A stretch of 61,258 nt of DNA from a virus: positions 1 to 61,258 of the IMG/VR virus record IMGVR_UViG_3300035204_001041; one strand, 5' to 3'. A model generated the notes under the pieces. The model was not told the origin of the DNA, searched no databases, and saw only the letters and a list, made by a program, of their open reading frames with translations. Positions 1-61,258 of this stretch are shown here, piece by piece. The position numbers and the translations under genes are program-made. How positions within the stretch are numbered: position 1 is the first letter of the stretch; each line of letters begins with the position of its first letter.

Positions 1-86
1 AATCTAACCCCCCCCTATTCAAAGGTCGGGGTCATGCCTCCCCCCAAAAAATAACCCCCCCCAATGACGGGGAGGGTCTATGCGGC
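1..86. other. Non-coding C-rich left edge
   Basis: No gene is supported here. The plus strand has three runs of six to eight C separated by short spacers, so the minus strand is G-tract rich, much like the segment at 2900-2978. The run CCCCCCTATTC occurs in both places. The function is unknown; it is probably the 3' flank of the gene at 87-479. Confidence 0.5.
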
Positions 87-479
87 CTACAAGACCCAGA
101 TTGTCTTGGTGCGCCAGGCGGCCACCGTGCGGGCCGTGTCTTCGTCCTGCTTCACAGTGTCACACTCCAGCCACATATGTTCCCATTCTGCATTCACTGG
201 GTCAAATATGTACTTGTGGCATGCAGTTGGGCGACACGCAAGAAGCTCTTGCTTATTCATTGTCTTTGCTGGGCTGCCACCAACCAACGGTAGCGTCGTG
301 CGGTCCATGTTGATAGCCTTGACATCACCACCGTCGATCAATGCCGTTACCTTGGTCAAAGTCGTAAAATACCATGTAAGCAACTTGCCCGTGTGAGACA
401 GGTAGCCGTCGTAGTGGCAGTAAATGACCCTGTATTCATCATCGCCTGTCTTTATTGCTATGTGTGCTGCGGTTCCCAT
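87..479 (-). CDS. Conserved phage protein, HYDGYLSHTG family
   Basis: A 130-residue soluble protein of unknown function. The N-terminus MGTAAHIAIKTGDDEYRVIY followed by CHYDGYLSHTGKLL (about residues 21-34) matches a family of small proteins seen in many phages that begin with MGTRS-like residues and carry an IYCHxDGY motif. No function is established for that family. The ATG is preceded by an AAGGGAG Shine-Dalgarno at good spacing. It is the last gene of its unit, about 50 nt downstream of the promoter-like motif at 530-558 and the GGTCGC array beyond it. Confidence 0.75.
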   Translation of the reverse strand: MGTAAHIAIKTGDDEYRVIYCHYDGYLSHTGKLLTWYFTTLTKVTALIDGGDVKAINMDRTTLPLVGGSPAKTMNKQELLACRPTACHKYIFDPVNAEWEHMWLECDTVKQDEDTARTVAAWRTKTIWVL

Positions 480-529
480 GTCATTCTCCCTTTTGTGGTT
501 TTGTGGTTACGGGCCTTGCGCCCACCAAT

Positions 530-558
530 ATAATACCACCGCAGCGGCAATGACACTA
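530..558 (-). promoter_or_regulatory. Promoter of the CTAACC-GTGGTATAAT family (weak match)
   Basis: Read on the minus strand: TAGTGT, 17 nt, TATTAT, with GCGGTGG directly before the -10. The spacer matches the recurring phage promoter motif less well than the copies at 9.8, 10.9, 16.2 and 17.4 kb. It would drive the gene at 87-479. Confidence 0.5.
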
Positions 559-559
559 C

Positions 560-716
560 AGTCGCCAGCATATAGTTTGAGGTCGCTGTCAGCGTGAAGT
601 CGCTGTCTTGCGGCCAAGGAAAGGTCGCTTTCATTTAGATAAAGTTGGTCGCTTTCATTTAGATAAGAAAGGTCGCCCTCATTCAGATAAAGTTGGTCGC
701 TGTCTTTATCAGGCCG
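560..716. repeat. GGTCGC direct-repeat array A, 24-nt period
   Basis: GGTCGC occurs at 623, 647, 671 and 695, exactly 24 nt apart, in units resembling GGTCGCTTTCATTTAGATAA. Further GGTCGC or GTCGC copies lie at 561, 581 and 599. The 70-codon minus-strand frame across it (507-719) is read as an accident of the repeat because the translation is simply repeats of YLNESDQL and there is no ribosome-binding site. The array lies immediately upstream of the promoter at 530-558, so a protein-binding array is likely. Confidence 0.8.
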
Positions 717-751
717 CAAAAGGTGACCCCCGCAGTGTCAGCCGGGGGGTC
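717..751 (-). terminator. Hairpin terminator after the sigma-region-4-like gene
   Basis: Inverted arms GACCCCC and GGGGGTC, extended by GGC/GC pairs, form a strong GC stem. On the minus strand it is followed by CACCTTTT. It lies just downstream of the stop at 769. The T tract is short, so efficiency is uncertain. Confidence 0.55.
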
Positions 752-768
752 TTGAATCCTTTTCTTTT

Positions 769-1167
769 TTAGACCTCCGGCCATCCAGGCAGATCAAAGT
801 GACTACCAATGTTCATATCAAGAGCGTGCTCAATCAACACAGGCCAAGTGACCTCGGCACCCTCAATAAAGAAGGGGTCCATCATTGTTCTAAGCTCCGC
901 TTCGCTCAACTTCAGCAGGTGCTTCCTACGCGCATCGCGGATCTCCCAAGTCTGTACGCTCCAATCGCGACTGTGCCCTCGCTTTGTGAGCTTGGAAACC
1001 GCCTTCTTGTAGACAAGGTAGGTTCCAAATGGACCAGGCCGGACGATCTCCCTGATGTCATTGAACGACATCCCATGGTAGACATACAGGCAGACCACCT
1101 GGCGCTCCGTGTCACTTAGCAAGTGACCACGGCTCTTCATCGCTGTTTTCAGTTCTTGGGTATTCAT
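769..1167 (-). CDS. Sigma region 4-like HTH protein
   Basis: A 132-residue protein. Residues about 18-62 (LLSDTERQVVCLYVYHGMSF, then NDIREIV and a basic KKAVSKLTKRG helix) look like the sigma-70 region 4 or LuxR-type helix-turn-helix: a leading helix ending in ERQVV, a turn, then a recognition helix. No region 2 is present, so it is not a complete sigma factor. The C-terminal half is acidic and unrecognised. The ATG at 1167 is preferred over the in-frame GTG at 1170 because of the AAGGAGGTGAGTG Shine-Dalgarno. It overlaps the previous gene's stop as TGATG. It could be a transcriptional regulator or anti-host factor. The fold is inferred from motif shape only. Confidence 0.55.
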   Translation of the reverse strand: MNTQELKTAMKSRGHLLSDTERQVVCLYVYHGMSFNDIREIVRPGPFGTYLVYKKAVSKLTKRGHSRDWSVQTWEIRDARRKHLLKLSEAELRTMMDPFFIEGAEVTWPVLIEHALDMNIGSHFDLPGWPEV

Positions 1168-1352
1168 CACTCACCTCCTTCGTTTATCTGTTGTTCAAGC
1201 CACTCGCCCTCGATCTCCTGCTTCAACGCCTCGTGCTCCTGCTTCTCGTACTCCTCGTATTCTTCAGGCGACATGGCCTCTCGGGGATCTTCAACCTCCT
1301 CTTCGATCGGTTCGGCTGCAAGGTATTCAATGTATTCGTATTCCCAGTTCAT
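1167..1352 (-). CDS. Small acidic hypothetical protein
   Basis: 61 residues, strikingly acidic (many Glu and Asp, few basic residues), with a run of Tyr-Glu pairs at the N-terminus and a predicted helical C-terminal half. No family is recognised. The charge and size resemble DNA-mimic proteins, but that is speculation. The start at 1352 is set by AAAGGAGGTGAGTG. The C-terminus GGE is encoded by the next gene's Shine-Dalgarno. Confidence 0.6.
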   Translation of the reverse strand: MNWEYEYIEYLAAEPIEEEVEDPREAMSPEEYEEYEKQEHEALKQEIEGEWLEQQINEGGE

Positions 1353-1426
1353 CACTCACCTCCTTTGTAGTAGAGAACCTCGACTCCAGCGTAGAATAAA
1401 ATAAGAACAATGATGATGGGAATCAT
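1352..1426 (-). CDS. 24-residue transmembrane micropeptide
   Basis: A 25-codon frame starting MIPIIIVLILFYAG and ending YYKGGE, so almost entirely one hydrophobic helix. Support is structural: a strong GGGGAGGGCAGC Shine-Dalgarno, a start overlapping the upstream stop as ATGA, and a C-terminal KGGE codon run that doubles as the next gene's ribosome-binding site. All three are hallmarks of real genes in this operon. Its role is unknown; a membrane-acting host-takeover or lysis-control peptide is possible. Confidence 0.6.
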   Translation of the reverse strand: MIPIIIVLILFYAGVEVLYYKGGE

Positions 1427-1710
1427 GCTGCCCTCCCCGTCTCGGCCTGACTCAACCAATCTTGCAAAATGCGAATCTGCTGCAGACTATCCTCAGTCAC
1501 CAAGCTCACATTCGCAAGCAAGTCATAAAGCTCAATGCTTCCAGCAGGCTTCCGCTTCGTTGCGGTGGCCGTTTTAATTACGCGATCAAGCTGCACAAAG
1601 ACAGTGCTACCGTCCTTGACGGTACCGCGAACACTGTAGATACCCACAAGAGGCTCACCGATGTGAAACTCGGCTGGCAAGTCTTGGAGGTTTTGGAATC
1701 GGCGTTTCAT
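1423..1710 (-). CDS. Hypothetical protein
   Basis: 95 residues, mixed alpha/beta, no recognised family. The start MKRRFQN is preceded by AAGGGAAATAGAA. It is the first gene of a coupled unit (1710 to 769) driven by the promoter at 1757-1787. The stop overlaps the start of the micropeptide gene. Confidence 0.6.
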   Translation of the reverse strand: MKRRFQNLQDLPAEFHIGEPLVGIYSVRGTVKDGSTVFVQLDRVIKTATATKRKPAGSIELYDLLANVSLVTEDSLQQIRILQDWLSQAETGRAA

Positions 1711-1756
1711 TTCTATTTCCCTTTCGTTTTGTGGTTGTTTTGCCCCATTGGCTTAA

Positions 1757-1787
1757 TTATAATACGGCGGCGGTAACAAGATTGATA
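1757..1787 (-). promoter_or_regulatory. Promoter of the recurring phage family
   Basis: On the minus strand: TATCAA, about 17 nt containing GTTACCGCCGCCG, then TATTATAAT. The spacer matches the other promoters of the family. GGTCGC array B lies about 140 bp upstream (to the right). Confidence 0.7.
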
Positions 1788-1925
1788 CCCGTCGCGGCCA
1801 TAAAGTGTGAACACGACCATCAGTGGTCAAAAAGGAAAACCGATAGACTGCGAGCAGGGAAGTGACACCGACCCCCAAAGGGTAGACCCAAGACAGCGAC
1901 TACCCCTCGCGTAGTACCTATAGGG

Positions 1926-2023
1926 GGTCGTTATCGCCGGGTCGCCCTCTAAGGTCGCCCTCACGGGTCGCTTTCTATGGTCGCGCTCATAGGTCGCCTT
2001 CTATGGTCGCTTTCGGCGGTCGC
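1926..2023. repeat. GGTCGC array B, seven copies at exactly 13 nt
   Basis: GGTCGC begins at 1940, 1953, 1966, 1979, 1992, 2005 and 2018: seven copies at a perfect 13-nt period with a degenerate remainder (about YYTCTAT). A further degenerate copy is at 1926. The 13-nt period is not a multiple of three, so this is not protein coding. The same copy number and period recur at 6700-6790. It resembles iterons or a regulator-binding array. Confidence 0.85.
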
Positions 2024-2899
2024 TGTCCTTATTCCTCAGTCTTTTTCTGGGGTCTTATTCCTTAGTCTTTTTCTGCGGGTCGCGGTCCTTATTCCTTAGT
2101 CCTCATTTTTTGGACATTCTGCAGTCTTTGTAGTGAACAGCATTTGCGGTCGCGTTCTGCTACGCAGTCCTTGCTTTTCCACAGTCGGTGTCCACTACTA
2201 AAGACCACTATGAACGCGACCCCCGGTACCTACTACACCAAGCGGTCGCCGTCTTGTTGACTTCCTTTTCCACAGCGGTCGGCTTCTGCTTAGTGCTTTT
2301 TTGCGTACTGGGTCGGCCTCGTTCCCTCACTGCCTACAACCCAGACCCCTATTGAAAGTCGTTATCATTTGGGACGGTCTTTATCTAAGCTTTCGTTATT
2401 AGGTCTATTTTCGCTATTTTCATTATTTCTATTATTCCTTTCTAATCGTTGCGCATGCGAAGCGCAGTGTCCTTCTGTTGCGCATTGATAGTGTGGGTTC
2501 GTTTTCGGTATTTGCATTATTTGGATTATCCGTTCGTTTTGTGAGGTAAACCTGTCGTAGTGATCGCAAGCTATCGACTCCTTTGTGTTGCTCCCTACCT
2601 GCATGCATAAGGGCTACCCCTACCTATGTGTGACCCCTATGTCAGAAGGCGTTGTGTGCTTATCGATGTATGTCTATGAGTAGCGACACTACTAAGCGCA
2701 TGTGCATGTGTCTTTGGTGGTCTTTGTCTACTACTGTGTGTTTAGACCTATGTATGTCTTTATCTGCGTATGCATGAGCATTGTTGTCGTTGGTTGCTTG
2801 ATCAGTTCCATGCGGTCGCTTTCCCATAGGTGCGCTGGCCGGTGACCAATGGTGAACCCCTACCTACAGCGGGTCGTGCTCATGCTTACGGGGATATGA

Positions 2900-2978
2900 C
2901 CCCCCCTATTCCAAATCCAAGGCCCCCCTGACCTAAGAAATCTATGCCCCCCTATGTCGTGTAAGGTCGATCCCCCCC
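2900..2978. other. Four C tracts (G tracts on the minus strand)
   Basis: Runs of 7, 6, 6 and 7 C at 2900-2906, 2923-2928, 2947-2952 and 2972-2978. The minus strand could in principle fold into a G-quadruplex, although the loops of 16-19 nt are long. It lies between the terminator at 2983 and the repeat-rich region. Confidence 0.5.
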
Positions 2979-2982
2979 ACTC

Positions 2983-3016
2983 AAAAGAAAGCCCCCAGTC
3001 ATTGCTGACCAGGGGC
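2983..3016 (-). terminator. Intrinsic terminator
   Basis: On the minus strand GCCCCTGGTCA pairs with TGACTGGGGGC across a GCAA loop (11 pairs counting two G-U), followed by TTTCTTTT. It lies directly downstream of the stop at 3037. A textbook rho-independent terminator. Confidence 0.85.
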
Positions 3017-3036
3017 GTTCTGTTGTTTAGTATGCT

Positions 3037-3600
3037 CTATGCATCGTTGGGGATCTCTACGCCTTCCGGTGCAAGAAGCACACGACGCTTGGAGGGATCC
3101 TTGTTCGTTTGCAAGCGATAGTTAGGATAACCGTTCGCAATCGCCGCACGGCCACAGGTCATGTTGTCCTTCCAACCGTGCTGGGTCTTCAACCACGTTT
3201 CACCCAACGTCGCGTTGAGGATGTCATCGTGGGTAACTGCAACGATACCCTGCTTGCTCTTGCGCCCTGCTGCGATGGCAGCTTCAATGGCAGAACCAAA
3301 CTTGGTGATCGTCTTGCTGCGAGCCATGCGTCCATCCCGACGTTTGATCTCACGCACAAAGCGCGTTGTGTCTTCGCCATCTACACGGTTCAGGTTTTCA
3401 ACCTTCGCCGCCTCAGCAAGTTCGGCAACACGGTCCGCCAACTTGTTAGGCACAGTCACGCTTTGCGACTGCTGAAGCATCTTGACGAATACGTCTGCTG
3501 CCTGGTTGTCGGCTTTCGTTAGCCGGGGTGCTTTCACAGCCTTCGTTGCTTTCGCTTTGGGGGCTGCTGTCTTCTTTGCTTGTGCTTGTGCTCTTGCCAT
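3037..3600 (-). CDS. Basic protein with Lys/Ala-rich N-terminal tail
   Basis: 187 residues. Residues 1-30 are a Lys/Ala/Pro tail (MARAQAQAKKTAAPKAKATK) like those of histone H1-like and nucleoid-associated proteins. The remainder is alpha/beta with no recognised domain. It is a single-gene unit: the promoter at 3667-3719 is upstream, a GTAGGAGGACACA Shine-Dalgarno sits before the ATG, and a strong terminator follows. That isolation suggests high-level independent expression. A DNA- or RNA-binding role is inferred from charge only. Confidence 0.7.
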   Translation of the reverse strand: MARAQAQAKKTAAPKAKATKAVKAPRLTKADNQAADVFVKMLQQSQSVTVPNKLADRVAELAEAAKVENLNRVDGEDTTRFVREIKRRDGRMARSKTITKFGSAIEAAIAAGRKSKQGIVAVTHDDILNATLGETWLKTQHGWKDNMTCGRAAIANGYPNYRLQTNKDPSKRRVLLAPEGVEIPNDA

Positions 3601-3666
3601 TGTGTCCTCCTACAGACTTTAGGTTGGCTTGGTTGATTGAATGCCCACTGCATCCTATCTATGATC

Positions 3667-3719
3667 ATTATACGCCAGCGATTACGGGATTGCAACCTGT
3701 CCAGCGTTTTTAGTGCGAC
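3667..3719 (-). promoter_or_regulatory. Promoter with TTGCAA/TATAAT boxes and upstream GTCGCAC element
   Basis: On the minus strand: TTGCAA, exactly 17 nt (TCCCGTAATCGCTGGCG), TATAAT. An upstream GTCGCACTAAAA begins 47 nt before the -10. This is the clearest sigma70-like member of the promoter family. Confidence 0.8.
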
Positions 3720-3740
3720 ATGCGTATGTCGCTGTTTGAT

Positions 3741-4148
3741 TCATTCGTCACCTCCAAAGGAATCTGCCCACTCTTGGAGTTCTTCCGTTGTCATACTCTT
3801 CCAGTCCGGGCGGGGTCTAAATCCATTCCTGTCCTTGTAGAGATCCGAAATCAGGCTGATCAGATCTTCGCGTTCTGCCCGCATAAGTTCCAACAGGAAA
3901 AACGGGTCGTACTCCATGCATGCTTCCTGCTGTGCCTTTTCTTCCACGATTCCAAACTTCTTGTCGCCTGGTAGCGTGCATCTTGTGCAGACCCACATGA
4001 ACTTCTTTTTTCGGTAAATCTGTACTCCTGCCGGTCCAGGCGATTGTTCGCATGGGCAACCTCCACGGCATTCGCAGCGCTTCAAGTAAGCCTCTGGAAA
4101 GATGGCTCGCATCTCTTCTTCTTCTGTGGTTGGTGTAATCGTTGACAT
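3741..4148 (-). CDS. Cys-rich putative zinc-binding protein
   Basis: 135 residues. A cluster CECRGGCPCE (about residues 25-34) and a later CTRC (about 54-57) suggest a metal site. The C-terminal half is helical and acidic. The ATG at 4148 (AGGAG at 6 nt) is chosen over the upstream in-frame ATG at 4190, because that one would sit at about the transcription start of the promoter at 4197-4249. No family is recognised. Confidence 0.65.
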   Translation of the reverse strand: MSTITPTTEEEEMRAIFPEAYLKRCECRGGCPCEQSPGPAGVQIYRKKKFMWVCTRCTLPGDKKFGIVEEKAQQEACMEYDPFFLLELMRAEREDLISLISDLYKDRNGFRPRPDWKSMTTEELQEWADSFGGDE

Positions 4149-4196
4149 TTTGAACTCCTGTTGCTGGGTTGATGTTGTTACCGTTTTCATGTTTAT

Positions 4197-4249
4197 ATTA
4201 TACGCCAGCGGTAACAGGATTGAAATATGTCGTGCGCTTTTAGTAGGAC
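4197..4249 (-). promoter_or_regulatory. Promoter, TTTCAA-17-TATAAT
   Basis: On the minus strand: TTTCAA, 17 nt ending ACCGCTGGCG, TATAAT. An upstream GTCCTACTAAAAGCGC sits at the same 47-nt distance as GTCGCACTAAAAACGC in the 3.7 kb promoter, so the two appear to be duplicates. It drives the gene at 3741-4148. Confidence 0.75.
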
Positions 4250-4576
4250 CTATGGCGAATCCTTTGTGACCGTGTAGGTTCCTATCTGGTAGCGCTCATC
4301 GCTCAGATCGCTCTGGTCAAACCGAACAAGTAAGCCTGACCAAGCATCGTTCCCCATGACACCTGCCCATCCACCCATAGGTCCGGCATAGTCAATGATG
4401 CGCCGGTCAAACTCCCTCAAGTGGATCCATATGCCCTTGTAGTGAATGTAAGAGAAGTCACACTGCGCTTCCTCTTCACCAAAGTCATCTACTGCTTTGT
4501 CGTAGACTTCTTTAGGCACGTCCTGCCATGGAATGAATGCTCGGCTTTTGTTGTCGGTCGTAATCGTGATCGTCAT
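4250..4576 (-). CDS. Hypothetical protein
   Basis: 108 residues, Trp/Tyr/Asp rich (IHYKGIWIHLREFDR around residues 44-58), beta-rich in appearance, no named family recognised. The start overlaps the upstream stop as ATGA with GGGAGACAAGGCA before it, so it is translationally coupled to the gene at 4573-5061. Confidence 0.6.
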   Translation of the reverse strand: MTITITTDNKSRAFIPWQDVPKEVYDKAVDDFGEEEAQCDFSYIHYKGIWIHLREFDRRIIDYAGPMGGWAGVMGNDAWSGLLVRFDQSDLSDERYQIGTYTVTKDSP

Positions 4577-5061
4577 TGCCTTGTCTCCCTAGAAGCATCA
4601 ACACCCTCTCGCCAATCAATGCGGTTGCCTTCTACCGGGGCAAGCTTCGTGCCGTTGAAAACCCACAAGTCCCCATTCGTATCGTCTGCGTAGACAACCT
4701 CACTGTCTATGTTGATGTGGGTTGGCGTAAGACCAAACTCTTCTCCGGTGCCCGTCACTCTTACCGTGATGGATAGGCTCTCCGTTGTCTCCTCAATGTA
4801 CCATCGCCAACCAGGCATCTCGTTCACCAAGAACGCAACTTGGTTGTCTTTCGTTTCCGGCACACCGATATGGATCTCGCCGTTCTTCAACTTCTCATCA
4901 ACGTAGACCCTAAGCTGGTACTTCACTTCATCGCGTACGCATTTCGCGCTCGTCCCTGGAAGACCACTCAAGTCTGGGTGGAAGTAAGGTGAATAGTATT
5001 CCATCGCATCTTCACGGTGGCGGAAGTGCGAAGTTCCAATGATTATTTTTTTGGTGCTCAT
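4573..5061 (-). CDS. Hypothetical protein, possibly two small domains
   Basis: 162 residues. The N-terminal part (SHFRHREDAMEYY) resembles small phage proteins that begin with a beta strand followed by an A-x-x-YY helix. The central part has an E-x-P-GWRWYI stretch. No function is known. The start is preceded by AGAGGGAAAAA. The stop overlaps the next start. Confidence 0.55.
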   Translation of the reverse strand: MSTKKIIIGTSHFRHREDAMEYYSPYFHPDLSGLPGTSAKCVRDEVKYQLRVYVDEKLKNGEIHIGVPETKDNQVAFLVNEMPGWRWYIEETTESLSITVRVTGTGEEFGLTPTHINIDSEVVYADDTNGDLWVFNGTKLAPVEGNRIDWREGVDASRETRQ

Positions 5062-5438
5062 TTTTTCCCTCTCAGTTCTAAGCCATACTGTTTCGCTCTC
5101 TCTTCTTGTTGCTTTTGGAAGATCCCCTTCCTTTTCATGTAAGCTTCCTCACCTGCTTTGTAGAACAACTCTTCCGCATCATCAAAGACTTCTTGGTGAA
5201 CCTCTAAGTTGTCTTCAAGCTTTTCTGCGGCCTTTCGGATGACACCAACGCAGTCCTCACATACGGCCTCAATGTCTTCTAAAAAGCCTTCTGGCAGTTC
5301 TAAGGTCTCCAACTGTACCAACTCATCAGTCCAGTATTCCTTACCGCAGTAAGGACACTCACAGTCACAGTTAGGGTCTGGTGGCCCCATGTCTAACCAG
5401 TAGTCGTTCGATCCATTGTAGGGCAGTTCATCACTCAT
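5058..5438 (-). CDS. Zinc-ribbon-like hypothetical protein
   Basis: 126 residues. CDCECPYCGKEYW (about residues 23-35) with a later CEDC (about 60-63) gives two CxxC knuckles, typical of a zinc ribbon. A long charged helix follows. The ATG at 5438 is chosen by GGAGGTGGGTG spacing. Its Shine-Dalgarno is encoded within the last codons (MEVGDE) of the upstream gene. Confidence 0.6.
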   Translation of the reverse strand: MSDELPYNGSNDYWLDMGPPDPNCDCECPYCGKEYWTDELVQLETLELPEGFLEDIEAVCEDCVGVIRKAAEKLEDNLEVHQEVFDDAEELFYKAGEEAYMKRKGIFQKQQEERAKQYGLELRGKK

Positions 5439-5694
5439 CACCCACCTCCATAGGTCCTAACAGGCCCGTTGTTCCTTCTTCTTTCAGTCCTGTATTGATC
5501 ACGATCTGACCATCCACATCTTCACTGATGAGTGCATCAGGTAGCAGCGGAAGGAGCGCCATCATTAGTTCGTCTACTGACCGCCACTGCCTCCCATCAA
5601 TGATGTGGAAACTCAGCAAGACCGCACAGGCTGTCTTCTGTGTGAGAACACCGTTGTCTACATACGCACGCAGCGTGTCTACCATCTCTGCCAT
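5431..5694 (-). CDS. Hypothetical helical protein
   Basis: 87 residues, helical, no recognised domain. The ATG at 5694 is set by AAGGAGGTGAGTG and overlaps the preceding stop by one base (TGATG). The C-terminal codons carry the next gene's Shine-Dalgarno. Confidence 0.6.
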   Translation of the reverse strand: MAEMVDTLRAYVDNGVLTQKTACAVLLSFHIIDGRQWRSVDELMMALLPLLPDALISEDVDGQIVINTGLKEEGTTGLLGPMEVGDE

Positions 5695-5864
5695 CACTCA
5701 CCTCCTTCGGCTTGACTGTTGCAGTAGACACAGATGAAGTACTCGTATGGAATCTTGCGGATTGGCTCTGCAACCTCATACTCATCACCTACTGTGACGT
5801 TGACGGTAAACATAGGCGTTTCACCCGCGTGTGACTCGCACTCAGGATTGCTACATTTCAGCAT
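5694..5864 (-). CDS. 56-residue zinc-finger-like protein
   Basis: Begins MLKCSNPECESH and ends FICVYCNSQAEGGE. The CxxxxC and CxxC pairs could bind one metal. It is short but well supported: an AAGGAGGTGAGTG ribosome-binding site, TGATG overlaps at both ends, and the EGGE terminus shared by its operon mates. No family is recognised. Confidence 0.65.
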   Translation of the reverse strand: MLKCSNPECESHAGETPMFTVNVTVGDEYEVAEPIRKIPYEYFICVYCNSQAEGGE

Positions 5865-6313
5865 CACTCACCTCCTTGCGAGAACACTGTGTATTCGCCA
5901 AACTTAGGTGAGGACGTAGTCCCGTCTGCCCACCTTACAGTAGTGACACCCATGGAACCGTCTTCGGCCATCTCATAGTTGTCGTGCTCAACCCAATCAA
6001 TCACCGTGCCTTCCATTTCGTCTTCATTACGGCACACCTGATCACCGACTGCCGGGTCATCACCCGAACCATACACAACAAGAGCAAAGTTCTGTCTCTT
6101 GCTGGGGTGGATCTTCTCTATGATTTCCAGTGCTTGTTCAGCGCTTTCAAGTTGATAGTGGACCTTTGTCCTTCCATTTGGCCCGCGTGGGATGTCGGTT
6201 TCAGGGCTAAGCTTCGCAGTCCTAAACATCACCCAAGATTTAGAGCAGTATGGGCAGACATTATGAATGCTGAAGTGTTTATTGCTGTCGTATCTGCAAT
6301 CCTCGTCTTTCAT
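5864..6313 (-). CDS. Hypothetical protein with N-terminal CxxC
   Basis: 149 residues. Residues about 15-25 contain NVCPYCSKSW. A central AEQALEIIEKIHP helix follows, then a beta-rich C-terminus (VGDQVCR, VIDWVEHDNYEMA, TTVRWADG) that looks like a small SH3/Tudor-type barrel. The ATG at 6313 follows AAGGAGGTGCGTG. No function is known. Confidence 0.6.
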   Translation of the reverse strand: MKDEDCRYDSNKHFSIHNVCPYCSKSWVMFRTAKLSPETDIPRGPNGRTKVHYQLESAEQALEIIEKIHPSKRQNFALVVYGSGDDPAVGDQVCRNEDEMEGTVIDWVEHDNYEMAEDGSMGVTTVRWADGTTSSPKFGEYTVFSQGGE

Positions 6314-6534
6314 CACGCACCTCCTTGTGCTGCACTTTCAACATTTAGAAACTGCGGTGGCTCATGGGCAGTGTCCGCGTGATCCTGAAGCAGCTTTCGC
6401 AACAGGTTTGCGTCCCCTTCCTTGAAGCACTGCGCGACTAAAATATCGCCAGGCGTGCTTACACGAACGCTTGTCCGCAACCAGACATAGCTGATGCCAT
6501 CATGTGAATGAGTGACGTAATAATGGAGTCCCAT
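6313..6534 (-). CDS. Hypothetical protein
   Basis: 73 residues, first gene of the 6534-to-4250 operon. MGLHYYVTHSHDG suggests a beta strand opening; nothing else is recognised. AAGGGAAATCAA precedes the ATG. The promoter at 6580-6608 lies 46 nt upstream. Confidence 0.6.
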   Translation of the reverse strand: MGLHYYVTHSHDGISYVWLRTSVRVSTPGDILVAQCFKEGDANLLRKLLQDHADTAHEPPQFLNVESAAQGGA

Positions 6535-6579
6535 TTGATTTCCCTTGCTGTGATTAGTTGGGGCATTCCAACTGTTTAT

Positions 6580-6608
6580 ATTATACGCCAGCAGTTACTA
6601 TGAGGTAA
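6580..6608 (-). promoter_or_regulatory. Promoter of the recurring family
   Basis: On the minus strand: TTACCT, 17 nt (CATAGTAACTGCTGGCG), TATAAT. The spacer end GCTGGCG and the -10 are identical to the promoters at 3.7 and 4.2 kb. GGTCGC array C begins about 90 bp upstream. Confidence 0.75.
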
Positions 6609-6668
6609 GTGTCGCCCGCAATATAGTGGGACCACTGGTGTCGCATGCTGCGGCCGGAAGACACTGAT

Positions 6669-6812
6669 GGTCGCCATCACTTATGGTCTTGCTCGGCCTG
6701 GTCGCTATCCAAGGTCGCTATCCAAGGTCGCTATCCAAGGTCGCTATCCAAGGTCGCTATCCAAGGTCGCTATCCAAGGTCGCTGTCTGTTGGTCCGTTT
6801 TCTATGGTCGCG
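6669..6812. repeat. GGTCGC array C, seven copies of a 13-nt unit
   Basis: GGTCGC at 6700, 6713, 6726, 6739, 6752, 6765 and 6778. The unit GGTCGCTATCCAA is essentially perfect in six consecutive copies; outliers lie at 6669 and 6806. Short plus-strand frames here are products of the repeat. Seven copies at 13 nt mirrors array B. It lies between a gene end (6848) and a promoter (6580), so a regulatory or origin role is more likely than coding. Confidence 0.9.
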
Positions 6813-6847
6813 TTGCTTTGTTCTATGAGGATATTTTTTGCATTCCC

Positions 6848-7414
6848 TCATTTTTTGGATCTCTTTTTTTCCTGGCGCTGATCTTCTTCCCAAACCTCAG
6901 CAACAATCTCTTCAATCCACTTCAACCCACCATGACATGAGCCACCTACAACACGAGCATAAGTTTTTGGTGGAATACCAGACCTCAAAGCCTCGGCAAT
7001 AACTTTCTTTGCCATGTCCACATGATGCTGAGCTTCCAGCATTATAGTGCGCCGGTTGTCGTAATACAGTTGGTGTTCTCTAGCTCTTAGCACCTGCACA
7101 CCAAGACCTTCCCTTAGTGCTTTTGTAGAGTACTCATATAGAATGCCCAAGCATGAGTACATGCCTTCACCAAAGTAGTCATCTGCCTTAATCCAGTCAT
7201 CATGTTGATCGACTAACTCAGGCGGCATTTCGCCAATGAACCCAGTGTGATCAACGAACACACACTTTTCCGGTAGCCGCTCATCCTCTACCAACACTGC
7301 AAAGTCTAAGTCGCCATACCCTTGTGGGTCTTCACACGATGGCCTCACATAAAGAGTCAGCTTCTCTAATCTTCCAGAAGTTCCGTACCCAAAATCATAT
7401 TCGTTCCATTCCAT
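6848..7414 (-). CDS. Hypothetical protein
   Basis: 188 residues beginning MEWNEYDFGYG. The start at 7414 is set by TAGGAGGGCGT; the longer frame upstream has no ribosome-binding site and would run into the neighbouring gene. It has a mixed alpha/beta middle and a very basic C-terminus (KKRSKK). No family is recognised. Confidence 0.65.
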   Translation of the reverse strand: MEWNEYDFGYGTSGRLEKLTLYVRPSCEDPQGYGDLDFAVLVEDERLPEKCVFVDHTGFIGEMPPELVDQHDDWIKADDYFGEGMYSCLGILYEYSTKALREGLGVQVLRAREHQLYYDNRRTIMLEAQHHVDMAKKVIAEALRSGIPPKTYARVVGGSCHGGLKWIEEIVAEVWEEDQRQEKKRSKK

Positions 7415-7460
7415 ACGCCCTCCTACATGCGCTTGTTCATGGTTGCTTGTCGTGCCCCCG

Positions 7461-7841
7461 CTATGCGGAAGGCAATGTTTCCGCCTTCTCGTGGTATTGC
7501 TTCGCTGTACTTGAAAACACAGGAAGCGATAACCCTCTTGTAGAAACATAAGTAGCCACAACAGAAGCAAGGGCATCAACCACTTGCCTTTCTGTCATTC
7601 CACCATTCTCTGCTGATTCGGCCAGTACGAGTACTGTGCCTTCAAATATCGGTCTATCCATTTGTAAAACCCCTTCGGTTTCTGTTTTAGTAATCGTAAC
7701 CCCCCCCGGTTCAGTACCCCCCCCACTGTTCACAGCCGCAACCTGAGCAGCAGCCTGGAGTAAACATTTGTGAACAACATCGGCTAACCATGAAGTGGCT
7801 TTAGCCTTCATGCGATCCACAATGGCACCCCTAATCTGCAT
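7461..7841 (-). CDS. Hypothetical protein containing two G8 tracts
   Basis: 126 residues. A helical N-terminus, a Gly/Thr-rich linker (NSGGGTEPGGV) encoded by two separate runs of eight G on the coding strand (about 7700-7732), then a helical C-terminus. Length variation in either tract would shift the frame. No family is recognised. It overlaps the upstream gene by 11 nt. Confidence 0.55.
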   Translation of the reverse strand: MQIRGAIVDRMKAKATSWLADVVHKCLLQAAAQVAAVNSGGGTEPGGVTITKTETEGVLQMDRPIFEGTVLVLAESAENGGMTERQVVDALASVVATYVSTRGLSLPVFSSTAKQYHEKAETLPSA

Positions 7842-8205
7842 TTGTTCTATGCTCGTCTAAGACTGAAGTAAGCCATTCGGGGGTCTTGCAAACCTGCCAT
7901 TCCGAACAAGTAGTGCATTCGATCACTGTCACCCCCACAGAAGTCACATGCCAAACACAGTCGTGTTCTGCTTTAGCGCAATACCCCATACCCACAGACA
8001 GATAAACGCGGACCTCTTTGTTGGCGTTTTCACCCAACTCGGGGTTGTCTGGTAAACGAAGCCAGTTCGGGTGCGTGTTCCCCTTATACAAAACGGCTGG
8101 GCCACACTCACCTTGCCATTCGGCATCTGGCCCTGAGCCTCCTGTTTCCACCAATGCTTGTTGGCCAGGACGCGAAGCCCTCGCCCAGAATACATCTTGT
8201 CCCAT
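7831..8205 (-). CDS. Hypothetical Cys-containing protein
   Basis: 124 residues. The ATG at 8205 overlaps the upstream stop (TAATG), with GGAGG eight nt before it. The C-terminal half has CVWHV and CTTCSEWQVC, a possible metal site. No family is recognised. Confidence 0.6.
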   Translation of the reverse strand: MGQDVFWARASRPGQQALVETGGSGPDAEWQGECGPAVLYKGNTHPNWLRLPDNPELGENANKEVRVYLSVGMGYCAKAEHDCVWHVTSVGVTVIECTTCSEWQVCKTPEWLTSVLDEHRTNAD

Positions 8206-8498
8206 TACAAGGCCCTCCAGGTATCTTGACCTAATGCCATCACGTTCTTCCTGCGCGTGCCGTCCTCTTGCTTGTAGACCCATTCCACATCCTCGCCGGA
8301 ATACTGGGCGATACGGTTCGCGTCTAAGGTAGCCTCAGCTACCATCTCCTCAGTGCTTTCATATTCTCCACCACCACCGACACACGCACCGAACCAATCG
8401 TGAGCGATCACATCCCAGGTGATCTCCATTGCTTTCTTTAGTTGGCGAACTTGTGCTGGAGTGATTCCGTGCTTCGTAGCAACACTTTCTACATTCAT
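8205..8498 (-). CDS. Hypothetical protein with HTH-like N-terminus
   Basis: 97 residues. Residues 1-25 (MNVESVATKHGITPAQVRQL) read like a helix-turn-helix or MerR-type helix pair, which may be coincidental in a short protein. A GGGG loop (about residues 39-42) and an acidic middle follow. The start at 8498 uses AGGGATAAGGTA. Confidence 0.5.
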   Translation of the reverse strand: MNVESVATKHGITPAQVRQLKKAMEITWDVIAHDWFGACVGGGGEYESTEEMVAEATLDANRIAQYSGEDVEWVYKQEDGTRRKNVMALGQDTWRAL

Positions 8499-8502
8499 TA
8501 CC

Positions 8503-8706
8503 TTATCCCTCATAGTTGATTACAGCGAAGGCCTTGTTATGAATCCTTACTGCATGTTCTGCTTGTCTTTTAGTTTCAAACTCACCGAGCAACTTATCTT
8601 TAGGCTCGATGTCACCTCGATGTCCCCAACCTATCCCCCAGTTACCATTCGGTAGTTGGTAGGCGAAACATACGAGGCTCACACCTCTTTGGTTCCTACT
8701 GGGCAT
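8503..8706 (-). CDS. Hypothetical protein
   Basis: 67 residues. The pattern FAYQLPNGNWGIGWG followed by EFETKRQAEHAVRIHN suggests a beta-hairpin plus helix, as in several small phage proteins annotated only as hypothetical. The start at 8706 overlaps the upstream stop as TGATG, with GAGGTGCTT before it. Confidence 0.6.
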   Translation of the reverse strand: MPSRNQRGVSLVCFAYQLPNGNWGIGWGHRGDIEPKDKLLGEFETKRQAEHAVRIHNKAFAVINYEG

Positions 8707-9068
8707 CAAAGCACCTCACCGACTTTGATCCACTTGGTCTGAGGTTCCCACGTTTCAATCAAGTAGGCATCACTAAACCATGGCTTCTCCGGGTCGTATT
8801 GAAAGCTGTGGTTCGCGCAGCGAAGAACAAGCTCTTTGGTTGTAATCCCAGGCGTTGTATCTACGGCGGTAATCTTGACGTGTTCTCCCACCCAACGGAT
8901 GTCGCTTAGCTTAGAAATGTTGTACTGCTCTTTCCAAGATTGGAGTGATGAGCGGATAAGCTCATTGCAGTAGCGCCTCGCGCTCCCGTAGGACGTAAAG
9001 TATATAGTCCCACAGGAGTTAGTCGGCGCGTCAAATGCGGACGTAAACTCTACTAGAAAAAACCTCAT
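8706..9068 (-). CDS. Hypothetical protein
   Basis: 120 residues starting MRFFLVEFTSAFDAP. The ATG at 9068 follows AGAGGTGGATTAAA. It is beta-rich with a central helix. No family is recognised. It is transcribed with the gene at 9070-9735. Confidence 0.6.
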   Translation of the reverse strand: MRFFLVEFTSAFDAPTNSCGTIYFTSYGSARRYCNELIRSSLQSWKEQYNISKLSDIRWVGEHVKITAVDTTPGITTKELVLRCANHSFQYDPEKPWFSDAYLIETWEPQTKWIKVGEVL

Positions 9069-9069
9069 T

Positions 9070-9735
9070 TTAATCCACCTCTTTTTCAAAGTTCTCAAGC
9101 GTTTCAGTCAACTCAATAAATACGTTCATCTTGTCAGCGGCAGCACCGTCTACGAGCACACGATGAACATGGTCCTTGGCGTCCTCCTCGCTATCATTCA
9201 ACTCTTGCCGCAAGTACCGATACAAGTAGCCAGGAAGCACCTCTTTCTTGAGGTTGTTGGGGAACTCTTCCAAGTACCTCACCATCTGGTACTTGGTGTA
9301 GACCCGCGTGCAGTCATTTAGGACTACCTTTGTTGTCGGGTAATCATCAGGCAAATGGCTAATCAGCCTCATGATCGTTGCAGGCGGTTCATGCCAAGCA
9401 AGAAGCTCAGTCTTCAGTGCTGTTTGGTTCTCAGCACAAAGGCCGCGCTGGAAGTCTTGGATCGCCTCATCAGTTCCGCAATCGCTACAAACCATTGTAT
9501 CGTTATCTCTGCGGGACAATGCGTTTGCGTGCCATTCAACAGCATTCAGTTTCTTCTCACCACATCTCGGGCAATCAGCGCAATATGAAGTCTCGTGCGC
9601 TTCTTCAACCATCACCGCGCATTCTGACTGAATGACCGGGTGCCACATTGGTGAGATCTGATCTCCTGGCGTGTAGTTTTCACGCGCCCAACGGCGGAAC
9701 TTTGCTTTTTCTTCTTTGTTTAGTTTACGGAACAT
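9070..9735 (-). CDS. Zinc-ribbon hypothetical protein
   Basis: 221 residues. CADCPRCGEKK (about residues 52-62) and CSDCG (about 83-87) form a four-Cys zinc ribbon. The remainder is helical and acidic. Zinc ribbons of this kind occur in nucleic-acid-binding or scaffold proteins, but the role here is unknown. It is the first gene of the 9735-to-6848 unit, with the promoter at 9767-9829 upstream and GGAGGCCACTAAATA before the ATG. Confidence 0.65.
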   Translation of the reverse strand: MFRKLNKEEKAKFRRWARENYTPGDQISPMWHPVIQSECAVMVEEAHETSYCADCPRCGEKKLNAVEWHANALSRRDNDTMVCSDCGTDEAIQDFQRGLCAENQTALKTELLAWHEPPATIMRLISHLPDDYPTTKVVLNDCTRVYTKYQMVRYLEEFPNNLKKEVLPGYLYRYLRQELNDSEEDAKDHVHRVLVDGAAADKMNVFIELTETLENFEKEVD

Positions 9736-9766
9736 TATTTAGTGGCCTCCTACCTCCACTGTTTAT

Positions 9767-9829
9767 AATATACCACGGGGCTGGTTAGAGCGAAAGCTCA
9801 TAGTTAGCCAAATAGCAAGTTTGTGCGAC
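9767..9829 (-). promoter_or_regulatory. Promoter with CTAACC-N6-GTGGTATATT and upstream GTCGCACAAA
   Basis: On the minus strand CTAACCAGCCCCGTGG leads directly into the -10 TATATT. GTCGCACAAA lies 57 nt before the -10, about one helical turn further away than in the other family members (45-47 nt). Confidence 0.75.
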
Positions 9830-9833
9830 CCGC

Positions 9834-9992
9834 CTATATCTTGTCATAGTCCTTTGGAAGAATGACTAATGAAGCAACGTATGCAGCCACAATGATTGGC
9901 CAAAATAGACCAAGCAGCCTGACTGGGGCAATGAATGCATCACCCCAATCAAGAGCATTGAGAAAGAAGACTTGGCTAAACAACGATCCCAT
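9834..9992 (-). CDS. Small membrane protein
   Basis: 52 residues with one hydrophobic segment (LLGLFWPIIVAAYVASLVIL) and a charged C-terminal tail KDYDKI. The ATG at 9992 follows AAGGGGAAGAAG and lies inside the end of the upstream gene. No family is recognised. Confidence 0.55.
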   Translation of the reverse strand: MGSLFSQVFFLNALDWGDAFIAPVRLLGLFWPIIVAAYVASLVILPKDYDKI

Positions 9993-10605
9993 CTTCTTCC
10001 CCTTCTGGTGGCCAAGACCAGCCACCCTCAAATGCGAGATCGTGCCACACGTTTCGCCAGTTGTCGTAATGCCTGAACCACTCAATAGAGTTGAGCGTTT
10101 CCTCCTCAACCATGCAGAACTCACGAGACAAGCGTGATGCTTCCATAAGTCTCTTATGCAGCCCTTCTAAATCATGGACACAAACCTTGTCGTAGTCTGT
10201 GACGAGCTTCACTATCAGATCGGTAATGGTGTCTACAAGTGGATCAATGGCGGAGCAGTGTCGGTCTAACAACTCATTGTTGCCGTCTTCACTACTGAGA
10301 ACCCCGGCAGCATACTCCCATGGAACTGACTGTAATGGCGCGAGCGCTGAAGGCAAAATCTTCACAGAGGCAGGGTAGTTCTTTAGCTCAAAGAAAACCG
10401 GCTCTACAGCGGTAGCAATACCCCTGACGACCTGGGCGATTGAAAGCCCAACCAAATGATAAGTATTGTCGCACTCGCCATAGTAACAGCCCCTACATCG
10501 TGCCATTGACCAGTGCATAGTCTTAGGATCTACTGGCAAGACATAAGGTTCATCTTTGAACCAGCCCTTTACCTCTACAAACTGTCGCTTCAACGCTAAC
10601 TCCAC
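9976..10605 (-). CDS. Hypothetical protein
   Basis: 209 residues with a GTG start at 10605 preceded by GGAGTAGAAAA. A CRGCYYGECDN motif (about residues 37-47) may bind metal. The rest is mainly helical, with a Trp-rich C-terminus. No family is recognised. Co-transcribed with the 85-residue protein upstream. Confidence 0.6.
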   Translation of the reverse strand: MELALKRQFVEVKGWFKDEPYVLPVDPKTMHWSMARCRGCYYGECDNTYHLVGLSIAQVVRGIATAVEPVFFELKNYPASVKILPSALAPLQSVPWEYAAGVLSSEDGNNELLDRHCSAIDPLVDTITDLIVKLVTDYDKVCVHDLEGLHKRLMEASRLSREFCMVEEETLNSIEWFRHYDNWRNVWHDLAFEGGWSWPPEGEEDGIVV

Positions 10606-10609
10606 TTTT

Positions 10610-10867
10610 CTACTCCTCGGCTACATCAGCCTCTTCTAGTTGTTCTATTGTTTCCTCAAGTGTTGTAGAGGCTTTACCAACCCAATGGGTTTCATTGCTT
10701 AGCGCCATTTCTATGCTCGCATTCCAACCACGATATGCAGCATCCCTATTGATCACATCTGAGCACCCATTGACAATCCACATCGCTTCGTCTCTAAGCG
10801 CTTCCATTGTCTGGCGGATTTCCTCTAAACGATTTGCTGCTGCTTCAATGGCTTGGCGTTTTTCCAT
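10610..10867 (-). CDS. Hypothetical coiled-coil protein
   Basis: 85 residues, almost entirely helical with heptad-like spacing (IEAAANRLEEIRQTMEALRD). TAGGAGGGCAAC precedes the ATG. It is the first gene after the promoter at 10887-10915. No function is assigned. Confidence 0.6.
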   Translation of the reverse strand: MEKRQAIEAAANRLEEIRQTMEALRDEAMWIVNGCSDVINRDAAYRGWNASIEMALSNETHWVGKASTTLEETIEQLEEADVAEE

Positions 10868-10886
10868 GTTGCCCTCCTACCATATA

Positions 10887-10915
10887 AATATACCACGGGC
10901 ACGGTTAGATGTACA
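10887..10915 (-). promoter_or_regulatory. Promoter, CTAACCGTGCCCGTGG then TATATT
   Basis: A clean copy of the family motif. The possible -35 (TGTACA) is poor, which suggests help from an activator or recognition through the conserved spacer. Confidence 0.75.
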
Positions 10916-10931
10916 GTTCCAAAGTAAACCT

Positions 10932-11450
10932 TTACGACAGGTGAACCAGGCTTTCTAAGTACCCATCTCGTCCGAACTGAACACCAATCATGCTCAACTC
11001 ACCAAGCCCTAAACTGGCGCTTCCAGAAGCCGATTTACGACCAAGTTGCTTCTGCATATGCCAGCGCTCCCACACGGGTCGCAATCGTTCCCAGGGCAAT
11101 GTCCAGTAGGTCTTGCTCGGCTTGTGGTGCAAGATGACTGCGCTCAACCCCTCTTGCTTAGACCATTGCGTCATTCGTATTGCCTGGTGCTCATGCAAGT
11201 TCTTCAATGCCCACCTTGGGCCAGAACACTCTTTGGCCTCAATCATGACTGGGGAACCGTTGGTCAACAGCACATAGTCAGGCGGCCCTTCTTTCTCGTA
11301 GCAGGCCACAAATGTCCCACCACTCGCTTTTCTAAGTATGCGCATGGGGGGCGGTGTCCTAATGACGACCGCACGACCCTGCGCCTCATAGCGAGCATGG
11401 TACATCTCTAAATGCTGTTCCCAGGCTTTACCCCTGTTCGCGTGGCTCAC
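10932..11450 (-). CDS. recU: RecU-like Holliday junction resolvase (PD-(D/E)XK)
   Basis: 172 residues. The features match the RecU family: an N-terminal NRGKAWEQHLE helix, then GPPDYVLLTNG and VMIEAKECSGPRW (about residues 81-87 and 94-106), giving the D...ExK catalytic core, followed by a HQAIRMTQW helix and a short beta region ending in YWTLPW. RecU proteins cleave four-way junctions during recombination and replication; in a phage they would resolve DNA before packaging. The GTG start at 11450 has AGGAGAGACA. It overlaps the HTH gene upstream by 23 nt. Catalytic residues look intact. Confidence 0.75.
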   Translation of the reverse strand: MSHANRGKAWEQHLEMYHARYEAQGRAVVIRTPPPMRILRKASGGTFVACYEKEGPPDYVLLTNGSPVMIEAKECSGPRWALKNLHEHQAIRMTQWSKQEGLSAVILHHKPSKTYWTLPWERLRPVWERWHMQKQLGRKSASGSASLGLGELSMIGVQFGRDGYLESLVHLS

Positions 11451-11754
11451 TGTCTCTCCTGCGCCGACGCTTGATGTAAATCCGGTCTGAGTTGATTACG
11501 ATCTCTTTATTCAACTCTGCTGCCAGCATGACCAACGCAGCCCATGAAGGCCGCCTACCATCTGATCCTGTCTTCCACTGCGAACATTGCTGCGGCTTGA
11601 TGCCCAGGTGGGCAGCGAGATCGCGGTTCGATGCTTTAGGGTTCTTCTCCAACCAAATCGTGGCAAGCTCGCCAAAAATGTGATTGACAGGAAGCGTTCT
11701 TGAATGTTCAGACATAAGGCTCAACAAAAGGTTTGGTTCTGTATTTTCGCTCAT
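11428..11754 (-). CDS. Helix-turn-helix DNA-binding protein
   Basis: 108 residues. Residues about 38-65 (ASNRDLAAHLGIKPQQCSQW, then KTG) form a Cro/CI-type helix-turn-helix with a typical A-x-x-L-G-I turn. A very basic tail follows (KRRRRRDSEPR). It is a candidate repressor or activator for the recurring promoters, whose spacers contain an imperfect dyad; that link is inference. The stop and start overlap the sigma-like gene upstream, and AAGGAGATCGCC precedes the ATG. Confidence 0.7.
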   Translation of the reverse strand: MSENTEPNLLLSLMSEHSRTLPVNHIFGELATIWLEKNPKASNRDLAAHLGIKPQQCSQWKTGSDGRRPSWAALVMLAAELNKEIVINSDRIYIKRRRRRDSEPREQG

Positions 11755-12236
11755 GGCGATCTCCTTTCTACTTTATTGGCAAAGCGTAAAACTCTCTTTC
11801 GTGAAGAGAAGGCAGTAATGCCAAGCCTTGCTTCTGTTTCTTTTCCGCTAAGCCCCTCAAACTTAGCGAATACTGAATCCCATTCACCTTCAGTTGCTAA
11901 AGGGCGAATGATTGCTATTTCAGCAGCGGCATGCATACGGCCTTGAGGGTTGCTGCTGTCTTTAGGTTCGATCTCAATCAGTGCATGGCTGTTTCGTTTT
12001 TCACTACTTCTTAGATCTGAACACACAGCGCGAACCTGCCAGTAAAGCCAGGTCTTTGCTGTGCCTTTGTCAGCATCAAAGTTCTTTAGCTTTTCCACAA
12101 CCCTGATCATCAGGGCGCTGTGTATGTCTTCAAACTCTAACGCTGACTTGCGTGCCTCTTTCAATGCTGTGTTCTTTATCAACGCAGCATTCTGTAAGAC
12201 CCAAGCCCACTCTTTAGCGTTGCTTCCATGATCCAT
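11751..12236 (-). CDS. Sigma-70-like factor (ECF-sized)
   Basis: 161 residues. An N-terminal sigma region 2-like block (FEDIHSALMIRVVEKLKNFD followed by KGTAKTWLYWQVRAVCSDL, about residues 35-75) is followed by a linker and a C-terminal region 4-like block (FEGLSGKETEARLGIT). The layout and length fit ECF-type sigma factors. ECF factors direct RNA polymerase to dedicated promoters, and a phage copy would redirect host polymerase. The ATG at 12236 follows CGGGAGACAAA; the longer frame would swallow the 44-residue gene. An anti-sigma or unrelated HTH fold cannot be excluded without profile search. Confidence 0.6.
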   Translation of the reverse strand: MDHGSNAKEWAWVLQNAALIKNTALKEARKSALEFEDIHSALMIRVVEKLKNFDADKGTAKTWLYWQVRAVCSDLRSSEKRNSHALIEIEPKDSSNPQGRMHAAAEIAIIRPLATEGEWDSVFAKFEGLSGKETEARLGITAFSSRKRVLRFANKVERRSP

Positions 12237-12348
12237 TTTGTCTCCCGGTTTCTTTATCTTTCTGTGCGGCACCAGCAGCGAAACCCCAGCCAAGGCCACA
12301 GAAGACCCCCATGATGTACGCTGCAATGAAAATCTGTGCTGTACTCAT
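12214..12348 (-). CDS. 44-residue single-pass membrane peptide
   Basis: Begins MSTAQIFIAAYIMGVFCGLG and continues WGFAAGAA before a charged tail, so it has one transmembrane segment with a small-residue face. The start overlaps the upstream stop (ATGA) with AGGAG nine nt upstream. It overlaps the sigma-like gene by 23 nt in another frame. The coupling supports a real gene; the function is unknown. Confidence 0.55.
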   Translation of the reverse strand: MSTAQIFIAAYIMGVFCGLGWGFAAGAAQKDKETGRQNGSWKQR

Positions 12349-12935
12349 CCGTCTACACTCCTGTTCCAGTTGAACTCTTCATGCGAGTGGGGATCAGCCC
12401 TCCACTCATCGGTTCCGTCATATTCGTGGCTTACAAGGTTTAGAACCCAAGCCTCTTCGTTGCCCAATGCCTTCCACCCATGGACTACTCCAGGGGGAAT
12501 ACAAACTGTTTCTGGTGATCTGGTCGCCTCAAGCACCTTCGTTTCAAAGGTAAACAAAGGCCTGTCGTTCATAAATGCTTTCCTGGCATCCCAGGTCACA
12601 AGCATGATCTTGCCACGCACGCAAAAGAATCTATCTGTCTGCTTCAAGTGGCAGTGCCAGCCTTTTACGACGCCCGGTAGGGTCGTGCTCACATATGCTT
12701 GGCCTACTGCACGGTCAGAATTGTTGAATTCCCAAGAAGCCCTCCAAAGCTCTATTAGGGAACCCCTTGTGTCTGTGTGCCACTTCAATGGAAAGCTTGG
12801 TGCCTGCTCACCTTCTGCGTCCGGGAAATGTATCCCCTTGATCGGCGCATCGTGAGCTTGCTTATAACCAAGACCACCCAGGAACTTCTTGAAAGAAGCG
12901 CACGTTGTATCAAGCAAATTTACATCTATCTTCAT
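12345..12935 (-). CDS. RmlC-like sugar epimerase (cupin)
   Basis: 196 residues. The pattern DTRGSLIELWR, TLPGVVKGWHCHLKQTDRFF, IPPGVVHGWKALG and YDGTDEWRADP follows dTDP-4-dehydrorhamnose 3,5-epimerase (RmlC/RfbC) in order and spacing, including the metal or catalytic histidines in GWHCH and VVHGW. The family acts on dTDP-sugar for rhamnose or related sugars. Phage copies are uncommon; it may make a sugar for virion or DNA decoration or alter host surface sugars. No partner RmlA, B or D is seen here. Confidence 0.7.
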   Translation of the reverse strand: MKIDVNLLDTTCASFKKFLGGLGYKQAHDAPIKGIHFPDAEGEQAPSFPLKWHTDTRGSLIELWRASWEFNNSDRAVGQAYVSTTLPGVVKGWHCHLKQTDRFFCVRGKIMLVTWDARKAFMNDRPLFTFETKVLEATRSPETVCIPPGVVHGWKALGNEEAWVLNLVSHEYDGTDEWRADPHSHEEFNWNRSVDG

Positions 12936-13345
12936 GGGTGAACTAACCTAATAGGGATGATTTCAATGGATGGTGGTTCGTTATAAATCTCTTGCCACCT
13001 GTTTCTAAGCACAGCGTAGACATTGCCTTTCGCGGTAGGGCCGCCTTTAAGAATCGCCCACATCCCGGCTTCAGCAGCCCAGCGCACATCGGGATCTTGC
13101 AAGGCGCTCGCGTATAGTGCCCTCAAACGGCGATCTAAGCGCGTCCAGCGGTTGGCCCACCGTGCAACCCTGGCAAGATCGGTGTGAGCTACACAGCCGC
13201 CTTCTGACAGGGCCATACGCACGTCCTCAATAAAAGCCCCAACAGGCTCCCAGTGAGACAAATCTTCAACTTGCGACACAAGGGTCAGCAGAGCCATACG
13301 ACTTGCAGTTTCGTTCGCTGCCCAACGCTCATCAAGGGATGACAC
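12932..13345 (-). CDS. Hypothetical helical protein
   Basis: 137 residues, GTG start at 13345 after AGGAGGTGGCAA (chosen over a longer frame lacking a ribosome-binding site). It is helical, with several Trp-Arg repeats (RWANRWTRLDRRLRALY). It overlaps the end of the VWA gene by 14 nt, so it is probably made with the MoxR-VWA pair. No family is recognised. Confidence 0.55.
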   Translation of the reverse strand: MSSLDERWAANETASRMALLTLVSQVEDLSHWEPVGAFIEDVRMALSEGGCVAHTDLARVARWANRWTRLDRRLRALYASALQDPDVRWAAEAGMWAILKGGPTAKGNVYAVLRNRWQEIYNEPPSIEIIPIRLVHP

Positions 13346-14861
13346 TTGCCACCTCCTCTTCGCGTGAGATCTGGTCCACATCAACGATCTTGTCGCACAG
13401 TTGGTTCAGCGCATATGAAAAGCTCCCGCCACCAACCGCAAGACCATAAACCCTCGTATTGTTCTCTTCCTTGGCCCACTCAAGCTTCTCCATAACTGAT
13501 GGGCTGATCTCCGCTTCACCGTCAGTAACGATCAGGAAGTCTGATTTTGAAGAGTACAGGTTTAGCTCAGCATTCAAAGTAATCGCTGCCTCAAAGGGCG
13601 CGTCAAAAGAAGTGCCGCCCTGAAACCGCATGCTGGTCAGTGCAATGCATACTTGGGGAGCACCACCCTCAAGCTTGGTGCTTTCCGTCAGCTTCTTCAC
13701 GTCGTACTCAAAGGCTTCGCCTTTAGCGTTGATCGAGTAAACGAAAGTCACCCGCCTATTGAAGCCAATGAAGGTAATGGGGCGCTTTTCTTTCTGTGCG
13801 ACTCCCGCACAACTCAACGCGATAGCTGAAGCCCACAATCCTGCATCGCATGAATCCATGCTTCCGCTGGTGTCAACCATTACGATCATTGGCCCACGGC
13901 CTTCTTTCTTTACACCTTCCATGCGGTACTCAGCCATCTTGCGCTCGGCAAGCTTAGCAAGCTGATAGGTCCTCATCTGTGGCACTTTCAGCATTGCCAT
14001 TTCGCTTGGCAGCATACGCATGAAGTCATCGCCACGAGTCACACCAGTAATGACACCAACACCGCTCGGATCTCTTTCTTTACGGGAAGCCTCTGACAAC
14101 CGGCGCAACCTTCCAGCAAGCTTCATCAACTTCTTTAGGCGCTCATTTCGGCTAAGCTTCTTTGCCAACTCAAGGCGCGTATTGTCTTGCTGCGCAAACA
14201 TCGCAGGGGCTTGGTCATAACCAGGCTTCAGCCCAGCCATTGCTGACTTCACTTCTGCCGCCTCTTGGCCTGCATCATTGCAAGCTGACCTCATTGCTGC
14301 ACGAAACTCATCTGTTCCAGAAGGGGTTTGCTCCTGGCCTGCTGGTGAAGGCGGCATCCCTAAAAGCTCTTGTGCCTTTCTCTTTTGCTCTTGCTTCTTC
14401 TCTTCCTTCATACCCTCAAGCAACGAAGGCAAAGCCTTATTGAAGGCTTCCATCATCTTTCCGGTAGCCAGCGCAGTGATGTCAGGATCGCCCTGGACTT
14501 GCCTACGCAATGATTCAAACTCTGGCAATGAAGAGATAAGCTCGTGCGCACGCTGAGTAACCTCAGTTCCAGTACCGGGGTTCTCAACTTGCTCTAAGTC
14601 CCTGGAAGAGTAAAGCTTAGAAAACACCTCTTTAGTCGTTCCCTCGCTAACCCGGCTTATACGCTGAGCTTCTTTAGCGAAATCAACGCCAGTGTTGGAA
14701 CCCAACACATCCCCTTTCAAGATATTAGACATCCTGGTAACTGAAATGCCAAGTTCAGGCACCGACTGGATGCGGCTCTCACTTAGGTAGTGGAGCCACT
14801 TATCCAAGCGCAGGGTCAGGTCTAGATCCTGAGTACTATTATCCCACTCTGAAAAGCTCAT
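13332..14861 (-). CDS. VWA-domain protein (CoxE/CobT/ViaA-like), MoxR partner
   Basis: 509 residues. The helical N-terminal half is rich in Lys/Glu. The C-terminal half is a von Willebrand A domain, with MIDAS motif MIVMVDTSGSMD (about residues 325-336), the second-site threonine region GGTSFDAPFEAA (about 414-425) and FLIVTDGEAE (about 446-455). VWA proteins of this type act with a MoxR AAA ATPase as metal-dependent adaptors that remodel or insert cofactors into targets. The MoxR gene is immediately upstream. TAGGAGATAACA precedes the ATG, and the promoter at 14882 lies between the two genes. The target is unknown. Confidence 0.8.
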   Translation of the reverse strand: MSFSEWDNSTQDLDLTLRLDKWLHYLSESRIQSVPELGISVTRMSNILKGDVLGSNTGVDFAKEAQRISRVSEGTTKEVFSKLYSSRDLEQVENPGTGTEVTQRAHELISSLPEFESLRRQVQGDPDITALATGKMMEAFNKALPSLLEGMKEEKKQEQKRKAQELLGMPPSPAGQEQTPSGTDEFRAAMRSACNDAGQEAAEVKSAMAGLKPGYDQAPAMFAQQDNTRLELAKKLSRNERLKKLMKLAGRLRRLSEASRKERDPSGVGVITGVTRGDDFMRMLPSEMAMLKVPQMRTYQLAKLAERKMAEYRMEGVKKEGRGPMIVMVDTSGSMDSCDAGLWASAIALSCAGVAQKEKRPITFIGFNRRVTFVYSINAKGEAFEYDVKKLTESTKLEGGAPQVCIALTSMRFQGGTSFDAPFEAAITLNAELNLYSSKSDFLIVTDGEAEISPSVMEKLEWAKEENNTRVYGLAVGGGSFSYALNQLCDKIVDVDQISREEEVASVIP

Positions 14862-14881
14862 TGTTATCTCCTACTGATAAC

Positions 14882-14910
14882 AGTATACCACGCGCCGCGT
14901 TAGAAGAAAA
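14882..14910 (-). promoter_or_regulatory. Promoter, CTAACGCGGCGCGTGG then TATACT
   Basis: Family motif between the MoxR and VWA genes. It lets the VWA gene and its downstream genes be transcribed independently of MoxR. Confidence 0.7.
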
Positions 14911-14932
14911 CTTCACGCGGCATTAAGTATGA

Positions 14933-16141
14933 CTACTTGATACCGTATGCTCCGGTGTTCTTGGCAATAGCCCTTGCAACTGATTTCTGCATGGCGACAA
15001 GCTTATCAACAGCCACCTTGTACTCGTAATCATTCAAGTCAATCGCACTTGAATCCGCGATACGCTCAAGCTCTGTTTGGCCCATCTTGATGACTTGAAG
15101 TACAGCACCAAGGTGGTCAACGCCAGGAGCCTTGAGATCACAGTCGCGGTAACGCTGAGTCACGCCATCCATAACCTTGGCAACCTTCACGATTCCAGGG
15201 CATGCATGGTTCGCTACCGCTTCATACACTACCGGGCGATCTTCATGGCGGTTCCACATCACTCGCGTCAACACCATTAGATCTCTATCCGTTGCGATAG
15301 TGCGGCCTTCAAGCACTGCATGCGCTTTCACCGCTGCAAGACATTGTGCCCAACGACGATCACTCAGCTTCACGCCAGACTTGATCTCCAAGCTATCCCA
15401 AATGTCCAACATGGTTTCAATCACGCTTTCAGGGATCACAACCTTTGATGTCACTTCTTGAAGAAGCTCTCTCGTTTCCACACTCATCTGCTCGCTTACA
15501 TCTGGCTTAGCCCCATTGCGGGACATCATAAGAAGCTCGCGGCGTGCCCCACGGTCACTAAGGTAATCCGTCCACTCCCTAAACATGAAGCGATCATAAA
15601 GAGCATCTAGAATGCTTGACTGTGGGTACTCGTTTGAGCAGCCAATAATCGTCTCAAGAGGCATACCGATACGATCTGCGCCTTGGTCAAACTCCCGCTC
15701 CTCAGCGGCAGTGAGCAATGCATTCAGGATTGGATCGGATCCCTTGAAGATTTCATCCTTCAAAGCAAACTTCGCATGCGGCAGAAAGCCGTCCGTCTTG
15801 CGCACATACTCACCCTTCTCAAACTTGCCGAAGTCCAGCGGGCCAAACAAGTCTTCAGGAAGAGTAAAAGCAGTAATCAAGCGCTTGAATACATCATCCC
15901 CTTGGAAGTTGAAAGCCTTGGCGATCAAGTAAAACATCGTTGTTTTCGCCGTACCCGGAGGCCCAAGGAAAAGAACGTGCCGCTTGCAAAGAAGCGCCAT
16001 GATCGCGCTATCAATCTCTTGGTTCCTATTGATCAGCGCTGACTTCAGTTCTGTACGAACCGTCATCAAAGATTGGTATGCGTCGTGGGCAGGCAAATCG
16101 CCCCCGAGCAAGTTGTGAGTTTCAAGGTTCTTAGTACCCAT
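14933..16141 (-). CDS. MoxR-family AAA+ ATPase (CobS/RavA-like)
   Basis: 402 residues. Walker A is FLGPPGTAKTT (about residues 57-67), a Walker B-like FALKDEIFKG follows (about 126-135), then IIGCSNEYPQSS (sensor 1 region) and ALYDRFMFREW (arginine-finger region). This is the MoxR class: hexameric AAA+ chaperones that pair with VWA proteins. TAGGAGGGCATC precedes the ATG. The gene is flanked by family promoters at 14882 and 16175. What the pair remodels in this phage is not evident. Confidence 0.8.
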   Translation of the reverse strand: MGTKNLETHNLLGGDLPAHDAYQSLMTVRTELKSALINRNQEIDSAIMALLCKRHVLFLGPPGTAKTTMFYLIAKAFNFQGDDVFKRLITAFTLPEDLFGPLDFGKFEKGEYVRKTDGFLPHAKFALKDEIFKGSDPILNALLTAAEEREFDQGADRIGMPLETIIGCSNEYPQSSILDALYDRFMFREWTDYLSDRGARRELLMMSRNGAKPDVSEQMSVETRELLQEVTSKVVIPESVIETMLDIWDSLEIKSGVKLSDRRWAQCLAAVKAHAVLEGRTIATDRDLMVLTRVMWNRHEDRPVVYEAVANHACPGIVKVAKVMDGVTQRYRDCDLKAPGVDHLGAVLQVIKMGQTELERIADSSAIDLNDYEYKVAVDKLVAMQKSVARAIAKNTGAYGIK

Positions 16142-16174
16142 GATGCCCTCCTACCGGCTTAGGTTTCTAAAGTA

Positions 16175-16225
16175 ATTATAACACGGCAACGGTTAGATAA
16201 ATATCATAAAACAACTTTGTGCGAC
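16175..16225 (-). promoter_or_regulatory. Promoter, CTAACCGTTGCCGTGT then TATAAT, with GTCGCACAAA
   Basis: The spacer holds TAAC and GTTA arms (an imperfect dyad). GTCGCACAAA starts 45 nt before the -10. It drives the MoxR gene. Confidence 0.8.
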
Positions 16226-16241
16226 CGCACCGCTCAGCACA

Positions 16242-16267
16242 AGAAAAAGGGGGGCTTTCACCCCCCT
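16242..16267 (-). terminator. Intrinsic terminator
   Basis: On the minus strand GGGGGG-TGAAAG-CCCCCC followed by TTTTTCTTG. It ends the 351-residue gene just downstream of the stop at 16273. Confidence 0.85.
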
Positions 16268-16272
16268 CAGTT

Positions 16273-17328
16273 CTATGCTGCGTTCAACGCTTCCATGTGA
16301 TCCGCAAGGTTATCAAGAAGCTCATTGTAGTCGGCAGGCGGCTCCTCACCGACAATGGCTGCGTATGATTGAAGGACTGTTGCCTTCTCAAGCAACTCCA
16401 GCGTTTCACGCACTGTCGGCTGCTTAGGTCCAGCATTTAGCTCTTCTTCTTTGAGATCAATCACCTCATTGGCTCGCACTTGCATCTCTTTGACCCGATC
16501 TTGAAGATCTCCCAAAGAAACAGAAAGCGCAGCCTCCATGGTGCTGGCTCGCTTGAGGATGTTCTCAAAGCGCCCCATGACGGTTTCAATGGTATCGCTA
16601 CGCACGCGGCGTGACATCTCCATCCAACCCTCAACTTGTTCACCAATGGCCTCAAGCTCATCGCCAAGTGACTCAGATACTCCAGCGGCAACCGGCTGTT
16701 CCCAGCCATGACCATCTGGAACAGATGCTACATGCAAGCTGAACGAATCCATGCCCGCAAGAGCCTGCTGTGCTTCTGCAACATTCGGCTCAAACTCAGT
16801 TGGGACAAAGTACCAACCTTTCTTGATCGAAAAGCCACAAGACCTTGAGAGCATCGGCATTACAATGCGGTCACGCACAGCGTTTCCATCGTAAAATGCC
16901 TGCTTGTGACTGATGCGCTTTCTAAGCTCATCAGCATAGGCCGAAAGCCCAGGATCAGCCCAGCTTCGTGCATGACGATCCCAAATAAGGGTTTCGTTCT
17001 GCCGCTTAGCTACTTCATCATCTGAAACTCGCTTATGAAATAGCAAGCCGATCTTAATATAGGCACCATCCTCAGCCACAACTTCAGCTTGGCAAATGGT
17101 TCTCTTGCCCTTCCGCTTACGGAACTCACGCACTGCTGCTTTCAAAGCAGTATCAGGATCAATATCAGGTACTTTCGTGTCATCTAAACCTGCCCTTGCG
17201 ACTCTTGCTCGCAACTCGTCTGGGGTGATGTAGCAGCTATTGAACTGCCACCATACGCTGAACCCAAGGCCCTTAGCCAAATCGCTAACGATGCCCTGTG
17301 CTCGACTATTTTGTTCTACGGTACTCAT
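16273..17328 (-). CDS. Hypothetical protein, likely partner of the MoxR-VWA pair
   Basis: 351 residues. An N-terminal alpha/beta region (about 1-120), a middle with RDRIVMPMLSRSCGF, and a long helical C-terminus (about 225-345) with coiled-coil character. No family can be named with confidence. It has its own promoter (17378) and terminator and lies directly upstream of MoxR, an arrangement consistent with a substrate or adaptor of that system; this is inference from position only. TAGGAGGGTAATCAA precedes the ATG. Confidence 0.6.
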   Translation of the reverse strand: MSTVEQNSRAQGIVSDLAKGLGFSVWWQFNSCYITPDELRARVARAGLDDTKVPDIDPDTALKAAVREFRKRKGKRTICQAEVVAEDGAYIKIGLLFHKRVSDDEVAKRQNETLIWDRHARSWADPGLSAYADELRKRISHKQAFYDGNAVRDRIVMPMLSRSCGFSIKKGWYFVPTEFEPNVAEAQQALAGMDSFSLHVASVPDGHGWEQPVAAGVSESLGDELEAIGEQVEGWMEMSRRVRSDTIETVMGRFENILKRASTMEAALSVSLGDLQDRVKEMQVRANEVIDLKEEELNAGPKQPTVRETLELLEKATVLQSYAAIVGEEPPADYNELLDNLADHMEALNAA

Positions 17329-17377
17329 TTGATTACCCTCCTACAAGAAATAGCAGCACCATGCCGCCATCACATTT

Positions 17378-17429
17378 ATAATACCACGGGCACCGTTATA
17401 AACAACTTCAAAGGCTAACTTTGTGCGAC
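17378..17429 (-). promoter_or_regulatory. Promoter, ATAACGGTGCCCGTGG then TATTAT, with GTCGCACAAA
   Basis: GTCGCACAAA begins 46 nt before the -10. The -35 position reads GTTGTT. It drives the gene at 16273-17328. Confidence 0.75.
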
Positions 17430-17436
17430 ACCCCCT

Positions 17437-19416
17437 TCAGGGGGCAGGCATTGGGAAACCACCGTTCATTCCTGATCTTCCAGCGGGTGTCTCACCCCAC
17501 GAATCAGCATAAACGCATGCCTGCGGGTCATAGAACAAAGTAAGTCGTGCGCCTTGTAAGCCAAACTCACTTCTACATTTATCTATGTGAACGGCTGCTG
17601 CCGGGTGTTCAACAGTACGCCCTGGGAGCACACGCTCTACCACAATACCAGTATGAGCATCCTGTCTGATAGCACTGGCTCCTTTCAAGTCACCGAGCTT
17701 TACACGTCGCTGCTGCGCAATAGACATATTGTTCGGATGGCAAATAAGAACAATAGTCATACCAAGCTGAACTGATAGCGTAGCGTAGTCACGAACTACG
17801 GCCTCAATAGCTTTGCGCTCATCATCTGCACCCTGGACCATAAACCCTAAGTGGTCAATCATTGCCCACCGTATGTCACGCCTTCGCGATGCATAGCTCA
17901 GCAAGTCACGCATCTGATCTGACGCAAGCTCACCATAATGATCGACCATGTAGATAGGTAGGGAACCAAGGGTCGCCATCGCTGACGCTCTTGTTCCCGC
18001 ATCTACTAGGGTGAAGTCACCGCCGACTTCTGCTCTCAGTAGTTTCTGCACGGTTCCTATGGGTCGTTGCTCAAATGAGGTCAGTAAAACCCCGACACCA
18101 CGCCTCGCTTGTTCCAGTGCTAGCCAGGTCGCAAAGCTCGTCTTCCCTGCTGCTGTGTCGCCAGTGACGACAATCAGTTCTGGCCTCCACCCACCAAGGG
18201 CTTCGTCCATTTTTTGCGATCCTATTGGAAGGCCTCTATGTGCTTGTGGTGAGCTTACTAGCTTTTCTACCTCTAAAGTATAAGCGTCAACCCTGACCAA
18301 TCCCGCTTCCAACAATGGTTGTGAGTTTTCCAAACATGCAATGACCCGTTTAGGGGAATGCCCTTGCCTCAGACATTCTGCGGCATCATTTTCTGGCAAC
18401 TTTGCTCTACTGCACCGATCACGGCCAAGCTTATCAGCGACAGTTTTTGCGCCTTTATCTCCAGCGTCATCTACGTCATAAACCAATATGAAATGTTCGT
18501 ATGGCTCCAATACATCCAGCCATTCATCTGCCCAAGTGCCTGCCCCCGCTGTACCGCTAACTACGTTCTCTTGCACCCCGAACTGCCACATGGCAACCAC
18601 ATCAAGCTCACCCTCGCAAATAATGATGTCCGCACATGGATCCTCTTTGATTTGTTTGATGCCAAACAGGGTGGTTGGTCTACCTGGGCAGCGTAGGTAG
18701 ATCTTCTTTACCTCCCCGGTATTGTGACATCGCTTACACCCATCCCCAGAACAGTAAAGGCATGGGCCAGGAACACTCCTAAAGCGCATGTTCACGCACT
18801 TGCCGCTCTTGTCTAATACTGGAATAGCAGCGTACTGCTCCTTTACCTGTCCAGCATTGTCTCTGACCAAGAGGGCACCGATATACCAAGCCTTCAGAGT
18901 CTCTTCCCTGAACCCGCGTGACTGAAGGTACGCAAGTGTCTGGGCACCATCGGCAGACCACAGGCTGTCCTCACACTCTGCCAAGATGTTCTTGTGCCAG
19001 GCAAACTTCTTATTGAAGTAGGAAGGGCCTGCACTTTTCGGTTTCTGTGCAGGAATCGCTTTTGTAATCTGAGCACCCCCCCACTTGTTATTCTGGTTTC
19101 CCAGCATTCCCCATTCCTGCATTTTTTGCTGAACTCTTTTTTTGCCGTCAGGACTTGCTTCTGCAAGAGTTTTCCCTTCCACAGCAAATGAAGCCAACTG
19201 CAAAGCATCACCTGATGCATCACACTGGAAACAACGCCACCCAGTACCTTCTGAGTTGACCCCAATAGGCCCCCTACGATCAGTGCTCCCCCTCGTTTCT
19301 GCGCCACACCTGGGGCACGGAGAAAGCCCATTGCCCCTCGTCCGTTTTAGGTTGAGGTTACTGCCTACACGCCAAACATCTGCACTCTTTAGTTCCTCAA
19401 TCCACGTTTTCGGCAC
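17437..19416 (-). CDS. Bifunctional primase-helicase (T7 gp4-like)
   Basis: 659 residues. The zinc ribbon CPRC...CFQC (about residues 34-37 and 62-65) is of the DnaG type. A second Cys cluster CLYCSGDGCKRCHNTG (about 218-233) resembles a DnaJ zinc finger. Then a TOPRIM region (DIIICEGELDVVAMWQFG and LVYDVDDAGDKGA), and a C-terminal DnaB/RecA-fold helicase with Walker A VVTGDTAAGKTS (about 420-431) and AMIDHLGF. It would unwind DNA at the fork and prime lagging strands. The GTG start at 19416 has GGGAGCAAAG and overlaps the initiator gene upstream by 20 nt. All key motifs look intact. Confidence 0.85.
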   Translation of the reverse strand: MPKTWIEELKSADVWRVGSNLNLKRTRGNGLSPCPRCGAETRGSTDRRGPIGVNSEGTGWRCFQCDASGDALQLASFAVEGKTLAEASPDGKKRVQQKMQEWGMLGNQNNKWGGAQITKAIPAQKPKSAGPSYFNKKFAWHKNILAECEDSLWSADGAQTLAYLQSRGFREETLKAWYIGALLVRDNAGQVKEQYAAIPVLDKSGKCVNMRFRSVPGPCLYCSGDGCKRCHNTGEVKKIYLRCPGRPTTLFGIKQIKEDPCADIIICEGELDVVAMWQFGVQENVVSGTAGAGTWADEWLDVLEPYEHFILVYDVDDAGDKGAKTVADKLGRDRCSRAKLPENDAAECLRQGHSPKRVIACLENSQPLLEAGLVRVDAYTLEVEKLVSSPQAHRGLPIGSQKMDEALGGWRPELIVVTGDTAAGKTSFATWLALEQARRGVGVLLTSFEQRPIGTVQKLLRAEVGGDFTLVDAGTRASAMATLGSLPIYMVDHYGELASDQMRDLLSYASRRRDIRWAMIDHLGFMVQGADDERKAIEAVVRDYATLSVQLGMTIVLICHPNNMSIAQQRRVKLGDLKGASAIRQDAHTGIVVERVLPGRTVEHPAAAVHIDKCRSEFGLQGARLTLFYDPQACVYADSWGETPAGRSGMNGGFPMPAP

Positions 19417-20551
19417 CTTTGCTCCCCGTTTTCATTACATAAAGATTGTTTCCATCTGAAGCGCGTTCATCACAGACAATGGCGTAGCCATGCCCCCTAA
19501 GCTCTGACACTCTGGCTGAATACTTCAAGGCTATTCCAGCAAGCTCTGAAGTCCTTACCCCACGATCTCCTCGCTGTTGGAACAGCAAAAGCATTTTCCT
19601 ACACTGCGCATTTAGGCGCTTAGGGCGTGGGTTAGGGCTGGTCTTAGTGCCTGCGGGCGCTTGTGGCGCTTGCGTATTGCTCACCATTGCATTTGGTGAT
19701 CGCCCACTCGCCACACCATTGGGTGACGGGCGGCGTGCCCTATATGCTGCCATTGGGCCGAGGTCAGTGCCATCAGTAGACTGAACAGCAGGGCCTTGCC
19801 TATCAAGCCACGCCTCCACCATCTGCAACCGTGACTCTATTTTCTTTGCTACAAACAAGTTGTCTAAGCCCAGGTAGGTTCTTCCGTTAGGGTTGTCACC
19901 CCTCCACCACCTTGGGCCAGGCTCATCAGCCTTGTACGCATAACGAATTAGGTTTACCAACTGTTCTGCACTTGCGTTTCTTAACCCCCCCCTAATGTTG
20001 TCCCTGGTTGCCGGGGAAAGCTTGCATGCATTAGGCCGCTTCTGTAGTTTCCGCCATTCTTCAAATACATGCTGTACATCTGCACTTGTAGAAGCAACTC
20101 CAGCGCCCTTAGATATCCCCCATGCTCTTGGGCATGCTTGTTTAGCTGCCTGTTCTGTCACCTTACCCGCATAGCCGCGCCTGATATTCAGCACATCCAT
20201 GACTTTGGATTTTGGGGGTGCTGGCAAGTCGGGGTTTCTTGCAACCTTCAGGGCACCAGAAGAGGGCTGATCGGAACTAAACCTAGGTATCCAGGCAAAC
20301 ATCCTGCCGCCTTCACCTACCCGCCAAACACACAACTCTCCTATGTCACAAAGCTCGGAAAGGAAATCTGGCGCAACTATTTCTACAACCCCATCGCGAT
20401 CAGCACGGGAAACTAACTCTAAATACTTCAGCTTCGCCTCTGGGCATAGTCCAGCTATTTTGCTGTCCACCCAAAACCAAGAACGAAGTACACGATCTTG
20501 ATTACTCACTACATACTCCTGGTGAAAGGCATCTGTTTTCGTCCACGCCAT
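19397..20551 (-). CDS. Replication initiator / helicase-loader-like protein (DnaD/O-like)
   Basis: 384 residues. The N-terminal winged-helix-like region (about 20-110) resembles phage replication proteins that start with a helix-rich DxxWFWxDxKIAGL block. The middle (VQHVFEEWRKLQKRPNACKL, then RDNIRGGLRNASAEQL and GRTYLGLDNLF) is the helical C-terminal region common in DnaD- and phage O-type initiators. A Pro/Ser-rich linker follows, then a C-terminal HTH (VRTSELAGIALKYSARVSEL). Position next to the primase-helicase supports a helicase loading role. A G8 tract lies inside the gene near 19985. Confidence 0.65.
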   Translation of the reverse strand: MAWTKTDAFHQEYVVSNQDRVLRSWFWVDSKIAGLCPEAKLKYLELVSRADRDGVVEIVAPDFLSELCDIGELCVWRVGEGGRMFAWIPRFSSDQPSSGALKVARNPDLPAPPKSKVMDVLNIRRGYAGKVTEQAAKQACPRAWGISKGAGVASTSADVQHVFEEWRKLQKRPNACKLSPATRDNIRGGLRNASAEQLVNLIRYAYKADEPGPRWWRGDNPNGRTYLGLDNLFVAKKIESRLQMVEAWLDRQGPAVQSTDGTDLGPMAAYRARRPSPNGVASGRSPNAMVSNTQAPQAPAGTKTSPNPRPKRLNAQCRKMLLLFQQRGDRGVRTSELAGIALKYSARVSELRGHGYAIVCDERASDGNNLYVMKTGSKGAENVD

Positions 20552-20616
20552 GCCTTCCTGCGCGTGCTCCCATGCCCAGGAGCAAGGACTAAAGCCAAAC
20601 TAGTAGCCGCTACTAC

Positions 20617-21129
20617 TTAGAACGGGATGTCTGCCTCTTGGTTTTGGTTAGCTTTAGCAATGCCTTTCAAGTGAAAGTCTTCAGCATCAGCCACAAGGCG
20701 TTCCATATTTTCTGTAATGTCTCCGCTCCACGATTTATATCGCTGGCATCGCATTTTCACCGAACCATCATCTCTAGTCTCCGGCTCACAATCTACTAAG
20801 ATCGGGGTGGCGGTAAGGATGTTGTCCGTAGCCTGCTGGTTCTCCGCATCCCATGGTTCTTGCACACCTGAAGCACGCGCAAACTGGGCAAGCTTCCATG
20901 CAGCACGCTCGGTTAGCGTAAATGTGTCCCAAATAAAAGCACCTACATCAGTGCCGCCATCGGGATCATCAACACACACAAAGCGCACGTCGATCTTTAC
21001 GTTGCCTGCTCGCGACTCACCCCATTTGGTGCCTGCCGCCCACAAGACCTTTTGCCCTGCACGGATTTCTGGTCGGCGCGGTGCTCCGCCTCCCGCATTT
21101 TCATCAACTGGATTTATCATTAAAGCCAT
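20617..21129 (-). CDS. SSB-like / DUF669-like single-strand DNA-binding protein
   Basis: 170 residues. Beta-rich body; the C-terminus EADIPF is the acidic-hydrophobic tail typical of single-strand DNA-binding proteins, through which SSBs recruit partners. Its place next to a Sak4-like ATPase and a RecB-type nuclease matches phage recombination modules where a DUF669-like protein fills this role. The family assignment is tentative because the core was not matched by profile. TAGGAGGTACTA precedes the ATG. Confidence 0.6.
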   Translation of the reverse strand: MALMINPVDENAGGGAPRRPEIRAGQKVLWAAGTKWGESRAGNVKIDVRFVCVDDPDGGTDVGAFIWDTFTLTERAAWKLAQFARASGVQEPWDAENQQATDNILTATPILVDCEPETRDDGSVKMRCQRYKSWSGDITENMERLVADAEDFHLKGIAKANQNQEADIPF

Positions 21130-21138
21130 TAGTACCTC

Positions 21139-21960
21139 CTACTGGCTGACTTGGTTGTTGTTTGGGCGCCTACGGCGTCCGGTTGAACTTGTTTTTTTCT
21201 TCTTTGGATCCGGCGCAACATCTTGGGTGCCTTCCGGCCCCGTTGCACCAATCTTTTCTAAAATCGCTCCTACATTCGGCTCTTCCACAGCGTCAAGCCC
21301 TGGAAGGCTCTTAGTCATATAGTTTGAAGGGCCGCGAAACATTACACGGTGTTGGACATGCACTGCCTCGTCCTGCACCACCTGTTCCCGAAACACATAG
21401 CCGACTGCTGAAAAGTACCCACAGATCTCGTTAGGCATTTTTCGCCCTTCAAACGAAGGCATCGCATGGCGAGTACCAGTAGCCTCATCGAACTCATATT
21501 GAGCAAGGGCAGTACACACGACAGTAAAAGGCAGGTCACGGACTGTGCGGATCATCTTGCGCATACGATCCGTAAGCAGCCCCCAATCAGCCAAAGTGAA
21601 CTTTGCTGCGGCACCAGGCGTGGCACCTTTCTGCTTCATAATGTCGTCTTTAATAAGCCTCTGCATTTCTGTAAGGCTATCGATCACAATGGTTTCACAC
21701 CCAGTGAGTTCCTTAAGCCTGCCATTGAAGCAGTCCTTGAAGAACGCATACACCTTGTCTAAGGAATCTGCCTCTACCACAACCGCTTGCGGATTAGTCG
21801 CTTGAATAGTCATCAAGCCATTAGGCTCAACTAACAAAACCACCGGCTTTGGTGAAAGGCATGCGAGCCTGGTCTTGCCTGAACCACTGTCTCCCAGAAA
21901 CAGCAGCTTCGCAGTTTTCGGCAACTCATGTGCCTGTTTGTATTCTAAAACATCGGACAT
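21139..21960 (-). CDS. Sak4-like RecA-fold ATPase (AAA_24)
   Basis: 273 residues. Walker A LLFLGDSGSGKT (about 19-30), Walker B-like TIVIDSLTEMQ (about 94-104) and a VVCTALAQYEF strand fit the phage Sak4/AAA_24 family, which promotes single-strand annealing or exchange with SSB partners. The C-terminus is basic (RRRRPNNNQ). GGAGAATACCCA precedes the ATG, which overlaps the nuclease gene upstream by 16 nt. Confidence 0.8.
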   Translation of the reverse strand: MSDVLEYKQAHELPKTAKLLFLGDSGSGKTRLACLSPKPVVLLVEPNGLMTIQATNPQAVVVEADSLDKVYAFFKDCFNGRLKELTGCETIVIDSLTEMQRLIKDDIMKQKGATPGAAAKFTLADWGLLTDRMRKMIRTVRDLPFTVVCTALAQYEFDEATGTRHAMPSFEGRKMPNEICGYFSAVGYVFREQVVQDEAVHVQHRVMFRGPSNYMTKSLPGLDAVEEPNVGAILEKIGATGPEGTQDVAPDPKKKKTSSTGRRRRPNNNQVSQ

Positions 21961-23360
21961 TGGGTATTCTCCTCACTGGATAAACCAGCATTTCTATGTA
22001 GCCATTGAAGTTTTTCGCGCTGAATGAAACCAGTGTTAGGCATTCCCAAATAGCCCTCGATCATCTGATCCAGAGAATGGCCCCCCTCCATACAAATGCC
22101 AGCGAATGAACAGCTTGAGCCTGGGCCACGGCAAAATGGCACACGAGGAAAGCCGCTCAACACATCCTGCTCTGTCTCTGCCGTGACAAGAGATCTGTAC
22201 ATTTTCGCAAACCGCTGAACATCAACAAACAGTTCACGCCGATACCGATCAAGCACTTCCGCAGATGGGTGCCCCCACTCACGGTGATAAAGCTTTGGGT
22301 CTACCTTTTCCTTTAAGTCATGCACAAGTTGTTTAGCTGACTGAACATACTCAACATCCAGGCTAACGCTGCTTTCCATAAGCGCCCGCATGCTTTCCTC
22401 AAACTTCCAGCTAGGGCACGTTTGGGACGTAGCTAAGGAGAGCCGCCCATTCTTTAGCACTCTTGGTGTAGCGTGCTTGCGGCTGGATGAAACGTCCCAA
22501 ACGTACCCTTTTACTGTTCCTGGGAATGTCTTATTTTCTGATAATGCTAGGACATAGCCTGGCACTTGGTTGTCTAAGTGGAGGTCTTTGCCATACGAAA
22601 GTGGGTTTGCAGAGGTCTTAAACTCTAAAACGTATACATCGTTGGTTTTCTTATGGCGCAATATCGCATCAAGTCTGCCGACTTGGTACCAAGGAAGGCG
22701 CACCATTTTCCATGGTTGTTTTTCTCTAAAAGAAGCAACCCTCCAGCCTGCTGCTGTTTCTACAACAGGCACCTGGGAAGAGTATATTTTGCCGGTATCT
22801 GGGTGCCTTACAGGCAGGCACACTGGCACCTCTACACCCACAATGTCGTAGTTCTCAGGCCCTTTGTCTCCATAGCGCTTTAGATAGCCAGAAGCAGCGT
22901 CGTAAAGCGACTGTATGATGCCGTCTGCACCACCATACTTTTCCGCAAAACTGTCCCAGTAATCCCGGTTGCTATCAACCTCTTCCCTTATACGCGCAAG
23001 CGGGCCTAAAGAAGTCCCGTGGCACATTTCACAATCTGCATTGTGGTTCCTACCATGTTCTACACCTGAACAGATGAGCATGTACTCGGGCTTATATGCG
23101 CATGATTCACCGTCTACGCTGCGCGTAATCGCCCAGTGTGTGTAAATGTCCTCAAGTATGGCGTGGTAGAAAGATCCCCAACGCATGGCGATACTTGGCG
23201 GTGTCGCAAGGCTGCGCCCATACGAAAACATCCACCGCCTACTGCACCAGGCTTCGCGCCTTTCACTGTTACTTAGGACCATCGCGCCATCAGGCAAACC
23301 CGCAATATGATTATCGTCATATCTGGGCGCAATAGTCTTTTTTGGGCGAAAACGCCTCAT
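21945..23360 (-). CDS. PD-(D/E)XK nuclease, RecB/Cas4 type with four Cys
   Basis: 471 residues. An early Cys (REAWCSRRWMFSYG, about residue 38) pairs with a C-terminal FCRGPGSSCSFAGIC (about 420-434), the four-Cys layout of the 4Fe-4S cluster in Cas4 and AddB nucleases. GSFYHAILEDIYTH supplies the conserved His, and VYVLEFKTSAN (about 239-249) gives the ExK core. Such enzymes resect DNA ends for recombination. No Cas genes are present, so this is a phage recombination nuclease and not CRISPR adaptation. TAGGAGGGCAAC precedes the ATG. Confidence 0.75.
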   Translation of the reverse strand: MRRFRPKKTIAPRYDDNHIAGLPDGAMVLSNSERREAWCSRRWMFSYGRSLATPPSIAMRWGSFYHAILEDIYTHWAITRSVDGESCAYKPEYMLICSGVEHGRNHNADCEMCHGTSLGPLARIREEVDSNRDYWDSFAEKYGGADGIIQSLYDAASGYLKRYGDKGPENYDIVGVEVPVCLPVRHPDTGKIYSSQVPVVETAAGWRVASFREKQPWKMVRLPWYQVGRLDAILRHKKTNDVYVLEFKTSANPLSYGKDLHLDNQVPGYVLALSENKTFPGTVKGYVWDVSSSRKHATPRVLKNGRLSLATSQTCPSWKFEESMRALMESSVSLDVEYVQSAKQLVHDLKEKVDPKLYHREWGHPSAEVLDRYRRELFVDVQRFAKMYRSLVTAETEQDVLSGFPRVPFCRGPGSSCSFAGICMEGGHSLDQMIEGYLGMPNTGFIQREKLQWLHRNAGLSSEENTQCPMF

Positions 23361-23379
23361 GTTGCCCTCCTACCGGCTA

Positions 23380-23413
23380 TTACCCTTATAGGGTTACGCA
23401 CCAAAATCCGCAA
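23380..23413 (-). promoter_or_regulatory. Promoter with palindromic operator TTACCCTTATAGGGTTA
   Basis: On the minus strand TTGCGG, 17 nt, TATAAG. The -10 lies inside an ACCCT/AGGGT inverted repeat. The sequence also fits the family spacer (GTAACC-N6-GGGTAATA). It would drive the replication and recombination genes from the nuclease leftward. Confidence 0.6.
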
Positions 23414-23460
23414 CGGTCACTGACTACTTATACTTCACCAGCATGCCAAAAAGTGTCCGG

Positions 23461-23694
23461 CTAGTTGCATGGGATACTATAGTGAAAACCATCCTTAGAT
23501 TTTATCGTCACGCTTCTACTTGTTACCCGAACTACACGGCCAGCATTGCCCATATTCTGGCCTGTCATAAATGCTGAACAAGGCACTGCATTACCTCGTC
23601 TATGCAGCCTATCTTCCTCCCAAGACTTCAATGGCCTGGGCGGGATGTAGCAGGCGCTCAATAAAACACTAAAAAGCAAAGATAGCCTAAACAT
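23461..23694 (-). CDS. Small lipoprotein
   Basis: 77 residues. The signal peptide MFRLSLLFSVLLSAC ends in an LSAC lipobox, so Cys15 would be lipidated. The mature part is short and basic, ending in a small beta region. Phage lipoproteins in early regions often block superinfection or receptors, but no specific family is recognised. The ATG at 23694 has AAGGAGGTGGGTG and overlaps the previous stop. Confidence 0.65.
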   Translation of the reverse strand: MFRLSLLFSVLLSACYIPPRPLKSWEEDRLHRRGNAVPCSAFMTGQNMGNAGRVVRVTSRSVTIKSKDGFHYSIPCN

Positions 23695-23888
23695 CACCCA
23701 CCTCCTTCGGTGATGGCAGTGATTTGGATATTGCAGAACTTGATTGTGTCCACCACGTCAGATGGGTTGTGCTTTAGCAATGCTGCACGGGCAGCCTCTC
23801 TATTTTCCGCTTGGATTTCTATTGAGAAAATCCCTACTGATCTGCTGTTTTTACCCAACACTTCGATAGCGATTAAGAATCTACCCAT
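23694..23888 (-). CDS. Hypothetical protein
   Basis: 64 residues, beta-alpha-beta pattern (FLIAIEVLG, then NREAARAALLKHNP). The C-terminal TEGGG is encoded by the next gene's Shine-Dalgarno. Start at 23888 after GGAGGTGAGTG. No family is recognised. Confidence 0.55.
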   Translation of the reverse strand: MGRFLIAIEVLGKNSRSVGIFSIEIQAENREAARAALLKHNPSDVVDTIKFCNIQITAITEGGG

Positions 23889-24135
23889 CACTCACCTCCA
23901 CAATGAAGCTCATCACATATTCAGGGATAGTTTCTTCAAATAGGTGTGTGAACTGACTAGGTGCTGGGACAACTCGCTGATCCTTGAAAATATCGTCACT
24001 AAGGATCTCAACAAGATGCTCTGCATCTGCTTTGGATGTGCATGAGATCGTTGATCCCTTGAACCGCACAAAGATTTCGCCACCTGGGCCGCCCCATATA
24101 TGGGGGCGGTAATCATACTTTTCTACTTGTGCCAT
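23881..24135 (-). CDS. Hypothetical protein
   Basis: 84 residues. HIWGGPGGEIFVRFKG, then SKADAEHLVEILSDD, reads as a beta-hairpin plus helix. TAGGAGGGTAAT precedes the ATG. It is the first gene of the unit down to the lipoprotein, with the promoter-like motif at 24167 upstream. Confidence 0.55.
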   Translation of the reverse strand: MAQVEKYDYRPHIWGGPGGEIFVRFKGSTISCTSKADAEHLVEILSDDIFKDQRVVPAPSQFTHLFEETIPEYVMSFIVEVSDG

Positions 24136-24166
24136 ATTACCCTCCTACCGGCTAAACACACAAACA

Positions 24167-24190
24167 CCCTACCACTAAAAAGGTTAGCGC
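24167..24190 (-). promoter_or_regulatory. Promoter-family motif, -10 poorly conserved
   Basis: CTAACC-TTTTTA-GTGGTA keeps exactly the spacing of the other copies, but continues TAGGGT instead of a TATAAT-like box. It may be a weak promoter or an operator only. Confidence 0.45.
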
Positions 24191-24414
24191 ACAACCCTAT
24201 TGGTCATACTGTATGTGCCTTTTTTGGACCGCGTAGTGTCTGGCTTAATGAGCCTTACATTCTTTAGTGGGTAGTCTATGATCTCCCTAACCTTGCCAAG
24301 CTTGAAGATTACCTTCACCCTCTGGTGGCCCCACTTATTGAAAAGCTCAATGACAGATCCCTTTCTGCCATCATGCGTTTCAACCTCGTCATTGATTCTA
24401 ATCTTTGCCAACAA
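24184..24414 (-). CDS. Small SH3/KOW-like hypothetical protein
   Basis: 76 residues. INDEVETHDGRKGSVIELFN (about 7-26) is the pattern of a KOW or small SH3 barrel: a strand, a GRKG turn, a strand. The tail is basic. It starts at a TTG (24414 or 24411) behind AGAGGTG and abuts the helicase gene's stop. A nucleic-acid-binding accessory to the helicase is possible. Confidence 0.55.
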   Translation of the reverse strand: MLAKIRINDEVETHDGRKGSVIELFNKWGHQRVKVIFKLGKVREIIDYPLKNVRLIKPDTTRSKKGTYSMTNRVVR

Positions 24415-25935
24415 TCACCTCTTCCTTGTATTTTTCAGCGCCTCTAACAGAGCGCTTAGTGCATTAGTGCGAGAAACCAGGGCTGGTATTTTCGCGTTTA
24501 TCGCATTCCTATAGGCAAGGGCGCGAGCCTGCCATTGCCTATGATAAACCGGATCTTGGTCCACTAAGTCTACCACCACAGGGGTAGCTTTTCCTTCACA
24601 AACCCTCATAGCTCGGCCAATTCTTTGTATTGCTCTGCCACCAGCCTTCCCAGTGCTAGCATTTACTAAGAAGTCTAAGTTCGGAACATCTAGCCCCTCG
24701 TCAGCTAGTTGCGTAGCAACAACAGCCTGTAGCCTTCCTTTTCTAAGATCTGATAGTGCCCTTTCTCTGGCCTTTTTGTGCATTTTCCCGGTAACTGCTT
24801 TGCAGTCTATTCCACGCATAGAGATTTGGTCTGCAAGCCAATAGGCCAACTTTACGCGAGGCACCAAAATTAGGCAGGTTCGTCCATCTTCAGCACCAAT
24901 CATGGAGATTTCTACAAGCAACTCCTTACGCTCTTCATCGTCGCACAGGTAGTTTAGCGCTTTTGCGCTTTTCTTAGTCCCGCCGTGCTGTTTTCCCCAT
25001 GCGCTCAAAGGCACGCTTACACCAGTCGATATAGGGACGATAGAAGGCATGATTAGGAAGCCCTGTTCCACCAAATGCCTGGGCTTCATGGAGTACAACA
25101 TCGGCCCAATAAACATTGGCAATAGGCACCCCCAACCATCAGGCCGGTCAGGTGTCGCGGTTAAGCCCCACCTGTAGCGAGCAGGTAGTTCTTTAAACAA
25201 GGACCTAAAGCTATCTGCGGGCGCATGGTGGCATTCATCCAGTAATACTGCCCCTGCTGATTTGAGCAATGGGCCACGCTTCAGTTGGTTAGCATGAAGC
25301 GTCTGAACCATCGCCACACAAATCTCGTCGTCTTTCAGTGGCCGCCATCGGTAATCACCACCACCTGAACTCACTTTACGCACATCGCAAGCGTACATAT
25401 TCTCAAATACACCGCACCACTGAAGCAACAAGTCTTCCGTATGCACTAAAACAATAGAAGGCTGGCCAGAAGCCACAATAGCAGCCGCACCAAGGACAGT
25501 TTTCCCGGCACCACAAGGCAATGCAATGTAGCCCTGGACCCTGTCTAGCATCAACTTTACAGCCTGCTGTTGGTAATCCCTAAGATTCACCCCCAAATCC
25601 ATTAGGGGCACTAAATCACAAGATCTTTTAGTGACCTTGATGTTCCCATCAACATTGATAGACGCGCCATTCCTGCTAGCGAGTGAAGAAACTGTTGTGT
25701 ATGCGCCCCTGGGCAGCACCATCTCCTCTTCCCAAGTCGGGCCTGATCTCATCCTATAAAAATTAACGTGCCTTTGAACATGGGTACTATCCAATCCAAT
25801 CTTACGCCTCTTCTCCAACTCTGGGTTCTTGATTACAAAGTGCTGAGCAATCGCCCAACGAAGAGATTTTGGGATCGATTTGTGATCAAGAGAAAGCTCT
25901 GAATCAACCCTGGCGTTGATGATTGTTTTACTCAT
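24415..25935 (-). CDS. SF2 DEAD/DEAH-box helicase (XPB/RAD25-like)
   Basis: 506 residues from the ATG at 25935. Q-like region LRDYQQQAV, Walker A LPCGAGKT, DECHH (motif II), TATPDRP (motif III), and QRIGRAMR (motif VI) in the second RecA domain are all present. It would unwind duplex or branched DNA; homologues are frequent in phages next to recombination genes. An upstream in-frame TTG at 25977 is possible, but neither start has a good Shine-Dalgarno. The start lies just after the 3' arm of a large hairpin (25943-26015), which may control its translation. Confidence 0.8.
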   Translation of the reverse strand: MSKTIINARVDSELSLDHKSIPKSLRWAIAQHFVIKNPELEKRRKIGLDSTHVQRHVNFYRMRSGPTWEEEMVLPRGAYTTVSSLASRNGASINVDGNIKVTKRSCDLVPLMDLGVNLRDYQQQAVKLMLDRVQGYIALPCGAGKTVLGAAAIVASGQPSIVLVHTEDLLLQWCGVFENMYACDVRKVSSGGGDYRWRPLKDDEICVAMVQTLHANQLKRGPLLKSAGAVLLDECHHAPADSFRSLFKELPARYRWGLTATPDRPDGWGCLLPMFIGPMLYSMKPRHLVEQGFLIMPSIVPISTGVSVPLSAWGKQHGGTKKSAKALNYLCDDEERKELLVEISMIGAEDGRTCLILVPRVKLAYWLADQISMRGIDCKAVTGKMHKKARERALSDLRKGRLQAVVATQLADEGLDVPNLDFLVNASTGKAGGRAIQRIGRAMRVCEGKATPVVVDLVDQDPVYHRQWQARALAYRNAINAKIPALVSRTNALSALLEALKNTRKR

Positions 25936-25942
25936 AAAAATG

Positions 25943-26015
25943 AAGGGGGAGGAGCAATCGTCGGGTGGGAACGACAAGGTTGCAAATGTAGGAGGGCAAC
26001 CCGCTCCTCCCCCTT
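25943..26015. other. Perfect 13-bp inverted repeat with 47-nt loop
   Basis: AAGGGGGAGGAGC at 25943-25955 and its exact complement at 26003-26015. As minus-strand RNA the 3' arm ends a few nt before the helicase ATG, and the 5' arm contains the only Shine-Dalgarno-like sequence. As plus-strand RNA it is followed by GTTCTTTT. It may be a bidirectional terminator or a translational control hairpin. Confidence 0.6.
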
Positions 26016-26051
26016 GTTCTTTTAGGTCTTTTCAGCAATTTTCGCATCTTT

Positions 26052-26121
26052 TGTGCGTTTTTGCCACCAGCAGCCTATAAATAAAACAATGCCCCGCCCA
26101 GGTTAACGGCCCAGGCGAGGC
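26052..26121 (+). promoter_or_regulatory. Putative plus-strand promoter and operator region
   Basis: TTGTGC, about 19 nt, TATAAA gives a weak sigma70-like promoter pointing at the lone plus-strand gene. It is followed by GCCCAGG-TTAACG-GCCCAGG (a direct repeat around a GTTAAC palindrome) inside a GCCCCGCC/GGCGAGGC hairpin. This is the divergent intergenic region between the two transcription directions. Confidence 0.4.
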
Positions 26122-26146
26122 GAACACCAGTAGTGGAGTAGTGTTA

Positions 26147-27718
26147 GTGACTGCCAAAGCAGCCACATTGCAATCGTATCACCCTAGCGTACTGTCAACA
26201 ACTATTGCTGGCTCTACGCTCGGTGAAAACAGCCCATTAGTAGGCTTACAATCCAGTAATGCCTACAATCTAGCGTGCCCGGACACATCTGTATCTCGGG
26301 CTAATCGTGCTTTGTACTGGGTTTTCGGCGAACTCAAGCAAAACACCATGCAAAAGCTCAAAAATGGCTTCTGGTACATAGAAATATGCCCAACTTATTT
26401 ATCCTCTATTGAAGGCATCAGTAGGTGGGCAGCAAGCGAAGCTTGGCACCAATCAAAGAAAGCAATCCCATGGCTTGAAGTAAAGCTCAAAAGTGCAGTT
26501 GCTATGGGTGCAAAGATCAGGAGCCTAAAACGAGGGCAAAAGTGGGGTAGGCACCTACTTCTCACTGAAGATGGTAAGAAATCTTACATTAGGTGTGCAA
26601 AACTTTGCCGTGATGCAGGTTTTTTTGAAGCCTTTGGTGAGCCGCACAATGCTCAACAGCCCTTAGTTGGGGTGGTTGGCCTGCCACACGCACTAAGAGG
26701 CTTACAGTGCGATTCAGGCAAGCGTACTGCCGCCGTTAGCTGCCCGCTTGGGCACCAACACAAACACGCAGATAAATCACCTTCACTTATTTTGTGGCGC
26801 AATGGCTCAAGCCCTACAGGGGGAGCAAAGTGCTTCACTTGCGGGGCCAAGTTTGCGGTTCGCTACAACCAGCAAAATGCACAACTATACACCCCCAGAT
26901 TAGAGAAGGTTAAAAGCGCCCAAACACCCAAAACCGCGCCTTTTTTTAGTCACCAGCACAATAAAAACCTAATAGGTTGTAAAGGTACTCCTATAGGCGG
27001 TCATGTTGCTACTACGGATCGTTCTTATAGGCATGTTGGGGCTAGGTTATTTGGGGTGTGTGTTGACGGCTCCGCTCAAACAAAGCGGTCCATTGGCTCA
27101 GGGCTAAAAGGCGGCCCAATACAGGCCCTAAAATGGTCCGAAAACAGGAGTAAAGGCGAATCAGCGCGTGGAAAAGCCAACTTATTGAGTAGCTGCATTG
27201 ATTTAGACCTTACAAAGCAAAGCAAACACTGGTCACCAACATCTCTGGTATCTGTTTCATCCATGCGCCCGTCTGAATGGGTCAATGTTGGCCCCTATAA
27301 AAGACCATCTAAGTGGACTGCTGCACGCCAAAAGTGGCTTCTGTTTGATTTGGACGACATATGCCTAGAAAACGCCGAAAAAACACTACCAAATAGCATT
27401 TTAGAGCTTTTTGGCGGACATGATGAGTTTACTGGAACTGCGGCTGTTGTACAGACTGGCCCTGTTGGCCTTCAAATATGGGTAGAGCTAAAAAATGAGC
27501 GATTTAGCCCTGATTCTTGGTTTTCCCAAGAAAATGTCCGCTCTTGGTACAGATCAATAGGAAGCGCGATCTTGAAAAAAGCACAAGAAAGCGGCTGTTT
27601 GGGTGGAAAAGTAGACATGGCAAGCTGCGCACCTGGCAGGTTTGGAAGAAGGCCAGGGTGGAGGCTATTGCCTGATGGGAATGTCTTTAGATCGAGTCTT
27701 TTGGGTGTGAAAAACTAA
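26147..27718 (+). CDS. Zinc-finger plus primase-polymerase-like protein (lone plus-strand gene)
   Basis: About 523 residues from a GTG at 26147 (GTG at 26141 also possible; GGAG at 26134). Numbering is from 26141. C201, H205/H207/H209 and C231-F-T-C234 form a zinc-finger-like group resembling primase zinc domains. The C-terminal third shows an archaeo-eukaryotic primase-like order: LLFDLDDI (D403, D405), VVQTGPVGLQIW (about 437-447, where the usual motif-II His is Gln), D492, and CAPGRFGRRPGW (about 496-507) resembling the RLPG motif of these primases. Function is inferred; a degenerate or distant primase, or an unrelated fold, is possible. It converges on the cupin gene with a 4-nt overlap. 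Confidence 0.55.
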   Translation: MTAKAATLQSYHPSVLSTTIAGSTLGENSPLVGLQSSNAYNLACPDTSVSRANRALYWVFGELKQNTMQKLKNGFWYIEICPTYLSSIEGISRWAASEAWHQSKKAIPWLEVKLKSAVAMGAKIRSLKRGQKWGRHLLLTEDGKKSYIRCAKLCRDAGFFEAFGEPHNAQQPLVGVVGLPHALRGLQCDSGKRTAAVSCPLGHQHKHADKSPSLILWRNGSSPTGGAKCFTCGAKFAVRYNQQNAQLYTPRLEKVKSAQTPKTAPFFSHQHNKNLIGCKGTPIGGHVATTDRSYRHVGARLFGVCVDGSAQTKRSIGSGLKGGPIQALKWSENRSKGESARGKANLLSSCIDLDLTKQSKHWSPTSLVSVSSMRPSEWVNVGPYKRPSKWTAARQKWLLFDLDDICLENAEKTLPNSILELFGGHDEFTGTAAVVQTGPVGLQIWVELKNERFSPDSWFSQENVRSWYRSIGSAILKKAQESGCLGGKVDMASCAPGRFGRRPGWRLLPDGNVFRSSLLGVKN

Positions 27719-28056
27719 ACCCTTCCATAGTCATCTTGAATACGCACTACATCACCATCATCGTGTGTGCTTACTTCAGCAACAATGACGTAGTTACAAC
27801 CTTCCGCACAACCCATTCTATGCACGCTTTCAGGGGGGATATGTGCCCCCATGCCTGGATCAAGCTCTGTATGCGCCCCATCTTGCTCGAAAGCTAAACG
27901 GCCATGCAACACGATAATCGTTTCCTCTTTGCGTTGATGGTACTGCAATGAAAGCCGTTGACCTTTTTCAATGCGCATCAACTTCCCAGTATATTTCCCA
28001 GGAACATCAGCCCATATCAATGTGCTTCCCCAAGGTGAATGTTTAGTTTCACCCAC
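27715..28056 (-). CDS. Cupin, sugar-phosphate-isomerase-like
   Basis: 113 residues. RLSLQYHQRKEETIIVLHGR (about 34-53) and the later IPPESVHRM match the two histidine-bearing cupin motifs of the mannose-6-phosphate isomerase / mannose-1-P guanylyltransferase C-terminal domain. It could act on a sugar nucleotide or bind a modified base or sugar. It is last in the modification operon. GTG start with AAGGTGATCG. Confidence 0.7.
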   Translation of the reverse strand: MGETKHSPWGSTLIWADVPGKYTGKLMRIEKGQRLSLQYHQRKEETIIVLHGRLAFEQDGAHTELDPGMGAHIPPESVHRMGCAEGCNYVIVAEVSTHDDGDVVRIQDDYGRV

Positions 28057-29092
28057 CGATCACCTTCCCCTTAAGGCTTGGCCAAATTTTCCGAGACAAC
28101 TTGTTTCTTTGCGGTTTGTTGTGGACGTTTTCTACTGTTTCTAAATCAGCCTTGTTTGGTAGGGATAATTTAGGCAAAAGACCAGCCCTGGTGCCGCTTT
28201 TAGCATTGCATCTATCACAAGGGCTAAAGCCACGTTCCTTTTGCTGTAGGAACTTACGGGCCGCAGTAAACTCTGGCCCCCACCAAATGCTGTGAAGCGT
28301 TCTTTCTTTCACATTTCCACAGGTGTACTCATGGCCCCAGTCCATGCAGCAGATATTGACGTTCCCGTTGTAGCAAACGGTGATTTCCCTAAATGGCTGC
28401 GTACAAGTCCTGCTGTATGGCTCATCAGGGATCGGCTGATCGGCGGCATTTCCCGCATGGTTCATAAGTGTTCTTGAACCGCTTTCGCCGCTACGAATAC
28501 CAATGTCATCCATAACGATGATTAAACCTGTGATCTTCCTCTTGTAGTTGTAATAGGGCGAGATCCCTTGCGGAATGCACTCATCATAAAAGTCTAAGAC
28601 CTTTACCCTGGAAACTTCGCTTGCAAGTTGCTGTAGCTTGGTTCTTTCAGGCTCATATGTGTCTAAAATCACAATATCAATGCCTGCATCAAACGCTTTC
28701 ATAGCGTGTGTTTCTACGGGGTTTCTGCTTTTTTTATCCCGCATCCATGTTCGACCATTAGTCGTTAGTTGAAACTGCGTATTGGGCAAATATCGCCTAA
28801 AAAGGCCGATTATTTCTTCCCACTCTGGGTGTAGGGTTGGCTCTCCATGCATTGCAAACTCTACGCGAGCATTAGGGCAAAGCTGGGCTAGCTGTTTAGC
28901 GGTAAGTTCAGCAACCTCTATGCCCATGAAGTGGTATGGCTGGCCAACTGCTTCCCTGATCCCATTTAGTCCACAAAAAGTGCAAAGCCGATTGCACCCT
29001 TCTGTCAGTTCTAACTGAACGGACCAAGGCGCATGCAGCCCCTCGCTTTTCCCACTTTTACCGACTTGCTTTTTCTTTTTTAGAATGGGCAT
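28049..29092 (-). CDS. Radical SAM enzyme with SPASM-like C-terminus
   Basis: 347 residues. The 4Fe-4S/SAM motif CNRLCTFC (C-x3-C-x2-C, about residues 34-41) is followed by EFAMHGEPTLHPEWEE and FQLTTNGRTW, typical of the TIM-barrel radical SAM core. A C-terminal Cys cluster (CTQPF, ICCMDWGHEYTCGN, CDRCN) resembles a SPASM auxiliary cluster domain. Such enzymes carry out radical chemistry on peptides or small molecules. In the TET/glycosyltransferase operon, base or sugar tailoring is a reasonable inference. The ATG lacks a strong Shine-Dalgarno; coupling to the upstream gene (1-nt gap) is likely. Confidence 0.8.
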   Translation of the reverse strand: MPILKKKKQVGKSGKSEGLHAPWSVQLELTEGCNRLCTFCGLNGIREAVGQPYHFMGIEVAELTAKQLAQLCPNARVEFAMHGEPTLHPEWEEIIGLFRRYLPNTQFQLTTNGRTWMRDKKSRNPVETHAMKAFDAGIDIVILDTYEPERTKLQQLASEVSRVKVLDFYDECIPQGISPYYNYKRKITGLIIVMDDIGIRSGESGSRTLMNHAGNAADQPIPDEPYSRTCTQPFREITVCYNGNVNICCMDWGHEYTCGNVKERTLHSIWWGPEFTAARKFLQQKERGFSPCDRCNAKSGTRAGLLPKLSLPNKADLETVENVHNKPQRNKLSRKIWPSLKGKVIGG

Positions 29093-29093
29093 T

Positions 29094-29807
29094 TTAGAGG
29101 GCTAAAAGAATCTCGTCTTTTCTCTTAGGGTTGTCCTTTAGCATTCCCGGCCACTTTTCTTTCAGTTGCCGAATGGTTTGCTGTTCCAACTCACTTGTGC
29201 GGTAATCGCACGCGCCGCCCTTGTTTGTCCTGTGAGCAAATGTTGCCAAGACTGCGTTGCATCGGGCGATCACACCATATTTCATCAAATGCTGAAGAGT
29301 ATAGTCATAGTCTTCTTTCAACCTTAGCTCTTCATCAAACCTAAGCGTTGTTGGCTTCACCATAATGAAATCACCAACCACAAACGCACTGGTATGAATC
29401 GGCTTTTTCGGGTTGAAAAAGAAAGCATTAGCGGTAGGCGCTACTCCACACATATATGCACCGGATGTTTCCAATGCATTGGACATGAGGCTTACTGCAT
29501 CATCTAAAGATGCTTCTTTCTTCTCAGCCTTATTAGAGGCAACCTCAAGCCTCCTTAGATCATCACTAAGCTCAATAGCTGGAAGATCATGTGCAAATGC
29601 ATCATCTAAGATGGCATTTCTGCTGCGGCATAGGCCGCCAGACTCAATGACATTAGTGGCACCCATGATTTTGTATGCCTGGGCTTCACCATCCCCCACA
29701 TACCAAGTCATTGGGCCGCAAAGCTTCTCCATTTTTGGGACGTTTTTAGCCCTCTTGTGGGAGATCACACCAATGAATAGTTTCACGCCACCAATGCGCC
29801 TAATCAT
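29094..29807 (-). CDS. TET-associated-type DNA glycosyltransferase (TAGT-like)
   Basis: 237 residues. LFIGVISHKRAKNVPKM opens a GT-A-like fold, GLCRSRNAILDDAF follows, and LRLKEDYDYTLQHLMKYG plus KGGACDYR near the C-terminus match the conserved EDYDxTLQHL and GG-x-x-x-R patterns of the phage TET/JBP-associated glycosyltransferase family. Members are proposed to add sugars to hydroxymethylated pyrimidines in phage DNA. It is four nt overlapped with the upstream radical SAM gene and in the same operon as the TET enzyme. Family match by motif, not by search. Confidence 0.75.
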   Translation of the reverse strand: MIRRIGGVKLFIGVISHKRAKNVPKMEKLCGPMTWYVGDGEAQAYKIMGATNVIESGGLCRSRNAILDDAFAHDLPAIELSDDLRRLEVASNKAEKKEASLDDAVSLMSNALETSGAYMCGVAPTANAFFFNPKKPIHTSAFVVGDFIMVKPTTLRFDEELRLKEDYDYTLQHLMKYGVIARCNAVLATFAHRTNKGGACDYRTSELEQQTIRQLKEKWPGMLKDNPKRKDEILLAL

Positions 29808-31066
29808 GCTTTATCCCCATTATATACATAAATGATATTGCCATTATGGTCTGTGCCATCTGGTTCCATGATCCCTTCAAACATTTTGTATGGAGATTGC
29901 CCGGCATTTGGGTTGTTCCACAACCAATTCATGTAGTCATACATTGTATGATCTAAAAACTTGGCCCTTGCGTCTGTTCCGCGTGTATTGAAGCCAGAAG
30001 CTCTTCTCCACAAGAAGCCTTTCAAGTGATCCATTTCGCCATTCGCGGTAATGTCATCCCAGGTTACTTTCCCGGTTCTCTTACACTTTAGAAGAGCCTC
30101 AGTAAACTGCCCTTTGCTGGCATTATGGTCTTGGCCTAGGCCACAACAATTTGAATCACAACTGCGCTCTTTGAAATGTGCGTCAGAAACATAGAAACGC
30201 ATACCTATTTCTTTACACAAGTCGTCCATTTCATCTATAAATGGTTTTTTGACTTTTCTATTCAATCTCAAATAACCGTGAGCGTAACTATACTTTTTAT
30301 AAAAAGATAAGTAATTAAACCCAGAGGCCCTTGACATTACTTTTAGTTTCTCTTTCAAGCCTTTACTGCGCTGCTCTAAACAGAAAAACTCAGTAGACAT
30401 TGACATAGCCCCGCGTTCGTGGGCTTCCCTAATAAGGTCTAAATGGCCAGGAGATGTGATCCCTATCATAAACGGCCTAAGTCTTAGAATCGCCCCACCA
30501 CAGTTTAAATTCGTTATGTCTTCAATAAGCTTTAGCCTTGCCCGAGGAGGGGGCGTCCCTGGCTCTACAATTTTAGCTTTCCATGTATCTTGAGTAATAA
30601 GGGTGACTTTTACAGTCCATTTAGGATTATTCCTAAATAATTCAGCATACCGTTCGTCCCGAACCCACCACGTTCCCTTTGTGGAAAAGGTTAGTGGGTA
30701 GTCTAACTCTCTCAAGAACCTAAGTATTTCTAAGCCAACGCCGTGTTTTTTTTCTAACGTACAGAATGGATCTGCCATTCCGCCCCACTGCATTACCTTC
30801 TTAGATTTTATATATTCACCAAACTGAGAGGAATCAGGATCTAAGAAATGCTTCTTAAAACTTTTAACATTTACAGCTTTAGGTCTATTTGCTAAATAGG
30901 CTTCTCTTCGACTTGCCCCACATTCTTTTTGGAAGGCAGCGAAGCAATACAAACACCCCCAAGTACAAAGACTGTACTGATCAAATGTCATGGGCATTGA
31001 ACAATCAGCAACCTCATTGCTCCACCTAGGGGAGTGATAATACCCTTTGTCTAGTTCTGGTATCAT
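29804..31066 (-). CDS. Radical SAM enzyme, spore-photolyase-like
   Basis: 420 residues. CTWGCLYCF (C-x3-C-x2-C, about residues 34-42) and the following VMQWGGMADPFC and LTFSTKGTW resemble the DNA-photolyase-like radical SAM branch (SplB-related). That branch includes enzymes acting on DNA bases. A second Cys group (CDSNCCGLG) may hold another cluster. The ATG at 31066 overlaps the ParB stop (ATGA), chosen over the TTG at 31078. Likely function: radical chemistry on a modified pyrimidine; inference from neighbours. Confidence 0.75.
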   Translation of the reverse strand: MIPELDKGYYHSPRWSNEVADCSMPMTFDQYSLCTWGCLYCFAAFQKECGASRREAYLANRPKAVNVKSFKKHFLDPDSSQFGEYIKSKKVMQWGGMADPFCTLEKKHGVGLEILRFLRELDYPLTFSTKGTWWVRDERYAELFRNNPKWTVKVTLITQDTWKAKIVEPGTPPPRARLKLIEDITNLNCGGAILRLRPFMIGITSPGHLDLIREAHERGAMSMSTEFFCLEQRSKGLKEKLKVMSRASGFNYLSFYKKYSYAHGYLRLNRKVKKPFIDEMDDLCKEIGMRFYVSDAHFKERSCDSNCCGLGQDHNASKGQFTEALLKCKRTGKVTWDDITANGEMDHLKGFLWRRASGFNTRGTDARAKFLDHTMYDYMNWLWNNPNAGQSPYKMFEGIMEPDGTDHNGNIIYVYNGDKA

Positions 31067-31743
31067 AATTCTGCCCAACCAAGATCTCTAACTGGGAACA
31101 TTTTTTTATGTTCTAAATTAGATTCATCACCTATATTCAGGCGAGTTTTGATTGCTTGTTCCTCTTTATCACAAGTGTAGACCAATACTATTGTTTTAGC
31201 CCTATCGTCTAAAACGCCATCAATGCGCTCTAGTTTATCTGGTTCAAGATCAAGGCCATCAAATAGACCATTTGGCATATCTAAATTTTCAATTAGAGCA
31301 TCAAACTCATCATTACCCCAACCCAATGTAGTTAGGTCTATATTCCTGCTAGCATCTAGCTCTTGAAGAAGCCCCACAAGTATTTCTGAATCCCAATTTG
31401 CAGCTTCAGATAATTTATTATCAGCAATGGCATACGCATTAGCATCTTCTTCATTTTTAAATTGGTGCTGCCTTACTGGTATTAGTCCTGGGCCTGGAGC
31501 GAAAGGGGGGGTAAATTCTGGGTCCTTTTCTAAAAGTAATTTAAGCGCTGCCATTCTGGTGTGGCCAGCTACCAGTCGATTTTTGCCTTCCCAAACCACA
31601 ATTGGGGATACGAATCCAAATCGTTTAATTGATTCTGCAACAGCGGGAATTGCTTCGGTATTGTCTCTTGGGTTCCTATCCCAATCAACAAATTGATCTA
31701 ACGGCAACCATTCGGCGGCTGCCAATATTTTAGCCTTACCCAT
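31063..31743 (-). CDS. ParB/Srx-like protein (copy 1)
   Basis: 226 residues. The N-terminal ParB-like fold: WLPLDQFVDWDRNPRDN, SIKRFGFVSPIVVWEGKNRL, VAGHTRMAALKLL (about 67-79), then NAYAIADNKLSEAANWD. This is the ParB-N/sulfiredoxin-like domain common in phages next to DNA modification genes. The C-terminal extension is unrecognised. Start after AGGAACATTAA; overlaps both neighbours. Confidence 0.75.
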   Translation of the reverse strand: MGKAKILAAAEWLPLDQFVDWDRNPRDNTEAIPAVAESIKRFGFVSPIVVWEGKNRLVAGHTRMAALKLLLEKDPEFTPPFAPGPGLIPVRQHQFKNEEDANAYAIADNKLSEAANWDSEILVGLLQELDASRNIDLTTLGWGNDEFDALIENLDMPNGLFDGLDLEPDKLERIDGVLDDRAKTIVLVYTCDKEEQAIKTRLNIGDESNLEHKKMFPVRDLGWAEL

Positions 31744-32614
31744 TTAATGTTCCTCGTTCTTTAGCTTTTGCAAGCTCACCTTCAGGAGAATCACACCCTA
31801 AAATCCCTTCACGGTAATAATGAACAACCGAGATTCTCTCCCAATCCACCTGTTTTTCACCAACAGTATCGTAAGGGGGTACGTTCCCATGCCAAACGCA
31901 AGGGTTGAAAACGATTACGTCGCCATGCCGCAGATCAACAGCGAACCTGTATTCTGGAATAACTAGCTCAAAGCCTTTGTATTCGCCCTTACGAAAGCAA
32001 AGCAGGCAGCCCATTCCATCTTTCAAATCACCGCCATCTTGATGGTAAGCAGAAGCAACAGAGTTGTTGATAGTGAGCGTTGTAAATGGAGTTTCTGGGA
32101 TGATCCATGCACTGTGGGCTTTTTCTACATACTCCATCTGCTTCTTGTATTTCGCAGATGAAACACTTTTGAAGACTTTGGCTACTTCCTGCAAACAAGG
32201 CTGTATTTGTTCCCATTTTTCGGGGTGGTGCTTCAAGAAAGCTGTCTGTCTACAGAAAGGGTGCCTTCCACCTTGTGCTTCAAAAAAGCCAGCTACACAG
32301 CTAGAAACATTGCTGGTTCTTGTTTGCTTGGAAAAGGTGCCATCTGGCAATAGCTGCGGAACCCTTGTTTCCCCAGCGTAAACACCCCTGTTGTCGCTCT
32401 TAAAACGCTTCATGTAATGGTAGACAGGGTAAGCCTGATCCATGATTTCATCAGGTATAGCGGCCCGCCGATAGCCGACTAAAAGAGTTCCGTCCGAACT
32501 AAAGACATCACATGATTCAGTTAGAATAAAAGAGTAATGCTCTTTAGGTGGGTGCTTGCCCTTCCAGGGCCGGATCTGTTCTTCCGGTATCTTTGAACGG
32601 ACAACAACCCTCAT
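31736..32614 (-). CDS. TET/JBP-family 2-oxoglutarate Fe(II) dioxygenase
   Basis: 292 residues. The catalytic core (about 165-270) shows FTTLTINNSVASAYHQDGGD with the HxD iron motif (HQD), a beta stretch LVIPEYRFAVDLRHGDVIVF, the distal iron His in CVWHGN, and the 2-oxoglutarate arginine in ERISVVHYYR. This order is that of the phage TET/JBP enzymes, which hydroxylate 5-methyl-pyrimidines in DNA. The N-terminal region (SSCVAGFFEAQ and following helix) also fits. All metal ligands are intact. Whether 5mC or thymine is the substrate cannot be read from sequence. It sits between two ParB-like genes, with GGAGTCTATTAA before the ATG. Confidence 0.85.
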   Translation of the reverse strand: MRVVVRSKIPEEQIRPWKGKHPPKEHYSFILTESCDVFSSDGTLLVGYRRAAIPDEIMDQAYPVYHYMKRFKSDNRGVYAGETRVPQLLPDGTFSKQTRTSNVSSCVAGFFEAQGGRHPFCRQTAFLKHHPEKWEQIQPCLQEVAKVFKSVSSAKYKKQMEYVEKAHSAWIIPETPFTTLTINNSVASAYHQDGGDLKDGMGCLLCFRKGEYKGFELVIPEYRFAVDLRHGDVIVFNPCVWHGNVPPYDTVGEKQVDWERISVVHYYREGILGCDSPEGELAKAKERGTLNG

Positions 32615-33273
32615 TTAATAGACTCCGCTGCCTGCTGTACAGTCAGGTAAACAGTGTCCGTGATGTTGTCAGTATCATGCACTTTAGAGAGCTTGTTTAC
32701 CCACATTTGAAAGATGGGGGCTGTTTGATCATCCAAGAAAAGCTGGACCATACGAACACTGCTGTTGGGCATATGCTCTGGGGTAGCTCCCTCTGGAATG
32801 CCTGGTGCAGCCTGACCAACATACTCTTCCGCTGGTGGCTCTAAGCTAAGTGCCTCAAAGTCTCCTGCAAACTGCGCCAAAAGCCCCTCAATCTCTTCAC
32901 CACTAAAGCCTAGGGAAGTAGGATCAAAGTCATCACTTACATGCGACAGCGCTTGAAGGTGGCTTGCAAGGGTCTGCTCGTCCCAACCTGCCAACTCACC
33001 CGTGCGGTTCAAAGAGATAGAAAGTTTGCGTGCTTGTTCGTCACTTACGTCTAGCAAGACAACATCAACCTTAGACTTTCCAAGGCTTTTCAGGACGCTC
33101 AGCCTTCCGTTTCCTCCAATGACGCGCATAGAGTTGTTTTGAACAACTAAAGGCTCAACCTGACCGTGTTCTTCAAGACTTGCCTTGATGGCAGCAAGGT
33201 TTTTCTCATCGTGAACGCGGGGGTTAGCGTCATCAGGAATCAGGCTATCAATATCTACACTTTGAAAGTTCAT
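32611..33273 (-). CDS. ParB/Srx-like protein (copy 2)
   Basis: 220 residues from the ATG at 33273 (GAGGTGTAT). IDSLIPDDANPRVHDEKNLA, LEEHGQVEPLVVQ, VIGGNGRLSVLKSLG and the C-terminal helical part follow the ParB-N pattern of copy 1, although the two are clearly diverged. It overlaps the TET start. Paired ParB-like genes around a TET gene suggest they act in the same pathway, perhaps as adaptors or nucleotide-using enzymes. Confidence 0.7.
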   Translation of the reverse strand: MNFQSVDIDSLIPDDANPRVHDEKNLAAIKASLEEHGQVEPLVVQNNSMRVIGGNGRLSVLKSLGKSKVDVVLLDVSDEQARKLSISLNRTGELAGWDEQTLASHLQALSHVSDDFDPTSLGFSGEEIEGLLAQFAGDFEALSLEPPAEEYVGQAAPGIPEGATPEHMPNSSVRMVQLFLDDQTAPIFQMWVNKLSKVHDTDNITDTVYLTVQQAAESIK

Positions 33274-33280
33274 ATACACC

Positions 33281-33556
33281 TCAAAAAAAAGAAGAGATCA
33301 AAGCGGCAGCACAACTGCCGACCAATGTACCGATAAGCGAACCAATCATAACTGCTTTGGTGGAAAGCTGGTTTCTTGACTGTTCGTATTCAGGGGGAGC
33401 TAGAACAAATGCCATTTCAGGCATTCCTGCACGCTCTACCACAAAGTGTGAAACCACCGTCCAGCCCTTTTCCATTAGGGCTGCGAGCGCGGGATCTTCT
33501 ACTGTCCGTTTTGGATCAGCCAGAGATATAAAATGAACCGTAAGCCTTTTGCTCAT
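33281..33556 (-). CDS. Hypothetical tail-anchored protein
   Basis: 91 residues. Soluble N-terminal part, then a C-terminal hydrophobic segment (VMIGSLIGTLVGSCAAALIS, about 69-88) ending almost at the terminus, as in tail-anchored membrane proteins. No family is recognised. The ATGA overlap with the upstream gene shows coupling. Confidence 0.55.
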   Translation of the reverse strand: MSKRLTVHFISLADPKRTVEDPALAALMEKGWTVVSHFVVERAGMPEMAFVLAPPEYEQSRNQLSTKAVMIGSLIGTLVGSCAAALISSFF

Positions 33557-33813
33557 TTTGCTCGCCTGGTTCTAATGATTCCTTTGTTGAAAACAGCGGA
33601 CCTTATTCTTCCCCCATAGTGGAAAAACCCTAGCCTCTCATTTGGGGCGCTTGCTTTGTGTCGCTTTTCCATTTTTTGGAATGCGGCTTTGTCAGCAGGA
33701 TTCATTTCTGACCAATGGGCTTCTTGCAACAAGGTGCCAGCCGTGATCTTCAGTGTTTTCTTCACCGAGCCACCCTCAAAAAACACCATGTCTTTTATTG
33801 CTTTATAAGCCAA
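33553..33813 (-). CDS. Hypothetical basic protein
   Basis: 86 residues with a TTG start behind AGGATGAACG. FFEGGSVKKTLKITAGTLL suggests a small beta barrel, and the C-terminus is basic. No family is recognised. It overlaps both neighbours in the modification operon. Confidence 0.55.
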   Translation of the reverse strand: MAYKAIKDMVFFEGGSVKKTLKITAGTLLQEAHWSEMNPADKAAFQKMEKRHKASAPNERLGFFHYGGRIRSAVFNKGIIRTRRAK

Positions 33814-34693
33814 CGTTCATCCTATTAGAAACCTGCACGATGGTTTTCTTGATTACATCTCCATTTAGCTCAAACGCAAAATCTTTCTCTCCATCAACCT
33901 TTTGGGCTTCAATCTGATTGCTTGCGTACATCATTCCAATGGATTCAATCAGATCGTGCCAGCTTGCAGGCCCCCCAATCTTCTCCATTTCTTCTTGATA
34001 AGTACCTAAAAGTTCATCGAAATGGAAGCCGGGTTGTGGCACCACTAAAATAGAAGAGGCAATCTTATATGGCTCTGTGACCTCTATACGGCCAAGCTCA
34101 ATAGTCTCAACCACCAAGGACTGTTCACCTTGCTCAACCACCAAGCCGCAGAAGCTTTGCTCTTCGTCAACTTCGATTAATGCAACTCTTCCGCATAGAT
34201 CGTTTTCAGGCTCTGGTGCTGGCTCTGGCTCGCTTGCGCCAAACAAGTGAAGCTGGTGTGTGTCTAGCGCCAAAGTGATGATTTCATCAAGCTTGTACAC
34301 AAGTGCAGAAGCTGAGTGGGGAAGCAAACCATGCAGGCGAAGCCTTACTACAAGTGCTGACTCCTGCCCATTTACGTTGACAACGCAATGCCTAATGTCA
34401 GCATGGCCAGAAGCAATCTTTTCCGGGGTAGGTGATCCCGCATCAGTAATACTCACATGCAGTAAATCGTAGCCACTACTTGACTTTACGGAACCTTTTG
34501 CGCCCTCCTGTCCAGCACGCCAAGACTGCAAAGCCCCCGGCACATATTGGTTAGCAATGACTGCGTCTGCTTCATCCGTCATATTGAAGGAAATATCAAT
34601 GTCCCAGGCGATCTCCCCGGTTCCATCGCGGCGTGGGGTAGCACGGCACAAACGGCCATCAGCTTTTGTGGGCATTTCTTTTAAGCACAACAT
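33803..34693 (-). CDS. Hypothetical protein, first gene of the modification operon
   Basis: 296 residues. Three regions: an N-terminal alpha/beta part with TRRDGTGEIAWDIDISF-like strands, an acidic Pro-rich linker (EPEPAPEPEND, about 154-164), and a C-terminal beta-rich part. No family is recognised. Start at 34693 with AGGAGAAAGCCA. A terminator-like hairpin (34727-34749) lies just upstream, so the operon probably starts transcription here or is read through. Confidence 0.55.
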   Translation of the reverse strand: MLCLKEMPTKADGRLCRATPRRDGTGEIAWDIDISFNMTDEADAVIANQYVPGALQSWRAGQEGAKGSVKSSSGYDLLHVSITDAGSPTPEKIASGHADIRHCVVNVNGQESALVVRLRLHGLLPHSASALVYKLDEIITLALDTHQLHLFGASEPEPAPEPENDLCGRVALIEVDEEQSFCGLVVEQGEQSLVVETIELGRIEVTEPYKIASSILVVPQPGFHFDELLGTYQEEMEKIGGPASWHDLIESIGMMYASNQIEAQKVDGEKDFAFELNGDVIKKTIVQVSNRMNVGL

Positions 34694-34726
34694 TGGCTTT
34701 CTCCTGCTTTGTTTTAGGCTTTAGAA

Positions 34727-34749
34727 CTAAAAAACGCACCCATCGCGTT
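34727..34749 (-). terminator. Putative intrinsic terminator
   Basis: On the minus strand AACGC-GATGGGT-GCGTT followed by TTTTAG. A short 5-bp stem but a good T tract, between the lysis/fiber genes and the modification operon. Confidence 0.55.
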
Positions 34750-34766
34750 TAGTTATTATGAATAAA

Positions 34767-34919
34767 TCAGTCGGCCTGTTGTTTACCTAACTGAAAAGCC
34801 TCGTACATATAGAGGATAAGACCTAAGCTTAGATAAGGCCTAAGCTTACCGCCCTTCTTTACCGCATATCTAGCCTCTAAAAGCCAGCCAACAAACACTG
34901 GGTCATCTTGCCACTTCAT
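34767..34919 (-). CDS. 50-residue hypothetical protein
   Basis: A 51-codon frame starting MKWQDDPVFVGWLLEARYAV and ending FQLGKQQAD. The ATG overlaps the upstream stop as ATGA, which supports coupling. One amphipathic or weakly hydrophobic helix is visible (LSLGLILYMY). Function unknown. Confidence 0.55.
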   Translation of the reverse strand: MKWQDDPVFVGWLLEARYAVKKGGKLRPYLSLGLILYMYEAFQLGKQQAD

Positions 34920-35212
34920 TGGGAGTTGCACTTGCTGAGAAGATCAGTGAGCAAAGTGAAGTTGGAAACCATATTCTCGTGCGCTGCCTTTAGATCCCTG
35001 ATTTCCCGTTTAGCTTTTTTTAGCTCATCAGCATCATCAGGGCATGTTGGTTGCACAACCTCGGCTGGTTCTGGCTTGTGAGAACTGTGGGTAAGTTCAA
35101 GCCCGCCCACACCCAGGGCACCGCCTCCCGCAACATAGATAAGAATCCAGGCCCAAGGCGGCATTTGGGAAGGAAGCATTTGGGACACTGGGCTTTTATC
35201 CCCGTCACCCAT
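34916..35212 (-). CDS. Membrane protein with coiled coil, spanin-like
   Basis: 98 residues. One N-terminal transmembrane helix (WAWILIYVAGGGALGVGGLE, about 21-40), a short Pro-rich stretch, then a heptad-rich helix (ADELKKAKREIRDLKAAHEN). This single-pass plus coiled-coil layout is that of an inner-membrane spanin, but no spanin family is recognised by sequence. Confidence 0.55.
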   Translation of the reverse strand: MGDGDKSPVSQMLPSQMPPWAWILIYVAGGGALGVGGLELTHSSHKPEPAEVVQPTCPDDADELKKAKREIRDLKAAHENMVSNFTLLTDLLSKCNSQ

Positions 35213-35220
35213 TTTTACTA

Positions 35221-36504
35221 TCAGGTACCTTCTTCATCAATGACTCCCCAGGCATTTGTACCATTAGAAATCAGCCAGACTTTCCCGGCTGCGCTGGAGA
35301 TAGTTTTAGAAGTAGCCCCCCCAATAGTATCGCTACCAGCACGGTTGATTACACAAGTCCTACTAGCACCAGAGTTGATAGTTCCACTAAAATCTTGGAT
35401 GTAAAGCAAGAACCCAGGCCCAGCAGATGCGGCTGTTGGGAGGTTTAGGTTTACCGTGTTGGAGGAACAATCTGTATCGATCCAAGTATTGGCTGTGGTA
35501 AGGCTGGTGGGTCCAGCAGCAGCGATTGACGTGAATGCTTGGCGAATGCCTTGTGAATGAATGGATAACCCAGCAAGGCTAATGTTTTTAGAAGCTGCCG
35601 CAACAGAGACATTTCCAGAGCCGTCAGACGCAATCATCGAGTTTGTTGCAGCGTCAGCAAGAGTGTTGCCGCCAAGCTGCAAGTCTCCATCAATGCTAAG
35701 GTTTCCAGCACTGGTAAGAGTCATAACCTCAGCTTGAGTACCGTCTTCTGCAAGTTCAAACCGCATTTGCGCGTCGTGAGTGGCGTTGTCGGTCGTCCAC
35801 GACTGTTCTTTTACGATTTGGATTTTACCCGCTGGAAGATTCTGATCGTCGTCTGTATCGTTCAGATTGAACTGAATACCGACCATGGCTCCGGTGCCTG
35901 CTGTGTCATCGTTGTTTGTAAGCGTGATTCCAGTAAAATCGCCATTCACCACTTTAGCAGCCGTAATGGCATCGCCAGTACCTAATGTCCCGCTAACGCT
36001 GACGTTAGTAGGCAATCCGACAGTTACGGTAGTTCCAGAAACACTGGTATCAACTTCATTTGAAGTACCAGAAAAAGTGAGTGTCCCACTAGTGGTGATA
36101 GCGGTACCGGAACCGCTATCTGCCGCTGGGGTTACGCTCGTTACTGTACCGTTGTTGTCGGCAGCAATGGTAACTGTCGTGCCACTCACAGAAGTGGTGA
36201 TTCCTGTTCCACCAGTAGTTGTAAGCGTGCCGCTTGTAGTAATGGCACTACCGGATCCGCTATCAGCAGCGGGTGTGATGCTTGTGACTGTCCCAGACCC
36301 ACCACTCGCAGCGTCTGGGTCAGCGATCTTTACCCAAGAAGACCCGCCCCACTGATAGATGGCTGCTTTGCCGTCTCCATCGTCAAGTACCTCTCGAATG
36401 TCGCCCTGCTCGTTCCCACTTGTTGGCAGGTTACCAGGGGCAGCTACAGGCTCTTTCCATTGAGAAGAAGCTAAGGGCTTTGGTGGTGTTGTCCTGTTTG
36501 CCAT
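35221..36504 (-). CDS. Fiber-like virion protein
   Basis: 427 residues. N-terminal Gly/Ser/Thr-rich repeats (TVTSVTPAADSGSGTAITTS appears twice in near-identical form), then MTLTSAGNLSIDGDLQLGGN, a motif common in phage short fibers and collagen-like virion proteins, and a C-terminal beta region. Expected to be a trimeric host-binding fiber. The AGGGGGCAAC Shine-Dalgarno is strong. Confidence 0.65.
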   Translation of the reverse strand: MANRTTPPKPLASSQWKEPVAAPGNLPTSGNEQGDIREVLDDGDGKAAIYQWGGSSWVKIADPDAASGGSGTVTSITPAADSGSGSAITTSGTLTTTGGTGITTSVSGTTVTIAADNNGTVTSVTPAADSGSGTAITTSGTLTFSGTSNEVDTSVSGTTVTVGLPTNVSVSGTLGTGDAITAAKVVNGDFTGITLTNNDDTAGTGAMVGIQFNLNDTDDDQNLPAGKIQIVKEQSWTTDNATHDAQMRFELAEDGTQAEVMTLTSAGNLSIDGDLQLGGNTLADAATNSMIASDGSGNVSVAAASKNISLAGLSIHSQGIRQAFTSIAAAGPTSLTTANTWIDTDCSSNTVNLNLPTAASAGPGFLLYIQDFSGTINSGASRTCVINRAGSDTIGGATSKTISSAAGKVWLISNGTNAWGVIDEEGT

Positions 36505-36512
36505 GTTGCCCC

Positions 36513-36920
36513 CTAATCTACAGCTTCAACATCAAGGCTGATGGCAATAGTGTGGTCTGCTGTTGAATCGTCTACTTTGACAGCTACGATAAGTTTCCCT
36601 AATGGCCCTGTCATTTCAGAACCAGAGGCGGTAACTGCATAAAAAAGCGGGCCAACCGACAAGTCATCATCAAGTGGTTCTGACTGCAAAGGGTAAGCAG
36701 CAACTACTGCATTTCCAGTACCACCAGAACTTTCTCTGATTTCCAAAGCAACTTGGTTGATGCTTGTACCTGCCGTGACGTCAGCGCGAATGCGCCTAAT
36801 CAGGCCCTTTTGTGGAACAGTGACCTCCACTTCTTGGAAGCTATCCGCTACACTTGTTCCAGTTCCAGTTGCATGTCTAATAGATAGGCGAGAGCCGCCA
36901 GCAGGACGTGGGTTCCCCAT
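36513..36920 (-). CDS. Virion protein, likely beta-rich
   Basis: 135 residues starting MGNPRPAGGSRL at 36920 (GGAGGTACAA; a TTG twelve nt upstream is less likely). The composition (Thr, Ser, Val, few Lys) and SLDVEAVD-like strands suggest a beta-sandwich decoration or fiber-associated protein. No family is recognised. Confidence 0.55.
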   Translation of the reverse strand: MGNPRPAGGSRLSIRHATGTGTSVADSFQEVEVTVPQKGLIRRIRADVTAGTSINQVALEIRESSGGTGNAVVAAYPLQSEPLDDDLSVGPLFYAVTASGSEMTGPLGKLIVAVKVDDSTADHTIAISLDVEAVD

Positions 36921-36974
36921 TTGTACCTCCAAGATATTCGAATCATATCAGCGACTAAGCTTTGAGGCGAGTAC

Positions 36975-37385
36975 CTATTCTTGTTGTGTTTGGTAAAGCT
37001 GGTAGGCGACTAATCCAATCAGCACACCAACAGCAGCGCCTTCAGCCCTGCCCAGCCACCTGTTCACTACTGGTTGCTCCATGAATGGAGTAGGCGTATT
37101 GATGATTTCTTGAAGCTTCTGGTTGTCCTCTTGTAGCTGATCAAGCTCTACAGTACAGACTGTGTGCAACTGGTTCGCGTAGATTTTGTAGTTCATCAAA
37201 TCAGCGCCATCAGAGGTCGGGAAGCAGATCGCCCCACAGTTAGCAATGTTTTCCTCTGAAAACCCAGAAGGCAAAGAAACACCTGCTTGTGCGGGATACG
37301 CTTTGGCGCATTGGTTTATCACTGGATTATGTGGGGCCGGAAGATCGGGGATTTCGGCAAGTAGTGAAAACAGTACAAAGATCAT
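36975..37385 (-). CDS. Lysis-cassette membrane protein
   Basis: 136 residues. N-terminal hydrophobic stretch MIFVLFSLLA that could be a signal peptide, a Cys-containing middle, a coiled-coil-like ELDQLQEDNQKLQEI, and a C-terminal transmembrane segment (GAAVGVLIGLVAYQLY). Candidate spanin or accessory lysis protein. Start overlaps the preceding stop (ATGA). Confidence 0.5.
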   Translation of the reverse strand: MIFVLFSLLAEIPDLPAPHNPVINQCAKAYPAQAGVSLPSGFSEENIANCGAICFPTSDGADLMNYKIYANQLHTVCTVELDQLQEDNQKLQEIINTPTPFMEQPVVNRWLGRAEGAAVGVLIGLVAYQLYQTQQE

Positions 37386-37651
37386 GGCTTTTTCTCAGTA
37401 TTCCAGAGCGCCGCTAAGGCTTCTTCTGGAGAGTCTTCTTCAACTGCTTCCACAACAGCCTTTGTGGCTACCTCTGCTTTTATGTTTGCTTCTGCCTTCT
37501 GATTAGCCGCATGTTGCTCAGCAGCCCGATCTGTTGGTAGCGCCGCCTTTTTAGCTTTACCCCCAGAAAAATAGGCGCTGACGGCCTTTAGGAGAGCCAT
37601 CAAGCCCCCAGCCGCCAGCGCCCCAATGGCTAGTAGTGCGCCATCACGCAT
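37382..37651 (-). CDS. Small membrane protein of the lysis region
   Basis: 89 residues from the ATG at 37651. One transmembrane helix (LLAIGALAAGGLMALLKAV) followed by an Ala/Lys-rich helix. The longer frame upstream would overlap the lipoprotein gene and is not preferred. Function unknown. Confidence 0.5.
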   Translation of the reverse strand: MRDGALLAIGALAAGGLMALLKAVSAYFSGGKAKKAALPTDRAAEQHAANQKAEANIKAEVATKAVVEAVEEDSPEEALAALWNTEKKP

Positions 37652-37652
37652 C

Positions 37653-37862
37653 TTACTCAGCCTTCTCTTCCGGCTCCTCCGGTTTTTCTTCTGGAGCCTC
37701 TTCCACAACGGCTTGTTCAGCCGGTGCTGCGGGTGCTACCACCTCTTCAGCCTCTTCTTCTACGCACTCTTCGCAACACGAAGTAAGCAACATAGAAGAA
37801 GCCATAATGAAGAGGATTGCGATCCAAATCAGTTTTGAGTGAATCTCATTAATTCTCTGCAT
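37653..37862 (-). CDS. Small lipoprotein, possible outer-membrane spanin
   Basis: 69 residues. A hydrophobic signal (LIWIAILFIMASSMLLTSCC) ends in an LTSC lipobox. The mature part is Glu/Pro/Ala rich (EEKPEEPEEK). Phage outer-membrane spanins are short Pro-rich lipoproteins, so this is a candidate; the separate inner-membrane partner could be one of its neighbours. The ATG at 37862 has GGGGAGATGAC. Confidence 0.5.
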   Translation of the reverse strand: MQRINEIHSKLIWIAILFIMASSMLLTSCCEECVEEEAEEVVAPAAPAEQAVVEEAPEEKPEEPEEKAE

Positions 37863-37897
37863 GTCATCTCCCCGGTTCAAAAAACCATTCAAGCAGA

Positions 37898-38104
37898 TTA
37901 GGCTTCTGGTGCCGGTGGTGGAGCACCTTCAAGGGCCTTACCGTCAACGTAGCCTTGGCCAAACAAGTAAGCTGCGACGACACCAGCACTAAGCTGGAGC
38001 GCCTCGCCAAGCTGTACTTCTTCGCTGAAGAACTGTGCTGCGACAGGCATTAGGGCACCCAACAGGGCAAACCAGAATTTTCGACTTTTCAATTTTTCGG
38101 GCAT
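37898..38104 (-). CDS. Holin-like protein
   Basis: 68 residues. Two hydrophobic segments (FWFALLGALMPVAAQFF and LQLSAGVVAAYLFGQGYVDG) with short charged ends, a layout and SRKFW start seen in phage holins of the two-transmembrane type. It would permeabilise the inner membrane for endolysin release. Immediately downstream of the endolysin. ATG at 38104 after GGAGAAAAAG. Confidence 0.65.
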   Translation of the reverse strand: MPEKLKSRKFWFALLGALMPVAAQFFSEEVQLGEALQLSAGVVAAYLFGQGYVDGKALEGAPPPAPEA

Positions 38105-38112
38105 CTTTTTCT

Positions 38113-38132
38113 CCAAAAGCCACTACTGGCTT
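38113..38132 (-). terminator. Weak hairpin between endolysin and holin
   Basis: AAGCCA-GTAG-TGGCTT followed by TTTGG on the minus strand. The T tract is short; it may only attenuate. Confidence 0.35.
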
Positions 38133-38154
38133 AGAAGTTATAGGACAATTCCGG

Positions 38155-38952
38155 CTAAAGATCACCCTCTGTGATGAGCGTGTAAGTAAATACTTCGGCT
38201 TTAGACGCCTTCCAAATACTTACAGCTTCCTTCCAGTCAGCCAGCCGTGCAAACACTTGGCAACCGGCTGACCACTTGTCCACACGGGTAGAGTTCTCTC
38301 CAGCATGGTGTAGGTTTACACCGTACCAGCCCTCTACGCCTTCATCGTGGCCCCAGTCTAGAATGTTGTCCCTATTCCCGTCACGCCAAACCCGGATAGG
38401 TGCTGCACGTTGGCACAAAGTTTCATACTTTCCGCGATGCATGTCCCATTTGTAAGCACGGTATTGGCCGGGAACCAAGATAGCAGTGCCAGCAGCACGC
38501 CCATAAACTTCTGGGTGCTCAAGGCAGTAAGCCCCTGGGTCCGTTGTGCAACGGTATTTGTGGTGTTGCCAAAGGTTGTTCTTGACCCAAATCAAATGCA
38601 TCTCATCATCAAAGCTATTTGAAATTGGGTTTTTAGAGCGCACGCCAATCGTGTTGATTTGGCCATCGGTGTAAACCTCATAGCCTTTCTTTTTTAGCAC
38701 TTCGATAATGGCTGGGGGATCGTCACTAACTTCTGGTTGTTTAGGGGGATCTGCATCTCTCAAAGCAGACAATGTGTTTGGGCCTACGATCCCATCTACA
38801 CCAAGCCCTTTGCTCTTCTGGAAACGCTTTACAGACTTTTCCGTACCACTACCAAAGATGCCATCGACACCCACTTGCCCAAAGCCTCTATCATTCAATA
38901 GCGCTTGAACCTCTTTTACATTCTCACCACGATTACCGTATTTGATCAGCAT
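38155..38952 (-). CDS. Endolysin: peptidoglycan-binding plus L,D-transpeptidase-like domain
   Basis: 265 residues. An N-terminal PG_binding_1 domain (VKEVQALLNDRGFGQVGVDG and following, about 12-64, with FGSGTEKSVKRFQKSKGL and GPNTLSALR). The C-terminal part ends with VNLHHAGENSTRVDKWSAGC (about 220-239), whose H-x-n-SxGC spacing resembles the YkuD/L,D-transpeptidase catalytic motif. The C-terminal domain cleaves or edits peptidoglycan; the exact bond is not predictable here. Start overlaps the small upstream gene. Confidence 0.7.
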   Translation of the reverse strand: MLIKYGNRGENVKEVQALLNDRGFGQVGVDGIFGSGTEKSVKRFQKSKGLGVDGIVGPNTLSALRDADPPKQPEVSDDPPAIIEVLKKKGYEVYTDGQINTIGVRSKNPISNSFDDEMHLIWVKNNLWQHHKYRCTTDPGAYCLEHPEVYGRAAGTAILVPGQYRAYKWDMHRGKYETLCQRAAPIRVWRDGNRDNILDWGHDEGVEGWYGVNLHHAGENSTRVDKWSAGCQVFARLADWKEAVSIWKASKAEVFTYTLITEGDL

Positions 38953-39112
38953 TGATAGTGTCTTCTTCAGTTTTTACTTTTACGCCGTTGGCGTGGCGGT
39001 GGCCATTCTTTCTCTTCTTTTCCAGGCCGGTAAGTTCTACCTGTGCGGCTTTTAATTCACACGTTGCTGCGTCTAAGAGAGCCAGTACCTTTAGGCAGTC
39101 ATCACGTCGCAT
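38933..39112 (-). CDS. 59-residue hypothetical protein
   Basis: Starts MRRDDCLKVLALLDAATCEL and ends EEDTINADQIR, helical N-terminus then basic middle. It overlaps the endolysin start by 20 nt and the upstream gene's end by 11 nt. Compact overlaps support a real gene; the ribosome-binding site is weak. No function is known. Confidence 0.5.
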   Translation of the reverse strand: MRRDDCLKVLALLDAATCELKAAQVELTGLEKKRKNGHRHANGVKVKTEEDTINADQIR

Positions 39113-39422
39113 CCTGTTTACCTATTTCTCTGATTTCCTCTGCAAGCGTTGTAAGTATTGACTCGACTGCTTGGAGTTTTTCTTCGATTCGTATAAGGGC
39201 ATTTTCATCGGCTCGCTGTAAAACCTCTACTTTCGTAAGCCTTTCTAAAACATTAGCTCCGTCTACTCTATCACGGAATGATCTCAAAGAGTCTATTTGA
39301 TCGCGAGAGTCCTTTAGCCACGATTTAGCCTCCGTTTTATTCCGCGCTGCTATCTTGTCTGCGGCGACGTACATACTTACGAGAAGCGCCGCCCCAGCTA
39401 GTATCAGATCCATTTGTTCCAT
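39102..39422 (-). CDS. Membrane protein with long coiled coil
   Basis: 106 residues. N-terminal transmembrane helix (LILAGAALLVSMYVA), then a long coiled coil (RLTKVEVLQRADENALIRIE). Resembles inner-membrane spanin or XhlA-like lysis proteins in architecture. It overlaps the upstream gene by 86 nt in a different frame, as nested spanin genes do. Confidence 0.5.
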   Translation of the reverse strand: MEQMDLILAGAALLVSMYVAADKIAARNKTEAKSWLKDSRDQIDSLRSFRDRVDGANVLERLTKVEVLQRADENALIRIEEKLQAVESILTTLAEEIREIGKQDAT

Positions 39423-39732
39423 TGTCTGATTGCTCCCCGTTTACTTCTTGCTCGACTGTTGGAACAACATCCACAGCTTCTGTTTCTATTTCTACCTGTT
39501 GTGTTGGTTCTTGTTGGGCAGGCTCTTGGTGGTTTCCTTCACAAATGAAAGAAATCTCTTCTTTTTTGATCACCAATGTGTCTACCGAAATGGTTGGGAA
39601 TGCAGCATCCCCAACACCTATGACGTTGTAAAGTACCAAGTGCGACGAGAGGAGTTGATGTTCCCCCATCTGATCAGCACAAACAGTAACGACTCCATCT
39701 TGAGCCTCCCATCGCACAAGGACTTTACGCAT
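39337..39732 (-). CDS. Hypothetical protein
   Basis: 131 residues. Beta-rich first half, then Glu/Gln/Thr-rich low-complexity and an Arg-rich end (KYVRRRRQDSS). No family is recognised. It overlaps the coiled-coil gene downstream by 86 nt, and the start is 3 nt after the fiber gene's stop. Confidence 0.5.
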   Translation of the reverse strand: MRKVLVRWEAQDGVVTVCADQMGEHQLLSSHLVLYNVIGVGDAAFPTISVDTLVIKKEEISFICEGNHQEPAQQEPTQQVEIETEAVDVVPTVEQEVNGEQSDNGTNGSDTSWGGASRKYVRRRRQDSSAE

Positions 39733-39734
39733 GA

Positions 39735-41519
39735 TTATGCCCAGTATTGGACGTAGAGCACGTCGCCGGATTCTGGAGCAGAACCAAAGGTGACTTGGGT
39801 AGCAGACCCGTTGTCAGCGATTTGGTACTCATCAATGTCATCAGCACCAGAAGACACCTGGGTCAACAACTGACCGTTCCGGGCCACCACTGCAACTCGC
39901 CAACCAGCTTTGAGAATCCGGGTGGTAAGATTGAACACAGTAGCAGTTCCGTCACCTGAAAACTCGTCATAACGAGGAGCAAACGACACCATGCCTGGCT
40001 CAACTGCATCGGAAGCAATGGTCACAGCACCAGTAGAAGCCATGGTAGCGTCTCCGCTCATTGCGACAGGGCCGTAGGCTGACCCATCAGCTACCAGGAA
40101 ATGCCCAGCGGTGTTGGTGGCCATACTCAAGTCATTACCAGCGATGGTCAAATCACCATTGATGGTCGCGTTAGCGCCATTAAGCGTGATTGCTGCGGCC
40201 CCGGTAGAGGAAGCAATGTTGTTTCCTGTCACTTGCAAGTTTCCGGTCACTGCGCTGTTTCCAGAAGAATCGAAGGTGATGCAAGCAGTGCCATCATTGT
40301 CAGCGATAGTGTTTCCGTTGACCTGAAGGTCACCAGTAACAATGGTATCGCAACCACCACCAAGAGTCAGATTGACGCTTGCGGTAGCCATGCTTGCGCC
40401 GATTGTGGCGGAAGCATCAGTGAAGTCAATGCCAGTCATTCCTGCAAGGGTAGTGCTAGACGCACCCAAGGAAACGGCAGTGCTTCCGATGGTAACTGCG
40501 GAGTTCGACAACTTTCCATTTGCAATGCTGCCAGCCAACTGGGCATTCGTAATGGTTCCGGTCAGGCTTGACGTAGGGTAGCCCGTCGCGTCAGCGAGAT
40601 TGAATGCTGGGGTAGCATCGGATGCACCCAGGGCCAAACTAACACCACCAAATGAAACGCTGGAGTTTGCCAGTTTGTCGTTCGCAATAGAACCAGCAAG
40701 CTTGTCGTTGGAAATAGATCCAGCCAACTGAGCATTGGTGATAGTTCCACTGAGGCTCGACGTGGGGTAGTTGGTTGCATCTGACAAGTTGAATGCAGGC
40801 GTGGCATCTGTGGCACCGAGAGCAAGGGTAACCCCACCGATAGCGATGCTGCTATTAGCCAGCTTGGCGTTGGCAATGGAGCCACCGAGCATTGCGTTGG
40901 TGATTCCAGAAGCCTTCACGCGAAGTGCATCAGCGTTGATTTCAAGCGAGGAGTCGTCTACATTGACAGAAAGGGTATTGCCGCTTTTAGCAAGACCATT
41001 TCCAGCAACAATCGAACCAGCGCCGGAGAACTGGGCAAAGGTGATAGCAGTTGTGCCGACAGTCGGGTTGGTGTCGTTTGTGCAGACCCAGCCCGAATCA
41101 GCGTTTACCGTACCACCACGAACGAAAAGCGCCGCGCCTGGGAACTCGCTTGCTTCATCCATGTCGTCTGTGCGGGACCATGCACCGGCTTTGACAGCAT
41201 AGATTCCGTTTTCGGCTCCAGAAGTTTGATCCTTGACCAGAATACGGTCGTCAGCACTAAGGGCGACGCCATCGACAGTCTGTGTTCCCGACAATGTCAG
41301 GTTTGCTGTACTTGCTGCTTTTACCGAGTCTTTCCAGTGAAGGCCGGAAGCAACAGCATCAACATACGACTTCCGAACAAGGTCGTTTGCCGCAGATGGG
41401 TCTTTTGCCCATTGAAGTGTTGCGCCAGAAGTAAAAGCGTAAGAACCGCCGTCAAGCTTGACCTTGTCTGCTGTGACCGCGTCGTTCTTAATTTGGGATG
41501 TGACGAATTGTAGAGCCAT
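39735..41519 (-). CDS. Tail fiber-like protein with internal repeats
   Basis: 594 residues from the ATG at 41519. N-terminal virion-attachment-like region (VRKSYVDAVASGLHWKDSVK), then repeats (LANSSIAIGGVTLALGATDA and LANSSVSFGGVSLALGASDA are about 85 percent alike), and a C-terminal MVSFAPRYDEFSGDGTATVF region. Repeated TITNAQLAGSI blocks are typical of phage fiber shafts. It would bind the host surface. The Shine-Dalgarno GGAG sits in a small hairpin loop (41521-41534). Confidence 0.65.
   Translation of the reverse strand: MALQFVTSQIKNDAVTADKVKLDGGSYAFTSGATLQWAKDPSAANDLVRKSYVDAVASGLHWKDSVKAASTANLTLSGTQTVDGVALSADDRILVKDQTSGAENGIYAVKAGAWSRTDDMDEASEFPGAALFVRGGTVNADSGWVCTNDTNPTVGTTAITFAQFSGAGSIVAGNGLAKSGNTLSVNVDDSSLEINADALRVKASGITNAMLGGSIANAKLANSSIAIGGVTLALGATDATPAFNLSDATNYPTSSLSGTITNAQLAGSISNDKLAGSIANDKLANSSVSFGGVSLALGASDATPAFNLADATGYPTSSLTGTITNAQLAGSIANGKLSNSAVTIGSTAVSLGASSTTLAGMTGIDFTDASATIGASMATASVNLTLGGGCDTIVTGDLQVNGNTIADNDGTACITFDSSGNSAVTGNLQVTGNNIASSTGAAAITLNGANATINGDLTIAGNDLSMATNTAGHFLVADGSAYGPVAMSGDATMASTGAVTIASDAVEPGMVSFAPRYDEFSGDGTATVFNLTTRILKAGWRVAVVARNGQLLTQVSSGADDIDEYQIADNGSATQVTFGSAPESGDVLYVQYWA
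40531..40866. repeat. Two tandem repeats inside the fiber gene
   Basis: Copies at about 40531-40678 and 40720-40866 encode near-identical blocks of about 49 residues (ANSSxxxGGVxLALGAxDATPAFNL...). Intragenic shaft repeats, recombinogenic in principle. Confidence 0.65.
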
Positions 41520-41545
41520 TGTACTACTCCAGTAGTGTAGTGGGG

Positions 41546-41569
41546 TAAAATTGCAGTGGAATACTGCAA
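41546..41569 (-). terminator. Intrinsic terminator
   Basis: On the minus strand TTGCAGT-ATTCC-ACTGCAA then TTTTA. Perfect 7-bp stem upstream of the fiber gene start and downstream of the gene at 41619. Confidence 0.7.
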
Positions 41570-41618
41570 CCAATAAATATCAGAAGTTAGGCGTACTTGG
41601 CACCTGCTTTTTAATTTT

Positions 41619-42005
41619 TCAGCTAGCGGGTTCGTATACTGCCACAAGGATTGATCCAGAAGGCGCAGCTTCACCAAACTGAGTACTGAACGTATTTGCA
41701 CTTTGAACAGTGACTTCTTTGCCTGATCCAGTTCGTTGCCTGGCCCCATTGAAGTAAACAACCAAGCTGGTTCCTACAAAATTTTGCTCTGTAGTAAACA
41801 ATGTTCTCTCACTGTCCACTTGTGCAGTAAGATCTTCTTCTACTGTAGCCGGTGCCCCGCCATCGGCTGCGGGGTACCAAGCTTGATTGCTTGAGTCCCA
41901 TTTAAGGACATACCCATTGGTGGTTGCGCCAGTGACATCATCGCGCAATTTAGGTGCATGGTTGGCGCGATTTAGAAGAACAAGCCTTTCTTTTTCAGCA
42001 GCCAT
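41619..42005 (-). CDS. Small virion protein
   Basis: 128 residues from the ATG at 42005. VTGATTNGYVLKWDSSNQAW (about 24-43) is the pattern of small phage fiber-attachment or virion proteins, and the second half is beta-rich (FVGTSLVVYFNGARQRTGSG). A tail-tip or fiber-adaptor role is likely. Confidence 0.55.
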   Translation of the reverse strand: MAAEKERLVLLNRANHAPKLRDDVTGATTNGYVLKWDSSNQAWYPAADGGAPATVEEDLTAQVDSERTLFTTEQNFVGTSLVVYFNGARQRTGSGKEVTVQSANTFSTQFGEAAPSGSILVAVYEPAS

Positions 42006-42015
42006 ATGCCCTGCT

Positions 42016-43680
42016 CTACACTGATGAAGTGGAAACTTGCCCACCTAGTTTAGAATAATAGGGCGACCAAACCCTAATGCCTAGAACAACCAAGCCGGTT
42101 GTGTAAGTAATAGATACAACTGTTGCTGCCATCTCTTCCCAAGAAAAGTCTGAGTCGGTGAGCTTTATGTTATCGCCCAAAGATACAGAGAATAAAGCCG
42201 AGGCTATACATTCGTATTCTACATAATACGATGGCAAAGCCAAGTGGGAAACCAGCCAGTCTAGTACAATGCCTGCGGTATTATCGTCGTTGATATAGGG
42301 GCACTGTATCGTTTCGTGTTGGCGCATCCCTATATTCTGTGTGCTTATTTGGCAGATTGGATTGTTTGTGTGGTCTGCTACCGCTACTCCCTCGTAAACA
42401 TCTTCCATTGCATTGAACTTGTACTCAACGGTAAAGCTGTTGTAGCACTTGTTTTTAGCTTGTTCTGCAATAGCAGTAGACCTGTGCATCACTGGATACG
42501 CTTGAGCATTCAATGTGAAACCAGACTTTGGGCCATTCCTGTCAATGACAACAGGCCCATACCCGCCAATCATCCACGCCATGCTGACCATTGGAAAGTT
42601 TGCAAGCAACCCAGTTTCAATGAACGATAAAGTGCCAGCATCATTGTTAGAGCCAGAGTTAACCAAGGTAGTAGCCGCCATAGACGCACACCTTGAGATG
42701 CTCCTTGTAAAAGCATGATAGTTGATGCTTGCTTTAGAAAAAGCAGTGTAGTTCTCAACTAAGTAAAGCGCCTGGCTCACTGGGTTTGGAGTAGAGTCAC
42801 CACCCCTAACTTCCACATAAACTGATTCCGTGTAGTCAGTTGAGGGGTTGTTTGTAAGCTCTACCCCTATGTATGGGACACCATCTGAATCTGAGCTAAA
42901 CACAGACCACCCGTAAGTAATGTCGCCTGTTCCGTAGCCAACACCATCTACATAAATCTGATCTGAACCACCCGTATCAATCACCGCATTGCCTAAACAC
43001 GCCATTAGTCTTTGTGTCCCACTTGCGCCGATTGTCCACACACAAGGAACATACTCGTACTTGTTCAAGACAATAGGGAATCTAAACCCAATAGATTCTT
43101 TAGGCGCTGATGGGAACTTTTTTTCGTCTACGACATACGGTGGCAAAGACAGGTCCATTGACTCTTTTGGATCTGTAATGCTGAACTCTACTGTCCCTCC
43201 ACCTTCATTTGAAAACGTAACCCCATCATCCATTTCACCGCGCATCATTACAATGCGGTTGTCATAATCACCGCCATCATATTGAAGAGATACCTCAGCT
43301 ACGCCAGCCAGCAACCGGCCATTGCCAATAATGGAAGATGCGTCTACCAACTCATTAGGCAGAAGGAACGAGAATGATCTGGCAGAGCTACTACTGTCAC
43401 CAAGATCAACTCTAGTTGAGATCGAAGGTTCATCACCCATTACTGGGAGGTAGTTGTAAGACTTTCCAGTAGATGAAGAGGTAGTGCTACAAGCCCTGCT
43501 TGAAATAAACACTCGCTTGTCCACGCCAAAAACAACGTCAATACACACGATCAAACCGCGAAGATCTGGGTCTACTCTTAGGTAGTCCAGCCAATAGGTA
43601 GTGATCGGCCCTTGGCCTGAGTATTCAGTTGAATCCCAAACCCTAAAAGCTGGGTGATCTGTGTAAAGCGTAGAAGACAC
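42016..43680 (-). CDS. Tail tip / hub-like protein
   Basis: 554 residues, GTG start with GAGGAGATCTAGGG. Long beta-rich protein between the giant receptor-like protein and the small adaptor. Position after the tape measure suggests a tail-tip hub or distal tail protein, but no specific family (Dit, Tal, gp27-like) was recognised. Few Cys. Confidence 0.5.
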   Translation of the reverse strand: MSSTLYTDHPAFRVWDSTEYSGQGPITTYWLDYLRVDPDLRGLIVCIDVVFGVDKRVFISSRACSTTSSSTGKSYNYLPVMGDEPSISTRVDLGDSSSSARSFSFLLPNELVDASSIIGNGRLLAGVAEVSLQYDGGDYDNRIVMMRGEMDDGVTFSNEGGGTVEFSITDPKESMDLSLPPYVVDEKKFPSAPKESIGFRFPIVLNKYEYVPCVWTIGASGTQRLMACLGNAVIDTGGSDQIYVDGVGYGTGDITYGWSVFSSDSDGVPYIGVELTNNPSTDYTESVYVEVRGGDSTPNPVSQALYLVENYTAFSKASINYHAFTRSISRCASMAATTLVNSGSNNDAGTLSFIETGLLANFPMVSMAWMIGGYGPVVIDRNGPKSGFTLNAQAYPVMHRSTAIAEQAKNKCYNSFTVEYKFNAMEDVYEGVAVADHTNNPICQISTQNIGMRQHETIQCPYINDDNTAGIVLDWLVSHLALPSYYVEYECIASALFSVSLGDNIKLTDSDFSWEEMAATVVSITYTTGLVVLGIRVWSPYYSKLGGQVSTSSV

Positions 43681-43682
43681 CC

Positions 43683-46600
43683 CTAGATCTCCTCTTCAAA
43701 CTTCACTGCTACATCACCAACTTGGTACCACTTGCTTGTGTTTTCATCATACGCCCAGCCTACATTCTGGTTGTTAGTGCCGGACATAAACCGGCAGTAC
43801 ATTGTGTTTTCGTTTGTTGGGCCGCTGGTATCCAAACAAAGCACCATTGGGTTTTCCGAATAACCAGCAACCTCACTGATCATAGACCTCAAGCTTTCCC
43901 TCCAACGATCTACATCGCCCACAACCTTGCCCGTCAAAACTTTCCTTGGGTCGCCTTGCTTATACGCGGTTCTAATCCCGCTTTTTGAGGTGTAAAGAAC
44001 CACATTTCCAGCCTGGGCATCGGTCATTGCCCAATCCATCGGTACGGTAAATGGCAACGTAAGGCCAGCGACAATGTTGCTGATCTTGAAATAACCTTCA
44101 GGTGGGTTGGGGTTGGTTGCAGTTGTTCCGCCAGAAGTCATGGCCAACGTCATTTCGTTGTATTCCATGTCTTGGTCAAAGAAGAAGGTTTTATTTCCGC
44201 TGTAAATGTGGAGTGTAGAAAGCACACTTACTGCATTTTGCATAAGCGTATTCAAGCCAGAGATAGCAATCCAGTTGCCCCTATTTCCAGAAATCTGGTA
44301 AGAGGTCTTGTTTCCGTTTAGTGCTTCAATGTCTACATACTTTCCAGCCAACTCATTTTCTCTCCACTTAGCTGCATCGTTGTACGGCACACTGAACGAA
44401 AGCTTTGTGTTGCTTGTTCCTGCTGCACCCTGATCGCCTAAGCTAACAATAGAGCTTGTGTATTCAGTGAAGTCGATAGAGAAGCTTGTGCTCGCACCTG
44501 GGTATTGGTAGCTGAGCGTCATATTGCGAGTGTTAGCCCCCCACACACTAAACGCTCTATGCACAAAGCTGTGCATGTAACCGTCATTGCTGGCTTGCCC
44601 TGCCCGCCATGCCAGTGTTTCTGTAGAACCCCCTCCAAGATTATTGGAGCGCCACTCATACTTCTTAGAAGCAAGTGGTAAGCGATCAATCCCATATTGA
44701 AAGTCGATCTTGCCTGTGTAGGTGTCTCTGACCATGGCAGAGTTACCGCCCCACCTAGCCTTCACACCCTGAGCCAACCCCTGGCCCCAAGGGGCGCATG
44801 GAAACCCTCGATTGTTAGCGGTTTCATTAAAATCAACCTGCGAGAGAGAGCCGCCTTGGTTTAGGCGAGAAATAAGAAACTGCGACCACTCCGAAATTAC
44901 TGGTGTGGAGCCACCTGTTGGTGTTGGGCCAATGCCTAAGCTTCCAAACCATACAGCCTCTTGCTCGTTAGGATTGTTAGACATTGTCTCGTAAGACAAA
45001 GTCAACAGCCCTGAAGAAACCCATTGCGGGTACCGAACACCATGAAGGCCAACGATTAGCTCACAGTATTGGTTGGTTGTTCCGGCCCCACTATTACGAT
45101 GCTTGTCATCATACAGTGCTAGCCTACAATCCATTGTCGCGTTGTACGAAGCCTTAGTAAGCGCGTACAAAGACGTACCGGCTACACTGTCGTAAACGTG
45201 GAATACAAAGTTGCTTCCACTTCTAACCATGTCCACAGTAACGACTGCTTGGCGAGTAGCACCAACCGTACCGTTGAAGCTATTGACAATACGAGCAGAC
45301 ACGCCTGTGATTGGACCATTAGGTGCTAAAGCAGAGGTAGAGCTAGTAGTTGCTGTCCATGTTGGGCTTGCTGGTGACAAACCATCTGGCATTTGATTTA
45401 GATTGATAGTCCACGCAATAAGCCCCCTGCTACCAATGCTTTGAGTCAAACCTGACGTAGCATTTTTAGAAAAAATCTTATACAGGTTGGATCTGTTGTT
45501 CACATTGTCGATGTCGCTAGTGATTTCAAGCAGCAAGTCCTCACTGTCAATCTCGATAGTTGCTGCGCCTGCGCCTGAAGCTACTTGCTGGGCTGTCCAA
45601 AAACGATTCGCAGCAACAGGCATTGTTGCCGCTGTTGCAGAGCCATCAGGGCACCCCATAGAGGCATTCCAATAAGCACAAGCCATGCCTTGGGGGAATG
45701 GTGCCCTCCATTCATTTTCTGCTCTTAGCGGCCTATATGACCAACCGCCCCACTCTAAAACACGAGTCCCAGTAAGGGCTGTACTTTGATCAGCAGAATC
45801 ATAAACCCGGTGCCCGGTAATGATCCGATCACCTGCCCAAACACCACGAATGAATGTTGGAGTATAGGCTTGTGATCCATTCATTCCAAGATAGTCACGC
45901 TGCTCAGAGTTGGAGTACGATCCCCACGATCCAGCAGTATGGTTGGTCACATTGTAATTTGGTGCGCCATCATTCTTATAGACTGAAATGTCTTCTAAAC
46001 GATCAATGGGGATGATTCTAGAAGTAAGCCCATGCCACCCTAAATCAGTTAGGTTTCCAGACGAAGCGTCGTAGCTTGGCAAGTAAGAATTACCAAACAC
46101 GAAAACGTCGGAAGGCCCTGCCACTGCACAGAACGCTTGAGGGACGTATAGGTTGTTCTTTACCGTATAGTTAGTGGCAAGGTAAGAGACAGGGGAAGCC
46201 ACTTCCTCCATTTTCCCATCTCTAAATGCAGTAAAAACCGCAACTTCCCTAGACCCATAAGTAGTGCCAGGGCTTGGTCCCCATTGCGCAGCATACATAA
46301 TGAAGGTCCCATCACCAGCAGGGGATCCGCAAATGCTAAAAACTTTCTCTACATCTGCCAATGCACTACTGCTCAGGCTTCCAGGGAAGCCTTGCTTTTC
46401 CCTCACACCAGCATTTGGATCTTGGTTTCCTGTAGAGGAATCTACACCGTAGACATTCTTCCACGAAGCTCCACGGTTTGAAGAGGCAAGTGCATAAAAG
46501 CCTCTCTCATTAGAAGAGATCCCGACCTCGACAAGCCCCATGTAAAACCAGTTTCCAGAAACGGCGACTTGGAATGCATCTAAAGTCCTGTACCCTTCAA

Positions 46601-48728
46601 AGTAATTTTGAATGATCCCATCTTCTTCAAACAACCAGTTTAGGCCGCCATCTGTAGAAGTGTATCGGGCAATGTCGTACCAATCACTAACCCAGGCCGT
46701 ACCAGATTCCGCTGCCGGGGTTGTATACCCGATGAACATATGCATGACGCCATCATCAGTCTCTACAATACTCAGGCCCCAAGTGGAACTAATGTCAGCC
46801 ATGTAGTTGACTGTGTTTGTTCCAGAAGTTTCTAAGTTTCTATTAGTAAGCAAACTTAGCTTGGCAAAGCTGAAAACAGACTCGTACCCACTGTCATAAG
46901 TGCCGTACATGCTGTTGTTTTTGTATGCTATTTCAATCTGGTTGTTCCTAAGCCGGTAGAACAGCACCCGATCATATTGCGTGGAATAAGCTACCTCTAA
47001 AAACTTGCCTACCCCTCCGCCAGCGCCAAGCGTGCCTGTACCCTCGGCAAATGGTTCATAAGCAACCCAGGGCAGTTTAGGGTCGTCGTACCCCATGTAG
47101 AAGCTTGCAGACGGGTTTGCAGGGAATTCTTTAAATCCCCACAACCACTCTGCATCTTCAAGAAGTCCGCCACTTTGGGCTATTCTCAAGTTTAGGTCTT
47201 GCGGTGTCCTATAAACAGTCGGGCCTTGATCTTCTAGCCATGTGCCCTGAAGGAAGGCAAGCATATTCCCGTCGTTGATTGCATCCGGGTAAGAAGAACC
47301 AGGGTATGGCCCACGCTGCGTAAAGCTGTACCCAATCGTTGCTGTAGTGTCGTACTTGTTGTCTTTCAATAGCTCAGGATCTTGAAAGATAAGTGCGCTT
47401 TTGGGTGATGTATCTGTTCGGGTAGAAGCTTTTAGCGCACGCCTTTTCTTATTCCAAAGAACCTCTGAGGTGAGGCTATACAGGTGATTCCTGTCGCCTA
47501 AGCCGCCCCCTCCAACAAAAGTGACATCAACAACTAAGTTGGCATGATCAATATCAGAAAGCTCAATGACATCAGTTCCAAGCCAGCCTGATCCATAAGG
47601 AATAACTTGCATTAGGATAGCGGAAGACGTACCACCGTATGCTTCTGTTTGGGTGGATACCCCGTATTCACCACTAGCTGCCTTCTGGCTGCCATCTCTT
47701 GTTAGAGATGCACCGACTGTAGTAGAAGCACTGTGCCCTGTAATGGGCGCACAAGCATTTACAGCGACAATAGTAGGCGGAGTGTAGTCAGTATTAATCA
47801 CTGCCGAAGCAGGCTTTACATTCACCTTTATAGACAAAGTGCCTGCATCAATACAGTCTGCACTCGTAGTGGTGTTGATCGTAGTAAGCGCAGTCAACAC
47901 TGCTGCATCTGTTGCTGTGCTCGCCTGGTCAGTAAAAGAGCCACGGTTGACAATGCGTTGTGTTGGCAAACCGAAAATATAGTGATCGAGGTTAGTAGGA
48001 TCATCGAAAGACGAGTTTACATCAGCAAAGATCTCTGACTCGTTATGAACCACCACGTCATCAATATAGAAGTTTTGGACACTGGTAGTCCCTGGCCACC
48101 CAAACTCAAATGTTTCCCATGTTGCGGAACTGCCACTGTCTGTTCGCTTGTGCTCAGTGACCCCATTGATAGCAAGCCTGTAATAGCGTGTAGTTAAATA
48201 CTGATATGCCCCGAAAGTAATCCAATACCACTTCCCTTTTTCCAGGGGCGTAGGGACAGTTTTCCCAGTAGCACCGCTTCCGGTGTTGTTAAGGGAAATG
48301 CCAAGCGCATAATCGCCTGTGCTTGTCGCAATAGGCATAAGTGAGGGGCCTGGTGCAGTACCATCAGCCGTTGTCCTAATAATGCAAAGGGGATCATTTG
48401 CAGTGCTGGCATCTCCATCAGCCCTAAAAGCAAACGAGACAGTAAAAGACTGAAATGATTGGGCAGTTCCACCAGACGACATGCGAATAGACTGTGGGCC
48501 TACTGTTTGATTGGTCCTGTCGAGCTTCAAGGAGTACTTACTAGATGCGCCACCCGTGGCACTACCAGCGCTGTGGACAACGGTAGAAGCAAAGTCCGGG
48601 TAGTTTCCAGATCCGTCATCTGTGACGCGCCAACCAGAAGCACCATACGCACCACCAGTCGCAATAGCGTTTAGGTAAGCGTCATACGCATGACCAGTTT
48701 CAAATCCATGATGCCAGATCCAGCCCAT
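43683..48728 (-). CDS. Giant tail protein with lectin-like and sialidase-like regions
   Basis: 1,681 residues. The N-terminal region (about 1-215) has the strands of a concanavalin A/LamG-type lectin fold (FTVSFAFRADG, KGKWYWITFGAYQYL, IDDVVVHN). The middle contains two Asp-box-like motifs, TSTDGGLNWLF and ASSNRGASWK, of the kind found in sialidase beta propellers. The C-terminal part is beta-rich. These features suggest a receptor-binding or glycan-cleaving tail protein. Activity is not certain: catalytic residues of sialidases were not identified. Confidence 0.6.
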   Translation of the reverse strand: MGWIWHHGFETGHAYDAYLNAIATGGAYGASGWRVTDDGSGNYPDFASTVVHSAGSATGGASSKYSLKLDRTNQTVGPQSIRMSSGGTAQSFQSFTVSFAFRADGDASTANDPLCIIRTTADGTAPGPSLMPIATSTGDYALGISLNNTGSGATGKTVPTPLEKGKWYWITFGAYQYLTTRYYRLAINGVTEHKRTDSGSSATWETFEFGWPGTTSVQNFYIDDVVVHNESEIFADVNSSFDDPTNLDHYIFGLPTQRIVNRGSFTDQASTATDAAVLTALTTINTTTSADCIDAGTLSIKVNVKPASAVINTDYTPPTIVAVNACAPITGHSASTTVGASLTRDGSQKAASGEYGVSTQTEAYGGTSSAILMQVIPYGSGWLGTDVIELSDIDHANLVVDVTFVGGGGLGDRNHLYSLTSEVLWNKKRRALKASTRTDTSPKSALIFQDPELLKDNKYDTTATIGYSFTQRGPYPGSSYPDAINDGNMLAFLQGTWLEDQGPTVYRTPQDLNLRIAQSGGLLEDAEWLWGFKEFPANPSASFYMGYDDPKLPWVAYEPFAEGTGTLGAGGGVGKFLEVAYSTQYDRVLFYRLRNNQIEIAYKNNSMYGTYDSGYESVFSFAKLSLLTNRNLETSGTNTVNYMADISSTWGLSIVETDDGVMHMFIGYTTPAAESGTAWVSDWYDIARYTSTDGGLNWLFEEDGIIQNYFEGYRTLDAFQVAVSGNWFYMGLVEVGISSNERGFYALASSNRGASWKNVYGVDSSTGNQDPNAGVREKQGFPGSLSSSALADVEKVFSICGSPAGDGTFIMYAAQWGPSPGTTYGSREVAVFTAFRDGKMEEVASPVSYLATNYTVKNNLYVPQAFCAVAGPSDVFVFGNSYLPSYDASSGNLTDLGWHGLTSRIIPIDRLEDISVYKNDGAPNYNVTNHTAGSWGSYSNSEQRDYLGMNGSQAYTPTFIRGVWAGDRIITGHRVYDSADQSTALTGTRVLEWGGWSYRPLRAENEWRAPFPQGMACAYWNASMGCPDGSATAATMPVAANRFWTAQQVASGAGAATIEIDSEDLLLEITSDIDNVNNRSNLYKIFSKNATSGLTQSIGSRGLIAWTINLNQMPDGLSPASPTWTATTSSTSALAPNGPITGVSARIVNSFNGTVGATRQAVVTVDMVRSGSNFVFHVYDSVAGTSLYALTKASYNATMDCRLALYDDKHRNSGAGTTNQYCELIVGLHGVRYPQWVSSGLLTLSYETMSNNPNEQEAVWFGSLGIGPTPTGGSTPVISEWSQFLISRLNQGGSLSQVDFNETANNRGFPCAPWGQGLAQGVKARWGGNSAMVRDTYTGKIDFQYGIDRLPLASKKYEWRSNNLGGGSTETLAWRAGQASNDGYMHSFVHRAFSVWGANTRNMTLSYQYPGASTSFSIDFTEYTSSIVSLGDQGAAGTSNTKLSFSVPYNDAAKWRENELAGKYVDIEALNGNKTSYQISGNRGNWIAISGLNTLMQNAVSVLSTLHIYSGNKTFFFDQDMEYNEMTLAMTSGGTTATNPNPPEGYFKISNIVAGLTLPFTVPMDWAMTDAQAGNVVLYTSKSGIRTAYKQGDPRKVLTGKVVGDVDRWRESLRSMISEVAGYSENPMVLCLDTSGPTNENTMYCRFMSGTNNQNVGWAYDENTSKWYQVGDVAVKFEEEI

Positions 48729-48738
48729 TTAAACCTCT

Positions 48739-51700
48739 TTAGCTCTGGCTGGAAAAGCGGCCCCTAAACAAGCCAACTTTAGCACCAGATGCTCTCCTCA
48801 AGTCTTTCTTAAGTGATGGTGTATTTCCTCGCTTCCCTGCTGTGTAAAGTACATCATCAAGGGTCTTACCTTCTGCAACCACTGTGACGCGGAGATCACC
48901 GCCCCCACCGCCGCCAGCACCAGCCACCTGCAAAGCAGAGCCAATAGCATCAACAAACCCTGGAACCATTTCAAGGCTCATTTGGGGTGCAGTGGACGGC
49001 CCCACACCCAAGCCAGTGAAGGCGTTTCCAATCTGGGCCACTAGATCCGCAGGGGTCTTGGCAGCCAGGAAAAGATCGTTAGGCGCAAAGCGAGCCATCG
49101 TTCCCTTACCGCCAGCAGACATGACGCCCGGTGTGTCTTCATACTCTTCAGGGTTGAAGGTCTTTGTTTTGGCTTTTCCAAGAGTCAGGATTTCTGTGAC
49201 CATGTCTTTGAGCATTTGCCAAAGACCACCAAACAAATCCACAAAGAACTGTTTGATGCCGCTAAAAACGTCACCCCAACTGAAGTTATCAATCCAATCT
49301 GTGAAAAGGCCAAAGAACGCACCAACCAGTTGTTTGCCCTGTTCCCAAACGGAGGCCAACACGCGCGGAATAAAAGCGATCACTTCATTGATCAGGATCG
49401 GGACCAGCTTAACTACTGCGTAAATAAGAGATGGCATGAGCTTTACTGCTGCTGCCACCAACATCGGGAGTGCGCCGATAATAGCGATAATAAGATCAGG
49501 AATCGCTTGAATGACGGCTTCAACAAACGCAGGCAGCGCATAGATTAGCTGCTCTATGATGCCCGTCGTACCCATGATAAGTGTAGTGACAAGCCCAGGA
49601 AGCGCTTTAGTAATCACCTGAATTAATGCTGGGAGCGCCTTGGCTATTGCGCCCGCACCTTTCGCAAGGGCATCAAAGAAGGCCGTAATAATATCAGGCA
49701 ACGCTGCTACGATTTGGTTGATAAACTGAGGCAGCAAGCCAACCACATATGTAAACGCATCCCCCAAGAACGTGAGAAGCATAGGCAGGTTATCTAAAAT
49801 AGCCTGCAAGATTTTGGGGACTTGATCGACGATTGCAATGATGAAATTTGGAAGGCCAGCTACTAGCGCCTGTAAAATTGGGCCAATAGAGCCAACTATT
49901 GCATCAATCACAATGCCTATGTTTGATGCAAAGGCTTGCAGTAAAACAGGGATGTTGTCTGCAAGGGTCTTTACAAACGATGGGATCTGCGTTGCGATTT
50001 CTTGAAGAATCATCGGCAGTCCGGCAACCAGATCTGAGAAGAAGCTTGCTGCGTTAGCGAACTGCTCGGCAATCTTCATTGCACCAGCTTCACCAACACT
50101 TCCAGGCATGCCTGCTAGCTTGCTTTTAGCTGCTGCAAGCTCAGCGCCTTCTAGTTCACCACTTGAAATCTGGGCTTGAAGATCAGCCCGCTCCTGCATT
50201 AAATCGCGTGCTTCACCAAGTGTTGCCAGTACATCAATGTTGAGGCCAGTGTATTTGGCGACAGCATCTAAGACCTTATTCCAGGCACCGGCTACTTGGT
50301 CTACAACCTTCTTTACGCCACCAGCAACACTCTTGAAAACCCCCAGGGTTTTGGTAGCTACAGAAATGGATCTGGCGATGACTGCGCCACCTTCATCTAC
50401 AACATCGAACAAAGCAACAACGGCAGGGTGTACTTCTGCGTCGAAGAAGTCTAAAACTTGTTTACCGTATTTGAATATGGGCGCTAGAGCACCCAGTACG
50501 GCTTCACGCATGCCTTCCGGTAAAGCCTGAAGGGTGTCGTTGAACTGCTTCATGGCCGCAAGCTTGGCCTCAAGCATTTCCTTTTCAGCATCGAGTGCGG
50601 CTTGAAGCATGGCCCTTAAAGCGTCGTCTTGAATGGCCTCTGCTTGCTGCCACTCTTTTTCAATCTCTATCAGGCGTGCTTGTTCATTTTGGCCAAGCGT
50701 TTTGTGTGCCTCAAGCTGAAGGCGCTCTTCTAGCTCAAACAACTCATCTTGCTGCCTAAGCCTTGTGGTGCTCAGTAGCTCTGGGTTCTCCTTCCTTACT
50801 TCCTCAAGTTCTTTCTGGTGCTGCCTTTCTAATACAACCCTTTCATTTAAGGAATGCATTTCCAGGGAATTCCACCTTTCAATCTCTGCTTCGTGGGCTT
50901 CTCGCTGAATCTCAGCGATTCTTTCCTGTGTGGCTAACTCCGCTGCCGCTCTAGCCTCTCGGTAACGGCCCTCTACTCTCCATCTTTGTTCCTCGTTGTC
51001 TTCAACGAGCGCGAAAGCAAACTTGAAGTGGTCCTCCATGTCCCTCAAAGTTTTCTTAAGCTCTGCCCGCTCTCGATCCTGGGCGCCCATCTTTGCATCA
51101 AAGATTTCTTGTGCAGCCTCCTCTTGGATTTCTACCCAATCTGTGGCGACTCTAAGTGCGTGGGTTGCTGCAAGCGTTTCAGAGTCGGCTTCCAGTTGAG
51201 CTTGAAGCTCAAGGTATTTGCGGCTCCCCTCACGACGAAGCTTCATAGCTTCTTCAAATACCTCTTCGAGATCTGCTAGTTCTCGTTGAAACGAAAGCTT
51301 CCTTTCACCTACGCTATCTCTCAGGAACTCTGCATTTGCATCCTGCCAATCTTCTAAAATCTTTTTGCGCTTTTTGTTGAGCGCATCAAGAGCAGACTCC
51401 CATTTCTTCAGCCACTCTTTCCTTGCGGCATCTGCGGCATCTGATTCTGCTTTTTGCGCTTCGGCAGCCTGATCAATTCGCTGCCTGGCGATTCGGGCTA
51501 GTGCGCTTTTCCAGTTTGATTCCAGATTTCTTATTGTTTGGTTGTTTTGGCTTTCTAGTACAGCAATTTGGCTTTGGTAAATCTGTACCTGAGCGCCAGT
51601 GATTGCGTCAACAGTGGCCTCAATGCCAAGAGCTATCTTTTGGGCTGCGGTGAAGTGTCTGATGTCAAAGATTTTTTCGGCATCAAAATCTTCGGCTCGG

Positions 51701-53883
51701 GCAAACCTATCTAGCCAACGCCCAACGCTTGCGTACTGGTCATCAAATTCAAGAGTTAGCCTTGCGAGAGAATCTCTATAGTTTTGCAAAGCCGCCGTGG
51801 AATCAGAGAGTTTCTCCATATGCGCAATCACCTCTTCAGGATTCATTGCGTCATAGAGATTTTCACCTTCCTCCGCTGCTGCTGCTAGCTTCTCTTCCCA
51901 CTTGACGGCATCAAATGCCTCTGCGGCTACTTCACTCACGTCTTTTAGGATTTCAATCCCTTGTACCCACTCACCGCCAATTACGGTTTGGTCACCCCAA
52001 TAAACGCCGATCATCTTGCCGGACTTGACCATTTCCGCCGCAGTATCTTGAGTCATGTCCAAGATGCGATCTAGGTTGCGCTTTGCTGTTGCGCTTAGCC
52101 GGTCATACATCCCCTCATCTTCAAGAGTGAGACGCGCTATTTGTTGAGCGCGCTCAAGCTCGTTTCCAACTTGCGTCTCTTGTGTCTTTTCGAACCGTTC
52201 AGCTTCCTGCCTAAACCTGCGGAGCGCAGTAGTCGCATCCATCAGATTTCGAGAAACGCCGCCGCCTATACCTGCTAGCCTTTTGAAACCGCCCCAAAGC
52301 TTCTTACCGACTTTGTAGGCACCGTAAGCAGCCACCCCGTAGACACCGGCCCGGAGAGCAACTTTCGATAGGCCGCCTGCCAGCCTGCCCATATTATAGG
52401 CGATGCCTTTACCTGCGCCCTTCTTCATAAACGCACCAAGCGCCCCCGCAGCGCCCGCGCCTGAGCTTGATGCTTGCAGCAGCCCCATGGCTACCGCTGC
52501 CTTGTTGACAGCAGTAACGAACGCCATGACTCTATTGACAGCAAAGATGGTAATCATCACCTTTGCGACTTCTTGCAGGATTGGAAGCCATTGCATGAAC
52601 TGCTGTATGACTTCAATCATAGCGACAATAAGGTTGTTTAGGCCATCACCCCACGTTGGCGCATTGATAATAAAATACGCCTCAATAGTCTCCATTGCTC
52701 TTGTCCAGGCATTCTCAGTTCCCTGGGCATCTTCAGCAATATCTTGTGAAACTGTATTGAATGCTTGGGCAATCGTACCCAGCATTCTGGTAAGAGGCTC
52801 TTGGTAGTTATCGAAGATTGAGAGCAGAATGTCTTGGAACGCTGACTTTACGATAACGGCTTGATCAAGGACGTTAGCGGTTGCTTTGCTGTACAGTCGC
52901 TCAGTTTCACCTGCCGATTGATCCAGCATCCTCAACAAGTCAGCGTAGTTATCCCTACCTTCTTGCGCAGCCTGGATAATGCCGAACATATTTGCACCAG
53001 CACGCTGGCCAAACAGAATTAATGCATCAGTAGAGGTGATGGTGGTTTCACCAAGATTATTAATAATCGCGCCAAAATCATGGAACTCTGGGTTTATGTC
53101 CTTCATGGACTTACCCAGTTTCCTCATCACCGCTTCTTTCTTTTCAGAAGTTACGGCAGCGGCTTGCATCGCCATACGGAAGTTTGTACCTGCCAAACTA
53201 CCTTCAAGACCAATGTTTCGGAACTGGGCAACAGCAGCCGTAGCTTGCTCAATATCCATACCGAATGCAGAACCAACAGTACCGGCGTACTTCATTGCTT
53301 CTCGCAAACTGTTGATATCCAACAACGAGTTTGTAAGCGCAACTGAGTAAACGTCAGTTATTCGGCTAGAATCCTCTGCGGTAATGTTGAACTGCGCCAT
53401 TGCAGAAGCAAGCATTTGTGCAGAAGTGGCTGCATCTGTTCCAGCAGCACCAGCAAACTTCAGTACAGTTTCGACGTTAGTTATAACGTCGGCAGCACTT
53501 TGACCTGTCCTAGCAAGGATCTGCATTGCCTGGGCAGACTGAGTTGCACTAAACATAGTAGTGCGGCCCATTTCACGAGCCTTCTCAGTCAGTTGCTCCA
53601 ACTCTTCCGCAGTGGAGTTAGTAATGGCACCCATAAATGCCATTTCGCGATCAAAGCGGGCACCTACGGCGGCACTAGCACCCATTAGGCCAGTGAAGCC
53701 AGCAGTAAGCCTCTTAATTGCACGCCCTGTGTGCTGATCAAGAGACTTACCAAGCTGTTTGCTTACTCTAGTTCCGGTTTTTCCGAGATTCGTTAAAGCA
53801 GAACTAGCTTGAGAAACGCCAGTAGTGAACTCTTTAGAAGAGAACTTAGCGATAATCTTCAAAGTGCTGGTTACGTCTGCCAC
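48739..53883 (-). CDS. Tail tape measure protein
   Basis: 1,714 residues. The N-terminal TMP core (about 60-330, with RFDREMAFMGAITNSTAEEL and MQILARTGQSAADV) is the phage minor tail TIGR01760-like region. A basic Gly/Ala hydrophobic part and a long coiled-coil section (about 800-1200, ERAELKKTLRDMEDHF-type) follow. Then repeated hydrophobic segments (LPALIQVITKALPGLV, LPAFVEAVIQAIPDLI) that form the pore-like region. Length sets tail length, predicting a tail of roughly 250 nm by the usual 1.5 angstrom per residue rule. GTG start. Confidence 0.85.
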   Translation of the reverse strand: MADVTSTLKIIAKFSSKEFTTGVSQASSALTNLGKTGTRVSKQLGKSLDQHTGRAIKRLTAGFTGLMGASAAVGARFDREMAFMGAITNSTAEELEQLTEKAREMGRTTMFSATQSAQAMQILARTGQSAADVITNVETVLKFAGAAGTDAATSAQMLASAMAQFNITAEDSSRITDVYSVALTNSLLDINSLREAMKYAGTVGSAFGMDIEQATAAVAQFRNIGLEGSLAGTNFRMAMQAAAVTSEKKEAVMRKLGKSMKDINPEFHDFGAIINNLGETTITSTDALILFGQRAGANMFGIIQAAQEGRDNYADLLRMLDQSAGETERLYSKATANVLDQAVIVKSAFQDILLSIFDNYQEPLTRMLGTIAQAFNTVSQDIAEDAQGTENAWTRAMETIEAYFIINAPTWGDGLNNLIVAMIEVIQQFMQWLPILQEVAKVMITIFAVNRVMAFVTAVNKAAVAMGLLQASSSGAGAAGALGAFMKKGAGKGIAYNMGRLAGGLSKVALRAGVYGVAAYGAYKVGKKLWGGFKRLAGIGGGVSRNLMDATTALRRFRQEAERFEKTQETQVGNELERAQQIARLTLEDEGMYDRLSATAKRNLDRILDMTQDTAAEMVKSGKMIGVYWGDQTVIGGEWVQGIEILKDVSEVAAEAFDAVKWEEKLAAAAEEGENLYDAMNPEEVIAHMEKLSDSTAALQNYRDSLARLTLEFDDQYASVGRWLDRFARAEDFDAEKIFDIRHFTAAQKIALGIEATVDAITGAQVQIYQSQIAVLESQNNQTIRNLESNWKSALARIARQRIDQAAEAQKAESDAADAARKEWLKKWESALDALNKKRKKILEDWQDANAEFLRDSVGERKLSFQRELADLEEVFEEAMKLRREGSRKYLELQAQLEADSETLAATHALRVATDWVEIQEEAAQEIFDAKMGAQDRERAELKKTLRDMEDHFKFAFALVEDNEEQRWRVEGRYREARAAAELATQERIAEIQREAHEAEIERWNSLEMHSLNERVVLERQHQKELEEVRKENPELLSTTRLRQQDELFELEERLQLEAHKTLGQNEQARLIEIEKEWQQAEAIQDDALRAMLQAALDAEKEMLEAKLAAMKQFNDTLQALPEGMREAVLGALAPIFKYGKQVLDFFDAEVHPAVVALFDVVDEGGAVIARSISVATKTLGVFKSVAGGVKKVVDQVAGAWNKVLDAVAKYTGLNIDVLATLGEARDLMQERADLQAQISSGELEGAELAAAKSKLAGMPGSVGEAGAMKIAEQFANAASFFSDLVAGLPMILQEIATQIPSFVKTLADNIPVLLQAFASNIGIVIDAIVGSIGPILQALVAGLPNFIIAIVDQVPKILQAILDNLPMLLTFLGDAFTYVVGLLPQFINQIVAALPDIITAFFDALAKGAGAIAKALPALIQVITKALPGLVTTLIMGTTGIIEQLIYALPAFVEAVIQAIPDLIIAIIGALPMLVAAAVKLMPSLIYAVVKLVPILINEVIAFIPRVLASVWEQGKQLVGAFFGLFTDWIDNFSWGDVFSGIKQFFVDLFGGLWQMLKDMVTEILTLGKAKTKTFNPEEYEDTPGVMSAGGKGTMARFAPNDLFLAAKTPADLVAQIGNAFTGLGVGPSTAPQMSLEMVPGFVDAIGSALQVAGAGGGGGGDLRVTVVAEGKTLDDVLYTAGKRGNTPSLKKDLRRASGAKVGLFRGRFSSQS

Positions 53884-53950
53884 TAGCTTATTCCCGGTTT
53901 ATTGGCTCAATGATAGCTGATTTCAAACCTTTAGTTCTGTACTAACTTTA

Positions 53951-54771
53951 TTAGAAATCAAACCCCGCTGATCGGATTGAGTTTATTAGTTCGCTTTCTT
54001 TTGCTGCCTTATTCTTTTGCGATGATTGCTTCTTTGCCCCAGTCTTTCCTTTTTTCATTGGTTTACCACCAAATGCTGTGTTGACCATTTCTGCAACCAT
54101 GTTCACCTGCTCCATCTTGTAAGAAAGAATGCAGTAGATGCATGTTTCAAGTTGTTGAACACTAAGGTCAAGAACATCGTCTAACGTCCAACCAGAGGAG
54201 AATAAGATGCCAAGTCCACGCTCTATATCCTCTATCCCTATTGGATTTCCGTTGCGTTCCGCCCCAGCACTGCTATCCCGCCCCCGATCTTCTTGATGAA
54301 CCTTTCGGAAAAAGGGACAAGAGCAGTAATCAAGTCCTCCATAGGCAGTACATCAAGGGGGTCTTGGCCCGCCAAAGCATTAGGGTAAGCAGCCGTAAAG
54401 ATCTCACCTAGCTTTTCCGAAATCACTTCATTCGTTGCTAAGGCAAGAATTCCATCTACGATATTAGAGCCGCCATCACTGCCCCATGCGCCAAGGGCTT
54501 CATTTATCGCGGGATCCGCAATCAACTCACGCATCAATCTAAAAACTTTCACTTGCTGTCGCGCAGCAATAGCTCCTGGGAGAGTAATCTTCTCTCCGGT
54601 GCAAGTTGTCAACTCTACCTGATCCGGTGGAACCAACTTAGCGAGCAAGTTTTCAATCTGTGTGAAGAACGCATTGTCTGCATTCATAAGATCTTGTGTT
54701 AGTTGCACCGTACCGTTTTCCCCCACGGGTGGGGTTGTGGTTTCAGTCTCGGTTCCTGTCTGTTCTTGCAT
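53951..54771 (-). CDS. gpGT-type tail assembly chaperone fusion via -1 frameshift
   Basis: About 273 residues made if ribosomes shift -1 at the CCCTTTT heptamer (54310-54316). The extension frame is open from the slip to TAA at 53951 and encodes about 119 residues beginning FRKVHQEDRG and ending SIRSAGFDF. In siphophages, gpG and gpGT chaperone the tape measure; the gene precedes it here. The extension was confirmed by reading the -1 frame directly. Confidence 0.75.
54238..54771 (-). CDS. gpG-type tail assembly chaperone
   Basis: 177 residues, unshifted product, ending GGGIAVLGRNATEIQ. The ATG at 54771 is chosen because AGGAGG lies 5 nt before it; the longer frame (to 54852) lacks a ribosome-binding site. 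Helical, acidic, located immediately upstream of the tape measure gene as expected. Confidence 0.75.
   Translation of the reverse strand: MQEQTGTETETTTPPVGENGTVQLTQDLMNADNAFFTQIENLLAKLVPPDQVELTTCTGEKITLPGAIAARQQVKVFRLMRELIADPAINEALGAWGSDGGSNIVDGILALATNEVISEKLGEIFTAAYPNALAGQDPLDVLPMEDLITALVPFSERFIKKIGGGIAVLGRNATEIQ
54310..54316 (-). other. Slippery heptamer C CCT TTT
   Basis: Read on the minus strand with the zero frame C CCT TTT, so P-site CCT can re-pair on CCC and A-site TTT on TTT. It is the canonical X_XXY_YYZ slip sequence for programmed -1 frameshifting. Confidence 0.75.
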
Positions 54772-54892
54772 ATTCACCTCCTGGGCGTTGCATGACTGTA
54801 TCATTGTCGGCGCAACTGAATCAAGTGCGTCAGAAGCCCGCACAATGTTCATAGCCTAAAGTTTAGGCGAGTACCACTGGGGCGCTATGCAA

Positions 54893-54933
54893 GAACAACA
54901 AAGGGGGCACTCGCGTCCGTTGCGAATGCCCCC
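54893..54933 (-). terminator. Intrinsic terminator after the major tail protein gene
   Basis: On the minus strand GGGGGCA...TGCCCCC with an inner CGC/GCG extension, followed by TTTGTTGTT. It separates abundant major tail transcripts from the downstream tail genes. Confidence 0.8.
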
Positions 54934-54955
54934 ACCTGCTGTCGGTCGTAAACTA

Positions 54956-55501
54956 TCAGGTTTCTCTATTGAAGAATACAAGCTGCTGGGTTTCAGCCAA
55001 AGCGCCGCCTGCCCAATCTGTGGTGCTACGCAGACAGTAAAACGAGTACTCAAAGGAGTGCTCATCTTGCCCAAACGTAGGCGAGACTCCAGAATCACTG
55101 GCAATCTTCCATGCATAAACATTCATGGTGTTTCCAGTCACAGCCATGTAATGGCGAATGTGACAAGCAAGCTCTTCAACCAGGGGATCACCGCCCCACT
55201 TCAAAGCAGTACCGGCAGTGTTGGTTGCGCCAGCGCCAAGAGCGCGGCTCATGTTGTGGAAATCCCACTCAATGCTGGTGAACTTAACCATCACCGATTG
55301 GGCTTGTGTGAATGTGTAGACATTGAGGCGCGGATTGCCTTGGCTAATAGCCCGCTTCTCAGAAGTCATTTCAATAGAAACACCGTCTTCACTGATCGCT
55401 CCAACATCAGTGCTAGGTGTTGTACCAGCAGGCCCCAAAAAGAGCACAGCGGGGCCGAACGAAATATCGTTCGTGGTAATAGTAGGTACATTATATGGCA
55501 T
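54956..55501 (-). CDS. Major tail protein
   Basis: 181 residues. Starts MPYNVPTITTNDISFGPAVL. Order, size and beta-rich composition fit a siphovirus major tail tube protein: TSEKRAISQGNPRLN near the N-terminus and HSFEYSFYCLRS in the C-terminal half. It lies upstream of the gpG/tape measure genes and has its own terminator and promoter-like motif (55569), matching high demand. GGAGAGGCGATCCG precedes the ATG. Confidence 0.75.
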   Translation of the reverse strand: MPYNVPTITTNDISFGPAVLFLGPAGTTPSTDVGAISEDGVSIEMTSEKRAISQGNPRLNVYTFTQAQSVMVKFTSIEWDFHNMSRALGAGATNTAGTALKWGGDPLVEELACHIRHYMAVTGNTMNVYAWKIASDSGVSPTFGQDEHSFEYSFYCLRSTTDWAGGALAETQQLVFFNRET

Positions 55502-55568
55502 CGGATCGCCTCTCCGTTAGGGTTCAATAATTTGTGCAGCGCCTAATAGGCGTCCAATGCTCTCGTAA

Positions 55569-55592
55569 GGAATACCACGTCCGTGGTTTATA
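55569..55592 (-). promoter_or_regulatory. Promoter-family motif upstream of the major tail protein
   Basis: TAAACC-ACGGAC-GTGGTATTCC keeps the exact spacing of the early promoter family, with a perfect ACCAC/GTGGT hairpin. The -10 (TATTCC) is weaker. A palindrome CGCCTAATAGGCG lies at 55540-55552 in the leader. Confidence 0.5.
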
Positions 55593-55602
55593 GTCTACCC
55601 TA

Positions 55603-55962
55603 CTATTTTCTTCTTGAGTCTTCCAACGTGTTTTGCTCCCCACAACGCCTGCACGGCACCATAATGGTTCCACCAACCCCAGGAATGACGTAGGCAACAA
55701 AGTCCTTATAGCGGACCCTAAGTTCTTCTTTTTCTTTGTTGTAGATACCAAGACGAGCGCCACAGTTTTGGCATGCCCACACTTCATCACGCATCGGCTG
55801 CTTGCTGTCTGTTTCCTCGGCTTTGTGTTCATTTGCCTGGGCATTATTAACAATGACAAGGGCTTGAACGTGTTGGAGTTGGGCATCCATCTCGTGAATG
55901 ACCATTTCTATTCTTTCAAGGCGCTCATCGGTTGAATGAGGTTTCTGTCGATTAGCTTGCAT
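55603..55962 (-). CDS. Zinc-ribbon protein in tail module
   Basis: 119 residues. N-terminal helix, then ACQNCGARLG (about 63-72) and PCRRCGEQNT (about 103-112), a two-knuckle zinc ribbon. Small zinc-ribbon proteins of unknown role (some called Com-like) occur in phage head-tail regions. Its start overlaps the next zinc protein's stop. Confidence 0.6.
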   Translation of the reverse strand: MQANRQKPHSTDERLERIEMVIHEMDAQLQHVQALVIVNNAQANEHKAEETDSKQPMRDEVWACQNCGARLGIYNKEKEELRVRYKDFVAYVIPGVGGTIMVPCRRCGEQNTLEDSRRK

Positions 55963-56146
55963 TAGTTACCTTCAGTTTGATTTTGAAGCCGCACTTACAA
56001 GCCTCTCTTCGCACGTTCCCTACCGGGCCTGTGGTAAGCGATTCACCTGGCTTCAGCCTAAAAATCTCGGACCCGCAATCAGGGCACCGAATGATAGCAC
56101 CAGGGCCATCTGGAGCGTTAGCCGCTCTCCAACTTTGCGTTCTCAT
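55952..56146 (-). CDS. Small zinc-ribbon protein
   Basis: 64 residues. IIRCPDCGSEIFRLKPGES (about 18-36) and a later EACKCGF form a second zinc ribbon next to the first. Start after GGAGCTATA. Function unknown. Confidence 0.6.
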   Translation of the reverse strand: MRTQSWRAANAPDGPGAIIRCPDCGSEIFRLKPGESLTTGPVGNVRREACKCGFKIKLKVTNAS

Positions 56147-56574
56147 TATAGCTCCCTATGTGCCAAACGAACTGCGTATTCACCCTGAGCAAAATATGCA
56201 CGCACGCTTTCATTCCAGCCTTCTACTGGGCGAACTGTCTCTACAGAAAACCCAGCAACCGGAACACCATCTTTCCTTAATGTTGCATTCTGTAGGGCTT
56301 CAAAACAGGCCTGGTAAATCTCAAGACAGTTACCCGCGCTTTTTCTAGAGTAAGCGTACAAATCCATAGTCACAAGCTCGTACTCGCCATACGGGCCAAT
56401 GCGGCCAGAAACAAAGTCGATAATCACCATTGGGTAATCAACCGTCTTTGCGTCCGGCTCTTGGATATGGGCACCCCATACCCGGCTGCTGACAAGATCA
56501 GTGACAGTTGAAGAAGACAACAATGTTGCCCTCACCAATAGTTTACTGGATTCTAAGTTTACTAAGTGCGCCAT
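56146..56574 (-). CDS. Tail terminator / completion-like protein
   Basis: 142 residues. The position (between an HK97 gp10-like protein and the major tail protein), size and pattern (VDYPMVIIDFVSG and VTMDLYAYSRKS) resemble the tail terminator family (DUF3168-like). It would cap the tail tube. Assignment rests on order and composition. Confidence 0.55.
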   Translation of the reverse strand: MAHLVNLESSKLLVRATLLSSSTVTDLVSSRVWGAHIQEPDAKTVDYPMVIIDFVSGRIGPYGEYELVTMDLYAYSRKSAGNCLEIYQACFEALQNATLRKDGVPVAGFSVETVRPVEGWNESVRAYFAQGEYAVRLAHREL

Positions 56575-57062
56575 TATTTAACCGAATCTAAGACTTTGTT
56601 CATTATGGCGAATGACATATCATCAGCGCCTTTTTTGAAAGTCTCACCAAAGGTATTTCTGCCAAGCATTCTCTTGGTCCCTTTGAAAACATAGCGATTG
56701 TAAGGGGCAACTGAAGAGTCAGAATAGATACTAAGCGTTGGCCTATTTTGGCCCTTTATCTCCGCCTTAATACTCCTTGCGAGCTTTCCTTTATGTGAAT
56801 GGACTACCCAAGGCTCAGTTTGATGCACCCCAATGCTTCCATGGCGCCTAGCGTAAGGGTGCCCCAATTTAGCCAATGATTTCAATGTATGATCTCTTCT
56901 CAGCAAAGCGGGCATTAGGTGGTTTTTCAAATAAACTTCAGCACCAGCCGCAAGTGCATCCTTTGCCACTTGGCCTCGTACAGACTTTTCAACACGCTTC
57001 AACAGTCGCTTAGCAACATAAAAGTCATTTGCATCCAGTACAATTTGAACAGTAGCCGCCAT
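56574..57062 (-). CDS. HK97 gp10-like tail completion protein
   Basis: 162 residues. A helical N-terminus (LLKRVEKSVRGQVAKDALAA), a beta part with KAEIKGQNRPTLSIYSDS, and ADDMSFAIMNKVLDSV fit the phage head-tail/tail-completion gp10 family. Neighbours agree. No strong Shine-Dalgarno before the ATG. Confidence 0.6.
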   Translation of the reverse strand: MAATVQIVLDANDFYVAKRLLKRVEKSVRGQVAKDALAAGAEVYLKNHLMPALLRRDHTLKSLAKLGHPYARRHGSIGVHQTEPWVVHSHKGKLARSIKAEIKGQNRPTLSIYSDSSVAPYNRYVFKGTKRMLGRNTFGETFKKGADDMSFAIMNKVLDSVK

Positions 57063-57067
57063 ATGCT

Positions 57068-59989
57068 TTACAACTCAGGTGTGGTTTCTTCTACTGTACC
57101 ACCAAAGTCTTTCGGCATTGAAAGCTCGTTCTCATACTCAGAGAAATCTTGTGTAGATTCAAGAGCAGCCAAGAAGAGTGCTTGTAGCGCCTCAAAGTCA
57201 ACATCTGTTGGCTTAGGGTTGCCCTCAGCCGCATTTCCAGCCACCGGAAACGGCAAGGTGTATTGAGCCAAAGATGCAAGCTGCTCTTGCAACAGAGCTT
57301 TAAGTGGGTGTGCTGGTGAAAGCCTCTCTTCCGCGCCACTCAACAACGCAAGGCCCTGACGCAAATGCCAGTTAGCAAGCTCTCTAAACCCTAGGTAAGA
57401 GTCGCCAGCCACAACCACTGAGTTCTGGAAGCATTTGCCTGCTTCTTCAATCATCCCGTCGTTCATGTACTGCAAACCAAGCGAGCACCAACTACCAGTG
57501 TTCAGTGGATCATCTTCAATGGTGAGAGCTAACAGCCGGGTATAAAATTCAAGTTTCTCCTGCATTTTATCATCATCTAATCCAAGCCCAATATGATCGG
57601 TTTCAAACGGGGCAAAGCGCACTTGTGGGTGAAGCCCCATGCTGCGCACTTGGTTTAGCCCTTTCTCTACAGTCTCGTGTACACGGCCTGAGTATTTCAT
57701 CACCCCCCCACGATCCAAGAGGAACATTCTTAGGGTTTCGCTGTAGTTGAACGTCTTGTCTTTACGCCAGTTGCGGAACTTAAACATCCAACCCCAAGTG
57801 TTGGAGCATTCAGCCATCCTTCTGATGGAAAGAAGGTACAGGAACTCTTGGTTCCAATGCTCATCATCATCCATAGTAAGGAACCAACGGATCCTGGGGT
57901 CTTCTTTGGCCCTTAGTACATCAAGGGCTGCATTCCTCACTTCAGAAAGATCGTCATTGAAAGGCTTGTAAACCCATTCTGCCCCAAATGTCTCAGCAAC
58001 ATCTTTAAGGCTTTGCTGTGGCTCAGTACCTTCTGGGCCTGTCCACACAAGAACAATCTGATCGCACAGCCCGTAGACGTGATCTAAGAAACGGTAGAGG
58101 CCGCCAAGCTGGCTTTCCTTATGAATAAGCATTGAGAACGCAATGCCATTTCCTGGAACATACGGGCTTAGCTGCATGTTTTCTTCATTGACCAAATGGC
58201 TGTAACCGCCACCAGTGAGCAGCATATCTGGTGATGGATCAATGGTGGTGTAGAACTGGTGTTTGCGTACACGGTCTTGGTGCCTGATGTACCCAAAGTG
58301 CCTGAAGCGGATCCCTGCCACACGCCGAGAACGGGTAGTGACTTCCGGTGAGTTACCGCAATGAAGCCCAACGTCGTTCTCTTTATCAATGCGGCCACCT
58401 GTAATGCGTGCTTTAGCTTCAGGGTGTTTGTTGACCCTCCACAAGCGGCAACCATGCATTCCACTGGTATACCCACTAGTCCAAGGGGGGTCTACCCGGC
58501 AAACCCTGGGTGTATCCCAGTGGTTTAGCCAACCAAAATCCCAAGCATGAACATTGGGGTTGGGGTGGCAAATGAGGCGGCGGAAAAGTGCCCGATCTAC
58601 ACGGTCCTCAAGAAACTCGTCGTGATCAATAGAAAACACCCAATCAGCACCCATGTCTTCAGCCATTTCAATGCTCTTGTTGCGCTCGTCACGCTCATTG
58701 AAATCTCCATCCCATACATCAACAGTAATGGGCACGTCGTGCTCGCACTCCCTTACAGCATGAGCAAGGAACTCTTCCATTGCATTAGAGATGCTGCTTA
58801 GGTTGGACGCGTTTCCACAAGCGCGAATGAGCTTTTGTGAGATCGGGTTTAGGGCTTGCTGGTTGAAGTCGTATGCCCCTTTGATTTCCATTGGGTTGTT
58901 GGTAAGCAATACAGCGAAGCCGTCTACAACCTGTGCGTTTCTACGAACACAATCAAAGAACATAGCAAGATCATGCATAGTGCCGATTTTTACACGCATG
59001 CATGCAATGACTTTCTGATCATCATCATTCGCTGGTGCCCACTTCTTTGCGTACACAGAAGCGTTCATTAGGCCGCGATCCATTTCTGGAAAGTGTTTAT
59101 CTAGTGTTTGGTGGCCTTGGTGGTGGACATAACAATCCGATGCAATGCCAAGCTTCCACCCTTTTCTAACAGCCCGTGCAGCAATATCGTTGTCATCATA
59201 TCCGCCGATACCAAATGCGGGGTCGAGAAAAAAGGTTCCATCTTCCCCTGCTTCAATCAAATCCTGCAAGCATTCACGCTTGTAAGCAACACAGAATCCA
59301 GACAAGAAGTCAGAGTTGAGCACCCGGCCAGTTTTCCCAGCTTCCCATTCTGCTGAAAAGTCATCAAGAACCTTGTGGGATTTGTGCCCGTAAAACTCTT
59401 CTGCTTTCCCTTCAATGTTTCCGGTGGGGATAGATTGAGATCCAGCAACAAATGTTGAAAGAGGCCCAACTAAACCAAGGCGACCGTATGACTCAATTTC
59501 ATCACCCTCGCCGTAGTAATAGGACTCATCCATATCAACTTTGCTTTCAAAGAAAATACGATCAGTGTTTAGCGCAACACCAAACTTCTTGGCCCAGTTG
59601 TGGGTAACTACAACGTCGTCATTCATAATAATGACGTAGGGCGATAGGCTCTTAAGGCTGAATACACCTTCATTTACAGCGCCAACCCAACCTGCTGGTG
59701 CGCCCATGTCGATCCAGTTCAAATCAACAGACTGCTTAACAACCCCGTTTGATCCAAAACCGTTGTACTGTTCACACAAAGCCGCAACTTGGGCTTTAGA
59801 AGCGGAAGCTTCAGCTTTGCCTTCTTCAGTTGGGTTGCACACAACAGTAAGCTTAAATTTAGCTTTAGGTGTCATGCGCAAAATGCGTTCAACTGAAGCT
59901 GAAATAAGCTCCTGTGACCCCATTGTTGGGATGATCACATCAAAGTGATTTTGATCGTCATTAACGAATTGGCTGTCTTCTGTATCCAC
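57068..59989 (-). CDS. Three-domain GT-A glycosyltransferase with TPR tail
   Basis: 973 residues. Domain 1 (about 15-300): FDVIIPTMGSQELISAS, YVIIMNDDVVVTHNWAKKFG, and GIGGYDDNDIAARA match GT2 enzymes with a DxD-like NDD. Domain 2 (about 325-590): KSIEMAEDMGADWVFSIDHD with a DHD metal motif. Domain 3 (about 615-835): FLDHVYGLCDQIVLVWTGPE and WFLTMDDDEHWNQEF with a DDD motif. A helical TPR-like C-terminus (SLGLQYMNDGMIEEAG) follows. Such a size and location inside the virion module are unusual. Substrate unknown: virion glycoprotein or modified DNA. GTG start with AGGAGG. Confidence 0.75.
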   Translation of the reverse strand: MDTEDSQFVNDDQNHFDVIIPTMGSQELISASVERILRMTPKAKFKLTVVCNPTEEGKAEASASKAQVAALCEQYNGFGSNGVVKQSVDLNWIDMGAPAGWVGAVNEGVFSLKSLSPYVIIMNDDVVVTHNWAKKFGVALNTDRIFFESKVDMDESYYYGEGDEIESYGRLGLVGPLSTFVAGSQSIPTGNIEGKAEEFYGHKSHKVLDDFSAEWEAGKTGRVLNSDFLSGFCVAYKRECLQDLIEAGEDGTFFLDPAFGIGGYDDNDIAARAVRKGWKLGIASDCYVHHQGHQTLDKHFPEMDRGLMNASVYAKKWAPANDDDQKVIACMRVKIGTMHDLAMFFDCVRRNAQVVDGFAVLLTNNPMEIKGAYDFNQQALNPISQKLIRACGNASNLSSISNAMEEFLAHAVRECEHDVPITVDVWDGDFNERDERNKSIEMAEDMGADWVFSIDHDEFLEDRVDRALFRRLICHPNPNVHAWDFGWLNHWDTPRVCRVDPPWTSGYTSGMHGCRLWRVNKHPEAKARITGGRIDKENDVGLHCGNSPEVTTRSRRVAGIRFRHFGYIRHQDRVRKHQFYTTIDPSPDMLLTGGGYSHLVNEENMQLSPYVPGNGIAFSMLIHKESQLGGLYRFLDHVYGLCDQIVLVWTGPEGTEPQQSLKDVAETFGAEWVYKPFNDDLSEVRNAALDVLRAKEDPRIRWFLTMDDDEHWNQEFLYLLSIRRMAECSNTWGWMFKFRNWRKDKTFNYSETLRMFLLDRGGVMKYSGRVHETVEKGLNQVRSMGLHPQVRFAPFETDHIGLGLDDDKMQEKLEFYTRLLALTIEDDPLNTGSWCSLGLQYMNDGMIEEAGKCFQNSVVVAGDSYLGFRELANWHLRQGLALLSGAEERLSPAHPLKALLQEQLASLAQYTLPFPVAGNAAEGNPKPTDVDFEALQALFLAALESTQDFSEYENELSMPKDFGGTVEETTPEL

Positions 59990-60017
59990 ACTGACCTCCT
60001 GGGCTTTGGTGTGTTTA

Positions 60018-60650
60018 TCAGGTTGTGTATCGTGTTGCTCTTAGAAGGTAATGTTCCGTCCTCATGCCGTATCCGACACGAATGTCTCTTACTGCTCTAA
60101 CGAGCCATTGATCATTTGTCTGTATATCAGTAGCAATATCATCTACCTGCGGCGTCCAAACTTCTTCTTTATCTACACGCAAGTAAGCCCCATCCTGCTC
60201 GTTGGTTCCCATATTTAAAGCTGGGTAATTGGGCTGGCCTGAAAAGGTAAACCAAACAGGACGGTTAGAAGCAACTGCCGTACTAACGAGATTTGGGGTG
60301 CCGTCAGCGCTAACTGATTTGAGGGATACAGTGGCGACTGTAGTCTCATCGGCCAAACCTGTGGTGGTTAGGCTTGTAATAGTCGCAAACTTAGTGGTGG
60401 TAACTTGCACCCCGTTAGCCGTAAACGTGAGCGTTTCGCTCTTGGTAGCACCGCTTGTATTAGTCCCAGAGACTACTACAGTGCCACTGCCTGTGGTGCC
60501 CCCTGAAACCAGGACCTCTACATAGCTACCTCCGCTTGGAATGCTGTAGGTAACTGTCATGCTTGCTGCTGCTGTTGTAGCATTCATCAAGTACGCTGTA
60601 CGCCTGTAGAACGTAAACCACCGACTGCCTAAGCTTGATGCGATTGCCAT
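60018..60650 (-). CDS. Minor virion protein
   Basis: 210 residues. First half is a beta-sandwich-like Thr/Ser/Val-rich region (VVVSGTNTSGATKSETLTFT); second half (VWTPQVDDIATDIQTNDQWL and RVGYGMRTEHYLLRATRY) looks like a virion joining segment. Head-tail junction or decoration protein; no specific family is recognised. Confidence 0.5.
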   Translation of the reverse strand: MAIASSLGSRWFTFYRRTAYLMNATTAAASMTVTYSIPSGGSYVEVLVSGGTTGSGTVVVSGTNTSGATKSETLTFTANGVQVTTTKFATITSLTTTGLADETTVATVSLKSVSADGTPNLVSTAVASNRPVWFTFSGQPNYPALNMGTNEQDGAYLRVDKEEVWTPQVDDIATDIQTNDQWLVRAVRDIRVGYGMRTEHYLLRATRYTT

Positions 60651-60652
60651 GA

Positions 60653-61258
60653 CTAACGCCCCCGGTGTCGGCTAAGGTTTACTGTTCGTGGATCTGTATT
60701 TTTCAATAACTCTGAATAACCAGTGTATTTAGGATGCCTCCACTTTTTACCACGATTCTGTTTTAGAATGAACATTGGGTGGTTTGAAATGTAATCAGAG
60801 TGGTATTGCAGTTCGTAGAAATCTACCGGCATGTTTGGCTTCTGGTGTTCCTCCCAGGCCCCGTGCTTCACTTCGTAGATGTTTCTTTGTTTCTCTTCGT
60901 AGCCCCAGCGTTTCACATAGCCCTTGCGTTCAGATGTTTCGTGGACCCACCAGTGGATGCGGTCCATGCTGGCTTCAACTTGCTCTTTTGGGCGATGAAT
61001 CCAAACTACAGCGCAATCAGTTTCTTCTGGTAGAAGATCAACTCGCCATGAGTTTGCAGGCAACTGCATTACAAACCTGTACTGCCCTTCCACAAGCCTG
61101 AGAACTTCGGGCCAGTGGTTCTTTACATCTGTTTCATCAACCCAAGTTACTCCAAGATCCTTGGCCAACATCTGTGAGCAGATCGTTGTACCTGAACGCT
61201 GGCAGCCTGTGATGATTACTTTGTTGTACTTAGAAAGCGTTTCAAGTACGTCTTCTCG
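60653..61258 (-). CDS. Sulfotransferase-like P-loop protein (5' end outside window)
   Basis: At least 201 codons; the frame is open to the right edge and the start is not in the window, although an internal ATG lies at 61171. The phosphosulfate-binding motif ITGCQRSGTT (about 61181-61210) with a following long helix is the PAPS loop of sulfotransferases. IHRPKEQV near the middle may be the second PAPS-binding R-region. It could sulfate a sugar added by the neighbouring glycosyltransferase, or be a nucleotide kinase with a similar loop. Confidence 0.65.
   Translation of the reverse strand, partial: REDVLETLSKYNKVIITGCQRSGTTICSQMLAKDLGVTWVDETDVKNHWPEVLRLVEGQYRFVMQLPANSWRVDLLPEETDCAVVWIHRPKEQVEASMDRIHWWVHETSERKGYVKRWGYEEKQRNIYEVKHGAWEEHQKPNMPVDFYELQYHSDYISNHPMFILKQNRGKKWRHPKYTGYSELLKNTDPRTVNLSRHRGR

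Follow-up and report, generated by a model that had tools for sequence, protein, structure and literature searches.

Phage operons that pair a TET/JBP dioxygenase (PF12851) with a TAGT-type glycosyltransferase (PF20691), such as those of Nonlabens phage P12024L and Arthrobacter phage Klevey, have a TET-TAGT core and usually a ParB protein. TET/JBP enzymes need O2. A different set of enzymes serves thymidine hypermodification in phage M6, namely a hydroxymethylase, a kinase, aGPT-Pplase/ADDT, a radical SAM enzyme and a PLP enzyme. Here we analyzed positions 1 to 61,258 of IMG/VR virus record IMGVR_UViG_3300035204_001041; this whole stretch of 61,258 nucleotides is called the window below. It contains an operon with the TET-TAGT core and catalytic residues like those of the P12024L/Klevey-type operons, to which it adds a ParB2-rSAM2 gene pair, a BtrN-like radical SAM enzyme and a cupin, and no C5-methyltransferase was found.

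The TET-TAGT operon of the window

A dense overlapping operon had been proposed in a sequence-only reading of this DNA, and all ten genes are indeed present on the minus strand, with neighbors that overlap or lie at most one base apart by their ORF coordinates (Table 1). The gene order is common to the independent viral contigs L002, L003 and L004, with 54-85% protein identity outside the cassette described below, so the arrangement is not due to chance. The 296-aa product of the first gene has a 60% identical homologue at the matching position in L002 and L004 and is also encoded upstream of TET in L011 and L014, and the 86-aa protein had no family match in Pfam/PHROG-type profile searches.

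Table 1. Features of the operon and two further genes of the window
Feature	Coordinates	Strand	Evidence
296-aa protein, no function assigned; first operon gene	33803..34693	-	
86-aa protein, no function assigned	33553..33813	-	
91-aa protein, no function assigned; hydrophobic segment near C-terminus	33281..33556	-	
ParB1, ParB-like, paired with TET	32611..33279	-	PF02195 1e-6; phrog_620 2.7e-39
TET/JBP 2OG-Fe(II) dioxygenase, H191/D193/H242/R260	31736..32614	-	PF12851 3.1e-22
ParB2, mobile cassette gene 1	31063..31743	-	phrog_620 7.3e-35; 94.8% nt identity to L002
rSAM2, SPL-like radical SAM enzyme, C38/C42/C45; mobile cassette gene 2	29804..31078	-	AF2, Foldseek, NCBIfam
ParB2-rSAM2 high-identity block common to L002	29756..31743	-	without counterpart in L004
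TAGT-type glycosyltransferase	29094..29807	-	PF20691 5.6e-6; phrog_842 6.6e-8; alignment
BtrN-like radical SAM enzyme	28049..29092	-	phmmer BtrN 4.5e-14; Foldseek; alignment
Cupin, mannose-6-P isomerase/lyxose isomerase type	27715..28056	-	PF07883, PF01050, PF07385
dTDP-4-dehydrorhamnose 3,5-epimerase/FdtA-like cupin, outside operon	12345..12935	-	PF00908 3.9e-11
973-aa protein with GT2-type glycosyltransferase matches, outside operon	57068..59989	-	PF13641 8.8e-9; PF00535 1.8e-4

The profile search placed the dioxygenase within the TET/JBP family (79.0 bits against a PF12851 cut-off of 34.9), and the HxD, H and R residues described earlier as intact are invariant in an alignment of six phages; its predicted activity is the oxidation of a 5-methylpyrimidine in DNA. 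Other gene assignments made from the sequence alone were borne out as well. ParB1 scored 29.1 bits against the PF02195 cut-off of 26.3, and ParB2, under that cut-off with 15.6 bits, was recognized by its PHROG match; a ParB gene lies within the locus in 71 of 86 TET loci. The cupin matched PF07883, and both radical SAM enzymes were recovered, one by Pfam profiles and the other, rSAM2, by motif and fold.

The glycosyltransferase has the TAGT signature (KEDYDYTLQHL and GG) and matched both TAGT profiles, with a Pfam score of 26.9 bits that lies just under the cut-off of 27.5, and it groups with TAGT-like proteins from 33 loci. We found that TAGT excludes the kinase route in TET loci: tabulating TAGT against kinase in 86 such loci gave 2/30/42/12, with both in 2 of 86 (Fisher 3e-11), and the median p was 0.02 over independent tree pairs. 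Hydroxymethylase, ADDT and P-loop kinase 3 (PF00303, PF18724, PF18751) had no match in the window or in records G001 and G003, and the window falls outside the M6-type pathway set of dUMP hydroxymethylase, ADDT and kinase. Neighbors of related TETs include ADDT and P-loop kinase 3, both known base-modification families, and because of this and of the TET/JBP and TAGT profiles a modified base is well supported. The earlier proposal of a DNA hypermodification pathway thus stands for its families and context, the modified base itself being predicted; very likely, the operon decorates phage DNA with a hypermodified base carrying an altered sugar.

The BtrN-like enzyme (PF04055 and PF13186) has aligned core cysteines C33/C37/C40 and twitch cysteines C230/C248/C292/C295, that is, the core and the CX..GX4C..CX2C twitch of BtrN-type radical SAM enzymes, and Foldseek matched it to BtrN (5.9e-12) on a weak model (pLDDT 65). 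Scanning viral contigs for this family returned only the three phages already known. BtrN, a 2-deoxy-scyllo-inosamine dehydrogenase, carries out a two-electron alcohol oxidation (PMC9012708). The window enzyme shares its core and four-Cys twitch but is only about 20% identical and resides in a phage operon, and BtrN relatives span other chemistries; its predicted reaction is the oxidation of a sugar or cyclitol hydroxyl. Together with the cupin, which matched the C-terminal part of TIGR01479 (2.4e-7), it probably oxidizes and isomerizes the sugar. Genes for tailoring sugars accompany TAGT in other phages as well: a deacetylase adjoins TET-TAGT in phage Klevey, and PIG-L lies between TAGT and rSAM2 in L096. 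Outside the operon, the FdtA-like cupin is a possible extra sugar enzyme, and both it and the 973-aa GT2-type protein may be tied to the operon.

rSAM2 and its two-gene cassette

The likely start codon of rSAM2 is the ATG at 31066. The window protein had no Pfam match of its own, and 11 of 15 relatives matched PF04055; the CxxxCxYCF motif is conserved in the alignment, and the AF2 model (pLDDT 91) has a radical SAM fold. With both the CxxxCxxC motif and the SAM-barrel fold, rSAM2 belongs to the radical SAM superfamily. Its best fold match was spore photoproduct lyase (SPL; Z 19.3, 263 residues, 2.9 A; Foldseek/VIA), a DNA enzyme acting on thymine, and its NCBIfam match was PA0069/Rv2578c (4e-11). 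Although the folds are alike, rSAM2 and SPL share 14% identity and differ in gene neighborhood, and the SPL family PF20903 had no match in the window rSAM2 and one among its 15 relatives (0.011), placing rSAM2 outside that family.

We set aside rSAM2 as an M6-type isomerase. The rSAM2 profile scored 647 bits on the window protein versus 84 bits on M6 gp53, to which the profile is remotely similar (hhalign E=7.8e-8). There was no tblastn match to rSAM2 in annotated phages; against PDB sequences, the rSAM2 and TAGT profiles gave chance matches only, and M6 gp53 gave nothing by phmmer.

ParB2 and rSAM2 form a recently acquired two-gene cassette, inserted or exchanged. Both genes are missing from phage L004, whose operon otherwise keeps its order, and their DNA is 95% identical to that of phage L002, with flanks of 61-76% identity. 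At 4-fold sites, ParB2 is 93% identical to L002, versus 25-50% for other operon genes, and the GC content of the block is low, at about 0.41. In the window phage, a TET operon took up the cassette. The mobile nature of this gene pair goes beyond what the sequence-only reading had described.

TET and rSAM2 in related loci

The distribution of both enzymes was analyzed in 80 viral loci found via the amino acid:DNA transferase ADDT, with an anchor protein from an rSAM2 locus and family HMMs built from similar loci. TET alone was present in 67 loci, rSAM2 alone in 6 (a small set with some near-copies), neither in 7 and both in none, and given those margins zero overlap has P=5.7e-6. TET was also not found in 22 rSAM2 viral records or in 21 bacterial genomes with rSAM2, with G000 detected as positive control; genomes of anaerobes carry rSAM2 without TET. 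We conclude that rSAM2 normally replaces TET in related phages. Only in the window lineage do TET and rSAM2 occur together, and a strict replacement model must invoke redundancy or conditional use to account for it. Of 21 rSAM2 records that lack TET, only 1 has a thymidylate-synthase-type hydroxymethylase. L063, a candidate TET and rSAM2 locus, was reclassified because its radical SAM gene is M6-type (297 bits with M6 gp53 versus 88 with the rSAM2 profile).

In the earlier reading, both radical SAM enzymes were taken to act in elaborating the base. That view holds only in part: the BtrN-like enzyme may, together with the cupin, modify the sugar, whereas rSAM2 behaves as a substitute for TET. 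Because it occupies TET's slot in sister phages and never accompanies TET in the ADDT-anchored sample, rSAM2 is more likely a first-step enzyme. It is located in both ParB-kinase-ADDT and ParB-TAGT operons, and in L245, L246 and L269 it forms a fusion with TAGT, so the two routes should share the step that it catalyzes. We consider it unlikely that this is an ordinary TET/TAGT operon whose cupin and two radical SAM enzymes all serve later steps that elaborate the glycosylated base, rSAM2 being an M6-like isomerase or coupling enzyme. Such a late step would agree with the operon order, in which the rSAM2 and BtrN-like genes adjoin TAGT, and with the remote gp53 similarity; yet a route-specific late enzyme is not expected in both routes or in place of TET, and the M6-type gene beside TET in L063 indicates that the late-acting type is a separate family.

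The complementary distribution can also reflect separate gene pools of anaerobe and aerobe phages without equal function. TET and rSAM2 would then be kept apart because these phages swap few genes, and rSAM2 phages would use another, so far unrecognized enzyme as hydroxymethyl source. Bacterial matches of rSAM2 are mostly from gut or rumen lineages, versus TET phage matches from hosts such as Pelagibacter, Caulobacter, Nonlabens and Synechococcus, a habitat contrast that is confounded by gut-heavy MAGs and aerobe-heavy isolated phages. A Bacteroidota-wide host scan found TET in 0 of 395, and its rSAM2 matches were nearly all generic SPL-like proteins, which makes the scan uninformative on host physiology. 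We regard this explanation, too, as improbable: on the ADDT tree (a quick tree) the rSAM2 label must switch at least 6 times, partner genes are common to TET and rSAM2 loci in near-equal proportions, and the cassette entered a TET operon here.

Proposed pathway and comparison with known systems

At slightly less than an even chance, we favor a hypermodified pyrimidine, likely thymine, made by TET or an O2-independent rSAM2, then by TAGT, and then by the BtrN-like enzyme and the cupin. More tentatively, rSAM2 may found a group of O2-independent DNA pyrimidine-methyl hydroxylases that replace TET in anaerobe phages, the cassette making DNA modification possible for the phage both in the presence and in the absence of O2 and the BtrN-like enzyme oxidizing the sugar.

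ADDT and kinase partners mark thymidine pathways. PF00145, the C5-methyltransferase family, had no match in the window, G001 (71 kb), G002 or G003, which may be fragments, nor in three phage genomes that were deposited as complete, and it occurs in 2 of 27 related TET records; ADDT occurs in 20 of these 27 and a kinase in 19. Any IMG/VR record may be incomplete, and a methyltransferase may thus have been missed. Because the methyltransferase is scarce and kinase/ADDT partners are found in about 20 of the 27, we consider thymine, rather than 5-methylcytosine (5mC), the more probable modified base. These same counts make it doubtful that TET acts on 5mC from a host or unlisted phage methyltransferase to give glycosylated 5hmC while rSAM2 marks another pyrimidine, even though biochemically studied phage TETs act on 5mC, the records are perhaps fragments and two TET relatives do have PF00145.

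In the favored pathway, the modification would be made in phage DNA after replication. TET, presumably with ParB1, would use O2 to convert the 5-methyl group to hydroxymethyl. Alternatively, we propose that rSAM2, with ParB2 as putative partner, activates the same methyl group without O2, by a 5'-deoxyadenosyl radical probably followed by oxidation and water addition, so that the two starters would allow modification with or without oxygen. TAGT would then add a sugar to the hydroxymethyl group, where sister phages instead use a kinase and an amino acid transferase. Lastly, the BtrN-like enzyme would turn a sugar hydroxyl into a ketone, and the cupin would isomerize or epimerize the keto sugar.

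Radical SAM methyl hydroxylation has a precedent in BciD, and O2-dependent/independent pairs are represented by AcsF/BchE and the two coproporphyrinogen oxidases (PMC7242693). The likeness of rSAM2 to BciD and AcsF/BchE is one of analogy only, as their substrates are tetrapyrroles. rSAM2 is a concrete candidate for how phages of strict anaerobes reach 5-hydroxymethyl pyrimidines after replication and, if this is true, it would open an O2-independent branch of DNA base oxidation and possibly provide a DNA-labelling tool. More generally, phage modification operons are put together from interchangeable modules, with TET or rSAM2 as the starter and TAGT or kinase/ADDT as the decorator. Like M6, the window has a radical SAM gene in its cluster and a predicted post-replicative build-up on a 5-hydroxymethyl pyrimidine, but it has TET for the hydroxymethylase, TAGT for ADDT and kinase, and in rSAM2 an enzyme that is not of the M6 gp53 type.

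Gene content of the operon and candidate chemistry

The window, a viral record of 61,258 bases, has genes typical of tailed phages (tape measure, tail, endolysin, primase-helicase). It also carries ten abutting or overlapping minus-strand genes: three unknowns, ParB1, a TET/JBP dioxygenase (TET), ParB2, rSAM2 (a radical SAM enzyme resembling spore photoproduct lyase, SPL), a TAGT-type glycosyltransferase, a radical SAM/SPASM protein and a cupin. The sequence-only reading had taken this region for a TET/JBP operon acting in DNA hypermodification. The ten-gene operon is borne out by the gene calls, by a profile search placing the dioxygenase within TET/JBP (PF12851, E=3.1e-22), by TET residues for iron and 2OG that never vary in the alignment (H191, D193, H242 and R260), and by a gene order common to two independent IMG/VR contigs, L002 and L003. 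The glycosyltransferase matches PF20691 (TAGT, 5.6e-6), and a further contig, L004, keeps the order and lacks ParB2 and rSAM2 only. The region is very probably a hypermodification operon. Between operon and helicase, a 525-aa ORF (48% conserved in relatives) contains clustered Cys and His residues and, judged by eye, resembles a primase; it matched no family.

Coordinates of the operon and other features
Record	Coordinates	Strand	Feature
Window	13332-16141	-	MoxR-type AAA ATPase adjoining a 509-aa protein that weakly matches a phage RNA-binding protein family
Window	26141-27718	+	525-aa ORF
Window	27,715-34,693	-	ten-gene operon
Window	28049-29092	-	SPASM protein
Window	29804-31078	-	rSAM2
Window	31063-31743	-	ParB2
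Window	57068-59989	-	973-aa protein matching GT2 glycosyltransferases; conservation in the related record G001 is 67%
L063	5488-7308		M6-type radical SAM gene adjoining TET, kinase and ADDT
L098	7233-8027		rSAM2-adjoining gene
L245	10068-12200		rSAM2-TAGT fusion, kinase and ADDT adjoining
L246	3627-5690		rSAM2-TAGT fusion, kinase and ADDT adjoining
L269	11082-13298		rSAM2-TAGT fusion, kinase and ADDT adjoining

Profile searches found no PF00145 methyltransferase in the window or in the related records G001, G002 and G003. Because PF00145 is scarce in 27 related TET records (2), the amino acid:DNA transferase (ADDT, 20) and P-loop kinase (19) are frequent, and PF00303 occurs in one (Cr30), gene content favours thymine in DNA as the putative TET substrate of this clade, and we lean towards thymine rather than cytosine. 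PF18751 and PF18724 we take to be families of the thymidine hypermodification pathway. Their pathway roles rest partly on the M6-like phage gene list (PMC9476957).

TAGT and kinase largely exclude one another: among 86 TET loci, 2 have both, 30 TAGT alone, 42 kinase alone and 12 neither (Fisher 3e-11). TAGT requires at least 10 changes on the TET tree, where the TAGT-bearing window clade is nested within kinase/ADDT relatives, and the two traits change in opposite directions in 8.5 of 10 independent pairs (median p 0.02).

For the SPASM protein, phmmer gives BtrN as the nearest relative (4.5e-14); BtrN performs a two-electron alcohol oxidation (PMC9012708). The two share the four twitch cysteines. 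BtrN is the fold match as well, though from a weak model. The cupin matches sugar isomerase cupins, and it is seen together with the BtrN-like protein only in the window's small clade; outside the operon, the window also encodes a GT2-type protein and one resembling dTDP-sugar epimerase/FdtA. From the BtrN likeness, the cupin and these further sugar-type proteins we propose that the base would be glycosylated, and that the BtrN-like enzyme/cupin set would carry out alcohol oxidation and keto-sugar isomerisation, with no order of the steps implied. BtrN-like sugar oxidation is a tentative assignment.

rSAM2 in place of TET

The operons that hold rSAM2, in viral contigs as in bacterial genomes, are of the ParB-kinase-ADDT or ParB-TAGT type, so that its partners are those of TET. 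The 33 rSAM2 loci in bacterial genomes include 18 with kinase, 9 with TAGT, and none with both or with TET. PF12851 was not found in 22 rSAM2 viral records or, with the window as positive control, in 21 rSAM2-carrying bacterial genomes. Eighty viral loci were fetched via ADDT, so that the sample was not selected on TET or rSAM2: 67 have TET only, 6 rSAM2 only, none both and 7 neither (6 of these under 9 kb), a zero overlap with P = 5.7e-6 given the margins. Since the rSAM2 label requires at least 6 changes on the ADDT tree (a quick tree with long branches), the division is not a single old split. TET together with true rSAM2 was seen in the window lineage only. L063 was rejected as a further case, its radical SAM enzyme being of the M6 gp53 type; that gene also seems to contain insertions resembling inteins (Hint), and the cysteine motif is the site of one.

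Three loci encode rSAM2 and TAGT as one fused protein. In L096, TAGT, a PIG-L deacetylase and rSAM2 are consecutive, and phage Klevey has the TET counterpart of this arrangement, with deacetylase. The gene adjoining rSAM2 in L098 matches the SAM synthetase N-terminal domain, which would suit SAM supply for radical SAM enzymes.

Kinase, ADDT and TAGT alike require a hydroxymethyl group. Because rSAM2 is found together with all three, it would, on the most economical reading, be what supplies this group. The other known source of 5hmU, a thymidylate-synthase-type hydroxymethylase, was present in one record among the 21 that have rSAM2 and lack TET.

History of the ParB2-rSAM2 cassette

Compared with L002, DNA identity is 94.8% for ParB2 and 95.2% for rSAM2 (84-93% at four-fold sites), against 61-76% (25-50%) for all other operon genes. 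Identity climbs where TET and ParB2 overlap (about 31,740) and drops a short way into the TAGT gene (about 29,756). Given this jump, the low GC of the block (0.41) and the direct TET-TAGT junction in L004, with nothing between, insertion or exchange of the cassette was recent compared with the sequence around it.

Fold of rSAM2 and possible oxygen independence

The window rSAM2 had no Pfam match; Radical_SAM hits come from 11 of the 15 sequences in its family alignment, the CxxxCxYCF motif is conserved in the family, and NCBIfam puts the protein close to the uncharacterised PA0069/Rv2578c families (4e-11). SPL acts on a thymine lesion in DNA. SPLs are the best structural matches (Foldseek 1.5e-7) of the good AF2 model (pLDDT 91), and VIA aligned 263 residues at 2.9 A with Z 19.3 (next family, 16.1), but rSAM2 did not reach the SPL family PF20903; likeness of fold does not establish a common function.

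O2 plays no part in radical SAM chemistry, and rSAM2 may possibly be an O2-independent counterpart of TET. Its closer relatives in bacterial genomes come largely from anaerobic lineages, those of gut and rumen among them (Bacteroides, Prevotella, Selenomonas, Clostridia, Methanobrevibacter), and TET matches in isolated phages from hosts that include Pelagibacter, Caulobacter, Nonlabens and Synechococcus, with strong sampling bias in both groups. Hydroxylation of a methyl group has a precedent in BciD, BchE replaces an O2-dependent cyclase and draws its oxygen from water, and the O2-independent radical SAM coproporphyrinogen oxidase likewise replaces an O2-dependent enzyme (PMC7242693).
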